A stretch of DNA of 64,000 nucleotides from the NCBI GenBank assembly GCA_022539475.1, contig VCMS01000192.1, positions 43,046 to 107,045 on the forward strand, read 5' to 3'. Positions within the stretch are counted from its first letter, which is position 1; each line of letters begins with the position of its first letter. The notes beneath the pieces were generated by a model. That model made no database searches. It had not been told where the DNA came from and saw only the letters and a list, made by a program, of their open reading frames with translations. The translations under genes and the position numbers were made by a program. Positions 1 to 64,000 of this stretch are shown here, piece after piece. This stretch comes from Gracilaria domingensis. Its lineage: Eukaryota > Rhodophyta > Florideophyceae > Gracilariales > Gracilariaceae.

Positions 1-1051
1 AATAACCCGAGCGGGGGTTTGCAATCAACTTGGACCCAAGATAATGGATACAGAGTGGTAACTCCGCGTAAAACCCACGGGCTACTTCAACCAGACTCCA
101 CCACGGAGAAAGACGAACGTATCGGCCAGGCCTGGCGTCATTGCGAATGCGCTAAATCTTCGTTGGGATATGGGACCAGGAACCCATGACGGGTACGCGC
201 TTTGCGCTCGAACTTCACCCGCGCGTCGAAACGACGCTGGGTGTCATAACGATTGATGAAACAGAACTCCGCACGGAGGATTGGCCGCAGCCAGCACAGC
301 ATATACCGCTCCCAATGGGGATTCTCTCGGAATGATTCCTCTGGAAACTCCCCCAACACATCCCCATAGGAGACTTCGCCATATGTTCGGTAAAAGGCTA
401 GATCGAACCCGTACTGGGAGGGGATAGGGTGCTCGTTACGCGTGCGCTCCGCGCCATGATAAGCCGGTTTGGTCAAGCCCGCCCGGACGCTATCGAGTGA
501 TTCACCGCGATCTCGGTACAGAAGGTACGGCGGTATATCGCAACACGCCCACCCCAATTCGGGCAACGGACAAGTTCCACCTGAATCCCGCCTAGGAGTT
601 TACCGTTCTCCACATAGGAGTCGATGAGAGCATCGTCCTTAACCGCTTCTGGGTGAAACCACTACGCCCGTGAATAGGTGAGGCTATCCAGCTTCGGATC
701 CCGATCCATGAGGGACTCGCGCGATATCCCATCAGCTGGGTTAGTTGTCAACGACATCGCTTGCGGCCAGTTCCATGCCATAGCGACGGCGCTTGCACCC
801 TGAGAGGGTTGTGACGGAGCTGAAGAGCTCCCCTGCGGGAGAGGAGCGGAAAGGAAACCACCGAAGTACTGAGGTTGAGCTTGCTGTTGCCCAGTGGGGG
901 CGAGGAGATTCGCAGATTGTTGTCCGGCAGCGGAGGAGGCTGAGACTTTCGTGATGGGACTTGTCAAGAAAGGATTCATCTGGGTGCGAGAGAGAGAGTT
1001 GGCAAACGCTGAATTGGTTTGAGACCTCGAGGGAAGGGATGGTGTTGTCAC
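1..1051 (-). pseudogene. Broken copy of unknown dispersed gene family X (5' part)
   Basis: Not recognised as a known family. Read on the minus strand, this stretch matches, at DNA and protein level, the plus-strand region from about 15,529. Shared peptides include ISRES, a YSRA/WFHP junction, DALIDSY, ENG and YGEVSYGD, and the match continues to base 1. Here the frame is broken: an in-frame TAG follows YSRA at about 662, and a frame change separates this part from the downstream segment (566-138). The N-terminal ~90 residues are rich in Q, S and P. The presence of two degenerate copies in one window, both beside transposons, suggests that the family is itself a mobile-element gene, but no transposase, reverse transcriptase or zinc-knuckle motif is visible. 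It continues beyond the left edge of the window. Confidence 0.5.
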
Positions 1052-3386
1052 TGTCGCAGAAGTGAGTTGTCGCCTTGGGAGCGGAATGTCGGTGATGTCT
1101 ATCGCAGGACCAGTCGCTTATTTAAGAACTTTCCGTCTCGGCCTCGCGGCGTCAGAACGGCGACCCCGGACTAAGGAAGGGGATGTGTAGAGCAAACCCA
1201 CGGGAATGGGTGAATCTACGATGATGCTCTTCATACTTGAGCGATGCGCCAGTGCTGGCAGTGAGGTGGACTGTGAGATGCATCCCTTCATGGGAGGATT
1301 TTGAACCGAAGGTTGACGCCGAATAGCGAGGTCAGAATGCCCCGTTAATAAGAAAATTCGAGTTGAAATACCTTGTGCAATGTGCGGACACGTGTGATGC
1401 AATGTGTGGACACGTGTGGTGCAATGGTGTGCAGGACTCATGGAGTGTTTTGGGAATTTATTTAGTTTATTTAATATGCACCCTGACATTGGGGTTTGCG
1501 CGTGTGCATAGCCCACTGGGGCCGGCACTACAGTAAGTAATTTAGATAATTTCACGTCTGAGGTGTTACGTAGAGGTGCGGCCGCCGCCGCACCTCTTGA
1601 CCAGTAAAGGTAACCAAGTCTCGTCTTCGAGAACTGCCACTCGGAGGTGGGAACACTCACTCACTTGAGTGTGGGTTCTAGACGTCGCTGCCCTTGCCGG
1701 TGCATCACTGATGCACATCTTGCTCTTGTCATGGTTCTTGTCCATGCGTTTCAGTATCGATGTAACCGGCATCAGGTTACAATTCAATGATGTCAAAGTC
1801 TCCGAGTTATGGAGCGATATGTGTCTCTTACTGCATGTACCGTCGGTAGCAGACACAAATTTGTAACAAGAAAGCATCATTTGTCGTTTACAAGGTTAGC
1901 GTTGTGCTCATCATGCTCTGGATTCGTACTGTTCTAACCTCTGCACACAGATCCAGTAGCACGAATCGGATGGATACTGAGGAAAGTCGGAAGCGTGCGA
2001 GCTGCACGATGAAATACGTCAATTATGTAAACCTTGATAACAAACACCAATTCTTGATCATGGAGTCGTAGTCAGCCGATATTTGTACGTGTTGCTGCGT
2101 GGTCTCGGTACCAACCAGCAGCGGTGCAAACCAGTTTACTGAGTTCGGAAACGTTGGGGTCGTTCTAAGCATAAGCGCCCGAATACGTCAATGCCCGTCA
2201 AGAATAACGGTACGTTCGTATTTTTCGTGTTGCAGTCTTAATGCCACAATGCTTGCGCGCTGCACCCTGACTGAGTAGCTGCGTGTATCAGAGTTCTTTA
2301 CAGTAAGAAAAGGCAGAAACCTCGTTGAATTTGTGCGAGAAAACGGCCAGAATACGTTAATGTATGTAGCAATTGTTACAATACGTATTTTTGAGTTTTA
2401 AGCTAAGATACCGGTTTGATCGTCACTGGTACTGCATGCGAGCATTTTGGACTACAAAAGTGGTTGGTCTGGGAAGCCGTGGCAAGCGAAGATTGATAGG
2501 TGGGAGAAAATTGCCGCCGGACGGTACAGGTGGTAGCATTTCACCGTGACAAACTGATTTTGACTTCATCGTCGTACTCCTGTCATGCTCATCGCTCGCG
2601 TTAAGAGTATCAAAGTCTATAGCCAAAACGATGCATATGTTGCAGAAAACATACAGAATACGTTTCAAAATGTAAGGATCATGAGAATACGTAAAAGGTA
2701 TTTTGCAGTGGTAGTCGCCCTTTGCTCGTAAATAGTACTGCATGCGTGCCATTTTGAAGTTCCAAACCGTATATATTAAGGAATGGAGGAATGAAAATTG
2801 GATGCGTACGAGAATATGCAAAAGAAAGTTTAGAATGCGTCGAAAATAGGAGGTTGTCCAGATTGTCAACTTTGCTGTCGTACTTCGCTCATGCTCCAGT
2901 CTCAATTTGCACGGGATGAATGGGGAGGCATGCGGCGCTTATATATAAAGTAGGCAGAGATAAAAGTCGGAATGGATGAGACGAAATCATCCGAGTTCGT
3001 TAACGTATGTATAGAATGTTAGAATACGTATTCTGCAATTTGTAGCCAAAATTTCTGCATCACTCCAGACTCACACAGGTTCGGAACACTTGCGATCATC
3101 GCATGCTCTTACCTTGTTCTGCGCCCCACCAAACCATTTCACAGTATGCATGCTAAGAAGATCGCTGGACATTGCTAACCAGGAGACTTGTATACATTCG
3201 ACATGGTTATCGGACGCCGTCAAGATATGTGGTGATTCATGGCATTAACTGTTGATGGTTCACTCCAAAATCATGCAAACGTGAACAATGCTCTGCGTGC
3301 GTCGCATTTAGAGCACCAAATGCTGAGTTGACGTGGGACTATGTTGCTACCACCCTCATCGATGAATATAATGCACGTCATATGAC
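1052..3386. other. No supported gene; diverged short repeats
   Basis: I see no convincing coding region. The open frames here lack recognisable domains. Two things stand out: a 22-bp unit in tandem at 1377-1425, and a recurring pair of short motifs (a variant of AGAATACGT followed about 30 bp later by AATACGTATTTT) at about 2181/2210, 2349/2380, 2655/2683 and 3013/3020. Two of these are followed by a TACTGCATGC block. A short peptide at 3328-3390 (TWDYVATTLIDEYNAR) resembles a copia-type gag segment but is too short to call. Confidence 0.5.
1377..1425. repeat. 22-bp tandem repeat, about 2.3 copies
   Basis: The unit begins GCAATGTG and contains GGACACGTGTG. Two copies differ at three positions (1377-1398 and 1399-1420) and are followed by a partial third. 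Confidence 0.8.
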
Positions 3387-3420
3387 TCGTCTGTCTCTTG
3401 CAGATGCTAGGTTTTGGCGA

Positions 3421-3520
3421 GGGTCGTCCAGAAATTGGCAAGGGTCGTCCAGTAAATTTTTTGAAAAAATATCGAGATCAATTATTTCAAATTTTGGAGA
3501 TAATTGCTTGGGTCGTCCAG
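3421..3520. repeat. Three subterminal GGGTCGTCCAG motifs (copy A)
   Basis: The 11-mer occurs at 3421-3431, 3442-3452 and 3510-3520, just inside the left boundary of the homology block, and at the matching places in copy B. Short repeated motifs next to an element end are typical transposase-binding sites in CACTA-type elements; that role here is inferred. Confidence 0.6.
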
Positions 3521-3884
3521 AATCGCTGTGCAGTAAATACTGGTGGGTTTTCCACTCGTGCTAGTTCTTTAGTCGAGGGCTACCTGAACTGTATTTCGCG
3601 AAGTCTATGTTCAGTTTCCATTAAGGTGCACAATACACGATACCTTCTGCGGAATGATACCCTGCAACGCATGGAATACTAGTGCTAGTACAGATGATGC
3701 CCATTATGAAATCATACCGTTTTATTCGTATCTATTCTTCTATCGACCGCTTTTGCTAACCACTACTTCGCTATATTACATGTACCATATCCCCATGATG
3801 GAGCGGGTGTAGGCGCAATCTGCGGCAGATGCCGCAGACTGCACGTCCACCATCGGATGTATCGGTAGAACAAATACGCACTCC

Positions 3885-3917
3885 GAGAGGATGAGGCGCG
3901 AAGCGCCTCATCCTCTC
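3885..3917. repeat. Perfect 15-bp hairpin with GAA loop (copy A)
   Basis: Arms 3885-3899 and 3903-3917 are perfectly complementary, with loop GAA. In copy B (51,135-51,167) the arms are the same and the loop is TTC, the reverse complement. It is followed by a second hairpin at 3919-3971. Confidence 0.9.
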
Positions 3918-3918
3918 C

Positions 3919-3971
3919 GTTCCTCATGTAGGGAACCATGCCCAGATGCATGGTTCCCTACTTGAGGAACC
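3919..3971. repeat. 23-bp hairpin with one mismatch (copy A)
   Basis: The left arm begins GTTCCTCATGTAGGG and the right arm ends CCCTACTTGAGGAAC, with a 7-base spacer and a single mispair. Copy B has the same structure next to its first hairpin, with a different base at the mispaired position. Confidence 0.85.
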
Positions 3972-4011
3972 TGCACCTGCAACTCGTGAGCTACGTCTGC
4001 ATCAAAAGTCA

Positions 4012-4532
4012 TTTACGTGTATACGCAAGCAGAAAGTATCCATAAGTTAGTCAATGATCCGTTGGATACATTTGAAATGCGATGGAACGTACCATTGATA
4101 AAGCAAAACAGAAACGTTGCGCTAGAAAAGTCTAGGGACCTAGTAACTCGCAAACGGAAGAAGAAGGAGGAAAGGGTTCGGTTAGATTACCAGCCCACCA
4201 TCATCGTAAAGCGCGAAAGGTGTCGAAGCGAGAACTCACAAGCAAGGACACCAAGAATGCCCATGCAGCAAACATACCGCAAGATGCGATAAACGAGAGA
4301 GCAGCCTATGTCCCAACCAAGTACCAGAATCGCCTATCCCGAACAGCCAGAGATCGATCTTGAGAGACGAAATGAAATTGGTCGTTTACCTGTATACGCA
4401 AGCAGAAAGTATCCATAAGTTAGTCAATGCTCCGTTGGATACAGTTGAAATGCGATAGAACGTACCATTGATAAGAGCAAAACAGAAACGTTGCGCTAGA
4501 AAAGTCGAGGGACCTAGTAACTCGCAAAAATA
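4012..4532. repeat. ~145-bp direct repeat flanking a 230-bp segment, copy A only
   Basis: The stretch starting GTATACGCAAGCAGAAAG occurs at about 4017-4158 and again at about 4390-4532, with scattered differences. Copy B has it only once (from about 51,269). The 230 bp between the repeats (about 4159-4389) is absent from copy B. Either copy B lost one repeat and the middle by recombination, or copy A gained them. Confidence 0.8.
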
Positions 4533-4791
4533 ACCCAAAGCCTTTTTCCTGCCGTTTACATGTAGCAGAGCGCGAAGAGACGTGGTGAGGATTGGTTAGT
4601 TTAGAACAAAGATACGTAGAGGGAAATGGAAGCACGTACGGAAAGACTGCACGGAAAGACTGCACGGAATACATCCGTGAGATACGGATGCTGTCCGCTT
4701 TGTGGAGGCGTCCGACGAGGGCGGAGAAAGAGAATGAGGTACGCTTCATGTCCGCTTAATGGAATCCATTTTCAGCACGCTACTTCGTAAT

Positions 4792-4855
4792 CCGTCGTAC
4801 TTTTTTCCGCCCTCGCACTTCGTAGCGAGTGCGAGGGCAGAAAAAAGTACGACGG
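4792..4855. repeat. ~30-bp hairpin (copy A only)
   Basis: CCGTCGTACTTTTTT at the left pairs with AAAAAAGTACGACGG at the right, around a GCGAGTGCGAGGGC-type inner stem, with one mispair. Copy B keeps only the right arm and has a different hairpin immediately to its left (51,596-51,687). Confidence 0.85.
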
Positions 4856-5220
4856 AGCGGAGTAGAACGCGAGGATGGCACGGATCACGATGGGAACAAA
4901 AGGTCGGACGTCGGACGGGCGAAGGCGGCGGCGGAGGGAAGAGATTTATTTTTCTGTGCGGGATTGGACAAGTGTAAAGCGTACCACGTTGGAAAACCAC
5001 AGGTTTATAACCAGTGGTAGATAATACGAGAAGTACACCCTTGTGTTGAGGTCGACGTGTACCTACGTTCCTTTTTGAACGAAAGCACGTGATTTAAACT
5101 CAAAATATATTCTCTGTTCTGAGCAAGACGTCGATATTGACTGTCGCTCGACCTCCTTCTCCCTTCGGACGCCCTTCCCTTGCAGTCTTTGTCGTTGTTT
5201 CTCGTTCATTTCTTCTTCCC

Positions 5221-8200
5221 ATGGTCTACTACTGTACACATAAGAAGCGTGGGTGCCCCTTCGTTACTCGCCGAGGAGTCTTATCCCTTCAACAGCATGT
5301 CAACCATTGCCCGTTTCGTCTGAAAGCAGCGCTGGAAGACGACAATAGCCGGGCCATTCGGAGAAGCAAGCGTCTCAAGCTTTCCGCGCCCGCGCCCGCA
5401 TCTTCCGAAACGGTCACTGCCCCTTGTCGCCTTCCCGAGCCTCCAGTGTCCGAGGAAATCGTCGACCCCACTCCGTGCGCCCCTCCCATTCCGGACACTT
5501 CGCATTGTGTTTCTCCTTCCCCGGGTCCCGCGTCATTAGAGCGAGAACACGGAAGCAGTTCCCGCCCAGTGCCTTCTGAGGAGGCCCTTGGTGATTTGCA
5601 TATGGATTATCTCACGGTTTGTCTGGCTTCAGTAGCTTCCAACCTTGGTCATCGTGAGGCGGACGAGCTAATTGGGCTACTTCGGGACCCGCGATTCTCG
5701 CAAAAGCGATTCAACGAGACCATAACAAGTTCCAAGCGCTGTACAGAACCGAAGAACGCCATTTTCGAACGATACGCCTCAAAGGACGGTTTCAATCGCA
5801 GAACTGTCTCGCCAGAAGGATGTAAGTTCAGCGCCACCCTCTACACGAGAGACCCCGTTCAGACACTTGTGAAACAGCTCCAGTTGGCTAACAACGAAAA
5901 CACATTCTTCCACCCTATACCTCAGACCCACTCCACGAAAATATCTCACCCCATGTCCGGCTCTCTCGCAAGAGACGCCACCTCAAAACTTAAGGAAATG
6001 GTCATGGGCTCTTTGGATAGTAGAATAGTGTGGTACTCCCAAGAAATAAGTTACAGTGAATCTTTCGTAGGTCTTCTGCAGGTATACACCGATAAGTCTT
6101 CAACAACTCTAAAGCAAACATCGGTTACCGCCTATCCTCTTCACCTCATATTTCTCAACTTCTCCGACCAGCTTCGCCGTAAGTGTATCCGTGATGACCT
6201 CACAGTAGTGGCATACTTCCCTACCACACTGATCGAGGTTTCCGCATCTGAAGCAGACGCAATGCCATTTGTTTCTAGCAAGTCTCTACGCGAGTCCAGG
6301 ATGCAAATCCTTCAAGAATATCTTCGTCAAGTCCTGGAGCCCAATCTAAATCTCACGCAGAAAGGTTTTCAGTTCATCGGCGAAGACAAACTAAGTCGAG
6401 TGTGCCATCCTCTGCTTGCAAGTTATTGTGCGGATATTCCTGAGGCTAAGGACATTCTGTCCATTCTTCATGGGACCAAAACGGAAAGCCCGTGTCATAG
6501 ATGCAAAGCCCCTCGCTCATCTTTATGCAGTCCTATTCCCACCTCATTCAACGGACGTTCTCAAAAGCACACGAGAAGCATCCGAAAGACATACACAGCT
6601 ATCTTGCAACATGCACAAAAAGACGAGGCGGAAAGACGTCCACGTCGTGCGAGAGACAGGAGATCTCAAGCGGATACTCTGATGCGTTCAAATTCCATAT
6701 CTCTCATTCCTTCGTTCCTCGAAACTTCCGTAAGCCTTGGAATGATCCCGGGATTGTCTCCATACAGTCTGTTCTCATTCGAACCATTACACAACTTGCA
6801 TCTCGGCATCTCAAAGTTGATAAAAACGGCCACAATCGAGAGACTGCAGTCAGACACCCTGTGCACCACAATAGGAGCATCTGCATCGCGTTCATTTCAA
6901 ACGATACGCACCCAACTCCTCAACCATGCAAACGCAATTCTAGCTGCCATAGAACGCGATTCTCCTGCCAAAGGTTTACATATCGATTTCTCCATGCAGG
7001 AGAAAGGCAAATCTTTGAATGGTATCTTCACGAAAGACGGTCTCCGTGGAAAGCTGGAGGCCAAAAACTACAAAGCACTTGACATGGTCTTTCCCTTCAT
7101 AGGAGCATTCTTTGACATATGCTGTGGAGAACAGGACGTTGCCCCAATCACAACCGTTTTCTCTCAGTATTCGGACTTGCTCTCGACCTTATTGAGATAC
7201 AATCGTGACCCGTATTGGACTGAAAGCTCTCTCCTGTGTCTTAGTTCGGAGATTGAAGCCTTCAAGCGTTCCGCAACAAAGACTCTGGCGGATTTTCATC
7301 CCTCCAGACTGGGAACTCTGAAGTTTCATCTTCTCGATCATCTCGTGGACGATATTTGCCGTCTGGGAAGTATCAAGTACTACGACGCAGGCATATACGA
7401 ACATGTACACTTGCTATTTAAGAGACACTACAAAAAGACGTCCAGAAGAACAGCAACGGCTGTGGAGGAGACTATTCGCTCCATTGAGCACGGACATGTT
7501 AGAAAGCAATGGAATGGCAATACTCCTTACCAGCGTAATCCAGGTTTACCAGGAACTTCCACACAGCTTCCTCGGTTTGCAATGAGAGGGCGTTCTTTCA
7601 CTTTACGAGCTCTTCAACATTGTGTTTCAAGTATGTCCAGTTCAAAAACATGGACTGCTGTTAGAGAAATGTTCTCAAGTACGGACACAAGGTCGATTCT
7701 TGATCAAATTGGTGAACAGGCCCTTCCTCCTTTCCTCAGTCTCGTGAAAGAAACACTGGATGAGCACTCTATTACATACTTCCCAGAAAAGACAAGGATA
7801 ACTCTGGTGAATTCGGCCCTCGTGAAAGGCGGTTTCGTTCCGACTCTTGAACACTTCGATTCATCTTCTAAGGCACGTAAGCTGGGACGACCCAAATACC
7901 CCATCATCCAACGTGTCTTCGCTTCTCCAGCATTTGGTCCCAGTAGAAAGCCAAAGTTTTCCACTGCATTGGTAAGCGGAGAAGATTCAGAGACTTGGGT
8001 TGCCCAGGTAGTCGCTCTGATTCGAATATCTCTCCTTGATTCTGCACTTACCGCACCAGAGGTGGCATTCGTCCGGTATTTCGAAGTTTTACCCCCCGCA
8101 ACAAACATCGACCACATATTGAAATGCATATCTTTACGGTGGGCTACAAACGATGAAAAGAACCACACTCTTCCGTTCCCTCGTCATTCCAAAGCGGAGA

Positions 8201-8400
8201 CTATCGTAGAGTTAACTCCTTGGTACGGGATGGTTCCGGCTTTTGCACTACAGGGAACTGTCCATGTTGTTCGATCAAACTACCCTGCTCCACCTTTTTG
8301 TCCTCCACTTCAATGGTTTCAACACCGATTCTACATCAATCGATTCTATCATGATTCAGATGAAGGACCAACTGAGCACGTTGATCTTGTACAGCCTTAA
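5221..8400 (+). CDS. Plavaka/CACTA-like transposase (copy A)
   Basis: Predicted to bind the element ends and catalyse DNA cleavage and strand transfer in the nucleus. I take the ATG at 5221 (context CCCATGG), giving 1059 residues; it is the start shared with copy B, and the upstream extension in copy A has no ATG. Residues 5-30 form a Cys-Cys-His-Cys finger (C5, C12, H26, C30) of the sort that opens Plavaka transposases. Other family-like blocks are CHRCKAP at about 421, FEPLHNLHLG at about 519, LKFHLLDHL at about 698, and YYDAGIYEHVHLLFKRHYKK at about 720, followed by TSRRT. The last resembles the tail-side block of Plavaka proteins. I could not place the catalytic acidic residues with certainty. 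It converges with the coiled-coil gene, with 165 bp between the stops. It is about 98% identical to copy B and intact in both. Confidence 0.75.
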   Translation: MVYYCTHKKRGCPFVTRRGVLSLQQHVNHCPFRLKAALEDDNSRAIRRSKRLKLSAPAPASSETVTAPCRLPEPPVSEEIVDPTPCAPPIPDTSHCVSPSPGPASLEREHGSSSRPVPSEEALGDLHMDYLTVCLASVASNLGHREADELIGLLRDPRFSQKRFNETITSSKRCTEPKNAIFERYASKDGFNRRTVSPEGCKFSATLYTRDPVQTLVKQLQLANNENTFFHPIPQTHSTKISHPMSGSLARDATSKLKEMVMGSLDSRIVWYSQEISYSESFVGLLQVYTDKSSTTLKQTSVTAYPLHLIFLNFSDQLRRKCIRDDLTVVAYFPTTLIEVSASEADAMPFVSSKSLRESRMQILQEYLRQVLEPNLNLTQKGFQFIGEDKLSRVCHPLLASYCADIPEAKDILSILHGTKTESPCHRCKAPRSSLCSPIPTSFNGRSQKHTRSIRKTYTAILQHAQKDEAERRPRRARDRRSQADTLMRSNSISLIPSFLETSVSLGMIPGLSPYSLFSFEPLHNLHLGISKLIKTATIERLQSDTLCTTIGASASRSFQTIRTQLLNHANAILAAIERDSPAKGLHIDFSMQEKGKSLNGIFTKDGLRGKLEAKNYKALDMVFPFIGAFFDICCGEQDVAPITTVFSQYSDLLSTLLRYNRDPYWTESSLLCLSSEIEAFKRSATKTLADFHPSRLGTLKFHLLDHLVDDICRLGSIKYYDAGIYEHVHLLFKRHYKKTSRRTATAVEETIRSIEHGHVRKQWNGNTPYQRNPGLPGTSTQLPRFAMRGRSFTLRALQHCVSSMSSSKTWTAVREMFSSTDTRSILDQIGEQALPPFLSLVKETLDEHSITYFPEKTRITLVNSALVKGGFVPTLEHFDSSSKARKLGRPKYPIIQRVFASPAFGPSRKPKFSTALVSGEDSETWVAQVVALIRISLLDSALTAPEVAFVRYFEVLPPATNIDHILKCISLRWATNDEKNHTLPFPRHSKAETIVELTPWYGMVPAFALQGTVHVVRSNYPAPPFCPPLQWFQHRFYINRFYHDSDEGPTEHVDLVQP

Positions 8401-8565
8401 ACATTAAGGGCTCCATCCTCTACATGTTCACCTTGTGGTGCCTTTTCTTGTGATCCTGTGTTAATTCCGAAATCGTTCATGTCCATTTCCTTGAACTCCA
8501 TATCCCCTTCCTCGCATTCACCAACGAAGCAATCGCTAATAGACCCCAATCTTCGGCTCACACTG

Positions 8566-10791
8566 TCAAACAAATGGTTCTTTCACAGTGAGGTAAAGTC
8601 TTCCGTTCGACGGCATTCGATATCCAAATGTAGCCTCTCTCATGTCATTACCAAGAACCTTAGTCCAATCTTCCGTTGTCGTTTCAAAATTATGAAACTC
8701 GCTGGAATTGGTCCTCAAGACATGTTGCCTAACATCCCCCAGAACATTCTTTAAACACAGAGTTAGCAGTTGGGCAAACTTCTTTGTAAACAGTTTCTGT
8801 CTCTGGCCACCCCTTGACACATCCGTACTTAGAAGGCTCACAATCGTCAACACCCAAGCGTCCAAACGTGCGAGCAACAGTATTGTGCCATCTAAAAAGG
8901 TGCCCGTATCCTTGTCTTCTACATCATACCCAATAAACTCCTTCAGCACTTGTACCCCGACACGGTTTTGGAAGAACAAGTGTTGATCTTCCGTCGGCAT
9001 ATCCTCGACATTGTCCGCATTGGAGTACTTTAGACGAACAAATGGGGCTTTTCTCCACCATGAAGTGTTCGGTACACCATTTTCGTCAAGACGCAGTATG
9101 TTCTCCTGCGCTTCCTTCAACTGCATTGTGAGTTCGTCAGCATTCTCTTCTACCAGCTTTGTTCTTCTCCAAATCAGATCGTACCCCAGAAGCAGAAATA
9201 GTTTATCCCTCGTATTTCTCTTACGAACGCCCACGACGTCACTCATGGTCTGCCGCATTCTCTGCCTAAGGCACATATCTGCACAAAGTTCCAGTATACA
9301 CCTGTCGGTAAGAGATGCTTTTGTAATACCTTCCCAGCTCAACTCCTTCAACTCGCTTTCAACCATTTTCTTCAGCAAAGCATCTGGCCCCCCCTCTACC
9401 GACGGTGTGAACATGCCAAAGCTGCCCAAGAGCTCCACGGGGTTTTTAGGAACCATGTATGAACCACCTTCCTCCGGCTCAATAAGCCCTTCCCCACTCT
9501 CAGTTGCGTCTTCCACCTTCTCGGCACGGTTACCCCAATTTCGGGTGAGCGACTCACCTTCGAGCCATAGCTCACTTGTTTCTCTCCTTGCCCACGTCAG
9601 CATGTTGTGATACACTGCTCGAGCAACCCCTCGAAACTCGTCGCACACCTCAATTTTATGCTTATTTCGACCTGTCTGCCCAGGTTCACCAGCACGTGTA
9701 CTCCTATCTCCCTCCTGTTTCAGTGCCCCTCTTAGCCCTTCAATGACTAGATCCTTCTCTTCAAGCCTCTTTTTCAAAGCCGTACTCTGCTCTTGGGCGA
9801 CCTTCACTAGAATCCCCCGAACCATCAAGTCCTCTTGTAGCGTCTTAACCTTTTCTTTCAAGCAATTCCGTTCATTTAAAAGATCACGTCTGTTCATAGA
9901 GGTTGAATTCACACCGGTGTGGATATCTTCCGGTATTTCCCTAGCCTCTTCGGCGACAGGCCCCGGTAATGCCGCAGGATTCGGTGTTATTTCGTTATCG
10001 GAACTATCCTCATGTGCCATACCCTTAGACACGAGAGGCTGCAGGCGTTCTGTGTCCACCCTTGGCACGGCTCCGAGCTCCAACTCCCGTGTCTGTCCTC
10101 CTCCATGGCATGGTATGTCAGATGAATTGGGCCTCGTACGAGCTGTAACGGCCCCCGTTCTGGAAAGAGGGGAAGGTCGAGGAGTAACTTGTCTATCAGT
10201 GGTCTCTCGATTTCTTATTGTCTTTCTCCCTTGTCCGGACCCATTGCGAGGCATGATACGATTCATAGCGGCCCCAGTTCTAGAAGACAGGGAGGGACGT
10301 GACGATCTTAATATACTAGGGCTCTCACGACTTCTCGTCATTGCCCCTTGTTGTCCAGATCCACTGGGCGGCGTAACCCGCGCCCCAGTAGCTCCGGTCT
10401 TCGATATCGGCCGGAGACATGAAGGTTTTGGTGTCATACGAACCTCTTCGGTTCCAGTTGTCATGCCCTCCTGTCCTGACCCGCTGGGCCGAGTTACCTC
10501 ATCTTCTTGAGAAGCAGAGACAGATGCACGATTTGCATTATCGGCAGTTGACGGCACGACATCGTTCGCTGATCCACGAATTCTTGACGCAATCCCGGAA
10601 GACGCTTCGCTGCGAGATGGGCGAGAGAGTCCTGTAGAAGGACGCTCACTGACTCTCTCCTTCGTCGAGGACGACTTCCGTTTAGGAAGTGCGGTGGTTC
10701 TAGCCTGATTCGTATCATCCGATGCTCTTCTCTTCTTCTGTCCACTCTTGTTCCGCTGCGTACTATTTCGCTTTCTCGGCGTTATACCCAT
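8566..10791 (-). CDS. Uncharacterised coiled-coil transposon protein (copy A)
   Basis: Not recognised as any known family. I choose the ATG at 10,791 (MGITPRKRN), giving 741 residues. The longer open frame upstream runs through a poly-G/poly-C tract and looks noncoding. The first ~270 residues are basic and rich in S, T, R and P, and hold three diverged units centred on an SGSGQ-type motif (about residues 100, 143 and 185), which suggests a disordered nucleic-acid-binding region. A heptad-like coiled coil follows (about 298-360), then a ~380-residue region with no family I can name, well conserved in copy B. It lies between the convergent transposase gene and the methyltransferase-SET gene, in the same direction as the latter. 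A DNA-binding or assembly partner of the transposase, like the second protein of CACTA elements, is a reasonable but untested guess. Confidence 0.65.
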   Translation of the reverse strand: MGITPRKRNSTQRNKSGQKKRRASDDTNQARTTALPKRKSSSTKERVSERPSTGLSRPSRSEASSGIASRIRGSANDVVPSTADNANRASVSASQEDEVTRPSGSGQEGMTTGTEEVRMTPKPSCLRPISKTGATGARVTPPSGSGQQGAMTRSRESPSILRSSRPSLSSRTGAAMNRIMPRNGSGQGRKTIRNRETTDRQVTPRPSPLSRTGAVTARTRPNSSDIPCHGGGQTRELELGAVPRVDTERLQPLVSKGMAHEDSSDNEITPNPAALPGPVAEEAREIPEDIHTGVNSTSMNRRDLLNERNCLKEKVKTLQEDLMVRGILVKVAQEQSTALKKRLEEKDLVIEGLRGALKQEGDRSTRAGEPGQTGRNKHKIEVCDEFRGVARAVYHNMLTWARRETSELWLEGESLTRNWGNRAEKVEDATESGEGLIEPEEGGSYMVPKNPVELLGSFGMFTPSVEGGPDALLKKMVESELKELSWEGITKASLTDRCILELCADMCLRQRMRQTMSDVVGVRKRNTRDKLFLLLGYDLIWRRTKLVEENADELTMQLKEAQENILRLDENGVPNTSWWRKAPFVRLKYSNADNVEDMPTEDQHLFFQNRVGVQVLKEFIGYDVEDKDTGTFLDGTILLLARLDAWVLTIVSLLSTDVSRGGQRQKLFTKKFAQLLTLCLKNVLGDVRQHVLRTNSSEFHNFETTTEDWTKVLGNDMREATFGYRMPSNGRLYLTVKEPFV

Positions 10792-10828
10792 GTTGTGGAG
10801 ATAAACAGGGTAATGAAACGAAATTGTT

Positions 10829-10858
10829 GGGGAGGGGGGGAGGGGGTGGGGGGGGGGT
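10829..10858. repeat. Poly-G-rich tract upstream of the coiled-coil gene
   Basis: About 30 bases, almost all G on the plus strand, interrupted by A and T. It lies 40-70 bp upstream of the chosen start on the minus strand. The matching tract in copy B is shorter by a few G, as expected for a slippage-prone run. Confidence 0.8.
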
Positions 10859-11085
10859 GCATGGTTCAGATATTCCGGGAGACTCCGCAGTTCCTGCTTT
10901 TTAGGAATTTGAGGTGCCCAATGGGTCGCAAATATCGCCGTTACAGATGAAGAGCTCCAGTGTACATGTACAACAACGCGTATTGCAGGCAGCTGCAACA
11001 CTCACAAGCATATTTACTTTCTATTTGGTACTGAACTCATATATTGCTCCAATGTCAGAGCCCAGTCCCAGGCGTACTGCTCTCC

Positions 11086-14000
11086 TTAGTTGAAATACAA
11101 CTCTTCGCCCCTCTCAATATCTCTTACTGCTCTACAACGAAGTAGAGCATAGTTAGAAAGGTCTGACTTGAACTGTATCACGGACTTCGCTTCCACCACC
11201 TGCACATTGGCACTTCGAGTCCTGTTTGACCGGGGCTCCGATAAATCGGGATCCCCGGCATGATATCCGGCGTCGTTAATGTAGCCCCCGATACAAAAAG
11301 GCGCCGGGACAATGTAGACTTCGCTCTCCTTTCTATCCTGAGCCTGTCCTGGTCTGTTCCTCAGGTGCAGAAACTCCGTACCAGTCACAGTGACCATCAT
11401 AGAAAACAACTTGTACCGCACTGGAGTTGCTCCGAGACAGCCACTTCCATACGTTAAGTGTCTTTCCTTCCGGTTCGTCAGATCCGTGTATACCAAAGTT
11501 CCATAGAAATGACAGATAGTTTCCCCAGCCAATATCTTATGTTCCGTGAACACCCCCATACCAGCACGGGGATGTCGGATCTTAGAAGATGCTATATGTA
11601 AGCGATAGCGATTGGCTTCAACAGTCAACAGCATATGCATATCCATAAGATTCAGAGCTCCTCGGTACTTCCCCTCCCAAAGATCTACAGTACGCTGTCC
11701 ACACTTCTCGACAAAGTCCCAGTCCTTCCAGTATCTTCCTAGGAACTGAGTAATATGTCCAGGCATCACTTGGTACTGGGGGTAACCAAATGGAGCCTCC
11801 CATTCAAGCCGACCTCGGTCCCGATGTGGAACCCGTTCATAGGTCGTTGAAGCCGCATCCACCACCTCCTGTTCAACCAGGATGTCATTCTTCCCCCCGC
11901 GAATAACTTCGGCCATAAGAGTCGTTAGATGGTGCTTCGCATGGCTGAAGCATGGCCTATTCCTCTCGCACCCCAAGAACTTCCTATGCTTTGTCAGCGA
12001 TAGGCACGCCATACCCGTAGAAAAAGTTCCCGCGAACATGTCCATGACAAGATCACCCGGTCTTGTGAAGCGACATATCAACTCCTTCATCAACTCCCTC
12101 GACTTCTGCTCCGGTCTTATGTACTGCCCACCTGGTACTGAGCTACCTGGCTCATGTACCTTCCATGTCAACCACTCCCCCGCCCTCGGTTTGGGCACCC
12201 GGTCAATTACATTCCTGTTAGCCGGGAAAGTGGAAGGAATGAAATTGTTCTCCTCAAATGGAGTAAGACTGGCTTCCTCCGATGGTCGCAATCCACGCTT
12301 CACCCCATGAACGGCGTACTCCGTTACGGGCTGTATCCCAAACTTCCGTGGATTCCCTCCAACATTACTGCGATCCCGGATGAACACCAGTGGATTCGCA
12401 TCCACTTTAAACGAAGGCATGAGTTCTGGTTTACCTTCGCTTCCAGCTTCATCTTTCGTACTCGCCGTTTCCGAAAGTATCCTGTGCCACACATGAAACT
12501 GTGCCATGGCACAGAATATAATGAAGTGCCCACCTGACCGAAGCGCGGAACTTATTAAGTCAGTCGTACGGATCATGTCTTCCTCACTGAAGACATCGTG
12601 ACCACTATTCCGTTTGTTCCTCTTCCTTCGAGTGTTAAATGGAGGGTCTGTTAGGACAAGCTGTGCCTCACCCCATAAAATCTCACTCTGATTCACAAAC
12701 GTTTCGTGTGTGTGCCTCAGGTCCTTCATGTCACAGTTGTACGCTACAAAGTGTGACTTTCTCATCCCCTTCCACACCTTGTCCATATTCATTCGAAGGA
12801 GACTGGATATCCCCTTCATGGGCGGCTCAATACCAGTCTTTTCGATGTTGTAATCGGCAACCCGAGATTCATGCTCCGCAAGATTCACCGGCTTCTCGAA
12901 GTCGTCGCTATCGGAGCTCACGAGGTTCATATACTCTCGACGAGGTGGGGGTGGGGCAGACTTGGTCGAAGAAGGTTCGGCATTACCGGAAGCTTTAGGG
13001 GTTTTCGTCAGTTCAATATCAGGTTTCGCGTGCATGCCGACATGGAACCCTGCCGCATGACGCATATCCTGTATCGGTTTCCATAGCAACTCCGAAAACT
13101 TCTGAAATCGAGCAGGCAACTCACCGGAGTCAGAGCTAGATACGGTATCCATCCGTATCTCCGAAAACTCTATCCAGTTCCTCATCTGATTAACCCGTAA
13201 GCTATAGAGGCTATCGTGGGTGCATATGGTTTCGAGGTCTGTCAAAAACTCCTTAGCCAGTATTCGCAGGTTTGTATCGCATTCATCACTCAAGGTCTCC
13301 ACCGATCCACTAGTACTGCTCTGTGGCACATCCTTTGTGTTGAATCGAGTACTCTGGCTCGGCGGGGCATAACCAGACTCCCGTGTCTCTAGCGCCGTAT
13401 ACTTCAACGTCTGCATATTCATGTAAATGTATGGTTTCACCATGTGCTGAACGTTCGTGTATCCAAGATGTGCCGCAAAACAACTCCATGTCCATACGAC
13501 CTCACTGATAGCGAATCCCAGTCGATCACAGTTGTCTTTAGAGAACGACGTAAAAGTGGGTATGTACACAGATGGTGCATGGTTCACTTTTCGTTTCTTT
13601 TTCGGTTGTTTCTTCTTCATCATTCGGATGTTGTCGTTCTCTCCCATTATGTGGCCGAGGTATGATAAGTATATAACGACCTCAAATGGGTTCACAGCTG
13701 TTGGTGGGATGAACACTGTCGTCTTCAGAACCTGCTTTCTCCTGGTCATGAAATAACCAACCAGGCATCGCACCGGTAGGTATATACCCATATCCATAGA
13801 GAGAAGGAAAAAATCGCGCAGTCTCTGGTCCTCATCCCCGTCCTTCTTGTCAAGAAGCTTCGTTACAAGATATCGTTGTTCCACAGGTTTGTTATTCACA
13901 ACACTCTTTCGCAGCTGTTGCAGTGTCAAGTTCTGCAGGTTCTTGGAGTTAGTGGCCTCCTCAAACATCTTCCTTGCCTCCGGAATATCCTTATAGTTCT

Positions 14001-14178
14001 CGGCGCAGAACTCTATTAACCCTCTAAACCCCACGTCCCGTGGCCGATCAGGGCCTCCATCGCTGTTTGCCAAAGCATCGTGAAGAACCAAGAAAAGTCT
14101 GACATATGCATGGAACGCCGGAGGCGGAGCACTCATGTCGATAGGATGTATCTCCTCTCCAAGATCGGTGGAATCCAT
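11086..14178 (-). CDS. DNA amino-methyltransferase fused to a SET domain (copy A)
   Basis: One 1030-residue frame carries two methyltransferase folds. The DNA methyltransferase half shows LVLTDPPF (about 509-514; motif IV, the DPP[YFW] catalytic loop of N6-adenine/N4-cytosine enzymes) and, further on, VMDMFAGTFSTG (about 711-722; motif I, S-adenosylmethionine binding). The order IV then I is that of the beta class. The last ~165 residues look like a SET domain: HPRAGMGVF (about 866), GGYINDAGY (about 965), which replaces the usual NHS block, and the terminal DIERGEELYFN. The frame stops there, with no post-SET cysteines. The N-terminal ~480 residues are unassigned. It is likely nuclear and could methylate element DNA and a histone or other lysine. 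Whether the target base is adenine is inferred from DPPF. The start is about 30 bp downstream of a TTTAAA box. Copy B of this gene is a pseudogene. Confidence 0.75.
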   Translation of the reverse strand: MDSTDLGEEIHPIDMSAPPPAFHAYVRLFLVLHDALANSDGGPDRPRDVGFRGLIEFCAENYKDIPEARKMFEEATNSKNLQNLTLQQLRKSVVNNKPVEQRYLVTKLLDKKDGDEDQRLRDFFLLSMDMGIYLPVRCLVGYFMTRRKQVLKTTVFIPPTAVNPFEVVIYLSYLGHIMGENDNIRMMKKKQPKKKRKVNHAPSVYIPTFTSFSKDNCDRLGFAISEVVWTWSCFAAHLGYTNVQHMVKPYIYMNMQTLKYTALETRESGYAPPSQSTRFNTKDVPQSSTSGSVETLSDECDTNLRILAKEFLTDLETICTHDSLYSLRVNQMRNWIEFSEIRMDTVSSSDSGELPARFQKFSELLWKPIQDMRHAAGFHVGMHAKPDIELTKTPKASGNAEPSSTKSAPPPPRREYMNLVSSDSDDFEKPVNLAEHESRVADYNIEKTGIEPPMKGISSLLRMNMDKVWKGMRKSHFVAYNCDMKDLRHTHETFVNQSEILWGEAQLVLTDPPFNTRRKRNKRNSGHDVFSEEDMIRTTDLISSALRSGGHFIIFCAMAQFHVWHRILSETASTKDEAGSEGKPELMPSFKVDANPLVFIRDRSNVGGNPRKFGIQPVTEYAVHGVKRGLRPSEEASLTPFEENNFIPSTFPANRNVIDRVPKPRAGEWLTWKVHEPGSSVPGGQYIRPEQKSRELMKELICRFTRPGDLVMDMFAGTFSTGMACLSLTKHRKFLGCERNRPCFSHAKHHLTTLMAEVIRGGKNDILVEQEVVDAASTTYERVPHRDRGRLEWEAPFGYPQYQVMPGHITQFLGRYWKDWDFVEKCGQRTVDLWEGKYRGALNLMDMHMLLTVEANRYRLHIASSKIRHPRAGMGVFTEHKILAGETICHFYGTLVYTDLTNRKERHLTYGSGCLGATPVRYKLFSMMVTVTGTEFLHLRNRPGQAQDRKESEVYIVPAPFCIGGYINDAGYHAGDPDLSEPRSNRTRSANVQVVEAKSVIQFKSDLSNYALLRCRAVRDIERGEELYFN

Positions 14179-14207
14179 CGCTTCAGCGCAAACAACGGAG
14201 GCGAGCC

Positions 14208-14213
14208 TTTAAA
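14208..14213 (-). promoter_or_regulatory. TATA-like TTTAAA box of the methyltransferase-SET gene
   Basis: TTTAAA lies about 30 bp upstream of the ATG at 14,178 on the minus strand, at the inner end of the palindrome arm. The same box, in the inverted arm, precedes the ParB-like gene at 61,840-61,845. Its promoter role is inferred from position. Confidence 0.45.
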
Positions 14214-14564
14214 TGGCGACTTACGCTGGGCACCCCCGCTTTCGGCAGCTCCTCCCAGCGCACTGCCAGTCTCGTCCGTGTCCGTGTCCGCTCAGTGCGA
14301 TAGCGTCGCGTGTCGGAACGATAGCGTCGCGTGTCGGCCACGTCGCGATTCGGAGCTATTGCAACGGTCCCGTATTGTGCTAAAAGTCGCGGATCAAGTG
14401 GGTGTGAAGCGCTAGTTTTCTCTAGTTTGATATATGTGCACGGCGTGTGCAGCGAAATCACTGCCGGAAGTGCCGGGAGGAGTGTTTTGGGAGGTCTCCG
14501 GAAGGCGCCAGAATGTGGCCAGAACGTGCCCGCGGGCGGGAGGGGTCGGTCGTGTTAGGGTAGC

Positions 14565-14672
14565 TACCCTAACACGACCGGACCCCCCCGCCCGCGGGCA
14601 TAAAATCGCACATTTTTCAAAAAATCGTCCAAAACGTGCCCGCGGGCGGGGGGGTCCAGTCGTGTTAGGGTA
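14565..14672 (-). repeat. 108-bp palindrome-spacer unit, inverted relative to copy B
   Basis: Starts TACCCTAACACGACCG and ends with its complement, so it has inverted termini. The centre (TCAAAAAATCG on this strand) is asymmetric and shows the orientation, which is the reverse of the copy B unit (61,407-61,513). Its flanking dinucleotides (GC left, CC right) equal GG/GC when inverted, so they belong to the unit. Confidence 0.85.
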
Positions 14673-14674
14673 CC

Positions 14675-15040
14675 TACCCTAACACGACCGACCCCCCCCC
14701 CCCCCCCCGCCCGCGGGCACGTTTTGGACGATTTTTTGACACCCTCCGGAGACCTCCCAAAACACTCCTCCCGGCACTTCCTGTACCCACTGCGTCACCT
14801 CAGTGCACCATCCCAGAAATTAGGGAGTGTCTGGAGGGTGGAGAAGACGGGATGGTCACCTCAGTGCACCATCCCGGAAATTAGGGAGTGTCTGGAGGGT
14901 GAAGATGACGGGATGGTGCACTAAGGTGACGCAGTGGGTACAGGAAGTGCCGGGAGGAGTGTTTTAGGAGGTCTCCGGAGGGTGCCAGAATGTGCCCAGA
15001 ACGTGCCCGCGGGCGGGGGGGGGTCGGTCGTGTTAGGGTA
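14675..15040. mobile_element. ~366-bp foldback (MITE-like) element with 61-bp tandem repeat
   Basis: Long inverted arms (about 130 bp each, from TACCCTAACACG to the GTGCACCATCCC region) enclose two copies of a 61-bp unit (about 14,796-14,917). The outer ends match the transposon arm, including the CACTCCTCCCGGCACTTCC block. It has no coding capacity and is probably a non-autonomous derivative of the large transposon. Confidence 0.65.
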
Positions 15041-15528
15041 GGTACCCTAACACGACCGACCGCCCCCGCCCGCGGGCACGTTTTGGACGATTTCTTGAAA
15101 AATGTGCGATTGTATGCCCGCGGGCGCGGGGGTCCGGTCGTGGTAGGGTAGCTACCCTAACACGACCGACCATCCCCGCCCACGGGCACGTTCTGGCCAC
15201 ATTCCGGTGCCTTCCCGGGACCTCGCAAAACACGCCGCCGCGCAGTGATTTCGCTACACCCGGCCGCCGGTACGTTGGCGCCGCTGTCCACGTGTATTTG
15301 CGGGAGTAGGCTGTACATGGAAGTGAATGAGTGTACTCTTGACTACTATGCAAAGCATTTGAAGAGCATGATTTGAGAACGCGACCATTGCTCGCGTGAG
15401 TCATCATTGCGCGAACTCCACGACTCTAAAGCGTACAATCAGTGTGCGAGCGGCCACGGACAGGACACGGACGAGACTGGCAGTGCGGTGGCGTCGCTAC
15501 GGCACCCCTCCCTCAGGAGAATCAGTCG

Positions 15529-16950
15529 ATGGCTCCGCTCCACCCCTCGCAGGGGCATGATCCTGCCGCTGTGGCGTGGAACTCTGAACACCCGATGCTG
15601 GTCACCGTCACCCCTGAGGGTTGGATATCCCGAGAATCGATGGAAGTGCGCGACCCGAAGGTGGATCCCCTCATGTACTCACGGGCTCCGTGGTTTCACC
15701 CTGACGCGGTGCGTAACGATGCTTTGATCGACTCCTACTCGGAGAACGGTGTCCTCCCTGGCAGGATTCCTATGGAGATGGTTCGTTGCTCCGATTAGTG
15801 GGGTCGCTGCGCGCTAGCGCTATATCACTTGTACCGGAATCGCGGTGAATCGGTGAATGCCGCTCGGGCGGGAATGACGAAAGTGGTGTATCACCGCATT
15901 GACCGTACGCGGCACGAGCATCTCATCCCCCAGAGCTATGGGTTTGACCCGGCATTATACCGTACCTACGGTGAGGTATCGTACGGTGACGGCCTAGCTA
16001 TCTTTCCTAAACAGGAGTATCGGGGATCAGTGGTACGAATTGAGCGTGACATGCTCGTGTGGAGCCTTCCCATTCTTCGGGCTGAGTTCCGCTGCTGACG
16101 CAGGAAGCATCTCCAAGCGGAGTTTGACAAACGGCTCAAGTTCGAGCGTAAGGCGCGTTCCCGACACGGGTTTCTTCTGCCATACAAGAATGTGGAGATC
16201 GAGCGCCTGCGCCAGGATGCGAAACCTAGCAGGTATGCTCCGCTTCCTCCATGGTGGAGTATAGTCGAGGTACCCGGTGGGTTCTTTGCTGAGATGTCAA
16301 TCTCGGTGTATTACCTCGGGTCCAAGTTGATCGGAAACCCCCAGTCGGGGTATTGGTCCCTTTTCCTGGCGGAATGGGCTGCCCGTGTGGCGGCGCATCT
16401 GCTTTGGAAGGTGTACGACAATCACCGTTTGTAGTATATCCCTCCTCTGTTGAGGAACGTCATGAGAAGACTGGATTTGTACATCCCTCTGGGATATGAG
16501 CGGAACGTCACTGAGTTGAACGCTCTCTTGGAGGTCCTGGACGCGATTAACTGGAACCAGATCCCCTACGAGAATCAACCTGAGCAGCAGGAAAGGGCTG
16601 GTGCCTACAACCATTCTCCACGAAAGATGCATCCGCCTGCCGGAAACTTCGTCTATTACGACCCGCGCGAGGGTGTTCCCGTCTCAAAGGAGCAAGCTCT
16701 CGCGTTGTCCAACACCATTCGAATGGTTCCGATGGGGCACCCCGCAGGGTTCATGTTCAGCGACGATTATGAAGCTCCCATTGCCTGGGATGATCTGGGG
16801 TTGGATGTGGAAGAGGTGGATGCCCACGGGATGGGTCAGCCATTGGTAGCGGCAGCTCCGACGGCGGGAACCGCGCCAGCGGCGGCACCAAAAGGTGGGC
16901 ATGTAGCTCCTGTAGGTCGGCAGGTACCGGCTGGGCCGGTGGTACCATAA
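15529..16950 (+). pseudogene. Second broken copy of dispersed gene family X
   Basis: Matches the minus-strand region 1-1051 over its first ~800 bp and then continues for another ~600 bp not present at the window edge. Frames change at about 15,798 and 16,098. The last piece (about 16,450-16,950) encodes a segment with RNVTELNALLEVLDAINWNQ and an Ala/Pro/Gly-rich end. The function is not recognised. It directly follows the decayed transposon arm at 15,487, so the arm was probably truncated here. A capsid-like or accessory protein of a mobile element is possible, but nothing in the sequence proves it. Confidence 0.5.
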
Positions 16951-18383
16951 CCTCAACGGGTGAAGGCACTTCGCCAAAGCTTACTGGCCCTGGGAGTTCA
17001 GGTTTCTCCGGGAGTAGCTGATCCACGCCAGATGGCGGCGTTTGCGGCTAACCAGCTCCCGCTCGTGCAGGGCGGCTCGGATGCCGCTGTTCCCTCCACA
17101 GGAGGTTGAGGTAATTCCGAGAACCGGAGTGATACGATATCCATACGGACGACTTCTGCAGACAGAGATGAGAAATAAACACCAACTAGCGGTAACTTCT
17201 GACTTCATCTCTTCCTCTCATGGGACTCTGCTCTTCGTCCTGAGCTTTTTCTTCTTCTTCTACTCCCTGGTGGGAGTTATTCTCGACTTCATTTTCTTCT
17301 TCACTCAATTGAGTATCTTGACACCGTATATCGGTGGTAAATTGAACCGGTAACCGGTGTGAAACCGTAGTTCGGTGATGTACTGTACCGTACCCCTCAC
17401 GTCGGGGTTCTGCATCTTAAGTACGCTCTAGGAGGTATGCAGTCCAGCCATGGGGCTGGCTATCCAACATCCTAACCCATGACGGGTTACCCTACCTGGG
17501 CGTTGTCTGAGTTCCCCGGGGGGGGCGTTCTTCGTTTTCCTATGGTAGGAAAATATTTTAGACCTCGGGAGGTGTGCGACAGGTTCGTAGGTGTCCTCTG
17601 TGGGCGAGTATCCGTACCATCAGACCTGATACAGTATCTCCCCTTCGGGATCGTAGACATGACGCACCAGGCGTTCCACCACAAATTCCTGTGGGTAAGT
17701 GTTGACCTTCTTGGTGTCTTTGCGGCTCCCCTCCATTGTGGGGCTTGCTGTGGCTACCCTTCGGGTGGGCCTTCCGACGCGAGACGGTAGTAAGCTACCC
17801 TTGAATGGTGTTTGTTCGGCAGGCTCTTTGCGACAATCCGCAGCTGCGGAGTTGGGAAGAGTTCGCGGGCAACCGCTCGAAATCGGCGAGAGTGGTATCA
17901 TTCGGGAGCGTTCCACGCGCTGAGTGCAATTAACCTTGCGAGGTGTTCCATGAACGTTGAACCGCGCTGCGCTAGCCTCTCGGACTGAGCTCCACTTTTC
18001 CGCTCCGGGAGTACGCGGTTAAGGCGGGGATGGCAGCAAGTCGCGCGCCGTGGGCCCGGCTGCGGTTTAACCGAGATCGGTGAAGTCCCATTGGGCGGGG
18101 ACGGATACGCCTGCGTGGCGCGTGCCACGGAGCTCCACCAGTGATGGCTGGTTACTCAACGGCTCGCCGTGTCGATACCCTAAAACGCGGTGCGGTGTGG
18201 CGACAGCTGTACCTTTTCCCGAAAAATTGGGAGGTTGTTCCGCAATTGCGGGTTGCGTGCGCCACGCGCCTTTGGGTGTCATTTCGCGGCGAGCGAGCTG
18301 CACGTCGGCCCCCTCAGGGTTCCATATGCCGCAGTCCTTCTAAGAGGTGCCACACATCCACAGTGTTACTTCTTCTTATGCTT
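16951..18383. other. No supported gene
   Basis: A hydrophobic open frame at 17,042-17,353 and several short GC-rich frames are present, but none has a recognisable domain. The stretch lies between family X and the 3' side of the minus-strand Ty3 element, so it may hold that element's 3' LTR. I could not find a matching second LTR upstream of gag to confirm this. Confidence 0.4.
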
Positions 18384-18791
18384 CTACACCCTTTTATTGT
18401 TCGATGAGTCCATCATATCTCCTTCTGCCTGCGGGACGCTACCCAGCGAGTCAGGATCAATTGACACCTGCTTCTCAAGTAAGCGCACGCAACCGGCGTC
18501 TTCGCGTAACTTAAGCCTTCTGGGTGGCGGGCGGGATGGCGTTTCATCCACCTTTGTGATGTCTTCCCCCATGGGGGTTTCTAAGGTCTTACCGATATGC
18601 AGACCGCCTGCGGTGTGCGGGGTTAACGCGCGCGCCGCTACCACAGCAGTGGTGTCGTCCGTCGGAAGCGGGTGCGATGTTTCACCAACAGTGGTGGTAT
18701 CCGTACCTGGATTTGGCGGCAACGCCACAGAAACAGAAGCGGTGTTGCCGGCGTCCTCCCCCCCTTTGGCCGCCAGGGGTGGTGTGACCAC
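18384..18791 (-). pseudogene. Possible C-terminal tail of the Ty3 polyprotein
   Basis: A ~135-residue frame rich in Thr, Pro and Ala, just after the integrase C-terminus and in a different frame. It may be the end of pol after a frameshift, or noncoding. No domain is visible. Confidence 0.3.
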
Positions 18792-18890
18792 GTCGGGTGT
18801 GGGGGTTACTCTGAGACAGTTTTCAGCATGGGCCCGTGAAAGGGGTGTGGGCCCAAGAGGGGCAGGGATCGATGTATCCGGTAGGTCGGT

Positions 18891-19815
18891 TTACCCGCGC
18901 TCCGGGGTAGGAAGAATCGCTGGACGCGAAGCCTCCTGAGGCGTTGCACCCTGACGGGGTACTGAAGAATCAGTAGCAGTCGGTAAAGGCCTGGGAGCCT
19001 TACAAACGCGGTGGCGTGAGATCCGTTCGTGGTGGTTATCGATGTCCACCACCACCGTGTCGGGTGTAAGAGATACTAGCCGCAAGGGTCCGTTCGCCAT
19101 GGGCGAGAGCTTGTGACGACGTTCCTTTTCAGGATTGTAGTATTCTTTGCGAACGAATACTTGATCGTCCACCCGTAATTGGGGTAAGGGCGGGGCGACC
19201 TTCTTGTCGATGTTGCGCTTAAAAGTAGCTTGCGCCTTGTCCATGACGGCCCGCGCTTTTGGCACCATCTTGGTGAGCCATGTCTTCCACGCATTGCGGT
19301 GTTGTCCAGGGTACGGGTAACTCGAAAGAGTGGGTTGAGCCTCGATGGCAACCGACGGCGGTGGCCGAGAGAGAACCAAATCAAATGGTGCGAGTGAGGC
19401 TACCCGATGCACCTGGGTGTTGTACGGGTACGTGACAGCGTCCGTGTAGAGGTCCCAGTCTTTGGGGTGATCCGCGATGTATGAGCGGAGTGCGTTGAGC
19501 ATTGTACGGTTAAACCGTTCCACCTGCCCATTACACTGGGGGTGATAGGTTGTAGTGAATAAGTTCCTGACGTCAAGGATTCGACACACATCCTGAAAGA
19601 ATTTGGAGGTGAACTGCGATCCGTTATCAGAGAGAACATGTACCGGCGGTCCGTAAACGAAGACCCAGTGGGTGACAAAGGCCTGCGCGATGACCGTAGC
19701 TGAGCGGTACTATTCTCACCAACTTAGAGAAGCGATCTATGATTACCAGAAGGTAGCGGTTCCCACGGGGAGTTCTGATTAATTCCCCAAGGATATCAAT
19801 GGCCACGAACTCCAC
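18891..19815 (-). pseudogene. Integrase domain of the dead Ty3 element, frameshifted
   Basis: Pieces in different frames give the catalytic-core blocks VEFVAIDILGEL (first Asp), VLSDNGSQF (second Asp) and NGQVERFNRTM (Glu), followed by the basic C-terminal domain with the DDQVFVRKEY and HRVCKAPR blocks. Frame changes occur at about 19,700 and 19,590. The integrase would insert cDNA into the host chromosome, but this copy cannot be made as one protein. Confidence 0.8.
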
Positions 19816-19846
19816 CCTAGTAGAATCATTTTGGCGTATAGTGAAT

Positions 19847-19981
19847 ACGGGGTGTGCACGGGTTTATTTAGAAAATTAAGTGTTCAAAATCAGGATTTGC
19901 ACGGGTAGTGCCCGGGGTAGACTGTGATTTTGAAGACCAAATTTTCTAAATAAACGCGTAAATACCCCGTGCATACCCCGT
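19847..19981. mobile_element. ~135-bp foldback MITE inside the dead Ty3 element
   Basis: Inverted ends ACGGGGTRTGCACGGG, plus an inner inverted pair TTTATTTAGAAAATT and TGATTTTGAA, form an almost complete hairpin. It sits between the zinc-binding region and the catalytic core of integrase and breaks the frame. No clear target duplication is seen. It is unrelated to the TTAGGGTA family. Confidence 0.7.
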
Positions 19982-20724
19982 GTCTTTCTTCTAGGGTCCA
20001 AAGAGGAGCACGCTGGGAACAGCGACAACTCCTTACAGTACTTTCGAAGTTTCACGCCGTTCTTGGCACATTCCACACAGGAGCCTCGGATGGCGTAACA
20101 GTCGAACGCCATGGCGGGCCAGTAGAAATATCTTCTCAGTGTGAGATAGAGTTTTCTTCCGGCCGGGTGGGCGCCCAATTTAACGTAGTGAGACAGATGT
20201 AGCACTCGTCGTTGCAGTGAGTTAGGTACCACAATCTGTGGGTTTTGTGTCACCACGCTGATGAGGTGCCCTTGGTCATTCACTGTGAATGGAATGCAGT
20301 GTCCCCCATTATTTTGGGATCTCACCTGCGTACAGAACTTATCCAGTTGTTGCCCCCTGATCATTTCTTCCGGAGTAATGGGTTCAAATGAACCAGCGGG
20401 CGGTTCCACGCTTTCGGTCGCAAGAATGTCATCACAGACGTCATCCGAAAGGATTCCGGGCTCTTCTTCAGCGATTTCTGCAAGGAACCAGGGGAAATCC
20501 AAGTCGTCGCATGGCTCTGCCTCTGCGGAAGTTCCCAGACCAGAGAGTGCATCAGCCTGGAGGTTGAGCTTTCCCTTCTTGTAGCGGACGTCAAAATCAA
20601 ATTCCAACAGACGGAGTCGCCACCTCATGAGTCGGGCTGAGGGTTCTGATATTTCCATTAGCCAACGCATGCAAGCGTGATCCGTGTGCACTACAAAGTG
20701 AGTCCCCATGCCCAGAGAGGTGAA
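19982..20724 (-). pseudogene. RNase H end and integrase zinc-binding region of the dead Ty3 element
   Basis: Contains FVVHTDHACMRWL and ADALSG, which close the RNase H domain, then HLSHYVKLGAHPAGRKLY, RRYFYWPAM and CVECAKNG, the HHCC zinc-binding part of integrase. The frame is open here, but is cut off from the catalytic core by the foldback at 19,847-19,981 and joined on the other side to a foreign insert. Confidence 0.8.
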
Positions 20725-21150
20725 TTGATGTCCGGATGATATCCCCAAGATAACCCATATTAGAATTACGAAACCTGAAGATGTCCATTTGATCTCCTCA
20801 AGAAATCCATATGATTTACGTAAATGATGCTTAGATGATGCATGAAGTATACCCAAATGATAAGCGCCTGATACGCATATGATGTACGAAGAGATATCCA
20901 TTGGATTTTGTGATGTCCAAATGATGCACCGTGGATTTCCGGACATCCATGGGACATATCCTCGTGCATCATATGAATATCTTTGGAATAGTTTTTGTAC
21001 ATCCAAAGGACATGCAAAGGGCATCAATTAGGCGCATCCAACGGGGTATCACTGCATATCATTGGGATATCCTGGATGCGCAGAAGATATCCGACTGATA
21101 TCCCAAAGATGTCCCAAAATTTCATCCGATGGACATCTATTGCGCATCAC
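20725..21150. repeat. ~425-bp insert of degenerate GATATCC/GATGC motifs in RNase H
   Basis: It separates LRPYL from FVVHTDH, which should be nearly adjacent in RNase H, so it is an insertion. It is more AT-rich than its host and consists of dozens of variants of GATATC, GATGTCC and GATGC, roughly every 10-12 bases, on either strand. The reading frame into RNase H happens to stay open through most of it. It has no terminal inverted repeats or coding domain. Confidence 0.6.
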
Positions 21151-21151
21151 T

Positions 21152-21763
21152 TTATCTCACAGGGATGAGGTATGGGCGCAGTGTGGAAAGGGCCCATGCG
21201 ACGGCGAGGCACTCCTTCTCGGAGACTGAGTAATTCCTCTCATGGACATTCAGAGAGCGAGACCAATACCCGATAGGGTGCCGGACCCCTTCTTGGTCTG
21301 TTTGAAACAGCGCACACGCTATTTGGTTAGCACTCGCATCTGTGTCGAGTTCATAGGGTAGCCCAGCGGTGGGGAGAGCCAAGATAGGCGGTGACGTCAC
21401 CGCGTTCATTAATTCTGTGAATGCAGACGCTGCAGCGTTACCAAAGGGTTCCAGTTTAACCGGTTGTCCTTTCTTTAGGAGTTGATTCAAGGGTGTAGCA
21501 ATTTCCGCCAAGTTCGGAACGAAAGGTCGATATACGTTGCAGAGTCCCAGGAAGGAGCGTAACTCGGTTTGAGTCGTAGGGTGCTTCGCCTCCTTTAAGG
21601 ATTTCACTCTTACCTCGTGGACCGAGAGGTGTCCAGGGCGGATGATGTGCCCAAGATACTTGACCGAATCGGTGAAAAACTCGCACTTCTTGAGTTTCAA
21701 CGTTATCCCAGAGTCGCGTAACACGCGCATTACTTCCCGAACATGCGAGAGGTGTTCTTCCAT
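21152..21763 (-). pseudogene. Reverse transcriptase thumb and RNase H start of the dead Ty3 element
   Basis: The frame holds KKCEFFTDSVKYLGHII, ELRSFLGLCNVYRPF, ELDTDASANQIACALF (first RNase H acidic residues) and EKECLAVAWALS. It ends at the ~425-bp insert. It continues the frame of the preceding segment after the TAA at the active-site motif. Confidence 0.85.
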
Positions 21764-21793
21764 ACTGTTGGAGAAAATGATGATATCATCAAG

Positions 21794-22390
21794 TTATACG
21801 AAGCAGGTGCGCCACTTAAACGGTGACATTAGAATGTCGATAGCCCGTTGGAACGTGGCAGGGGCATTCGTTATCCCTAGAGGCATCCACCGGAAGCGGT
21901 ATAGTCCCTGGTGACACACGAAAGCGGTCTTGTCGCGATCTTCCTCCCTGATGGGAACTTGCCAGTAGCCGGAATTGGCGTCGAGGCCTTTGAAAACCTT
22001 CGCACTCCCAAGTGAGTCGATATATTCGTCCATCCGAGGTATCGGATATACATCCTTGACCATAACCGTGTTTAACCGACGATATTGGACACAAAATCGC
22101 CACGAACCATCAGGTTTCGGTACCAACACGACTGGTGAGGCCCACGAAGACTGTGCGGGTTCGATCACGCCGGCGCGTAGCATTTTCTCAACTTGAGATT
22201 TTTGCTCCTCCCGAGCTTTCGGTCCAGCCCTATAAGGGTGTTGTGCGATGAGCATAGTGTTCGGCAGTAGGTCGATGCGGTGTTCCGTGACCCCAATAGA
22301 CCCGAGGGAACCATCCCACATGGGAGTGAACTCTCGTAACATGTCTCTCAACCGCTCGCGGTATTCTTCTGGCACATGAGCCATGTCCAA
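21794..22390 (-). pseudogene. Reverse transcriptase fingers/palm of the dead Ty3 element
   Basis: Blocks SSWASPVVLVPKPDGSWRFC, DANSGYWQVP and MPLGITNAPATFQRAI are typical Ty3 reverse transcriptase. The frame ends in a TAA exactly where the Tyr of the YLDD active-site motif is expected; LDD follows in the same frame. One substitution thus removes the catalytic motif from the product. Confidence 0.85.
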
Positions 22391-22393
22391 AAT

Positions 22394-23434
22394 TTACAGC
22401 TCCTTCACAGGATCCGTGAGGACCGCGTCAGGCGGCGGGGCCTTAACCTCTGTAGTATCTAGCTCTGTTGGGCGCCGCGACCCGACAACAGGGTGTTTTG
22501 CTTCAACTGTGTCCTTGCCCTCCTTAGGGTCGGTTATGCCCTGCACCTCGGAGACAGGTATTCTTGTTGGCACAATAGCTGCAGGGTGCGGCAGGACGGA
22601 ACCTATGACTTGGTTTTTCACGAGCCAATGGGAGGTTTTGCCAAATTTGGCAATGAGAACCTTGAAAGGTGTATCCTGGTGAACAGTCACAACTCCGTTC
22701 ACTAGCGCGAGCTGTTTCTCTTCAAAGAGAGTAGACAAGGGTTGGAAAATGTGTAGGCCAACCTGCTTGGTAGCAACATTCACCCAAACTTGGGACTCAG
22801 CAGGAATCCTGATGGAGGGAACCACACGAAGCTTCGTAGAAACCGGTTTGGGACTCGGTGCCTCTTGTGCCACGGGCAAAGGAACGCGTTTGCGTGAAGC
22901 GTTCTGGAGCGTCCTCCGAACGATCGGAACAGTGGAGCCGTCTGACATTTCTACTGTGCGTCCTCGTGGGCGAGTAGCTTCCACGAAGCGATCACAAGAA
23001 TCGCAACCCAGAATCACGGGTGCTGCGAGTGACTTGCAGACTACGAAATCCAATTGTACCAAATAGGTTCTCAATCTCACCATGAGAGCTATGTACCTAA
23101 GCGTTTTAATGGGGCGGTTGTTGGCATCCGCGATGTCCAGATGTGGACCGTAGCGAACAAGTCCCTTTAACGCGGGAGGTACCATGTCTGTGTGGATAAG
23201 ATTCGGCGCCGCGCGCGTGTCTAATACGGACAACTGACGTACCATAAACTGGTTTGACAAGCCCAAGTCGGCGTATACTTTGTAGTTGCGCTCGGCCATT
23301 GTCAGGAACCGATCCGGGAAACGCGGGTTACGGGAGCGAATCCACGGACGATGCAACACTCCAAAGAGTTTCGAGTCCACATCTGTGTTGGCAACTTTCC
23401 TAGAAAGGATTACGACTGCCGGGGAGCGAAGCAC
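22394..23434 (-). pseudogene. Protease-like region of the dead Ty3 element
   Basis: A ~346-residue frame with QLSVLDTRAAPNLI, where retroviral-type aspartic proteases have D[ST]GA, and PVILGCDSCDRF, equivalent to the ILG segment. The Gly of the active site is Arg here, so the enzyme is probably inactive. The rest is linker into reverse transcriptase. Confidence 0.6.
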
Positions 23435-23739
23435 AGGCGCCTCGGTGTCTTCTGCTTCTGCTCAGAAGACGCCTCTCCCGTAGAGGAGAGTCCCGAGTTT
23501 AGTTTTTCGGGTCAGGATTTACCGCGACGTGCGGGTGATTCCCATCCCGGGATTCCACTGGAACCCCTTGTGCAGGTACGAAGCGAGGTGCCCGTTGAGC
23601 GGGTTGTGCCGGTAAAACGGCATCCGAGCCCTGTGGGTGTCCGTCTTTAGCAACTGTATCTACATTCGAAGTCGAGGGCACGAGTGCCCGTTCTCCTGGG
23701 GTTAACGCTTCGTACCGCGTGATAACTTTTGGCATCTCC

Positions 23740-23810
23740 CGCAGGGGAAAGGAGCAGCGCGGTGCGATATGCTCATGTTGGTAGCACACGTGACATATTG
23801 TCGATGCCGA
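23740..23810 (-). pseudogene. CCHC zinc knuckle of the dead Ty3 element
   Basis: The peptide ICHVCYQHEHIAPRC fits C-x2-C-x4-H-x4-C, the RNA-binding knuckle of gag. It sits between the gag and protease segments in a separate frame from the main gag frame. Confidence 0.6.
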
Positions 23811-24029
23811 CCGATCCGGCGGTCGTAATGCTGCCGCTTTTTGTGGCCTTGCGTCTTTCCAGCCAGGACGAGAGAACCGAATGGCGTTAGTCGAATACGC
23901 GAGTGCCGGGTCCGGAACTCTGGCGTTACCGACGTGCCCTACCGGGTCATCTTCCGATGCGGAAGTAGTTGTAGGTAGCCCCGAGGTTCCAACCGAGTGG
24001 AGATTACTCGCAGCGAGTTGAACGTTATC

Positions 24030-25474
24030 CTATCCGCCATTCGCGGGGTCGTCCTGTACCAAGGAAAGTGAAGAGTCTGATCCCTCTACCAGTAGTGCTT
24101 TCGAGTGGCGACTGCGTGTCCCCTGTTTCGCACGGAGAGTGTCTCCTTCGGTCTGGGAGTAGTGTATCAACTCCAGATAAGATATCTTGCGGTTGTGTTC
24201 CCAGTATCGAGCAACCAGTGCCCGAATGGCGGGGTCGAGACCTTCCACGAAAATCGTGCACCTCTCCGAAGCGGAGTACACGTTACCAGAACGGTGAAAC
24301 GCCTTATTCAGGCGGGTAGAGTAAGCCGTTTCAGTTTCACCAGTTTTCTGCTTGGTGACGCGCAATGCCAGGATGGCGTCGGGGATTGCGTTGCCGGTGG
24401 CATAGTACCTCAAAAGGTACTGGACTGCCTCAGGCCAACATGTAACCATGCATTCCGCGGCTCGTGCTGATCCGCGGACGGAGTTAAATTGGTCTTCTGC
24501 CATTCCCTTAAGGAAGTACGGTAGAGCAACGAATGCTTGCGCTTCACTCATACAGAGTATATCGGCCTCTTGAACGAATCGGGCGAGGAAGTCTAACACC
24601 AAAATAGGGTCTTCACCACCAAACTCGCGGTTCTTGAGTGTGATTTGCATCCTAGGGATGTAATCTTTAACCCGGCCGGTACCCTGAGCGGTGCGTTCGC
24701 CTGAGGTATTCTCTAACCGATAGTAGCGGTATGATAGCAGTTTCCGGTAAAGGGAATTCGTGGGTTTCAACTCCGTGAGTCCGTGGTGCTTTCTTCCCTT
24801 TGTGCGGGAGCGAATCGCACCTTTGGTAGCGAAAGTGGCCCTTAAACGGGTTCCACGTGACCGGCGACGGTTATCTTCCTCATTCGAGGAGGACGAAGAA
24901 GTCGTCGACGAGTTGGACGTAGAGAAGTCGGACTCCGATGAATTCACGTATGCGTGGTCCTCCCTCTTGGGTTTTCGGGATTTGTGCTTATTGGGGCGAC
25001 GGGCAGAAACCACTGAAACGGTGTGGTTGGTTCCATTAGCCACTGTGGCGGCGTCATCCATCAAGATTGTAGCCTCTAAGGTGTCCAACCTACCCCGCAT
25101 ACGGGCGATTTCTGTTCCAATCTCACCCACAAAAGCGTGGTATTTTGCCGGGAAGGTGGCAGGTGATCCTAATCCCTCCAAAATGAAGTTCAAGTCACGT
25201 CTCAGGAGTCGGATGTCTCCAGCGACGTCCCTACCTTGAGCGTCCTCGACGCGACGCCGAAGGTCGGTACAGTCTGTCAAGAGATCCACGTGGGCGACTT
25301 TTTAAATGATCAGGCGGGCTTCTAAGAGGTTATACTCAGCTGAGCACATTCGTTCAGGAGCCGCCGTGGGCGTTTCCACCACTGAAAATAGCTCAAGTGT
25401 AGGTTGAGCCACAATTGGAGGTACTTGGCGCGCGACTTGGGGTACAGAAGGGGCTGATGGTGCATTCTAGCCAT
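24030..25474 (-). pseudogene. Gag of the dead Ty3 element
   Basis: The ~419-residue frame contains a retrotransposon-gag (capsid) segment: DPILVLDFLARFVQEADI, LPYFLKGMAEDQF, WPEAVQYLLRYYA and the TETAYSTRLNKAF block, with a Ser-rich acidic linker before it. The frame continues upstream through a TAA at about 25,303, towards an ATG at 25,474, with a probable one-base shift near that start. The capsid would package element RNA; this copy is broken at its N-terminus. Confidence 0.65.
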
Positions 25475-28400
25475 TTAGATGGAATTAATTGACTCCTCAT
25501 TCGGGAACGGACCTACTTGAACGCCGTGCGCGTGAAGTAGGTGCGCCAGTTTCTTTGACGGACGCTTTCCGAGAAGATGGTGGCCAGGAAGAAGGCATTT
25601 TGCGGATATGCTACTAATACGCGGTGAAATTTCTCTAGAAGCGATTACAACAATACGAATATTTCCGAAATGCAGAAAAGTTACCCAGAAAACCTTAGTA
25701 GCCGGCCAGATCACCCGATTGAGTAGTCCGATGAAAAAGCGAATCCAAGTGGGTAATCCAAGAATTCCGGACTTCAAAGTGGAGAAACCACTTGTGTTGC
25801 AAAGCCCGGCGACGGGAATCACAAGCAGAACGTTCGAGATCCTGCTAACAAAAAGGATGGAAGCTGGGCTGTGGAGCTTGTGTAGCCACCAAATATCTGG
25901 GTGTAAGCTTAGTAGTTTGCTGAGATAGAACCTACATTGTAAGTTGGTGAAGTCGGAGGGCCGAGAAAAATCGGGAGGAAAGCTGTAGAAAGCGGAGGAA
26001 TACTCCAAAAAAAGAGCTGTAGACTCTGAGAGAAAGCGTAGCCAAGAGGGAAGAAGCAGAAAAGTGATTCTAGGGAAGAGAGTAAAGGACCGTGCGCAAG
26101 CAGGCAACGGGCTCAAAAGACGAAAGAAGCAAAAGAGAAACAAGAAAAGAACTCAATACTGGGAAAGAAATCTGTTCTGGGTATGCTTGGCTAGAAAGGC
26201 CCTGACGATTAAAATTTGTATTTTTTTGAATTTTAAATTTAGATGTTCTCAGAAGGATGGAATTTTGTTTCATTTTAAATGAGGGTGCAGTTTTTTAGCA
26301 TAGAAGTTGTACAATAATAAAATTTGATTTTCGAAACTAATTAGTTAAAATATTTGAAAGAAAATTCCCGTAGAATTTGAATGGAGAATGCCTTGTTGTA
26401 GCAGTTGTTGCAACCTTTCGACGTCGGGAAGGTCTTGCTTGTACAACTGCGTTGTACCGTCGGTACAACTGGGCTTGTCTCAGCTATCTTACCCTAGCTA
26501 GCAATGCCATGACGTAATCTAGACGAAGCCATGTACGTGTATCATCGAAAACAGCTACGTGTACACAGTTAGTGCTACTGTACACACTATCGTTCTGTAA
26601 GAGCATCGCAGCTGACAGATTAATTACAGCTATTTTTGCTGAAACATCCTTTCGTAATACGCTGTGTGATTGCTCCGGATTCAAAGGGCAAAGTGTGTTG
26701 ACTGCAGAGAACGTTACGTTCGTGGACGTCAGCCCGGCTTCGATCCGCATTGTGTTCTTCGTTACAAAATAACATTAGTTTCTATAACCGACAGTGAGTA
26801 TTAAGTTTCTCATGAGCAGAATTAAAAGTTCGATGACTCCATCGTTCGATATCGACCCGTGTCCTCTGCAGTGGTGCAAGTACTTTTGATTGAATCGGGA
26901 TTGAATCCCAGTTTCCGAACGTGTTCCGACCAGAAGGGGATGCCATCCTTTTGCTTCTTGACTCGATAGGAAGACAACGCGGTGCGATTGTGGAAAGGCG
27001 GTGCGATTGTGGAACGCACAGGAAAAGAGATTATGAGCATCTTGTCCTCCGATGTTCTCGACTCAACATATTCCTACGCGGAATCGTTGCTATTTTCCAC
27101 ATGCTACCCTATTGTCATTTCGAAGTTTGTTAGTCTGCTGACCCAAAACGTGTTTGGTCAATTTACAGAGAGAGAACTTGATTTAAGGCTCTACTTCTGA
27201 AATTCAGTAATAGGTCCAAGATAAAGAGGACGTGAAGCAAAGAACGCCGCATTCACATAATCTTTTCTGGTTACTAAAGGCCGTAAAAACAGAAAGATGG
27301 CCGAAACTTGATCTTCGATCTTCTACTCAATTACGTCACTACGGGAGCTGTGACTCCCATATCCTCAAGCCGTTTGGTCGCCCATCTGTAAAGGAAATAT
27401 TGAGCTAAAAGGCGGAGTTCCATGCAGCATAAGACTTGACATGACTAACTGTTAAGTGTTCGCTTTTTCTTCGTTTATCGTTTATAGCCTTGAGATCCAG
27501 GAAATGCGAACATTGAATCACGTTTTAGCAGAGTTGCTTCGCCTGAGGCAAGAAGAAGAATCAATGAGCAAAACTCAGCTGGTTGGTACATGATCATCTA
27601 CCAAAAGGTCGAAGGTTAACCTTAAGGATACCACACGTATGCTAAAGCTCAGGAAAGCCTGAAGAACCAGAACGTGAAGTGCTGGGCATTGACCATGGGT
27701 CAGAGTATGTTTCCACTCTGCGCTCGAAGGGGCATGTAAGTCGGAGTCTGCTGTTGCGGTCGAACAGATTCAAGCGCAGATGATGTTCGTGTACGTGTAT
27801 ATGACAACTTGACTCTACTGTAGCCTACCAGATTTGAGAAGGGGATTCTCCGTCACAGAATAGCGCTGGGATATAAATCTGATGGTGGGAAGTTCGCCTT
27901 TGTACGAGAAAATGGCATGATTTGTTTTCATTGCGCAGTATATAAAGACATAGTTTTAACCTTATTTATCCATGTTAGCCTTTGACTGAGTCATATCTAG
28001 GCTAAAGAGCTGGGTCATCGGTTAGCTCCGTCGAAAGAGTGGGATCTATTTGAAGGGGAAAGGGCTGTAACAGTGACATTGACTCGAAGGTCTTGTCGAT
28101 CCACAGGGCGTTTGTGGCTAGCCGATCTTCGGGCCCGGCTGGCGGGGTGTGAACACATGCGCAGGGGAAGCCAAACAAATTGGATGCTGCATGTCCGAAT
28201 TGCACGACAAAGGCGAAGAGAGAAGACGAGTGTTGCAGAGTTTGGCTGTTTATCAACTTATTAGTAAGTACTGGACCAATGGACACCGTGTAACCCGCTG
28301 CGGTCTAGGGAAGACTCATATCTCTCGGACGGTACAAGGGTATGCTAATTGGCGGGCAACATATGATTGAAAACACTGGATGCAGGTATCGCGCGGGTCT

Positions 28401-29377
28401 GGCGTCTGTGGTTTGTCACGAGGCGCACGACGTGCGACGCACAAAGTGCGCTAGGGCGAATGGCTGTTACGAGCGAAGATGGTCGAGCTTACACGTGCGT
28501 TGAGGATTCCAACTGCGAAAAACAAAGACGAGCTTCTAGAATGGTGCCACTTGTTCGCGCGCTCGGCGCGCGTGTAGCGCGGCTACCACGAAACGTTGCA
28601 CTCGCAAAGTATGCGCACAAAGCGGACTCGATGTGTCTATCGTACGTAGCGCGCGCTCTACAAGGGTAGTCCATTACCCAGTGTCATGTTGCCCTTTTAG
28701 ATGGAGTCCATGCAAAAAGCCTGATGGGTGAATAGAGATAGCCGTGCAAGCCAGTCGAGCAAGCAATGTTGCTTTTTACACGCACATGCCAGCCGCAGAT
28801 GCGAACGGCTCAAAGGTTTGCGTCAGGGAGAACGGTCGCTTCGAAGGGTCCCCCGCGGCGAGAGCCGAAAGACTTGTGACAACAGTTTATCTCCTTTCTG
28901 CGAGCACGTGAGCGATTCACAGCCAGTGTTCTGCGCAGGCAACAAAGTGTGGCGTGTTTGAAACAGCTTCAAACGAAGGTTGGTGGCAGCGCGTTGCGTG
29001 AATTGCGCTTAAATTTCGGGTTACACGTGCATCGCATTTTGGCCAAATCTACACAGGAACAGAATGACTAAGTGTTTCAGCAATCGGCAGGTGTCCACAG
29101 CGTCGCCTGCTGGCACATTTCTTCCACTTACCCCGCTCGCTGACCGCTACCATTGATGAAGCCTTAAAGCCCAACGCTACCGCCGTCCCCCTTCCACATC
29201 GCACACCACGCTGAGGCCACAGCATCACAGCACCATGCTCGAAGCACCCCAATGAGCGCCTTCGTCCCATGTGACCCTCATCCTCCGCACTCGTCGCCGT
29301 CTCCGCACAAGCCCACCTTCACCCTGCCCCGTCGCCCCCCCCCCCACGTCTCTATATGAGCCCCAAATACTTCTGCC
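25475..29377. other. No supported gene (3.9 kb)
   Basis: AT-rich in the middle (about 26.1-26.4 kb), with short frames of unlikely coding value on both strands. It should contain the 5' LTR and leader of the dead Ty3 element, but I cannot delimit them. A tandem duplication containing GGTGCGATTGTGGAA lies at about 26,978-27,016. At the right end (from about 29,120) the sequence becomes C-rich, leading into the cyclin gene. Confidence 0.5.
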
Positions 29378-30970
29378 ATGAACTACCATCCCAATCCCAA
29401 CCCCCGAGACTATATCCCTTCTCAGTCGCAGCAGCAGTCCTCGCACTTCTCTCGCTTGTCCTACTTTCCAAGTCGTCCCCCGCCGGATGTGAGCGCCCAT
29501 CACATGCAACGGCCGCCGCCAGCAGCCCCGCACATGTCTCATGTGACTCGTTTTCCAAACCAGACCCTTCATCAGCCACAACCGCCGCCACCCCATATTC
29601 ATCCGCTGCATCAATCGGTTCCAATTTCGTACCCCCAGCCTGGAGCGCAATCGCAGCCGCCTCGCTATGTGTACTCTGCTGCTGTGCCACTGGCCGACTC
29701 AAGCCGTTCTCATGCCCAGCCGACCACCACCTCTCGGTCCGTACAAGTTTCACATGGAGCCATCAACGTTCCCTCATACGCGCCGGCTTCCCATGCGCAG
29801 TACGCCCCCAAGATAGCGCCGCACATGCATTCACACATTCCGTATACGCAGCCGCAGCTCATTGCGCCTCCTCCGCGGCCGCCGTCAGACCCGCATGGCC
29901 CACTGCACCCTCATGTCGTCATGCAGTCGCGTCCTATTGCGCCGCCGTCGCCATTGCCCGCCAAGCCTGGTGTGGAGCCCAACAGCCGTCTACCGCCCCC
30001 CGTGGTGGCCGCTTCCGTGAACGCGCGCCCTTTGCAGCCGACACCGCCTACAGGAGCACGCACTTTCGTGGGGCCTTTGAGTAAGGACCAATTTGTGGAT
30101 TATTCTGCCAGAGATTTGGATTATACAGCTTCTAAAAATGACAACACTTTCCCGCTACCGCTTTATTCCGAACCTGAAAGCGTGTTTTTTAGTGTGGTGA
30201 AGCCGGAAATCCCCACGAGGGAGTATATGAAACGTCTTGTTACATACACTCATTGCAGCCCTTCTGCTTTTATTCTCATGCTGGTGTATCTCGACCGTGT
30301 TGCGCAAAACAACAAGAAACTTGTTGTAACACCGTACAATATGCATCGCTTGCTTATCACCGCTCTCACATTGGCGTGCAAGAATCTGGACGACCAGTGC
30401 TTTGCAAATGCGCATTACGCTAAGGTTGGAGGTATCCCAACTGTACGCGAAATGAATCGCCTAGAACTGCAATTTCTCAAGTATTTGAAGTATGTGTTAT
30501 TTGTGAATCGGGATGAACATGAGAGAAAAATTCGCCAACTGTGCGCGGATGAGCCCAACTCACCAACTTCTATTCATGGACAGCCATTTCCGCCTCCGGG
30601 CCCGACTAAGATGGGTGCTGGCGTTGATCGCAGACACAATAGCGCTATACGCCCATATGGTGGGGTACCTATGAAGATGAAAGCGGAATCGGAAGCTGAT
30701 GGCAATCGATATCCGTCGTTTCATCATAACCCGAAGAACTGTCATAGTAGCACAGTGGCGCCGGAACTGAATTGTGCCCCAGAGATGTACGAGAAGGCTA
30801 CGAGGAATGGAATGTCATCTGCATATGGTGGTGTTCAGAGCCGAATGGGTTGCTCGACCATGAAACGATGCAGCAACTTGGGCATGGAAGCTATGGAGGT
30901 TTGTCGAGGTTCTGCACCCATAGAGGTGTCATACGTGACTTCGACTTCTAGAGGTGGTTTGAGACCGTGA
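29378..30970 (+). CDS. PHO80/P-type cyclin
   Basis: Predicted regulatory partner of a cyclin-dependent kinase; this class acts in nutrient (phosphate) signalling and cell-cycle control in other eukaryotes. The protein has 530 residues. Residues 1-230 are rich in Pro, His, Gln and Ser and probably disordered. The cyclin box spans about 235-380, with SVFFSVVKPEIPTREYMKRL, CSPSAFILMLVYLDRV, ALTLACKNLDDQCFANAHYA, GGIPTVREMNRLELQFLKYL and LFVNRDE, in the order and spacing of the PHO80 family. The tail (380-530) is unassigned. The start is ATG 29,378, 20-odd bp after a TATATG box. It has no intron. It is the first of three plus-strand host genes and has no functional link to the others that I can see. 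Confidence 0.85.
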   Translation: MNYHPNPNPRDYIPSQSQQQSSHFSRLSYFPSRPPPDVSAHHMQRPPPAAPHMSHVTRFPNQTLHQPQPPPPHIHPLHQSVPISYPQPGAQSQPPRYVYSAAVPLADSSRSHAQPTTTSRSVQVSHGAINVPSYAPASHAQYAPKIAPHMHSHIPYTQPQLIAPPPRPPSDPHGPLHPHVVMQSRPIAPPSPLPAKPGVEPNSRLPPPVVAASVNARPLQPTPPTGARTFVGPLSKDQFVDYSARDLDYTASKNDNTFPLPLYSEPESVFFSVVKPEIPTREYMKRLVTYTHCSPSAFILMLVYLDRVAQNNKKLVVTPYNMHRLLITALTLACKNLDDQCFANAHYAKVGGIPTVREMNRLELQFLKYLKYVLFVNRDEHERKIRQLCADEPNSPTSIHGQPFPPPGPTKMGAGVDRRHNSAIRPYGGVPMKMKAESEADGNRYPSFHHNPKNCHSSTVAPELNCAPEMYEKATRNGMSSAYGGVQSRMGCSTMKRCSNLGMEAMEVCRGSAPIEVSYVTSTSRGGLRP

Positions 30971-31823
30971 AGAGGCGGTTCTGTGTGTGTTTTTCTTTTC
31001 TCTGTGGTGTTGATTGGTGGATGTTTGGTAGGAGCTGTACGGCAGTGGGTGTGGGCCCGTGGTTGGGCGGTGCATGACTAGGATGTTACGATGTTGCTTC
31101 ATGGACAAAGCTCCAATTCCTACCTGCCTGACGCAGCGACTCGAGCAGGTAGGGAGGAGATGCGCTGAATGCTGCGTCATTGCTGGTACGTTGGTAGTCA
31201 TGACACGACGTACACATCCGTTTTTCACCAACGGTACATGGCGAGACGAGTCGTAGATGCCCTTGTTATTGGGTGGTGAGGGAGTTGTCAGAAATGATTT
31301 GTTCGGTTTTTGCGACGTAGCTGGGCGCACGTGCTCGCACGTTGTTGCACGGTAGGAGAAAGACTACACAAGCGCGTATCTAGTGGAACGCGGCGTTATG
31401 ATTGAGATAGGAGTATGTGGGCATGATGATCATGCCGACGACCATGATGAATGAACGAACGTTATCGGCTGAAGGAGACGGAGGCGCTCGGCGGCGGCGG
31501 GCACGTAGGAGTATCGATAGAAGCGAATAACTGACTGCTGACTTTGCACATAAAGCTCTTAACCTTCGCTGACTGCCGCACGGGTGGTGCGCGGCGCGCG
31601 TGAAATATCGGCGCATGCGCCGTGGGCGGCGCGGCCAGCGCGCTCGCGCGCAGATCCGCCTCCGCGCCACGCCGCGCTGCGATTGGGCGCGAATATCTGA
31701 CGGCGCCCAATGCGCGCGCGCCGCGGCTGCTCGCGCCTTTGCTTAATCAACGCGCCGCCCGCCGTGGCGCCTTTGTTACACTCGCGCGCGTCCGCGCCAG
31801 CGAGCGCGCCGCGTCTCGCGCTG

Positions 31824-31861
<38 letters not shown>

Positions 31862-31887
31862 CCCGCCCGCCCGCGCCCGCCCGCGCC
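30971..31887. other. No supported gene; GC-rich upstream region of the F-box gene
   Basis: The first ~600 bp is unremarkable intergenic DNA. From about 31,560 the GC content rises sharply, with many GCGC stretches, and long frames open on both strands simply because stops are rare there. A GTCGCC hexamer array lies at 31,824-31,860 in the probable leader. Confidence 0.55.
31824..31860. repeat. GTCGCC hexanucleotide array
   Basis: About six units of GTCGCC, directly upstream of the F-box gene start at 31,888. The same hexamer recurs within the gene at about 32,080-32,110. Confidence 0.9.
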
Positions 31888-32098
31888 ATGCCCGCCGCAT
31901 CGCTGCTGGCCTCCGCCTCCCCGTCGCACATGCCGCGCGCCTGCAAGCGCGACGCGCCGCTTGCGCCGCCCCCGCCCGCGCGCCCGCGCCGCAAGCGCGT
32001 GCGCAACTCCTCGCGCGCCGCGCACACCTGCTACCACGTCTCCGGGCCTGGCCCGCCGTCACCGCCGCCGCTGCTGCTGCCGTCGCCGTCGCCTTCGC

Positions 32099-32143
<45 letters not shown>

Positions 32144-32889
32144 GCGCGCCCATCTCCCTGCCCGACGAGGTGCTCATCGGCATTCTGCGCTTTGTCGATG
32201 ACGCCTGCCTGCTCGCCCGCCTGCGTACCGTCTGCACGCAGTGGTGCCGCGTCATCGACGAGTCGCCGCTCGTGTGGCGTCACGTCTCGTTTCGACGTGC
32301 GCTCCTGCGCCCCCGCGTCGTGAGCGACAACCGCCGCTTGCACTTGTCTGACCGCTACGGCAGCCGCGCCGTCGCGCTTGCGGCCGATGCCGGCAATCTG
32401 CGCGCCCGCTTCCTCAGAAAGTTTCTGTTTGAGCGCCATGTCATGAGCGCTGTCACCATTGAGCAGCCCACTGCGTCCCAATTGGTTTCTGGAGCTGCGC
32501 ACCTGCAATCGAGACCGTTCGCCCCTTGGTCTGCCGCGCCCCCGCCTGACGGCGTCTGGATCGGCGTGCACGCTGCCAGGTGGAGCGAGCACACCGTCGG
32601 CGCCACCAGCGTCGACATGATGCAGACGACGCTGAGAAGCGTGCACCCCGCGGCGCATGGTGATGACGGAGAGCGCCTGCCAGGCGGCGCGCTCGTCGGC
32701 ATCATTCACGTTGGTGACGCCGTTTACTGCGCCGGCGGTGGCGCCGCCTCCAGCGCCCCGTGCTGGATTTGGCGCATCGATCGCGCCGTAAGGTTGCAGA
32801 GGGCCGTCAGATGTGCTGGCTTTGTAGGTCTCTGGCCCATGTCTTCCTTTCTCTCTGAGTTTGTAGTGCAGGCTGTGGTAGCACAGTAG
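31888..32889 (+). CDS. F-box protein with proline/serine repeat tract
   Basis: Predicted substrate-recruiting subunit of an SCF ubiquitin ligase: the F-box binds SKP1. The protein has 333 residues; ATG 31,888 in CGCCATGCC context. Residues 60-85 are a Pro/Ser tract encoded by (TCGCCG) and (CCG) repeats at 32,056-32,152. The F-box is at about 88-135: ISLPDEVLIGILRFVDDACL, then CTQWCRVI and SPLVWRHVSF. The remaining ~200 residues show no WD40, leucine-rich or Kelch repeats, so the substrate-binding part is unassigned. The 5' half is extremely GC-rich. It is intronless, with cyclin upstream and flavoprotein downstream, both on the same strand. Confidence 0.8.
32056..32152. repeat. GCC-type simple repeats inside the F-box gene
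   Basis: CTG, TCGCCG and CCG runs encode Leu, then Ser-Pro, then a long Pro stretch. Such tracts vary in length between strains by slippage, so the length of the Pro tract may be polymorphic. Confidence 0.85.
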
Positions 32890-33564
32890 CGCTCCTGGTA
32901 TGCTAACTTTCTATCATTTGCCGCGGTTTGTGTTTGATTGTGTCTGCTTTGTCTTTTGCTGTCCTTTTTGGCTAAGTCGACTTTATAATGCCGCACCTGT
33001 CTGTGATCAACCGTGGCCATGTATCATCTTAAAACGCTCATTCCTCCCAACTGCTCTACGACGGCCATGAACGCTACGGCTGCTGCAAAGTAAAGAAACC
33101 GACGTATTTACCTTTCTATAGTCTCGCTTCCTCCTCGGCGAAGAGGCGCTTGCACGTGTAGGCGGCAAAGGAGACGCTGTATCTCTGACGCAATACCCGA
33201 GATCTCACGTAAATCTCCACTCCGCACTCCACGTCACAGTACACGACTTCAGAAGTGACGCTTGCCGTGCCCTGGTTGGTTGTCGCTTAGAGAGCAAGCC
33301 CTGGTTGGTTGTCGCTTAGAGAGCAAGCCCTGGCCAATTGCATTGTGCGTTTTTTGTGCCGGTTATGCGGTGAATGCTGCCGAGATTCGGCCCGGCGATC
33401 TGATTCGAGTTCTGGTCACGAGCGCCACCGCGCTTTGTTGTTGCGTGGTCTTCGCAAGCGAAGAACAGCTGCAGGTGTCGATCAGATGTAGGTGGCCATG
33501 ACGCAGCGCGGCACAAGCGAGAGCGCAACGGCAACTGCAGAGACGTGCGCGTTGAACGGCAGAC
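32890..33564. other. Intergenic region with a 29-bp tandem duplication
   Basis: No gene is supported. A 29-bp unit beginning GCCCTGGTTGGTTGTCG is repeated perfectly at 33,269-33,297 and 33,298-33,326, and the next bases start a third copy. The duplication is exact, so it is recent. Confidence 0.8.
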
Positions 33565-35457
33565 ATGAAAATTGCTGTTGTGGGAGGCAACCTTTTAGGA
33601 TGCGCTACTACCTTGGATCTCGCTCTTGTCGCGGAGCATGATCAACAGAACTTGGCTTCGGAAGAACCCTTTTCCGTCACCGTTTTAGACCGCAAGGCAG
33701 AGCTCGGTGGAAACTCGCTTCGCTCTGTTCAGGTTGATGATGGCTTCAACGTTGAGGTCGGGTCGTACGCTACGCTGCCTATCGTCGCGGGTACTTATCT
33801 GTACGACCTTGTTGACGCTGCGAATGACGGACGTGGTACGGTTTCACTCTTGAATCGACGTTTGGCGATCCCAGGCGCTACTGTGGCGAGACGGGGGCAA
33901 CTGCGAGCAGCGGTTGTAAACAAGCCGTGGGCAAGTGGTTCTTATGGATCGCTGATTCGAAGGTATGCACTGTGGGATTGGAAGGAAGATAAGTTTCCGC
34001 TTGTGTACAAGGGATGGCCGTTCCTAGACTTGCTTTATCGCCTTTTGAACAACAATATCTGGCGAAGTATTGCGTTTGCGATGTTTTTGTACTCGGCAGA
34101 ACAACTTAGAAGTCGCGTTGCTGGAAAGATTAATCGAGCTGTCATGATGGCTCAATGTCTGGTGTGCTTGGTTTTGACTATCATATCTCCGAAACGGGTG
34201 ATTCACATGTGGCAACAGAACTATTCATTCTGGGGCACTACTGCGCCGCTTTTGTTCCAGTACGGTATCACACCCGCTATTGCTCGTGGCGGTGTTACAG
34301 GTTTTGTCAAACTGATTTCGCGGATGAACGAGAAGAATGTTGCAACTTGCTCGATTTCAGTCGGCTCGTTTGTACAAAGAGCTGAACTTGATTCGTACCT
34401 GCGAAGTACTGCCCAAGATTATGCCAATCAATTCCAGTACAAGCGTGAGTATGTCGATCGCCACATCGCCCCTACCGTGATTCAACAAAACACTGGGGCG
34501 AGCATGAAGCAGGTAAACGCGATGGCGCTGCAGTTCTCTATGCTGGAATGTGACCCCATGAACAGTGATGGAAAGGATCGGCTTTGTACTATTGCCCCCG
34601 ATAATGCCACATTGTGTAAGGCATTGATTGACGCTGCAAAGGCAACTATGTCCGTGGAGGTGAAGCTGGGTACCAATGTCGCGGGCATTATCTTCTGCGA
34701 TGAATCGAAGAAATATAACCTCACGTATTCTGATGGGGCCCGCGAGTCTTTTGATGGAGTCGTTTTGTGCGCGTCTGTGAAGGAAGGAGAAGTGACTATT
34801 GACACTCCGGTTGGCAATTCTTTGTCCGACTTACTGGGATACGATCGTGACAAAGAGACCGCACAGGAGTCCGCACGAGAACAAGCCAGTTATGAGGCTC
34901 GGGAGTCAGACGAATCAACCAGTGACAGCCCTGAAGAGGAAATCGTTTCGCCTCGCGCATGTTCTCATGTCGCCGTCGTCGTTGGCAAGGCGCGATCTTC
35001 TTTTTTTCGTTTCGCCGACGAAAGGGGGATCCCGGAATGCATCGATGTGATCCACTCTCCGGATTTCTCGCGTTTCGAACGCGTGCGAGAAGTATCAGAC
35101 GAGAAACCAGGTGTATATAAAATCCTGTGTGGTGAAGAATTCGAAACTTCCGGTTTAATGAAAGAAATGTTCGAGGATGGTTCACGCGTGGAGTATTTTG
35201 AAGCGATTCCGCGGAACGCATATTCTACGTCAGCCCTTCCTCGTCAGAAGCATGTTGACGACTGTATGCCATACATTGTGCTCGGGAGACATTTTATTTA
35301 TGCCAAGGCTTTGCGACGAATTGCAAAACATCCGGAAATGGATGCTATCGCCGCTGTGAATTCTGCGAGCTTGTTTTCGAAAGCGGTGCACTGGGGAACC
35401 GAGGATGTCGCTGACAAGATAGAAGGCAACGCACAGAGCGGGGAAAACAGGGAGTGA
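33565..35457 (+). CDS. Prenylcysteine-oxidase-like FAD-dependent oxidoreductase
   Basis: Predicted flavoenzyme of the prenylcysteine lyase/oxidase group, which cleaves the thioether of farnesyl- or geranylgeranyl-cysteine released from degraded prenylated proteins. The protein has 630 residues. The dinucleotide-binding fold is at the N-terminus (VVGGNLLGC, residues 5-13) with VLDRKAELGGNSLRS at about 42-56. A family-like block is IAPTVIQQNTGASMKQVNA (about 302-320). A hydrophobic helix near 195 (MMAQCLVCLVLTII) could contact membranes. No secretion signal precedes the FAD motif, unlike lysosomal animal enzymes, which suggests a cytosolic or other location. A Ser/Glu/Asp-rich insert at about 425-465 looks disordered. 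It is intronless, with its ATG 676 bp after the F-box stop. Assignment to the wider amine-oxidase group is safe; the exact substrate is not. Confidence 0.65.
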   Translation: MKIAVVGGNLLGCATTLDLALVAEHDQQNLASEEPFSVTVLDRKAELGGNSLRSVQVDDGFNVEVGSYATLPIVAGTYLYDLVDAANDGRGTVSLLNRRLAIPGATVARRGQLRAAVVNKPWASGSYGSLIRRYALWDWKEDKFPLVYKGWPFLDLLYRLLNNNIWRSIAFAMFLYSAEQLRSRVAGKINRAVMMAQCLVCLVLTIISPKRVIHMWQQNYSFWGTTAPLLFQYGITPAIARGGVTGFVKLISRMNEKNVATCSISVGSFVQRAELDSYLRSTAQDYANQFQYKREYVDRHIAPTVIQQNTGASMKQVNAMALQFSMLECDPMNSDGKDRLCTIAPDNATLCKALIDAAKATMSVEVKLGTNVAGIIFCDESKKYNLTYSDGARESFDGVVLCASVKEGEVTIDTPVGNSLSDLLGYDRDKETAQESAREQASYEARESDESTSDSPEEEIVSPRACSHVAVVVGKARSSFFRFADERGIPECIDVIHSPDFSRFERVREVSDEKPGVYKILCGEEFETSGLMKEMFEDGSRVEYFEAIPRNAYSTSALPRQKHVDDCMPYIVLGRHFIYAKALRRIAKHPEMDAIAAVNSASLFSKAVHWGTEDVADKIEGNAQSGENRE

Positions 35458-36412
35458 GCAAGAGATAGATTGAAAGGGAGATGTAACCTGACGGCTAGCC
35501 GTTGGTTTGCGTTCATGTGCACTGAAGAATAGAGGAAGTAGGCAAAACCTATCTGGAAGGCGGGTTTTGCTTACTTTATCTAGGCCCAGGCCGTGCATTG
35601 TGGACACTGTGACACCTTTTCACAAACCGGAAGTAGCCGTTCCTAACATGGCTTAAGAGCATCACCTGGTGATGAATGGGGATTTGACCAAATAGGCAAA
35701 CGCCCTGACATTATTGACCATAAAAGTGAACGTAACTTGGGAGTCTCGGCTTCGCAGGGAGGCCATTGCTTTCTTTTCTGCTCTCAAATGGAAGCCATAA
35801 ATAACCAAATTGGGTCCGATGAAGATACAATTCAGCCCAACGATAACATATGATATACGTTATTCTATGAACTACTGTTGAGTATAACAGATCTGCTAAA
35901 GGTCAGATGAAGACTGACAAATAATTAGAACGAAAGGTCGTTTGCCTTTCGTTTCACTGCGCGTTGACTACCTACGAGTAAAGGCAAGGCCTGCTCTCTC
36001 TCCAAGAGGAGCCAGAACCATTGTACCGATCATCTGTGTTCCTTGTTCTTCTAGCTGCCGTAGTGCTCAACCATTTAAATTGTGTTCGTGCAACAGCTCT
36101 ACACCGTAGCAAGACAATGAGGCAGAAAACAGCGAACAGCACCCCCAAGACGTTGAGGCAAACCATTGTCTCAAACCTCGAGACTCCCCGCCTTCAGACT
36201 GTGACGGTTAGAAATTTCTCCAGCTTTCAAAAGAAAAGAGAGCTGTACGAAAAAGAAGTCAAAAAAAAAATTGCGAACCGATTGTCGACATAACTCCGAC
36301 ATCCCAGAAGGCTTCAATTGATAATTCACTGCTAACAATCTTTATCATATCAGAGTGGATCAAGGCGACAGAAATATCGTAGATCACTGAACAACAAATC
36401 AAGCAGTGTATC
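35458..36412. other. Region before the LTR element; possible transposase fragment
   Basis: No confident gene. A frame at about 36,021-36,293 lacks an early ATG (the first is at 36,118) and ends with a basic helix, KKRELYEKEVKKKIANRL. It may be the N-terminal part of the same decayed transposase whose C-terminal part lies beyond the LTR element (47,248-48,012). The pieces would then have been separated by the insertion. Confidence 0.35.
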
Positions 36413-36854
36413 TGTGGCCCGTCAAACGGTACACGGACAGGTGTGCGTGTCTACACTCCTGCGTTGTGCCCAACGCAGCGGTAATACAGAATATAGTTTA
36501 AAAATGCTTTATTATAGTTAATCCTATCTTAGGTTTAGTTAGTTTTCTACGCAGAATCTACCTTGCGTGTGGCCAGGAGGCGCCGCACTACAAGCAGGGC
36601 GACATGAGATTGTCTACTTAAGTGGCAGAGAGCGCTCCAACGCTGACCACCCGACCTCATCGGCTGTCAATTGCCAAATTCGTGGTCACCCACAGGAGGC
36701 GCCTGCGCTTGCGCAAATACACGTGCATTCCACGCTGTGTACTGCGTTGCGTAGGCGCCCCCTGTGGCGGCATATGCGCTTAAAGTATCTACCACCTACG
36801 CCTCTTATAGGCTAGTACGGTAGATACAACGCATCCATTGGCCAAGCCAACCGT

Positions 36855-36883
36855 ACCGTCGATTCCCGCCTGGAATCGACGGT
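36855..36883. promoter_or_regulatory. 12-bp inverted repeat just upstream of the LTR TATA box
   Basis: ACCGTCGATTCC (36,855-36,866) and GGAATCGACGGT (36,872-36,883) are perfect inverted arms around a 5-bp centre, ending 9 bp before CATAAAAG. Position and symmetry suggest a binding site for a dimeric transcription factor; that is inferred. The same site is in the 3' LTR. Confidence 0.5.
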
Positions 36884-36892
36884 GCGGTTGTG

Positions 36893-36900
36893 CATAAAAG
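36893..36900 (+). promoter_or_regulatory. LTR TATA box (CATAAAAG)
   Basis: TATA-like box; the start of the transcript (R region) would be about 25-35 bp downstream. The first sequence after it is pyrimidine-rich and has no ATG. The copy in the 3' LTR is at 45,019-45,026. Confidence 0.6.
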
Positions 36901-37127
36901 GGCCGGAGCAGTCGCCTCCGACTCAACTCCGGCCAGACCACTTCCCTTCGACGACCTCCCCCCTCCACCCCCCCACAACCTTCCAACCTCTCTCCTTTTC
37001 CCTTTGTCGTCCTCAACCTTTCCTCATCCCCTACTTCTCTCTCTACTTCTCCCCTTGGCGGCCTGGTCTCACCGCCCTCCCTCGCTCACTGCCACTCACA
37101 CTGACCCTCTGTCTGGGCTCGTCCTGT

Positions 37128-37598
37128 GTGAGTAGGCAAAGCGTCTGCACCACCCTTCCATTGGGTTAGCCTTGTGCAGGCGTGACTCTGCCTTTCATTA
37201 TCCGCTTTGTTTGGCCTTTCTTGTCTCTTTTGTTCCCTTCGTTGGTGTCTTTCGCTGTTGTTGGTCTATCTGCCATTCTGTCTTGCCCGAACTACCGTTG
37301 TTGTTGTCATCTTCGTTTGTTCCCCGTTTCTTGCTGTTTGGCGGCCTTCTGCTGCCTGCATCCGTTCTATTGCTTCCCGTTTCGGCCTTGGTCCCTGGTT
37401 TTGCTGGTTCTTTCGCGTTGCGATTCTGTTCCTCACATAGTGTTGCTTTGCACCTGTTGTTGCTAGACGCACTGTGTGATACAGCGTAAGGTTGTCCTTA
37501 ACCTACGGCCCTGAGGCAATCGTTCAAGAGTAGGTTGTCTACAGCTACTCTTTTGGCATTTTGTGTGACTACTAACGTTTCGTTTGTTTCACATCAAG
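37128..37598 (+). other. Candidate intron in the LTR leader
   Basis: GTGAGT at 37,128-37,133 is a good 5' splice site. TACTAAC at 37,570-37,576 matches the optimal branch-point sequence. It is followed by a T-rich stretch and AG at 37,597-37,598. Removing these 471 bases would shorten the leader and bring the zinc-finger frame nearer to the cap. No ATG lies on either side. Confidence 0.45.
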
Positions 37599-38029
37599 TG
37601 CCAAGGTCTATCGTTTCATCCAGCGAGTATTCGTCCGTGGTCGATCCGGACGAGCGTATAGAAGAAGTCCCCGATCCCGTTCCTCAGATAAAGAAGTCGG
37701 CTGTTCAGCCTCTTGACGGGCCACGCGAGCGCCACATCTTTCGTGTAGCCCACCAGAAGGAGAAGCGCCGTCGTAACCCCCCGCCACGTAAGCAAATCCT
37801 AAAGCGCTGCCGCGTCTGCGACATTAAGGTTCAGAGTCAACGCCAGCTTGAAGTTCACCAAGCAGGCCGACGCCATCGTAGAGCCGTACGTCGCGCCAAC
37901 TACACCGAGCAGGACATCCACTGCGAGGTTTGTGACATCAAGTTCTCCGAAGCTCACGATCTGCGTGTGCACTACAGAAGCCGTCGCCATCGTGCGACCC
38001 TTAGGAAGAAGAACAATACTATCTATTAG
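37534..38029 (+). CDS. LTR-encoded two-zinc-finger open frame without an ATG
   Basis: About 164 codons are open after a TAG at 37,531. Two C2H2 fingers of the U1/JAZ type, C-x2-C-x12-H-x5-H, are clear: CRVCDIKVQSQRQLEVHQ and CEVCDIKFSEAHDLRVHY, each ending in a second His. Fingers of this spacing often bind double-stranded RNA or RNA-DNA hybrids. The frame contains no Met codon, so translation would need a non-AUG start or an upstream spliced exon. It is in the same frame as gag and separated from it by one TAG (38,027-38,029) with no other stop. It is duplicated identically in the 3' LTR (to 46,156). It is either an accessory protein or an N-terminal extension of gag made by stop-codon read-through. 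Confidence 0.55.
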
Positions 38030-38314
38030 AGCACAGGTCTCTCTTTTCATTGTCCAGTTGTGACACATTTCTATTCATATCTCATTACATATATTATCCT
38101 TGTTTGTTCTTCTTTATCTTCTCGCCTATCGTTTGGTATCCCTCTTCTGTTCTTGTGTTCGTGCTTTGTTGTTTGGCTTCTGCCGCACTCTATCTACGTA
38201 AGCTTATATTTGGCTAGTGCTTCTTCGTCCGATTGGACTGGTACTCTACGAGAGCAAACTTTATTTTCATTGTTTTTGCCCCCTTTGGCTGTAACCGCCG
38301 GCGCCGTCACCAAA

Positions 38315-41300
38315 ATGGCGTTTTCATGGTACTCTCGCCGAGGTGCCCTTGGCCCCGATACTATGGACACCTCGACGCCTCTCTTCGACGGATACAATTC
38401 CGATGTTCGTCGATTTCTCTTTTTCTTCGAGAACGTTGCCACCCGTGGAAAGCCTGATGAGGAGCGTTCCTCCGAAATCTTGGGCTTCCTAAGTGGTGAC
38501 GCCTTCGATCATTATTATAATAATTTCTCTGTAGATGGCGTGCTCACCCCGAACGCGGCCAACTACATATCAGTTAAGAAGTCCCTGCTCGATCGCTTTG
38601 GCGCTGCTGAGGAACCCGAGGAGTATATCCGAGAAGCTGTGACTGCCCGTTTGGACTACGGTGATCTCCTTGGTTCCCTCCAGCGCATGGACGCTTGCTT
38701 CGACAAGGCCGAGTTCAACGCGAAGGCCAAGTTCGGCCTTCTCCGTAAAGCGGTTATGGAGTACGCAGACCTAGCTCAGTTTGTGATATTCCGCGGAGCA
38801 AGCGACTATAAGTCGTTGAAAGACCTCATCAAATCCTTTGTGGCCGGCAAAAAGGCCCTCGGAGCAGGTGGTTCACTGGCGTTTATGCCTCCTCCGAAGA
38901 AAGTGTTACAAAGGAGGCCCGTCGACCCTTCTGATAGGGATCCCACTGCAGACAAGGTGGATCAGCTAGCTAGTCAGCTTGCAGAACTCACTCTCTTGAT
39001 GAAGAAGAAGTCAGGACCACCTCCGAAGGCTGATGGAGAGCAAGTTTGTGGCTACTGTCAGAAGCCTGGTCACTTTTCTACTCGCTGTCCACAGAATCCG
39101 CATCGCGATACGCGTTGTGGGGGTTGTGGAAAGATGGGACATTCCATCGCAACGTGTTGGAAGCGCCATTCGGAAAAGAAGGTCCGTTTCGATGCCGAAA
39201 ATCAGAAAGAAATCCCGGAAGTTCCCAGACCCAACCAAGTTTCTGTAGTCACCGAGGATGACGTTCAGGATCGCGAGACTGTAGCGATGGCCAAACGAGC
39301 CGCTGATGGCGCCCCATTGCCAAAGCAGGCCCGCCTGGAACATCGGGTTGGTGTCAAGGAGCTTCTGAACCCAGCAAGCGACACCCCATTTCGCTTGATT
39401 CGCTCAGCTACGCGTAATCGATCCGGGAAGCCTAAGAAGGCCTCCACAAAGAAGCTCTCTGGTAAGTCAATGCTCCAGGAGCACGCCGGAAAGTATAACG
39501 TAATGGAGGAGCTCGCGAATGCCCCGACCGGGCTCACATTCGGTCAACTCATTCGCGGGGACGCCGATGCGGCCAAGAAAGATCTGCGTCGAATCATCTC
39601 TGGCCGTTCAACGACCAGAAAGGTCAATGCGACCCAGGTCGAGCGTGAAAACTCTCGTCTTAAGGTTGTGCCTATTACAGTCTATGGAACCATGACCCAA
39701 GCCCTCCTGGACTCTGGCGCTGTCCCGAATCTAATGTCAGCAGAACTAGCGGACCATCTGCTACTGACACCGAACCCCACTGAAAGGACGATTAAAGTAG
39801 CTGATGGCAATGTTGCCCGCATTCGTGGTACTCTAGAGGGCGTTCCTGTAAGGTTCGATGACCTCCGAGTATCCCTCGAGTTTCTTGTTATCGAGAAGCC
39901 CCCCTTCGATGTAATCATCGGGAACCCCACGCTAGAAAAGCTGCATGCCTGTATCGATCTTGGTACACAAGAAGTCACCATGAGTTACAACAAGAAGCAC
40001 GTCGTTATAGGACTCGACTCCGATCGTTCCGGATTAGAAGCATTTGTCCCGTTGTCTGAGACAGATAGCGAAGATTTCACGTCAGACTCTGATGCTATCC
40101 CGTCTGACTCTGAAGATGAGTCGGAGGACTTTGCTAACCTCCCCCTTCCAAAGCAGCGAACAACTGGTGGCGCCGAAGTGACCCTAGTGGCAGTAATGGA
40201 AAGGGATGGGGACGCAGGATCCCAGGATGGCGAAGAGGAGAACGATGGTGAGGAAGAACCCGCCAATGTGACAGCGCAGCCCACCCAAGCCGGGCCGTTC
40301 GAAGGACCTCAAGTATCTGACCAAGCCCGTCGACCGACTCAGGCTGAAGATTCCAACGGCCCTATCTTCACCTGGCGTACCATCGGGACTCAGATCCATC
40401 TGGATAGTTTGACCGCGGAGCGTGGGGAGAACCCTCATGCAAATAATGTGCATATTGCCGGACCCGATGGCCCACAAATTCCTCCAGAGGGAGAAAGGGT
40501 GGCAGTCGGACCAGCACCGCGTCAGCAATCCCAGCTGATCTCCCAGTATGATGATGACGAGGATCGACGATTCGAAGACGCGGAGGAAGAAGTGCAGGCA
40601 GATCCCCCTGTCGAAGAAAGGTCCGGACCCAATCCCTCCTCCTTCCAGAGCGAGTCTACGGATACCAGCGTACAGCCAGAAGATGTGAATGTCGTGATTC
40701 CTACAAGTATTGCACCCAGAGCTAATAACGCCAGCGAGGACAGTGAAGTCCGGCCTCCTGACGATGGGCCCGTAGGTGAAAGCCCGGCGGAGTTCCCAGA
40801 CGGTAGTGACGATGAGGACGACTCCTCACCGGAGGAAGTAGACCTCATTGGCTCACCACTCTACCGCGACTCTGACCTTACCATCCCGATCAGAGACGAA
40901 GTAGTTCTGCTTCCTTTAGCCGAAGGACAGTCAGTTACTGACTTCTTGGACGTGCGGGTTCAATTGCGACATCCAGTACCGTCACCCGCGCGTCCCTCTC
41001 ATCTAGAAGCACAGAACTTACCGCTCAACCGCGTAGGAATACTGGAGGACGACGACTCCGGCGGTTATGTCATAGCATTTGAAGAAGAACTACCTCCGGA
41101 CGAAATCGACGCCCAGACCCCGGGAGATGATGAGCATTCACAAGACCCAAGCCGCGACGAGGAAGTTGTGGCCGAGCCTACGTGCCCAGCGCAAGACATT
41201 GAGTATTCTCTGCAAGATCCAATTGCGCAAGATTCACTCGGTCGCACGCTCGACCGACGTGATTACCCCCCCGACACCAACAAGGAGGAGGTGATTCTAG

Positions 41301-44300
41301 AACGGATCTCTCATCTCCCAAGGGATAGACGGGTGGACCTCCTCGCTGTTCTGGATAACTTGAATGTCATAGCATGGTCCTTGTATGATCTTAGGCCCTC
41401 TGACGTGCCGGTAACGCACAGGTTTGACCTCAGTGTCCGGACCCCAATTCATTCGAAGGTCCGAAGGCTACCCCCAAAGCATGACGACGTTGTTCGGAAA
41501 GAGGTTGACAAAATGTTGTCCGCCGGGATCATCAAGCCGTCCACCTCTCCTTGGTCCTTCCCAGTTGTCATCGCACATAAGAAGGATGGAAAGCCCCGAT
41601 TCTGTGTCGACTATCGGGGTCTGAACCAGGTCATGACGCCCGACAGGTGGCCCCTACCAAACATGGAACAGATCTTTGACGATTTGGGTGGTTGTTCGTT
41701 CTTCACGACCCTAGACCTTTTCTCCGGATACTGGCAGGTGCGTATGGCCCCTGACTGCAAAGAAATGACGACTTTTGTTTGTCGTCGGGGAACCTTCCAA
41801 TTTGAAGTCATGCCTTTTGGTCTCATGAATGCCCCAGCCACGTTTCAAAGGATGATGGACGCGGTCCTTCATGGGGTGGAGTTTGCTCGCGTCTATATAG
41901 ACGACGTTGTCATCTTCTCGAGAAGCCTGGAAGAACATTTGTACCACCTAACCAGGGTGCTCGAGATCCTTGCAAGTCATGGTCTGAAGATAAAAATATC
42001 CAAATGTGATTTTGCACAGCCCCGTATCAAACTGCTTGGTCACGTCATCGACAAGGAGGGCACTTCGGTTGATCAAGACAAGATCGACGTCATCCAAAAG
42101 GCCCCCGAACCATCGACGGTAACCGAGCTCCGAAGTTTTCTCGGTCTAGCCAGTTATTATCGAAGGTTCATAAAGGATTTCGCAAATACGTCAGCAGTAT
42201 TGCATGCTGCCACTACAGGGAAGGGAAAGCTGAATTTCACCAATGAGATGAAGACAGCGTTTAATGATCTAAAGGGAAAGTTAGTTTCCCCGCCGGTCTT
42301 AGCATTTCCCGACTTTGAGAAGCCTTTTAGAGTTGAAACCGATGCTTCTTCAGTCGCGCTTGGTGCCGTTCTGTCACAAAAGAAAGAGGACGGAATGTAT
42401 CACCCAATTCAATTTGCCAGTCGCACGCTTAATGCCGCCGAGCGAAAGTATTCTACTTGCGAGAAAGAGGCCCTAGCCGTGGTCTTTGCCTTGAAAAAGT
42501 TTCGCATGTATCTACTCGGAGGTCTCCCCTTTGAGCTTGTTACGGACCACCAAGCTCTGAAGTATGCATTCCAAAAGAAGGACATTCACGGGCGCCTAGC
42601 CCGATGGATGGACCTGCTAGCGGAATACGAGTTCGTTATAGTCTATAGATCTGGCGATAAGAATCGGGCTGCCGACTATCTCTCTCGCTTTGCCGTTGGG
42701 GATCCACCGGAGCCGGATGATGACGTGTCTGTTGTACTGAATGCAACGGACGAGGTCTATGACTTGGAGCCCTTCTGCGCGCACATCAAGTTGTACCTTG
42801 CCGCCTTTTCTTTTCCTGAAGAAGACCCTAAGATCCGCGCTTTGATTAAGAGGAATGCGAAAAAGTTCTTCCTTTGGGGAGGTCTCCTCTATCGCCGTAC
42901 CAAGAAAGGATTAAGAATGGTACCCTCTGTAAGCAAGCGCCGTGGCATCCTCTCATCCTTTCATGATGACATAGGACATTGGGACTTGGAGGCTACTAAG
43001 GATCTGGTCCAGTTCCGATTCTGGTGGCCTGGAATGTACCCCGACATCGTTTCATATGTTCGCAGTTGTGATGGGTGTCAGTTCACAACACCCCTGCTTA
43101 AGTACCGGCCAGGACAAAGAGCCCCATTGACTGGCCTATTTCATACATTCTCTGTGGACTTCGCCGGTCCTCTTCCGGCTACCAAGAATGGCAACCGTTT
43201 TGCTCTGATTGGTGTAGAACACATAACAGGATGGCCTATTGCCGCGGCCTACGGTAATCAGACCTCTACCACCGTCATTCACTTTGTTCGATCTCAGATC
43301 GTTTCCCCGTTTGGTCCCCCGCTGACGATCGTGTCCGACAACTTCAGTTCCTTCAAAGCCAAGGCAGTCGAGGCATACATGGAAAGTAAGAAGATATCCC
43401 TCAAGCCCACCATGGCCTATGCCCCTATGTCTAATGGCCGTGCTGAAAGAATGGTTGGAACCATCAAGAAATCGATTGCCAAGACAATCTTCAATAAGGG
43501 ACAAGAATGGGATGAAGCCCTCGAGCAAATACTTTACGGATACAGGAGGCGCCGGCTGGGTGGCGGGTTTTCTCCTTTTGAGCTCATGTATGGCACAGTC
43601 CCGCGGATGAGCTCAGACGACCTACCCCCGCTCATCGTAGATCCAACCCCCACTAATCGTCATCATGAACTACTTGCAAATTCCGCAGGCAGAGCTTCCA
43701 GAGTTCTATCTCAACCCAATCGACAAGACGACCCCAAGTCCGGGCACCGGTTCAACGTCGGTGATGAGGTCTTGGTGATACATGGGAAGGCTCTGAATCC
43801 CAACGTGAAATGGCCTGCCTTTCAGTCAAAATTCTACGGACCCTGTAAGGTGGTTAAGGCCAGGCACCCCCGATATGTCCTAGTGTCCCCTCATAATCGC
43901 TACACTAGAGAAGGGGTCCACGCCCGCCGGCTCAAGCGGTATCATCGCCGACCAGTTCATCTGCAGGACGAGGTGGTAGCCACTATTACGGAAGGCGAAG
44001 ACACCCCTGTCCCATATCCCACTCAGATCACTGTAATGCCACTCCGCGTTGACTACAATATCCTCACTGCACCCCACCTCTCGTGTCACTTTATCATTGG
44101 AGGGAAAAGCATACATTCATGGCTTAGCCCTTTGAACGTCTCTATCCCGGAGGTGGAAAGGGTTACCTGGACGCTGACGCATGCCTCACTCGCCCTGTTC
44201 TCAATCTCGGGCCCGTTCTTGAGTCGTAGAGGAGGATCTATCTTAAGAACATTATTTCGACGTGTGCACCAGAACTACGGCAGCAATATCGAGCCAGAAT

Positions 44301-44491
44301 TCGCAGTATATCTTTACCACCATGCAGTCTCCTTGCATGGGCATCTCCCAGAATCGCAATTCTACATACAAGAGACTCAGGACCATATTTCGCACTATGC
44401 TCGCACAGGAATCGCTCGGATACTCAGCTACACCCCCGACCCAGAGAAGCTAGCAGTACCCTTTCTCTTCCACTACACCACCGAGAATTAG
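38315..44491 (+). CDS. Gag-Pol polyprotein of the young Ty3-type element
   Basis: A 2058-residue single frame; the start is ATG 38,315, the first ATG after the promoter, 12 bases before the LTR end. Order: gag capsid (about 1-230); two CCHC knuckles (245-280: CGYCQKPGHFSTRC, CGGCGKMGHSIATC); aspartic protease LLDSGA (Asp466); a long acidic linker (about 590-1000); reverse transcriptase with FVCRRGTFQFEVMPFGL and YIDD (1194-1197); RNase H (ETDAS, Asp1343); integrase HHCC region (His1550 to about Cys1585) and catalytic Asp1615, Asp1675, Glu1711 (35 residues between the last two); C-terminal basic domain. Gag and pol are fused with no frameshift or stop between them. All catalytic residues I can check are present, so the element looks competent. 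Confidence 0.9.
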   Translation: MAFSWYSRRGALGPDTMDTSTPLFDGYNSDVRRFLFFFENVATRGKPDEERSSEILGFLSGDAFDHYYNNFSVDGVLTPNAANYISVKKSLLDRFGAAEEPEEYIREAVTARLDYGDLLGSLQRMDACFDKAEFNAKAKFGLLRKAVMEYADLAQFVIFRGASDYKSLKDLIKSFVAGKKALGAGGSLAFMPPPKKVLQRRPVDPSDRDPTADKVDQLASQLAELTLLMKKKSGPPPKADGEQVCGYCQKPGHFSTRCPQNPHRDTRCGGCGKMGHSIATCWKRHSEKKVRFDAENQKEIPEVPRPNQVSVVTEDDVQDRETVAMAKRAADGAPLPKQARLEHRVGVKELLNPASDTPFRLIRSATRNRSGKPKKASTKKLSGKSMLQEHAGKYNVMEELANAPTGLTFGQLIRGDADAAKKDLRRIISGRSTTRKVNATQVERENSRLKVVPITVYGTMTQALLDSGAVPNLMSAELADHLLLTPNPTERTIKVADGNVARIRGTLEGVPVRFDDLRVSLEFLVIEKPPFDVIIGNPTLEKLHACIDLGTQEVTMSYNKKHVVIGLDSDRSGLEAFVPLSETDSEDFTSDSDAIPSDSEDESEDFANLPLPKQRTTGGAEVTLVAVMERDGDAGSQDGEEENDGEEEPANVTAQPTQAGPFEGPQVSDQARRPTQAEDSNGPIFTWRTIGTQIHLDSLTAERGENPHANNVHIAGPDGPQIPPEGERVAVGPAPRQQSQLISQYDDDEDRRFEDAEEEVQADPPVEERSGPNPSSFQSESTDTSVQPEDVNVVIPTSIAPRANNASEDSEVRPPDDGPVGESPAEFPDGSDDEDDSSPEEVDLIGSPLYRDSDLTIPIRDEVVLLPLAEGQSVTDFLDVRVQLRHPVPSPARPSHLEAQNLPLNRVGILEDDDSGGYVIAFEEELPPDEIDAQTPGDDEHSQDPSRDEEVVAEPTCPAQDIEYSLQDPIAQDSLGRTLDRRDYPPDTNKEEVILERISHLPRDRRVDLLAVLDNLNVIAWSLYDLRPSDVPVTHRFDLSVRTPIHSKVRRLPPKHDDVVRKEVDKMLSAGIIKPSTSPWSFPVVIAHKKDGKPRFCVDYRGLNQVMTPDRWPLPNMEQIFDDLGGCSFFTTLDLFSGYWQVRMAPDCKEMTTFVCRRGTFQFEVMPFGLMNAPATFQRMMDAVLHGVEFARVYIDDVVIFSRSLEEHLYHLTRVLEILASHGLKIKISKCDFAQPRIKLLGHVIDKEGTSVDQDKIDVIQKAPEPSTVTELRSFLGLASYYRRFIKDFANTSAVLHAATTGKGKLNFTNEMKTAFNDLKGKLVSPPVLAFPDFEKPFRVETDASSVALGAVLSQKKEDGMYHPIQFASRTLNAAERKYSTCEKEALAVVFALKKFRMYLLGGLPFELVTDHQALKYAFQKKDIHGRLARWMDLLAEYEFVIVYRSGDKNRAADYLSRFAVGDPPEPDDDVSVVLNATDEVYDLEPFCAHIKLYLAAFSFPEEDPKIRALIKRNAKKFFLWGGLLYRRTKKGLRMVPSVSKRRGILSSFHDDIGHWDLEATKDLVQFRFWWPGMYPDIVSYVRSCDGCQFTTPLLKYRPGQRAPLTGLFHTFSVDFAGPLPATKNGNRFALIGVEHITGWPIAAAYGNQTSTTVIHFVRSQIVSPFGPPLTIVSDNFSSFKAKAVEAYMESKKISLKPTMAYAPMSNGRAERMVGTIKKSIAKTIFNKGQEWDEALEQILYGYRRRRLGGGFSPFELMYGTVPRMSSDDLPPLIVDPTPTNRHHELLANSAGRASRVLSQPNRQDDPKSGHRFNVGDEVLVIHGKALNPNVKWPAFQSKFYGPCKVVKARHPRYVLVSPHNRYTREGVHARRLKRYHRRPVHLQDEVVATITEGEDTPVPYPTQITVMPLRVDYNILTAPHLSCHFIIGGKSIHSWLSPLNVSIPEVERVTWTLTHASLALFSISGPFLSRRGGSILRTLFRRVHQNYGSNIEPEFAVYLYHHAVSLHGHLPESQFYIQETQDHISHYARTGIARILSYTPDPEKLAVPFLFHYTTEN
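38327..38343 (+). promoter_or_regulatory. Primer-binding site, inside the gag coding region
   Basis: TGGTACTCTCGCCGAGG begins directly after the LTR's terminal CA, as expected for annealing of a tRNA ending in CCA. It encodes residues 5 onwards of gag because the start codon lies within the LTR. I cannot name the tRNA without the host tRNA set. Confidence 0.6.
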
Positions 44492-44538
44492 CCCAGTACT
44501 TACGACGCCCGGCGTAGCGTCGTTTGGGTTTGGTGGTG

Positions 44539-46453
44539 TGTGGCCCATCAAACGGTACACGGACAGGTGTGCGTGTCTACACTCCTGCGTTGTGCCCAAC
44601 GCAGCGGTAATACAGAATATAGTTTAAAAATGCTTTATTATAGTTAATCCTATCTTAGGTTTAGTTAGTTTTCTACGCAGAATCTACCTTGCGTGTGGCC
44701 AGGAGGCGCCGCACTACAAGCAGGGCGACATGAGATTGTCTACTTAAGTGGCAGAGAGCGCTCCAACGCTGACCACCCGACCTCATCGGCTGTCAATTGC
44801 CAAATTCGTGGTCACCCACAGGAGGCGCCTGCGCTTGCGCAAATACACGTGCATTCCACGCTGTGTACTGCGTTGCGTAGGCGCCCCCTGTGGCGGCATA
44901 TGCGCTTAAAGTATCTACCACCTACGCCTCTTATAGGCTAGTACGGTAGATACAACGCATCCATTGGCCAAGCCAACCGTACCGTCGATTCCCGCCTGGA
45001 ATCGACGGTGCGGTTGTGCATAAAAGGGCCGGAGCAGTCGCCTCCGACTCAACTCCGGCCAGACCACTTCCCTTCGACGACCTCCCCCCTCCACCACCCC
45101 CACAACCTTCCAACCTCTCTCCTTTTCCCTTTGTCGTCCTCAACCTTTCCTCATCCCCTACTTCTCTCTCTACTTCTCCCCTTGGCGGCCTGGTCTCACC
45201 GCCCTCCCTCGCTCACTGCCACTCACACTGACCCTCTGTCTGGGCTCGTCCTGTGTGAGTAGGCAAAGCGTCTGCACCACCCTTCCATTGGGTTAGCCTT
45301 GTGCAGGCGTGACTCTGCCTTTCATTATCCGCTTTGTTTGGCCTTTCTTGTCTCTTTTGTTCCCTTCGTTGGTGTCTTTCGCTGTTGTTGGTCTATCTGC
45401 CATTCTGTCTTGCCCGAACTACCGTTGTTGTTGTCATCTTCGTTTGTTCCCCGTTTCTTGCTGTTTGGCGGCCTTCTGCTGCCTGCATCCGTTCTATTGC
45501 TTCCCGTTTCGGCCTTGGTCCCTGGTTTTGCTGGTTCTTTCGCGTTGCGATTCTGTTCCTCACATAGTGTTGCTTTGCACCTGTTGTTGCTAGACGCACT
45601 GTGTGATACAGCGTAAGGTTGTCCTTAACCTACGGCCCTGAGGCAATCGTTCAAGAGTAGGTTGTCTACAGCTACTCTTTTGGCATTTTGTGTGACTACT
45701 AACGTTTCGTTTGTTTCACATCAAGTGCCAAGGTCTATCGTTTCATCCAGCGAGTATTCGTCCGTGGTCGATCCGGACGAGCGTATAGAAGAAGTCCCCG
45801 ATCCCGTTCCTCAGATAAAGAAGTCGGCTGTTCAGCCTCTTGACGGGCCACGCGAGCGCCACATCTTTCGTGTAGCCCACCAGAAGGAGAAGCGCCGTCG
45901 TAACCCCCCGCCACGTAAGCAAATCCTAAAGCGCTGCCGCGTCTGCGACATTAAGGTTCAGAGTCAACGCCAGCTTGAAGTTCACCAAGCAGGCCGACGC
46001 CATCGTAGAGCCGTACGTCGCGCCAACTACACCGAGCAGGACATCCACTGCGAGGTTTGTGACATCAAGTTCTCCGAAGCTCACGATCTGCGTGTGCACT
46101 ACAGAAGCCGTCGCCATCGTGCGACCCTTAGGAAGAAGAACAATACTATCTATTAGAGCACAGGTCTCTCTTTTCATTGTCCAGTTGTGACACATTTCTA
46201 TTCATATCTCATTACATATATTATCCTTGTTTGTTCTTCTTTATCTTCTCGCCTATCGTTTGGTATCCCTCTTCTGTTCTTGTGTTCGTGCTTTGTTGTT
46301 TGGCTTCTGCCGCACTCTATCTACGTAAGCTTATATTTGGCTAGTGCTTCTTCGTCCGATTGGACTGGTACTCTACGAGAGCAAACTTTATTTTCATTGT
46401 TTTTGCCCCCTTTGGCTGTAACCGCCGGCGCCGTCACCAAAATGGCGTTTTCA
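44539..46453 (+). repeat. 3' LTR (1915 bp)
   Basis: Nearly identical to the 5' LTR. Just before it lies a G/T-rich stretch (44,521-44,538) in the place of a polypurine tract, which is atypical. At its right end the gag start reads into flanking DNA for only 14 more codons. The zinc-finger frame is repeated here (up to 46,156). Confidence 0.95.
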
Positions 46454-46536
46454 GTATCCAAACCAGAGCAAGCTTTAACTCAGATGAAAACGACCTGACT
46501 CGCATCGAATAAATAATTTGTAATGTAAAAATAGAT

Positions 46537-47031
46537 ATGAACCTTAAAAATGGAGAGCACTGGATGTGGAACCTGTATCATAGATACATCACAGCGTTGG
46601 AATCTGAAGGAATGCAAATTCTGCCGGCTGAAAAGCCACACATATCCATTCCGCATATTATCAAACGTATCAAACCTTCTTGCCTCAGCATCCGCATGAA
46701 AAACATTGTCAGGTGGCGGAAGGATGAAAGATTGGAGAAAAAGAATTTTGGTCTTTTCAAGCCAGTGCCTGCGGTAACGCACTGTGCCCAAACGTGGAAA
46801 GCGCGCGCTAATGTGGTTCACATAATTTCTACGTGCCACGGCCGAAAATGGCTCTTTCTGAGGGACAAAGAAAGAGAAGACAAACTTTGTCATCGCGTTC
46901 AGCTCTCTATCGCGGTCGGCATCTTACGTAGAATAGATTTTACTAAAGAGCAAAGACTAGTCTTCTGTCCTACTGCCAAAAAGACTCATATCCATGGCCA
47001 AACTTTGCACAACCGCCCCCAAGAACTGTAA
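46537..47031 (+). CDS. Hypothetical open frame, 164 residues
   Basis: Starts with ATG and has no domain I can recognise; it is rich in Lys, Arg and His. It is in the same frame as the transposase remnant at 47,248 but separated from it by several stops. It may be part of that decayed gene or not coding at all. Confidence 0.25.
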   Translation: MNLKNGEHWMWNLYHRYITALESEGMQILPAEKPHISIPHIIKRIKPSCLSIRMKNIVRWRKDERLEKKNFGLFKPVPAVTHCAQTWKARANVVHIISTCHGRKWLFLRDKEREDKLCHRVQLSIAVGILRRIDFTKEQRLVFCPTAKKTHIHGQTLHNRPQEL

Positions 47032-47247
47032 AATACAAAACCTGTAGAACGTATCGACTGAAGTCCAACTTCACCAATCGCATTCAAAGTGGTAGATATA
47101 ACGGTAGATACATTCCAATAACTCAGAGTAAACCTAACTGCTCACTATTACCCGAATAAAGGCAAACATTGTCCTCTAAGAAGTATAAAAGCTGACTGAA
47201 ACGTCCCAGCATCCAACAAACCGTATGACCACACTTCCCAACGAGGC

Positions 47248-48012
47248 ATGGCTGTTTTAATATCAAGTAGAACATCGGACGATCGCGTTCATATTTCCAC
47301 TACAACAGCAGTATATATCGTCAACGATGGAAGCAGTCAAAGTGTAGTTGTCATTGGACTTCCTGCCCATACCTCACAACCTTTGCAAACATTCGACGTC
47401 GGTGTTTTCTCGTCGTTTACATCCCACTTACAGGCGGCAGTGCATCGTGCCGCGCAGCTGAAGTCAACATTAGATGCTTTCGATGTAGCCTATTTTGTTA
47501 CGGCGGCCTACGATCAAAGTGTGACAAGGACTAACATAAGGTCCGGCTTTGAAGAAACTGGGACGTTCGTGCACGCAGATTGAAAAGCAAGTGTGGAACC
47601 GCTTGGATGGATTTTTTCTGATGAAAAAGAGAACACTCCATCGTTAGGCGAAGTATTGACTTCCTATAACAAATTAACGCGCTCTTTTCTTTGCGACGCT
47701 AACGTAGTAGAGAGTGGTACCATCCGCATTGACACCAAGAAGGAAGCCAATCTTACGAGCGATCAAGTCATCGACACGTCGGCGAAATGGAAGGAGCGAA
47801 AGAATGAAAGGCCTATCTCAAAGGTAAAAAAGAAAAAGAAGGCTGAAAGTGAGGTGGAGGAGTCTTCCGCCGATCTTCGGCGCTTGGCGCGGTTGGCGCC
47901 AAAGCGCGCTCATTTGCATGAAAAGCTGAAGGAAACTCGCACACACAGGCGTCATCTGCGTCGGCTTTGTGCAGCTTTAGGACGTAATGGTGCTAGATCT
48001 GCCGGTCTTTGA
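47248..48012 (+). pseudogene. C-terminal part of a pogo/Tigger-like transposase, with in-frame stop
   Basis: LPAHTSQPLQTFDVGVFSSF matches the block after the second catalytic residue of pogo-type DDE transposases (usual form: LPP-x-S-T-H-x-LQPLDVGVF), followed by a helix-rich region and IRSGFEETGTF, equivalent to the AFRRTGI block. A TGA at 47,581-47,583 interrupts the frame, which then continues for 142 codons into a Lys-rich tail. The N-terminal DNA-binding and first catalytic parts are missing or unrecognisable. An old, inactive fragment. Confidence 0.55.
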
Positions 48013-48413
48013 GGACCTCACAGTCCTTTTGTGCTGCGAGTTGCAGCCTGCAAGGAGGCTAATGATTGGTTTATTAGGTGTAAACGAGTGTCTTTCATTG
48101 ATTACGGTTCACGTGCGCTCGGGATATTTTGAACCATGTTATGGCATATATTAGTTTTGTGACTGTTTAAGAAGGTTCTTATGCTTAGAATTGTGTTGCG
48201 AATCTTTGTCGTTCGACTTCCAGATTTGTTTATGAGGCTTTGCCAAGTCTTCTCTTTCGACCAAGGGCGGGAGGACATTTTTCTGAGCCTTGTAAGCTGA
48301 ACGGTGCTGCAAACAAGGTGTGGGTTTCTGAAAAGTGACGGTTATCTACATTTGGGCATAGTGCGTCACAAGCGAAGAAACTGGATGTAGAACTCAAAAA
48401 AGAGGCTAACACA
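48013..48413. other. No supported gene
   Basis: About 400 bp between the transposase remnant and a retroelement remnant. I see no coding signal or clear repeat. Confidence 0.5.
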
Positions 48414-49008
48414 ATGTCTAAGGTCGAAGCACAATCCGAATCTTCTTTTGGGTCAAGCGCATTGACTAATCGTCGTAAACGTGGCCGACATGAGCAAAAT
48501 CTTAATACGCAAAGCCGCAACAAATGCAGCAGAGAAACATCTGATGCTGATGGCAACAACGACCGTCAAGCAGCTTCCAAGAAGCAGAAAAAGGACCTTT
48601 TTCCATGCCCTAACAAAGAGTGTGATGGGTTCCATTGGATTGCGGACTGTCCGAATTCCGCGGAAAACAAGAAGGAGAAACTCCGTAAGGAGTACCGAGC
48701 GCAGAAAAAAAAAGGACAATAAGGACAGTAAAGGTGAAAGCTCGGACAAAAAAAGCAGAGTTCATCGCATCGCTGCAAACAAAATTGACTCTCACTTGTC
48801 CTTGTTCAGTTCTCTATTCTGAAATGGCGCAGTTGAAACTGTCCTACTCGCGAATCAGGAATTGGATATAAACCTCATCCCAGAATCCATTTTCAAAAGC
48901 ATCAAAGACGCTAATGAGGGTCTGAAAATTGAGAAGCTCAAACCGTCGTACGTATACTGGCAATTGAAGAATCTAGAATGTAGTTTTTACAGCAATTACG
49001 CAAAGTGA
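48414..49008 (+). pseudogene. Retroelement gag/protease remnant
   Basis: The first frame carries a zinc knuckle of the form C-x4-C-x3-H-x4-C (CPNKECDGFHWIADC) in a Lys-rich context, typical of a gag C-terminus. After a one-base shift at the poly-A tract at about 48,706-48,714, another frame carries VETVLLANQELDINLIPESI, which has the layout of a retroviral-type protease start but lacks the Asp-Ser/Thr-Gly. It then decays. An old fragment of an LTR element. Confidence 0.45.
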
Positions 49009-49396
49009 ACGGCGACGATCACTTTATGAAGAATGCTCACCTCTCAGCTGACGTACATTCGTTTTAGACTTCGCCGTCGCCGTCGTCTTCTGCGCTGCTT
49101 CTCTGAAGATCTGCCTTTTGATAAGCACGTGTTCTTCAACAGAAGCGCTTAGAAGTCGACGCTAGTCGCCCAGCACAAAGCGTCTTATCAGCATAGCGGA
49201 CAGAAAACTTCTAGGCCGCGGAGAAATAACCCATTGACTTTCAACTATACCGCATACACTAAAGACGTACCACACAATCTTTCTCAACGTCACACAGAAC
49301 CTTCCTTACAATAGAAAGCGCTGGTGTTACCCTCACACGCTATTACTACCCTCACTACGTCTTAGATCTTCTTAAACCACATTTTGCTCTTTTACC
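49009..49396. other. No supported gene
   Basis: Contains a GCCGTC-rich patch near 49,075 and nothing I can identify. Confidence 0.4.
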
Positions 49397-49912
49397 ATGC
49401 CTCAACCAGCAATTATCTCTATAGACAATTAAGTGTCTGTAACGTTCTCCGATATTGCACAACTTGTAGATAATCAGCCCCAAACCCATACTAACGCAGC
49501 TCCAGCAGCTTCTAAAGCCAAAATTGGCAATCCGGCGAACCACAATGACAAACTCATTGCTGTGCTTACGATCCAGAGTTATCTTCAAAACCAAATGAAC
49601 AACGATACAACCTGTGAGCAAGCTTTGCAGAAATTATTACAGTCTTCTGTCAACGACCTGCAGCAACTTTCAAAATCCAGCCCGGACCTTCTGCTATATC
49701 TTATGCAGAAAAGCAAGCAATATGATCCCACTCTCCCTGATATCAATCCAGAAGCGTCAGCAAAAGATCTTTTGCTCACAGTACTGCATTGGAAAATCTA
49801 TGCCCCACAGCACCAGCCCACCGCACCACCAGCTGTTGTGCAAAACCCAGCGATGGAAAAAGACATGCAAAGGCGGTTCAGACCCTCTCTCAAGAGGCGA
49901 GCACAGCAGTAG
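49397..49912 (+). pseudogene. Hypothetical protein gene broken by an early stop
   Basis: An ATG at 49,397 (context ACCATGC) opens a frame that hits a TAA after 11 codons (49,430-49,432) and then stays open for 159 codons. The longer part is rich in Gln, Leu and Asn with two predicted helical segments (SYLQNQMNND, LLYLMQKSKQ) and no known domain. It could be a gag-like protein of a retroelement given its surroundings; I do not recognise it. Confidence 0.35.
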
Positions 49913-50636
49913 AGCGCTCCCACAGGTACGACACGGCAATGCCGGGTGTAAGACTGGGGTCGACCCTTCCTAAGTAATGGAGGGAGCGAAACGGCGAAGA
50001 TGACGGATTCAGCGGTAGAGAACACACGACACAAGTCGGCAGTAGCGTCATGTGCGTAGCACGCGGTACCCACGAGTGCGGCGATGACACGCGAGAGCGG
50101 TAATAGCCTACGCGAGTGTGTCGAACCACGAACGGTATGCACCGGTACACCAAGTAGTGCTACCTGTATAACAGGGACAGAAATAAAGAAAACACACACA
50201 AAGTAAACACGCGAAAGCGGTAGTGGTGTTATTTATGCCGCGAGGCGGATTATGAACCCTGCACAAGGTGTCGACTCTCCGGGAGGAGGATATCGGTCAC
50301 CAAGGGTGAAACATCAGAGCCGAACACTCGGTTGTTCTGTTTACTTCCCCAATACTGGGTGCAGCTCAACCTACTAAGTAGCGTAGAGTGCCACTGTCAA
50401 GTGTGCAACCGAGCTAACTAAATGAAATAATAAATATCTAAAATATCCCAAAGTTGGGCGCCAACCATCCATACAAGTGTGTCACCATCCAGCAATGCTG
50501 TGCCAACCCGTCCGACGTCACTGACCTCCAATGCACTGCAGGCGCAGTGACTTCACCGCAAAAGCGAGCATATACCGCAATTTGCCTTACACTACACTAG
50601 CAGCTGTTCCTGTAGCAGACTCTCCGCCACCCAACA
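49913..50636. other. No supported gene; possible LTR-like sequence
   Basis: Contains many GCG-type short words, a TGTATAACAGGG stretch and, near 50,450-50,480, TTGGGCGCCAACC, which resembles a primer-binding site read on either strand. A decayed LTR is possible but I cannot find a partner. Ends at the left boundary of copy B. Confidence 0.35.
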
Positions 50637-50670
50637 TCGTCTGTCTCTTGCAGATGCTAGTTTTTGGCGA

Positions 50671-50770
50671 GGGTCGTCCAGAAATTGGCAAGGGTCGTCC
50701 AGTAAAGTTTTTGAAAAAATATCGAGATCAATTATTTCAAAATTTGCAGATAATTGCTTGGGTCGTCCAG
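50671..50770. repeat. Three subterminal GGGTCGTCCAG motifs (copy B)
   Basis: At 50,671-50,681, 50,692-50,702 and 50,760-50,770, in the same places as in copy A. All three are unchanged while the bases around them differ slightly. Confidence 0.6.
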
Positions 50771-51134
50771 AATCGCTGTGCAGTAAATACTGGTGGGTTT
50801 TCCACTCATGCTAGTTCTTTAGTCGAGGGCTACCTGAACGGTATTTCGCGAAGTCTAGGTTCAGTTTCCATTAAGTTGCACATTACACGATACCTTCTGC
50901 GGAATGATACTCTGCAACGCATGGAATACTGGTGCTAGTACAGATGATGCCCATTATAAAATCATACCGTTTTATTCGTATCTATTCTTCTATCGACCGC
51001 TTTGGTAACCACTACTTCGCTATATTACATGTACCATTTCCCCATGATGGAGCGGGTGTAGGCGCAATCTGCGGCAGATGACGCAGACTGCACCTCCACC
51101 ATAGTGCTGTATCGGTAGAACAAATACGCACTCC

Positions 51135-51167
51135 GAGAGGATGAGGCGCTTCGCGCCTCATCCTCTC
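51135..51167. repeat. Perfect 15-bp hairpin with TTC loop (copy B)
   Basis: Same arms as copy A (3885-3917); the loop is the reverse complement (TTC instead of GAA). Followed by the second hairpin, at about 51,169-51,221. Confidence 0.9.
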
Positions 51168-51595
51168 GGTTCCTCATGTAGGGAACCATGCCCAGATGCA
51201 TGGTTCCCTACGTGAGGAACCTGCACCTGCAACTCGTGAGCTACGTCCGCATCAAAAGTCATTTACCTGTATACGCAAGCAGAAAGTATCCATAAGTTAG
51301 TCAATTCTCCGTTGGATGCATTTGAAATGCGATAGAACGTACCATTGATAAAACAAAACAGAAACGTTGCGCTAGAAAAGTCGAGGGACCTAGTAAGTCG
51401 CAAAAGTAACCCAAAGCCTTTTTCCTGCCGTTTACATGTCGCAGAGCGCGAAGAGACGTGGTGAGGATTGGTTAGTTTAGAACAAAGATACGTAGAAGGA
51501 TATGGAAGCACGTACGAAAAGACTGCACGGAAAGACTGCACGGAATACATCCGTGAGATACGGATGCTGCCCGCTTTATGGAGGCGTCCGACGAG

Positions 51596-51687
51596 GGCGG
51601 AGAAAGAGAATGAGGTACGCTTCATGTCCGCTTAATGGAATCCATTAAGCAGAGATGAAGCGTACTTCATTCTCTTTCTCCGCACGC
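51596..51687. repeat. ~40-bp hairpin (copy B only)
   Basis: GCGGAGAAAGAGAATGA at the left pairs with TCATTCTCTTTCTCCGC at the right, with an inner TTAATGGAATCCATTAA centre. Copy A has the left arm and centre (to about 4769) but not the right arm; it has a different hairpin further right. Confidence 0.85.
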
Positions 51688-52089
51688 TACTTCGTAGCGA
51701 CTGCGAGGGCGGAAAAAAGTACGACGGAGCGGAGTAGAACGCGAGGATGGCACGGATCACGACGGTAACAGAAGGTCGGACGTCGGACGGGCGGCGGCGG
51801 CGGAGGGAAGAGATTTATTTTTCTGTGCGAGATTGGACAATTGTACAGCCTACAACGTTGCGAAACCACAGGTTTATAACCAGTGGTAGATAATACGAGA
51901 AGTACACCCTTGTGTTGAGGTCGACGTGTACCTACGTTCCTTTTTGAACGAAAGCACGTGATTTAAACTCAAAATATATTCTCCGTTCTCAGCATGACGT
52001 CGATCTTGACTGTCGCTCGACCTCCTTCTCCCTTCTTACAACCTTCCCTTGCAGTCTTTGTCGTCGTTTCTCGTTCATTTCTTCTTCCC

Positions 52090-55000
52090 ATGGTCTACTA
52101 CTGTACACATAAGAAGCGTGGGTGCCCCTTCGTTACTCGCCGAGGAGTCTTATCTCTTCAACAGCATGTCAACCATTGCCCGTTTCGTCTGAAAGCAGCG
52201 CTGGAAGACGAAAATAGCCGGCCCATTCGGAGAAGCAAGCGTCTCAAGCTTTCCGCGCCCGCGCCCGCATCTTCCGAAACGGTCACTGCCCCTTGTCGCC
52301 TTCCCGAGCCTCCAGTGTCCGAGGACATCGTCGACCCCACTCCGTGCGCCCCTCCCATTCCGGACACTTCGCATTGTGTTTCTCCTTCCCCGGGTCCCGC
52401 GTCATTAGAGCGAGAACACGGAAGCAGTTCCCGCCCAGTGCCTTCTGAGGAGACCCTCGGTGATTTGCATATGGATTATCTCACGGTTTGTCTGGCTTCA
52501 GTAGCTTCCAACCTTGGTCATCGTGAGTCTGACGAGCTAATTGGGCTACTTCGGGACCCGCGATTCTCGCAAAAGCGATTCAACGAGACCATAACAAGTT
52601 CCAAGCGCTGTACAGAACTGAAGAACGCCCTTTTCGAACGATACGCCTCAAAGGACGGTTTCAATCGAAGAACTGTCTCGCCAGAAGGATGTAAGTTCAG
52701 CGCCACCCTCTACACGAGAGACCCCGTTCAGACACTTGTGAAACAGCTCCAGTTGGCTAACAACGAAAACACATTCTTCCACCCTATACCTCAGACCCAC
52801 TCCACGAAAATATCTCACCCCATGTCCGGCTCTCTCGCAAGAGACGCCACCTCAAAACTTAAGGAAATGGTCATCGGCTCTTTGGATAGTAGAATAGTGT
52901 GGTACTCCCAAGAAATAAGTTACAGTGAATCTTTCGTAGGTCTTCTGCAGGTATACACCGATAAGTCTTCAACAACTCTAAAGCAAACATCGGTTACCGC
53001 CTATCCTCTTCACCTCATATTTCTCAACTTCTCCGACGAGCTTCGCCGTAAGTGTATCCGTGATGACCTCACAGTAGTGGCATACTTCCCTACCACACTG
53101 ATCGAGGTTTCCGCATCTGAAGCAGACGCAATGCCATTCGTTTCTAGCAAGTCTCTACGCGAGTCCAGGATGCAAATCCTTCAAGAATCTCTTCGTCAAG
53201 TCCTGGAGCCCATTCTAAATCTCACGCAGAAAGGTTTTCAGTTCATCGGCGAAGACAAAATAAGTCGAGTGTGCCATCCTCTGCTTGCAAGTTATTGTGC
53301 GGATATTCCTGAGGCTAAGGACATTCTGTCCATTCTTCATGGGACCAAAACGGAAAGCCCGTGTCATAGATGCAAAGCCCCTCGCTCATCTTTATGCAGT
53401 CCTATTCCCACCTCATTCAACGGACGTTCTCAAAAGCACACGAGAAGCATCCGAAAGACATACACAGCTATCTTGCAACATGCACAAAAAGACGAGGCGG
53501 AAAGACGTCCACGTCGTGCGAGGGAGAGGAGATCTCAAGCGGATACTCTGATGCGTTCAAATTCCATATCTCTCATTCCTTCGTTCCTCGAAACTTCCGT
53601 AAGCCTTGGAATGATCCCGGGATTGTCTCCATACAGTCTGTTCTCATTCGAACCATTACACAACTTGCATCTCGGCATCTCAAAGTTGATAAAAACGGCC
53701 ACAATCGAGAGACTGCAGTCAGACACCCTGTGCACCACAATAGGAACATCTGCATCGCGTTCATTTCGATCGATACGCACCCAACTCCTCAAGCATGCAA
53801 ACGCAATTCTAGCTGCCATAGAACGCGATTCTCCTGCCAAAGGTTTACATATCGATTTCTCCACGCAGGAGAAAGGCAAATCTTTGAATGGTATCTTCAC
53901 GAAAGACGGTCTCCGTGGAATGCTGGAGGCCAAAAACTACAAAGCCCTTGACATGGTCTTCCCCTTCATAGGAGCATTCTTTGACATATGTTGTGGAGAA
54001 CAGGACGTTGGCCCAATCACAACCGTTTTCTCTCAGTACTCGGACTTGCTTTCGACCTTATTCAGATACAATCGTGACCCGTACTGGACTGAAAGCTCTC
54101 TCCTGTGTCTTAGTTCGGAGATTGAAGCCTTCAAGCGTTCCGCAACAAGGACTCTGGCGGATTTTCATCCCTCCAGACTGGGAACTCTGAAGTTTCATCT
54201 TCTCGATCATCTCGTGGACGATATTCGCCGTCTGGGAAGTATAAAGTACTACGACGCAGGCATATACGAACATGCACATCTGCTATTTAAGAGACACTAC
54301 AAAAAGACGTCCAGAAGAACAGCAACGGCTGTGGAGGAGACTATTCGCTCCAGTGAGCACGGACATGTTAGAAAGCAATGGAATGGCAATACTCCTTACC
54401 AGCGTAATCCAGGTTTACCAGGAACTTCCACACAGCTTCCTCGGTTTGCAATGAGAGGGCGTTCTTTCACTTTACGAGCTCTTCAACATTGTGTTTCAAG
54501 TATGTCCAGTTCAAGAACATGGACTGCTGTTAGAGAGATGTTCTCAAGTACGGACACAAGGTCGATTCTTGATCAAATTGGTGAACAGGCCCTTCCTCCT
54601 TTCCTCAGTCTCGTGAAAGAAACACTGGATGAGCACTCTATTACATACTTTCCAGAAAAGACAAGGATAACTCTGGTGAATTCGGCCCTCGTGAAAGGCG
54701 GTTTCGTTCCGACTCTTGAACACTTCGATTCGTCTTCTAAGGCACTTAAGCTGGGACGACCCAAATACCCCATCATCCAACGTGTCTTCGCTTCTCCAGC
54801 ATTTCGTCCCAGTAGAAAGCCAAAGTTTTCCACTGTATTGGTAAGCGGAGAAGATTCAGAGACTTGGGTTGCCCAGGTAGTCGCTCTGATTCGAATATCT
54901 CTCCTTGATTCTGCACTTACCGCACCAGAGGTGGCATTCGTCCGGTATTTCGAGGTTTTACCCCCCGCAACAAACATCGACCACATATTGAAATGCATAT

Positions 55001-55269
55001 CTTTACGGTGGGCTACAAACGATGAAAAGAACCACACTCTTCCGTTCCTTTGTCATTCCAAAGCGGGGACTATCGTAGAGTTAACTCCTTGGTACGGGAT
55101 GGTTCCGGCTTCTGCACTACAGGGAACTGTCCATGTTGTTCGATCAAACTACCCTGCTCCACCTTTTTGTCCTCCACTTCAATGGTTTCAACACCGATTC
55201 TACATCAATCGATTCTATCATGATTCAGATGAAGGACCAACTGAGCACGTTGATCTTGTACAGCCTTAA
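52090..55269 (+). CDS. Plavaka/CACTA-like transposase (copy B)
   Basis: 1059 residues from the ATG shared with copy A; an upstream in-frame ATG at 51,994 is also present in this copy only. The N-terminal CCHC finger, CHRCKAP, FEPLHNLHLG, LKFHLLDHL and YYDAGIYEHAHLLFKRHYKK blocks are all kept. Differences from copy A are scattered substitutions with no frame damage, although the two neighbouring genes in this copy have decayed. That would be expected if the transposase is still under selection or if the decay is very recent. It converges on the coiled-coil pseudogene. Confidence 0.75.
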   Translation: MVYYCTHKKRGCPFVTRRGVLSLQQHVNHCPFRLKAALEDENSRPIRRSKRLKLSAPAPASSETVTAPCRLPEPPVSEDIVDPTPCAPPIPDTSHCVSPSPGPASLEREHGSSSRPVPSEETLGDLHMDYLTVCLASVASNLGHRESDELIGLLRDPRFSQKRFNETITSSKRCTELKNALFERYASKDGFNRRTVSPEGCKFSATLYTRDPVQTLVKQLQLANNENTFFHPIPQTHSTKISHPMSGSLARDATSKLKEMVIGSLDSRIVWYSQEISYSESFVGLLQVYTDKSSTTLKQTSVTAYPLHLIFLNFSDELRRKCIRDDLTVVAYFPTTLIEVSASEADAMPFVSSKSLRESRMQILQESLRQVLEPILNLTQKGFQFIGEDKISRVCHPLLASYCADIPEAKDILSILHGTKTESPCHRCKAPRSSLCSPIPTSFNGRSQKHTRSIRKTYTAILQHAQKDEAERRPRRARERRSQADTLMRSNSISLIPSFLETSVSLGMIPGLSPYSLFSFEPLHNLHLGISKLIKTATIERLQSDTLCTTIGTSASRSFRSIRTQLLKHANAILAAIERDSPAKGLHIDFSTQEKGKSLNGIFTKDGLRGMLEAKNYKALDMVFPFIGAFFDICCGEQDVGPITTVFSQYSDLLSTLFRYNRDPYWTESSLLCLSSEIEAFKRSATRTLADFHPSRLGTLKFHLLDHLVDDIRRLGSIKYYDAGIYEHAHLLFKRHYKKTSRRTATAVEETIRSSEHGHVRKQWNGNTPYQRNPGLPGTSTQLPRFAMRGRSFTLRALQHCVSSMSSSRTWTAVREMFSSTDTRSILDQIGEQALPPFLSLVKETLDEHSITYFPEKTRITLVNSALVKGGFVPTLEHFDSSSKALKLGRPKYPIIQRVFASPAFRPSRKPKFSTVLVSGEDSETWVAQVVALIRISLLDSALTAPEVAFVRYFEVLPPATNIDHILKCISLRWATNDEKNHTLPFLCHSKAGTIVELTPWYGMVPASALQGTVHVVRSNYPAPPFCPPLQWFQHRFYINRFYHDSDEGPTEHVDLVQP

Positions 55270-55421
55270 ACATTAAGGACTCCATCCTGTACATGTTCAC
55301 CTTGTAGTGCCTTTTCTTGTGATCCTGTGTTACTTCCGAAATCGTTCATGTCCATTTCCTTGAACTCCATATCCCCTTCCTCGCATTCACCAACGAAACA
55401 ATCGCTAATAGACCCCAATCT

Positions 55422-57661
55422 TCAGCTCACACTGTCAATAAAAAATTGTTCTTTCACAGTGAGGTAAAGTCTTCCGTTCGACGGCATTCGATATCCAAAT
55501 GTAGCCTCTCTCATGTCATTACCAAGAACCTTAGTCCAATCTTCCGTTGTCGTTCCAAAATTATGAAACTCGCTGGAATTGGTCTTCAAGACACGTTGCC
55601 TAACATCCCCCAGAAAATTCTTTAAACACAGAGGTAGCAGTTCGGCAAACTTCTTTGTAAACAGTTTCTGTCTCTGGCCACCCCTTGACACATCCGTACT
55701 TAGAAGGCTCACAACCGTCAACACCCAAGCGTCCAAACGTGCGAGCAACAGTATTGTGCCATCTAAAAAGGTGCCCGTATCCTTGTCTTCCACATCATAC
55801 CCAATAAAATCCTTCAGTACTTGTACCACGACACGGTTTCGGAAGAACAAGTCTTGATCTTCCGTCGGCATATCCTCGACATTGTCCGCATTGGAGTACT
55901 TTAGACGAACAAATGGGGCTTTTCTCCACCATGAAGTGTTCAGTACACCATTTTCGTCAAGACGCAGTATGTTCTCCTGCGCTTCCTTCAACTGCATTGT
56001 GAGTTCTTCAGCATTCTCTTCTACCAGCTTTGTTCTTCTCCAAATCAGATCGTACCCCAGGAGCAGAAATAGTTTATCCCTCGTATTTCTCTTCCGAACG
56101 CCCACGACGTCACTCATGGTCTGCCCCATTCTCTGCCTAAGGCACATATCTGCACAAAGTTCTAGTATACACCTGTCGGTAAGAGATGCTCTTCTAATAC
56201 CTTCGCAGCTCAACTCCTTCAACTCGCTTTCAACCATTTTCTTCAGCAAAGCATCTGGCCCCCCCTCTACCGACGGTGTGAACATGCCAAAACTGCCCAA
56301 GAGCTCCACGGGGTTTTTAGGAACCATGTATGAACCACCTTCCTCCGGCTCAATAAGCCCTTCCCCACTCTCAGTTGCGTCTTTCACCTTCTCGGCACGG
56401 TTACCCCAATTTCGGGTGAGCGACTCACCTTCGAGCCATAGCTCACTTGTTTCTCTCCTTGCCCACGTCAGCATGTTGTGATACACTGCTCGAGCAACCG
56501 CTCGAAACTCGTCGCACACCTCAATTTTATGCTTCTTTCGACCTGTCTGCCCAGGTTCACCAGCACGTGTACTCCTATCTCCCTCCTGTTTCAGTGCCCC
56601 TCTTAGCCCTTCAATGACTAGATCCTTCTCTTCAAGCCTCTTTTTCAAAGCCGTACTCTGCTCTTGGGCGACCTTCACTAGAATTCCCCGAACCATCAAG
56701 TCCTCTTGTAGGGTCTTAACCTTTTCTTTCAAGCAATTCAGTTCATTTAAAAGATCACGTCTGTTCATAGAGGTTGATTTCACACCAGTGTGGATATCTT
56801 CCGGTATTTCCCTAGCCTCTTCGGCGACAGGCCCGGGTAATGCCGCAGGATTCGGTGTTATTTCGTTATCGGAACTATCCTCATGTGCCATACCCTTAGA
56901 CATGAGAGGCTGCAGGCGTTCTGTGTCCACCCTTGGCACGGCTCCGAGCTCCAACTCCCGTGTCTGTCCACCTCCATGGCATGGTATATCAGATGAATTG
57001 GGCTCGTACGAGCTGCAACGGCCCCCGTTCTGGAAAGAGGGGAAGGTCGAGGAGTAACTCGTCTATCAGTTGTCTCTCGATTTCTTATTGTCTTTCTCCC
57101 TTGCCCGGACCCATTGCGAAGCATGATACGATTCATAGCGGCCCCAGTTCTAGAAGACAGGGATGGACGTGACGATCTTAATATACTAGGGCTCTCACGA
57201 CTTCTCGTCATTGTCCCTTGTTGTCCAGATCCACTGGGCGGCGTAACCCGCGCCCCAGTAGCTCCGGTCTTCGATATCGGCCGGGGACATGAAGGTTTTG
57301 GTGTCATACGAACCTCTTCAGTTCCAGTTGTCATGCACTCCTGTCCTGACCCGCTGGGCCGAGTTACCTCATCTTCTTGAGGAGCAGAGACAGATGCACG
57401 ATTTGCATTATCGGCAGTTGACGGCACGACATCGTTCGTTGATCCACGAATTCTTGACGCAATCCCGGAAGACGCTCCGCTGCGAGATGGGCGAGAGAGT
57501 ACTGTAGAAGGACGCCCACTGACTCTCTCCTTCGTCGAGGACGACTTCCGTTTAGGAAGTGCGGTGGTTCTAGCCTGATTCGTATCATCCGATGCTCTTC
57601 TCTTCTTCTGTCCACTCTTGTTCCGCTGCGTACTATTTCGCTTTCTCGGCGTTATACCCAT
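55422..57661 (-). pseudogene. Coiled-coil transposon protein, frameshifted (copy B)
   Basis: Same gene as 8566-10,791 with one base missing at about 57,002 (copy A has one C more in GGGCCTCG). The frame is split into an N-terminal part (57,661 to the shift; the low-complexity region) and a C-terminal part (56,954-55,422; coiled coil and conserved region). The C-terminus is also changed by a small indel near 55,440, replacing the last residues. Confidence 0.8.
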
Positions 57662-57953
57662 GTTGTGGAGATAAACAGGGTAATGAAACGAAATTGTTGG
57701 GGAGGGGGGAGGGGGTGGGGGGGGGTGCATGGTTCAGATATTCCGGGAGACTCCGCAGTTCCTGCTTTTTAGGAATTTGAGGTGCCCAATGGGTCGCAAA
57801 TATCGCCGTTACAGATGAAGAGCTCCAGTGTACATGTACAACAACGCGTATTGCAGGCAGCTGCAACACTCACAAGCATATTTACTTTCTATTTGGTACT
57901 GAACTCATATATTGCTCCAATGTCAGAGCCCAGTCCCAGGCGTACTGCTCTCC

Positions 57954-60900
57954 TTAGTTGAAATACAACTCTTCGCCCCTCTCAATATCTCTTACTGCTC
58001 TACAACGAAGTAGAGCATAGTTAGAAAGGTCTGACTTGAACTGTATCACGGACTTCGCTTCCACCACCTGCACATTGGCACTTCGAGTCCTGTTTGACCG
58101 GGGCTCCGATAAATCGGGATCCCCGGCATGATATCCGGCGTCGTTAATGTAGCCCCCGATACAAAAAGGCGCCGGGACAATGTAGACTTCGCTCTCCTTT
58201 CTATCCTGAGCCTGTCCTGGTCTGTTCCTCAGGTGCAGAAACTCTGTACCAGTCACAGTGACCATCATAGAAAACAACTTGTACCGCACTGGAGTTGCTC
58301 CGAGACAGCCACTTCCATACGTTAAGTGTCTTTCCATCCGGTTCGTCAGATCCGTGTATACCAAAGTTCCATAAAAATGACAGATAGTTTCCCCAGCCAA
58401 TATCTTATGTTCCGTGAACACCCCTATACCAGCATGGGGATGTCGAATCTTATGAGATGCTATATGTAAGCGATAGCGATTGGCTTCAACAGTCAACAGC
58501 ATATGCATATCCATTAGATTCAGAGCTCCTCGGTACTTCTCCTCCCAAAGATCTACAGTATGCTGTCCACACTTGTCGACAAAGTCCCAGTCCTTCCAGT
58601 ATCTTCCTAGGAACTGAGTAATATGTCCAGGCATCACTTGGTACTGGGGGTAACCAAATGGAGCCTCCCATTCAAGCCGATCTCGGTCCCGATGTGGAAC
58701 CCGTTCATAAGTCGTTGAAGCCGCATCCACCACCTCCTGTTCAACCAGGATGTCATTCTTCCCCCCGCGAATAACTTCGGCCATAAAAGTCGTTATATGG
58801 TGCTTCGCATAGCTTAAACATGGCCTATTCTTCTCGCACCCCAAGAACTTCCTATGCTTTGTCAGCGATAGGCACGCCATACCCGTAGAAAAAGTTCCCG
58901 CGAACATGTCCATGACAAGATCACCCGGTCTTGTGAAGCGTCATATCAACTCTTTCATCAACTCCCTCGACTTCTGCTCCGGTCTTATGTACTGCCCACC
59001 TGGTACTGAACTACCTGGCTCATGTACCTTCCATTTCAACCACTCCCACGCTCTCGGTTTTGGCTCCCGGTCAATTACATTCCTGTTAGCCGGGAAAGTA
59101 GAAGGAATGAAATTGTTCTCCTCAAATGGAGTAAGACTGGCTTCCTCCGATGGTCGCAATCCACGTTTCACCCCATGAACGGCGTACTCCGTTACGGGCT
59201 GTATCCCAAACTTCCGTGGATTCCCTCCAACATTACTTCGATTCCGGATGAACACCAGTGGATTCGCATCCACTTTAAACGAAGGCATGAGTTCTGGTTT
59301 ACCTTCGCTTCCAGCTTCATCTTTCGTACTCGCCGTTTCCGAAAGTATCCTGTGCCAAACATGAAACTGTGCCATGGCACAGAATATAATGAAGTGCCCA
59401 CCTGACCGAAGCGCGGAACTTATTAAGTCAGCCGTACGGATCATGTCTTCCTCACTGAAGACATCGTGAGCACTATTCCGTTTGTTCCTCTTCCTTCGAG
59501 TGTTAAAGGGAGGGTCTGTTAGAACAAGCTGTGCCTCATCCCATAAAATCTCACTCTGATTCACAAACGTTTCGTGTGTGTGCCTCAGGTCCTTCATGTC
59601 ACAGTTGTACGCTACAAAGTGTGACTTTCTCATCCCCTTCCACACCTTGTCCATATTCATTCGAAGGAGACTGGATATCCCCTTCATGGGCGGCTCAATA
59701 CCAGTCTTTTGGATGTTGTAACCGGCAACCCGAGATTCATGCTCCGCAAGATTCACCGGCTTCTCGAAGTCGTCGCTATCGGAGCTCACGAGGTTCATAT
59801 ACTCTCGACGAGGTGGGGGTGGGGCAGACTTAGTCGAAGAAGGTTCGGCATTACCGAAGTTTTAGGGGTTTTCGTCTGTTCAATATCAGGTTTCGCGTGA
59901 ATGCCGACATGGAACCCTGCCGCATGACGCATATCCTGTATCGGTTTCCATAGCAACTCCGAAAACTTCTGAAATCGAGCAGGCAACTCACCGGAGTCAG
60001 AACCAATACGGTATCCATCCGTATCTCCGAAAACTCTATCCAGTTCCTCATCTGATCAGCCCGTAAGCTATAGAGGCTATCGTGGGTGCATACGGTTTCG
60101 AGGTCAGTCAAAAATTCCTTAGCCAGTATTCGGAGGTTTGTATCGCATTCATCACTCAAGGTCTCCACCGATCCACTAGTACTGCTCTGTGGCACATCCT
60201 GTGTGTTGAATCGAGTACTCTGGCTCGGCGGGGCATAACCAGACTCCCGTGTCTCTAGCGCCGTATACTTCAACGTCTGCATATTCATGTAAATGTATGG
60301 TTTCACCATATGCTGAACGTTCGTGTATCCAAGATGAGCCGCAAAACAACTCCATGCCCATACGACCTCACTGATAGCGAATCCCAGTCGATCACAGTTG
60401 TCTTTGGAGAACGACGTAAAAGTGGGTATGTACACAGATGGTGCATGGTTCACTTTTCGTTTCTTTTTCGGTTGTTTCTTCTTCATCATTCGGATGTTGT
60501 CGTTCTCTCCCATTATGTGGCCGAGGTATGATAAGTATATAACGACCTCAAATGGGTTCACAGCTGTTGGTGGGATGAACACTGTCGTCTTCAGAACCTG
60601 CTTTCTCCTGGTCATGAAATAACAACCAGGCATCGCACCGGTAGGTATATACCCATATCCATAGAGAGAAGGAAAAAATCGCGCAGTCTCTGGTCCTCAT
60701 CCCCGTCCTTCTTGTCAAGAAGCTTCGTTACAAGATATCGTTGTTCCACAGGTTTGTTATTCACAACACTCTTTCGCAGCTGTTGCAGTGTCAAGTTCTG
60801 CAGGTTCTTGGAGTTAGTGGCCTCCTCAAACATCTTCCTTGCCTCCGGAATATCCTTATAGTTCTCGGCGCAGAACTCTATTAACCCTCTAAACCCCACG

Positions 60901-61010
60901 TCCCGTGGCCGATCAGGGCCTCCATCGCTGTTTGCCAAAGCATCGCGAAGAACCAAGAAAAGTCTGACATATGCATGGAACGCCGGAGGCGGAGCACTCA
61001 TGTCATAGGA
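57954..61010 (-). pseudogene. Methyltransferase-SET fusion gene, multiply disrupted (copy B)
   Basis: Matches 11,086-14,178. Compared with copy A there are single-base losses near 61,006, 60,623, 60,002 and 59,857, and a TGT-to-TGA nonsense change at 58,941-58,943, between the two methyltransferase motifs. The DPPF and MFAGTFSTG motifs and the SET blocks are still readable in the separate frames. No full-length product is possible. Confidence 0.85.
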
Positions 61011-61071
61011 TGTATCTCCTCTCCAACATCGGTGGAATCCATCGCTTCAGCGCAAACAACGGAGGCGAGCC

Positions 61072-61077
61072 TTTAAA
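61072..61077 (-). promoter_or_regulatory. TTTAAA box facing the methyltransferase-SET pseudogene
   Basis: Near the outer end of the left palindrome arm; same as 14,208-14,213 in copy A. Its mirror is at 61,840-61,845. Confidence 0.4.
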
Positions 61078-61406
61078 TGGCGACTTACGCTGGGCACCCC
61101 CGCTTTCGGCAGCTCCTCCCAGCGCACTGCCAGTCTCGTCCGTGTCCGTGTCCGCTCGGTGCGATAGCGTCGCGTGTCGGCCACGTCGCGATTCGGAGCT
61201 ATTGCAACGGTCCCGTATTGTGCTAAAAGTCGCGAATCAAGGGGTGTGAAGCGCTAGTTTTCTCTAGTTTGATAATGTGCACGGCGTGTGCAGCGAAATC
61301 ACTGCCGGAAGTGCCGGGAGGAGTGTTTTGGGAGGTCTCCGGAAGGCGCCGGAATGTGGCCAGAACGTGCCCGCGGGCGGGGGGGGGTCGGTCGTGTTAG
61401 GGTAGG

Positions 61407-61513
61407 TACCCTAACACGACCGACCCCCCCCGCCCGCGGGCACGTTTTGGGCGATTTTTTGAAAAATGTGCGATTTTATGCCCGCGGGCGGGGGGGTCGG
61501 TCGTGTTAGGGTA
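61407..61513 (+). repeat. ~107-bp palindrome-spacer unit (copy B)
   Basis: Bounded by TACCCTAACACG and CGTGTTAGGGTA, with GG on the left and GC on the right. Its asymmetric core contains TTTTTTGAAAAATGTG. Same unit as 15,043-15,150 and inverted relative to 14,565-14,672. Confidence 0.85.
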
Positions 61514-61839
61514 GCTACCCTAACACGACCGACCCCCCCCGCCCGCGGCACGTTCTGGCCACATTCCGGCGCCTTCCGGGACCTCCCAAAACACTCCTCC
61601 CGGCACTTCCGGCAGTGATTTCGCTGCACACGCCGTGCACATATATCAAACTAGAGAAAACTAGCGCTTCACACCCCTTGATCCGTGACGTTTAGCACAA
61701 TACGGACCGTTGCAATAGCTCCGAATCGCGACGTGGCCGACACGCGACGCTATCGCACCGAGCGGACACGGACACGGACGAGACTGGCAGTGCGCTGGGA
61801 GGAGCTGCCGAAAGCGGGGGTGCCCAGCGTAAGTCGCCA

Positions 61840-61845
61840 TTTAAA
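61840..61845 (+). promoter_or_regulatory. TTTAAA box facing the ParB-like gene
   Basis: 77 bp upstream of the ATG at 61,922, at the outer end of the right palindrome arm. After the arm ends (61,852), the sequence is unique. TCGTCCAG, the core of the subterminal motif, occurs at about 61,868. Confidence 0.45.
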
Positions 61846-61921
61846 GGCTCGCATCCGTTCTTGTATCGTCCAGAGCGAGCGTATTGTTGATATACACCTT
61901 TCACTGCAATAGCTGTTCAAC

Positions 61922-63586
61922 ATGAAGCCAACTCGTGTTCGAAAGCGTACGCAAAGCGTGACTCCTCGCACTCGGCGGAGCACTCGATTATTGCAAGGTG
62001 GAATGCGGGTTTCTCTGCAGATGGATATTGAGGATGAAGGAAAGGTGATAGTCGGGGAAGCGTTGTTGCATGGAATTGGAAGTGTTCTACGCCGCGAGTT
62101 GCACGGGAAGCAATTGGACCCAGGTCTTGTGGTGGTTCATAATATTCTCATCAGTCGAAGCGGTCAGACGTTCTACCCTTACCGGGCGGAGGGCCTGGAT
62201 CTTCCACAATATATCCAGGATCTCCGGACGGCCGCTCCTTGGGATGAGAAAATGATGGAACCGGTGGCAGCCAGCATTCCGGCGTCCAAGCGAGGAACGG
62301 TGAGCGCTATGAGTGAGGTGATGACGCCGACAAGCCGCACGGAGCCAATTCGAAGTTCATCAACACCGAGAGGTAGCGCATCAGTAGCACCTCCGCGGGC
62401 AGGTCCGTCGTCTGTTACGAAGCGGTCTATGGAGACGAGAGCATCCCCAGCTACGAAGCGGACAGGTCAAACAAAGTCTACCTCCGCTACGAAGCCCACT
62501 GCGTCGAAAAGGGCTTCTCCTGCGATGAATCAGACCGTCGACACAAGGGGATCTTCTGCGTCGAAACAGACGGTTCAGCAGGGGACGGCTGTGCAAGAGG
62601 AGGAAGATGAGATCATGAAAGGTCCCCTTCCAGACGCGGATGCGCAATCCGCACAAGGAGCTGGTCCATCTGTACCCCAAACTGCACCAGAAACTGCGGA
62701 GCAGCAGGACGATGACGTTGTGCTTCTGTCCGCAAGAATGGCACGTTCAAGTGTTTCTGGCGAGCGGTCTGGAACACAAGGGACACCTACTCGGAGCAAG
62801 ACGTACAGACGAATTCGTCAGAAGGTACCAAAGGTGAACCTCAATCAGTACCGGATGGTTGTTGTTACTGTTGACATCACTCTGGTGGACACTCCGCCCA
62901 ATTTACTCCGTGGAGTAAGTAAACGCCACGTTGAAGCCCTTGTGAAGAGTATGGAGGAGCGGGGGATATTGCAGTCGATGGGTTCTCCAGTGGTGGCCTT
63001 ACAAGATGCTACTACGGGAGAGAGGGATACTGACAAGGGACGCCTAACGAAGAAGTGCTTCATTGTAGATGGTTTGCATCGTCTGAAAGCTATACAATAT
63101 TTGGCAGCGACTGGTGCACCGAAGTGGAAGCGATTAGCCAAGTTTTGGCGTTGCAATCTGCTGATACGAAGAGATGGGAGGCCCATTGGGATGAAGGAAT
63201 TGTTATGTGTTGCTTCGTACCTCAATGAGTCGACGAGTACCATGCGAAGGATGATGTTTGCAGACAAGATACACTCTATAGTTAGTGTGGTCGCCATTCT
63301 AATTGAAGATGTTGAGGGGGTGACGCCGGCAGACGTGGATCCTGCAGAAGTGACAGAAGTGTTGAAGGAGAGCCAACTGATTGGGACTGTGCAAGAGCGT
63401 CAGTATCTGAGATATGCCAATGTCGCCCTGCAACTCATGTCTCGTGAGGGAATGCTGGCCCATTTCGAGGATATATGTGAGACTGTGAGTGACATAGGTC
63501 TCACACATCTGTCCCATACTCCGCTATATGTTTTGGATGCCGAGGAGTTTTCCTTCATTCTTGATTGTCTTCAGATGTTTCTATGA
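61922..63586 (+). CDS. ParB-like nuclease/CTPase-fold domain protein
   Basis: 554 residues from ATG 61,922. Residues 1-110 are basic at the start (KPTRVRKRTQ) and then a compact region with no name. Residues ~115-300 are low complexity with repeated SPATKRT-type units and a Glu/Asp patch. Residues ~314-420 look like a ParB/Srx fold: ITLVDTPPNLLRGVSKRHVE, SMEERGILQSMGSPVVALQD and IVDGLHRLKAIQYLA, the last in the place of the G-E-R/H-R motif. In bacteria ParB proteins bind and spread on DNA and hydrolyse CTP; relatives are nucleases. A short helical tail follows. The gene is intact and divergent from the methyltransferase-SET gene across a palindrome. A role in element DNA binding or segregation is inference. 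Confidence 0.65.
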   Translation: MKPTRVRKRTQSVTPRTRRSTRLLQGGMRVSLQMDIEDEGKVIVGEALLHGIGSVLRRELHGKQLDPGLVVVHNILISRSGQTFYPYRAEGLDLPQYIQDLRTAAPWDEKMMEPVAASIPASKRGTVSAMSEVMTPTSRTEPIRSSSTPRGSASVAPPRAGPSSVTKRSMETRASPATKRTGQTKSTSATKPTASKRASPAMNQTVDTRGSSASKQTVQQGTAVQEEEDEIMKGPLPDADAQSAQGAGPSVPQTAPETAEQQDDDVVLLSARMARSSVSGERSGTQGTPTRSKTYRRIRQKVPKVNLNQYRMVVVTVDITLVDTPPNLLRGVSKRHVEALVKSMEERGILQSMGSPVVALQDATTGERDTDKGRLTKKCFIVDGLHRLKAIQYLAATGAPKWKRLAKFWRCNLLIRRDGRPIGMKELLCVASYLNESTSTMRRMMFADKIHSIVSVVAILIEDVEGVTPADVDPAEVTEVLKESQLIGTVQERQYLRYANVALQLMSREGMLAHFEDICETVSDIGLTHLSHTPLYVLDAEEFSFILDCLQMFL

Positions 63587-64000
63587 AGGGCAAGTCGACG
63601 AAGACAAAGCAATGGAAAAGCTTTGAGGAGGTTCGAGGTTTCTTTTATGATAGAGCAGTGTCTCTGTTCCGCGCGGCTAGAGCAGTGAGGAATGAACTGA
63701 ACGAGGAAGAGTCCATGGAAGTGTTCCTGAAACGCGAAGTCAGTCTTTCTGCTCCATCGAATGAAGATGACGTTGAAGACCCAGACAACAACGCAGCTGT
63801 GTATCAGTTCCTTTTGGGACAAGTTGTGAACTTCAACACATTGCCGCGTGTTCGGAGCAGGACGAACTCAATTAGAACTGCCACGACTTCCGTTCAGAAT
63901 CGATTGCGGGACGATGCTCAAGGTAATTCCGCCCCCGCACCAGTGAAGCAGTCCGTGACGAAGAGGAGGAGTCCGGCTGCTGCTGCTGCAACATCTGCCA
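63583..64000 (+). CDS. Hypothetical protein, partial at window edge
   Basis: Starts at ATG 63,583, which overlaps the ParB gene's TGA as ATGA, and stays open to the end of the window (139 codons). The first ~80 residues are mixed-charge and probably helical (WKSFEEVRGFF, FLLGQVVNFN). Then comes a low-complexity stretch with KRRSPAAAAATSA, similar in style to the ParB protein linker. No family is recognised. The overlap suggests a two-gene transcript, an intron that merges the two, or a frameshifted single gene. Confidence 0.55.
   Translation, partial: MKGKSTKTKQWKSFEEVRGFFYDRAVSLFRAARAVRNELNEEESMEVFLKREVSLSAPSNEDDVEDPDNNAAVYQFLLGQVVNFNTLPRVRSRTNSIRTATTSVQNRLRDDAQGNSAPAPVKQSVTKRRSPAAAAATSA

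Follow-up and report, generated by a model that had tools for sequence, protein, structure and literature searches.

Cargo known from transposons includes mark erasers (TET/JBP), SET genes or DNA methylases. In Ectocarpus, the element Sola1-1_Ec32 encodes, on the strand opposite the transposase, a protein that combines a ParB-like part with an N4C/N6A methylase, and a likeness of this accessory protein to transposon proteins of green and red algae has been noted (PMC12477816). SET genes have been reported in HarbingerS and MuDR transposons of oomycetes, and TET/JBP genes in Plavaka, KDZ and other fungal transposons, the latter in agreement with what a preliminary description of the locus studied here had stated for Plavaka and KDZ (PMC12730594). 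The bdelloid rotifer protein N4CMT, an N4 methylase with a chromodomain, is stated to be without eukaryotic homologues, and the same report gives DPPY as the N6A motif, most N4C enzymes carrying a different one (PMC8885841).

The present analysis concerns a window of 64,000 nucleotides of Gracilaria domingensis (contig VCMS01000192.1), in which the product of one gene, ORF1, is predicted from sequence and models to be a bacterial-type beta-class DNA amino-methyltransferase fused to a SET fold. Both this locus and Sola1-1_Ec32 combine, in a large eukaryotic DNA transposon, a bacterial-type amino-methylase as accessory gene on one strand with a transposase on the other, and both have a ParB-like partner; they differ in that here the methylase is fused to SET, the weak ParB-like sequence has an ORF of its own and the transposase is of the Plavaka type. 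A SET histone methyltransferase gene carried by a transposon is shared with the HarbingerS and MuDR elements, whereas these belong to other transposase superfamilies, and the excerpted text on them mentions no fusion to a DNA methylase (PMC12730594). The fungal TET/JBP elements have in common with the locus a Plavaka transposase and an accessory enzyme whose target is DNA methylation; however, that enzyme is a mark-removing dioxygenase and their termini are documented (PMC12730594), whereas here a methyl writer is predicted and neither termini nor target-site duplications are established. N4CMT (PDB 8s9m) is a host gene with a chromodomain reader, in contrast to the SET half and the transposon setting of the fusion, and CcrM and other beta-class bacterial methylases (PDB 6pbd, 5hfj) are without SET or a comparable N-terminal region. 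Transposon-borne amino-methylases (ParB-methylases) and SET genes are known separately; of their fusion, of which the preliminary description knew no example, no account was found in the open-licence literature searched, although it may already be described elsewhere, and the excerpted Repbase paper PMC4455052 contains nothing on it. Our confidence is high that the fusion exists, is conserved and belongs to a Plavaka unit.

In the first of two copies (copy A), ORF1 is a single uninterrupted ATG frame of 1030 aa on the minus strand (11086..14178), with an N-terminal helical region, an amino-methyltransferase domain (11950..12663, minus strand; residues about 506-743) and a SET domain (11089..11562, minus strand). 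Pfam profiles place N6_N4_Mtase (PF01555) at residues 506-742 with E 1.7e-14 and 54.8 bits, against a curated cut-off of 26.7, and SET (PF00856) at residues 873-1030 with E 1.9e-5, also above its curated cut-off; no match to ParB was obtained in ORF1 at E<=1 in Pfam or PHROGs. Beta-class enzymes have their catalytic motif ahead of the AdoMet-binding motif. This is the order found in ORF1, where a catalytic DPP[YF] motif, DPPF (511-514), precedes an AdoMet-binding F-x-G motif (713-721) overlapping MFAGTFSTG (714-722), all in one frame, just as the preliminary description had read it. The predicted model of the methylase half has a CcrM-type methylase fold, and that of the SET half matches SET/PR-domain enzymes, so that profile searches and structure prediction bear out the proposed identity of both halves. 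The last 251 residues are modelled with a pLDDT of 90.8 and have PDB matches to the SET fold, by which a C-terminal part without such a fold is ruled out.

The Plavaka-like setting that had been proposed from the letters is borne out: a transposase gene on the plus strand faces ORF2 and ORF1 on the opposite strand. The window contains two copies of this transposase-ORF2-fusion unit, one at 4381-14781 and the other, 47 kb away and in the same orientation, at 51258-61610; over 10.4 kb their identity is 97%. The transposase domain (PF18759) is recognised in both copies, in copy A (5137..8400, plus strand; 1087 aa) with E 7.6e-17 and in copy B (51994..55269, plus strand; 1091 aa) with E 1.1e-18, the two proteins having 96.8% amino acid identity. 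ORF2 has no known domain and no homologues at E<=1e-3 among 7994 candidates scored, and it is conserved in the sense of being present in both copies: in copy A it occupies 8566..11001 (minus strand), a GTG frame at 11001 with a likely ATG start near 10791, and in copy B 55422..57869 (minus strand), where, compared with copy A, a single base is missing past the likely start. Of 10,339 aligned columns, 263 differ between the copies, by a transition in 143 cases and a transversion in 120; 34 of the differences fall at CpG/TpG-type sites. RIP or CpG decay between them was discarded, since this spectrum has no clear mutation signature. Taken together, the fusion appears to be accessory cargo of a multi-gene Plavaka-type DNA transposon, encoded opposite the transposase, whose mobility is suggested by the transposase and the two copies rather than by termini.

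The ends of the element were approached through the limits of similarity between the copies. In the left flank of copy A (3387..4380), the stretch 3387-4154 matches 50637-51404 of copy B; the similarity starts abruptly at 3387, and the flanks beyond are unrelated. Plavaka termini are reported as TGT..ACA or CATCA..TGATG, with target-site duplications of 2-3 bp (PMC12730594). In a search that shorter termini would escape, exact inverted 11-mers were absent between 2800-4000 and 15200-18500 for copy A and between 50000-51300 and 61600-64000 for copy B, whose right end may lie beyond the window. With terminal repeats not established and both copies in one window in the same orientation, the fusion might not be cargo at all but part of a host gene block beside a Plavaka transposase, duplicated as a genomic segment. 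The abrupt left boundary with its unrelated flanks argues against this, as does the tight convergent packing with the transposase, only 165 bp separating the two frame ends. A relative of the fusion in Chondrus crispus, where EnSpm families of 16-20 kb with 4-5 ORFs have been described (PMC6431247), speaks in the same direction if, as we suppose, relative and elements are linked, and a host block is regarded as very improbable. Three GGGTCGTCCAG repeats lie at the left ends, at 3414-3523 in copy A (with GGGTCGTCC repeats at 3421-3522) and at 50664-50773 in copy B, and are possibly candidate subterminal transposase sites. Palindromes upstream of the transposase genes (4791-4856 and 51597-51683) differ between the copies, and diverged inverted repeats, 66% identical, flank copy A (1-820 and 15532-16354).

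Upstream of ORF1 in copy A there is an inverted-repeat region (14191..15262) with four 30-bp palindromes, GTCGTGTTAGGGTANNTACCCTAACACGAC, at 14549, 14659, 15027 and 15137, the last with one mismatch; copy B has two of them, and shuffled sequences gave a mean of 0.00. The copy B repeat (61055..61862) consists of two 404-bp halves with 384 of 399 aligned bases identical and separates ORF1 from ORF3; it begins 12 bp upstream of the ORF1 start codon and ends 59 bp short of ORF3, so that both genes have the same upstream sequence. The similarity of copy A to copy B fades past 15262, apart from a 35-bp remnant at 15457-15491. The core of the repeat is doubled in copy A (14466-14781 and 14943-15262) and single in copy B (61307-61632), and between the two cores lies an insert that has two tandem 61-bp units and self-complementary ends, perhaps a small non-autonomous insertion.

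ORF3 (61922..63586, plus strand; 554 aa) is a likely but unproven member of the element. All four PHROGs matches of its second half at E<=1 are to ParB-like partition proteins, with E values from 4.1e-4 to 0.33. Against Pfam it gave sub-cut-off matches only (TFIIA 0.12, DUF1335 0.032-0.19, GmrSD_N 0.079-0.16), and there was no match in NCBIfam, no homologue in a large protein search and no phage match of the ParB-like sequence by tblastn at E 1. A homology of ORF2 to ORF3 was likewise rejected, the best E being 0.56. The ParB-like signal is thus confined to a separate ORF and is not joined to the methylase in one protein, as it is in ParB-methylase accessory proteins. The following frame, ORF4, starts at 63583 (63583..64000, plus strand), is cut by the window end and has no Pfam match.

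The fusion is found well beyond this window. Among 5855 candidates, 34 relatives of ORF1 were retained at E<=1e-3, with E values down to 2.1e-159, which rules out a chance open frame; one of them is annotated in Chondrus crispus as an 'adenine specific DNA methyltransferase'. A fresh domain scan of the 35 members, ORF1 included, at E<=0.01 recovered N6_N4_Mtase in every member and SET in 31, so that other proteins with both domains do exist, whereas the precomputed database domains gave SET in only 22 of the 34 relatives. DPP is present in 34 members and YPP in one; the next position is F in 17 members, Y in another 17 and W in one; DPP[FY] and D-x-F-x-G-T-F-S-T are near-invariant across the family. 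Pairwise divergence of the methylase half correlates with that of the SET half (r 0.67), and the N-terminal region correlates with the methylase (r 0.83) and with SET (r 0.72), with none of 999 permutations as high in any of the three comparisons. Because the divergences of its parts correlate, the fusion protein evolves as one unit, and this joint divergence together with the domain scan rules out two genes joined in one copy only.

The scans made give no support to an origin of the fusion as a whole in bacteria or phages, although a prokaryotic fusion may still exist. In viral sequences 43 stretches fitted the patterns and none was confirmed as a relative, and 33 pattern matches in bacterial and archaeal genomes reduced to six loci with no prokaryotic fusion seen. 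The tblastn segments at these prokaryotic loci cover the methylase region only (query residues 651-788).

The SET half reaches its tyrosine in most relatives and stops short of it in the window. The SET-like blocks that the preliminary description had read at the end of the frame are indeed present; ORF1 of both copies, however, terminates directly after GEELYFN. Its stop codon (11086..11088, minus strand, in copy A) takes the alignment position of the SET Y-motif tyrosine, at which 30 of the 32 relatives with a residue there have Y. In a structural alignment of the model, the final ORF1 residue pairs with residue 334 of SET7/9 and residue 356 of PRDM9. The next SET7/9 residue, Y335, is a catalytic-site tyrosine, and the PDB titles among the structural matches include SET7/9 Y335 mutants. 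Neither copy therefore has a tyrosine at the C-terminal catalytic position of an active SET lysine methyltransferase. In the N-H region, where N-H-S-C is the expected motif of such enzymes, the family has N in 33 of 35 members, and D replaces H in 32 of 35. The two exceptions at the tyrosine, relatives P0022 and P0027, have another residue instead, and P0022 is also without the N-D motif. When the frame of either copy is read on past the stop, the residues resemble those of the relatives, and for this reason the stop looks like an ancestral loss common to both copies. An intron that would skip it was considered, and a 51-nt GT..AG stretch is readable by eye, but its removal would cost the conserved GEEL motif too. 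Lysine writing is made doubtful by the stop in both copies, and as far as the sequence indicates it is unlikely for the copies in this window, contrary to the lysine mark that had been proposed for them; the SET half has here probably ceased to be a lysine methylase, and it may persist as an AdoMet- or histone-binding module.

Such losses raise the possibility that in this lineage the fusion is a passenger undergoing decay, formerly active and now functionless in both copies. The terminal stop common to both would fit, as would the state of ORF1 in copy B (57954..61042, minus strand), where four 1-base deletions and an internal stop come on top of the C-terminal stop of copy A; judged by its frameshifts, this gene is a pseudogene. 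Yet copy A retains its 1030-aa frame with the methylase motifs, and of three genes compared between the copies, ORF1 gives the lowest dN/dS (0.39, against 0.56 for the transposase and 0.70 for ORF2), values that, coming from two copies with 52 to 58 changes each, do not prove current selection. For ORF2 the estimate refers to 740 codons shared from the methionine of MGITPRK, the copy A stretch starting 25 codons earlier. A passenger without function is distinctly improbable.

We favour a function in which the N-terminal region of the fusion protein would direct it to the DNA of the element itself, perhaps with assistance of the ParB-like ORF3 in targeting the palindromes of the shared upstream repeat. 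The methylase half would then methylate amino groups of the element DNA (6mA or 4mC), adenine N6 being likelier than cytosine N4 because the motif is DPPF, and relatives with a complete SET would also methylate nearby histones. These marks would keep the element expressed despite host silencing. We infer this anti-silencing direction, and the marks could equally serve transposase binding or self-repression. Self-marking against host silencing as the function of the fusion is accordingly a tentative proposal, held slightly below even confidence, and for anatomy and self-marking mechanism together our confidence is evenly divided. A broader version, in which the window copies and the Chondrus crispus relative belong to one family acting as a mobile dual writer of DNA amino-methyl and histone lysine marks, with a ParB-like partner targeting palindromes and permissive chromatin as the result, appears rather unlikely.

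The methyl mark might instead serve transposition, labelling ends or new copies for the transposase or for host repair, with SET only tethering the protein to chromatin. Of the two halves, the methylase seems to be under the stricter conservation, five residues of its AdoMet-binding motif (D713, G717, T718, F719 and T721) being invariant in 35 of 35 members, and the SET tyrosine is absent in the window copies and substituted in P0022 and P0027, both of which would suit this reading; but SET in 31 of 35 members and the tyrosine in 30 of 32 are more than a tether requires, and a transposition mark is considered unlikely.

With a single amino-methylase and SET protein, conserved in 34 relatives of which one is from a red alga, a mobile element would join DNA marking directly to histones, and the family gives expressible proteins for asking whether transposons write their own chromatin. 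In Dikarya, 6mA has been called unresolved in a report whose main text is without the terms N6_N4 and Plavaka (PMC13297926). Only if the element lineage occurs there would it be a candidate 6mA source outside the MT-A70 enzymes, which are the topic of PMC12695648.

The window also contains elements and genes of other kinds. A gypsy-type LTR retrotransposon at 36413-46453 is bounded by 1915-bp direct repeats with 99.9% identity, by which it would be a very recent insertion, and its 2143-aa frame (38060-44491) encodes RT, RNase H and integrase zinc-binding domains. Broken gypsy-type remnants lie on the minus strand at 18891-25289 (RT, RNase H and integrase pieces, with a gag match below cut-off). 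Likely host genes, for a cyclin, an F-box protein and a prenylcysteine lyase-like oxidoreductase, occupy 29378-35457.
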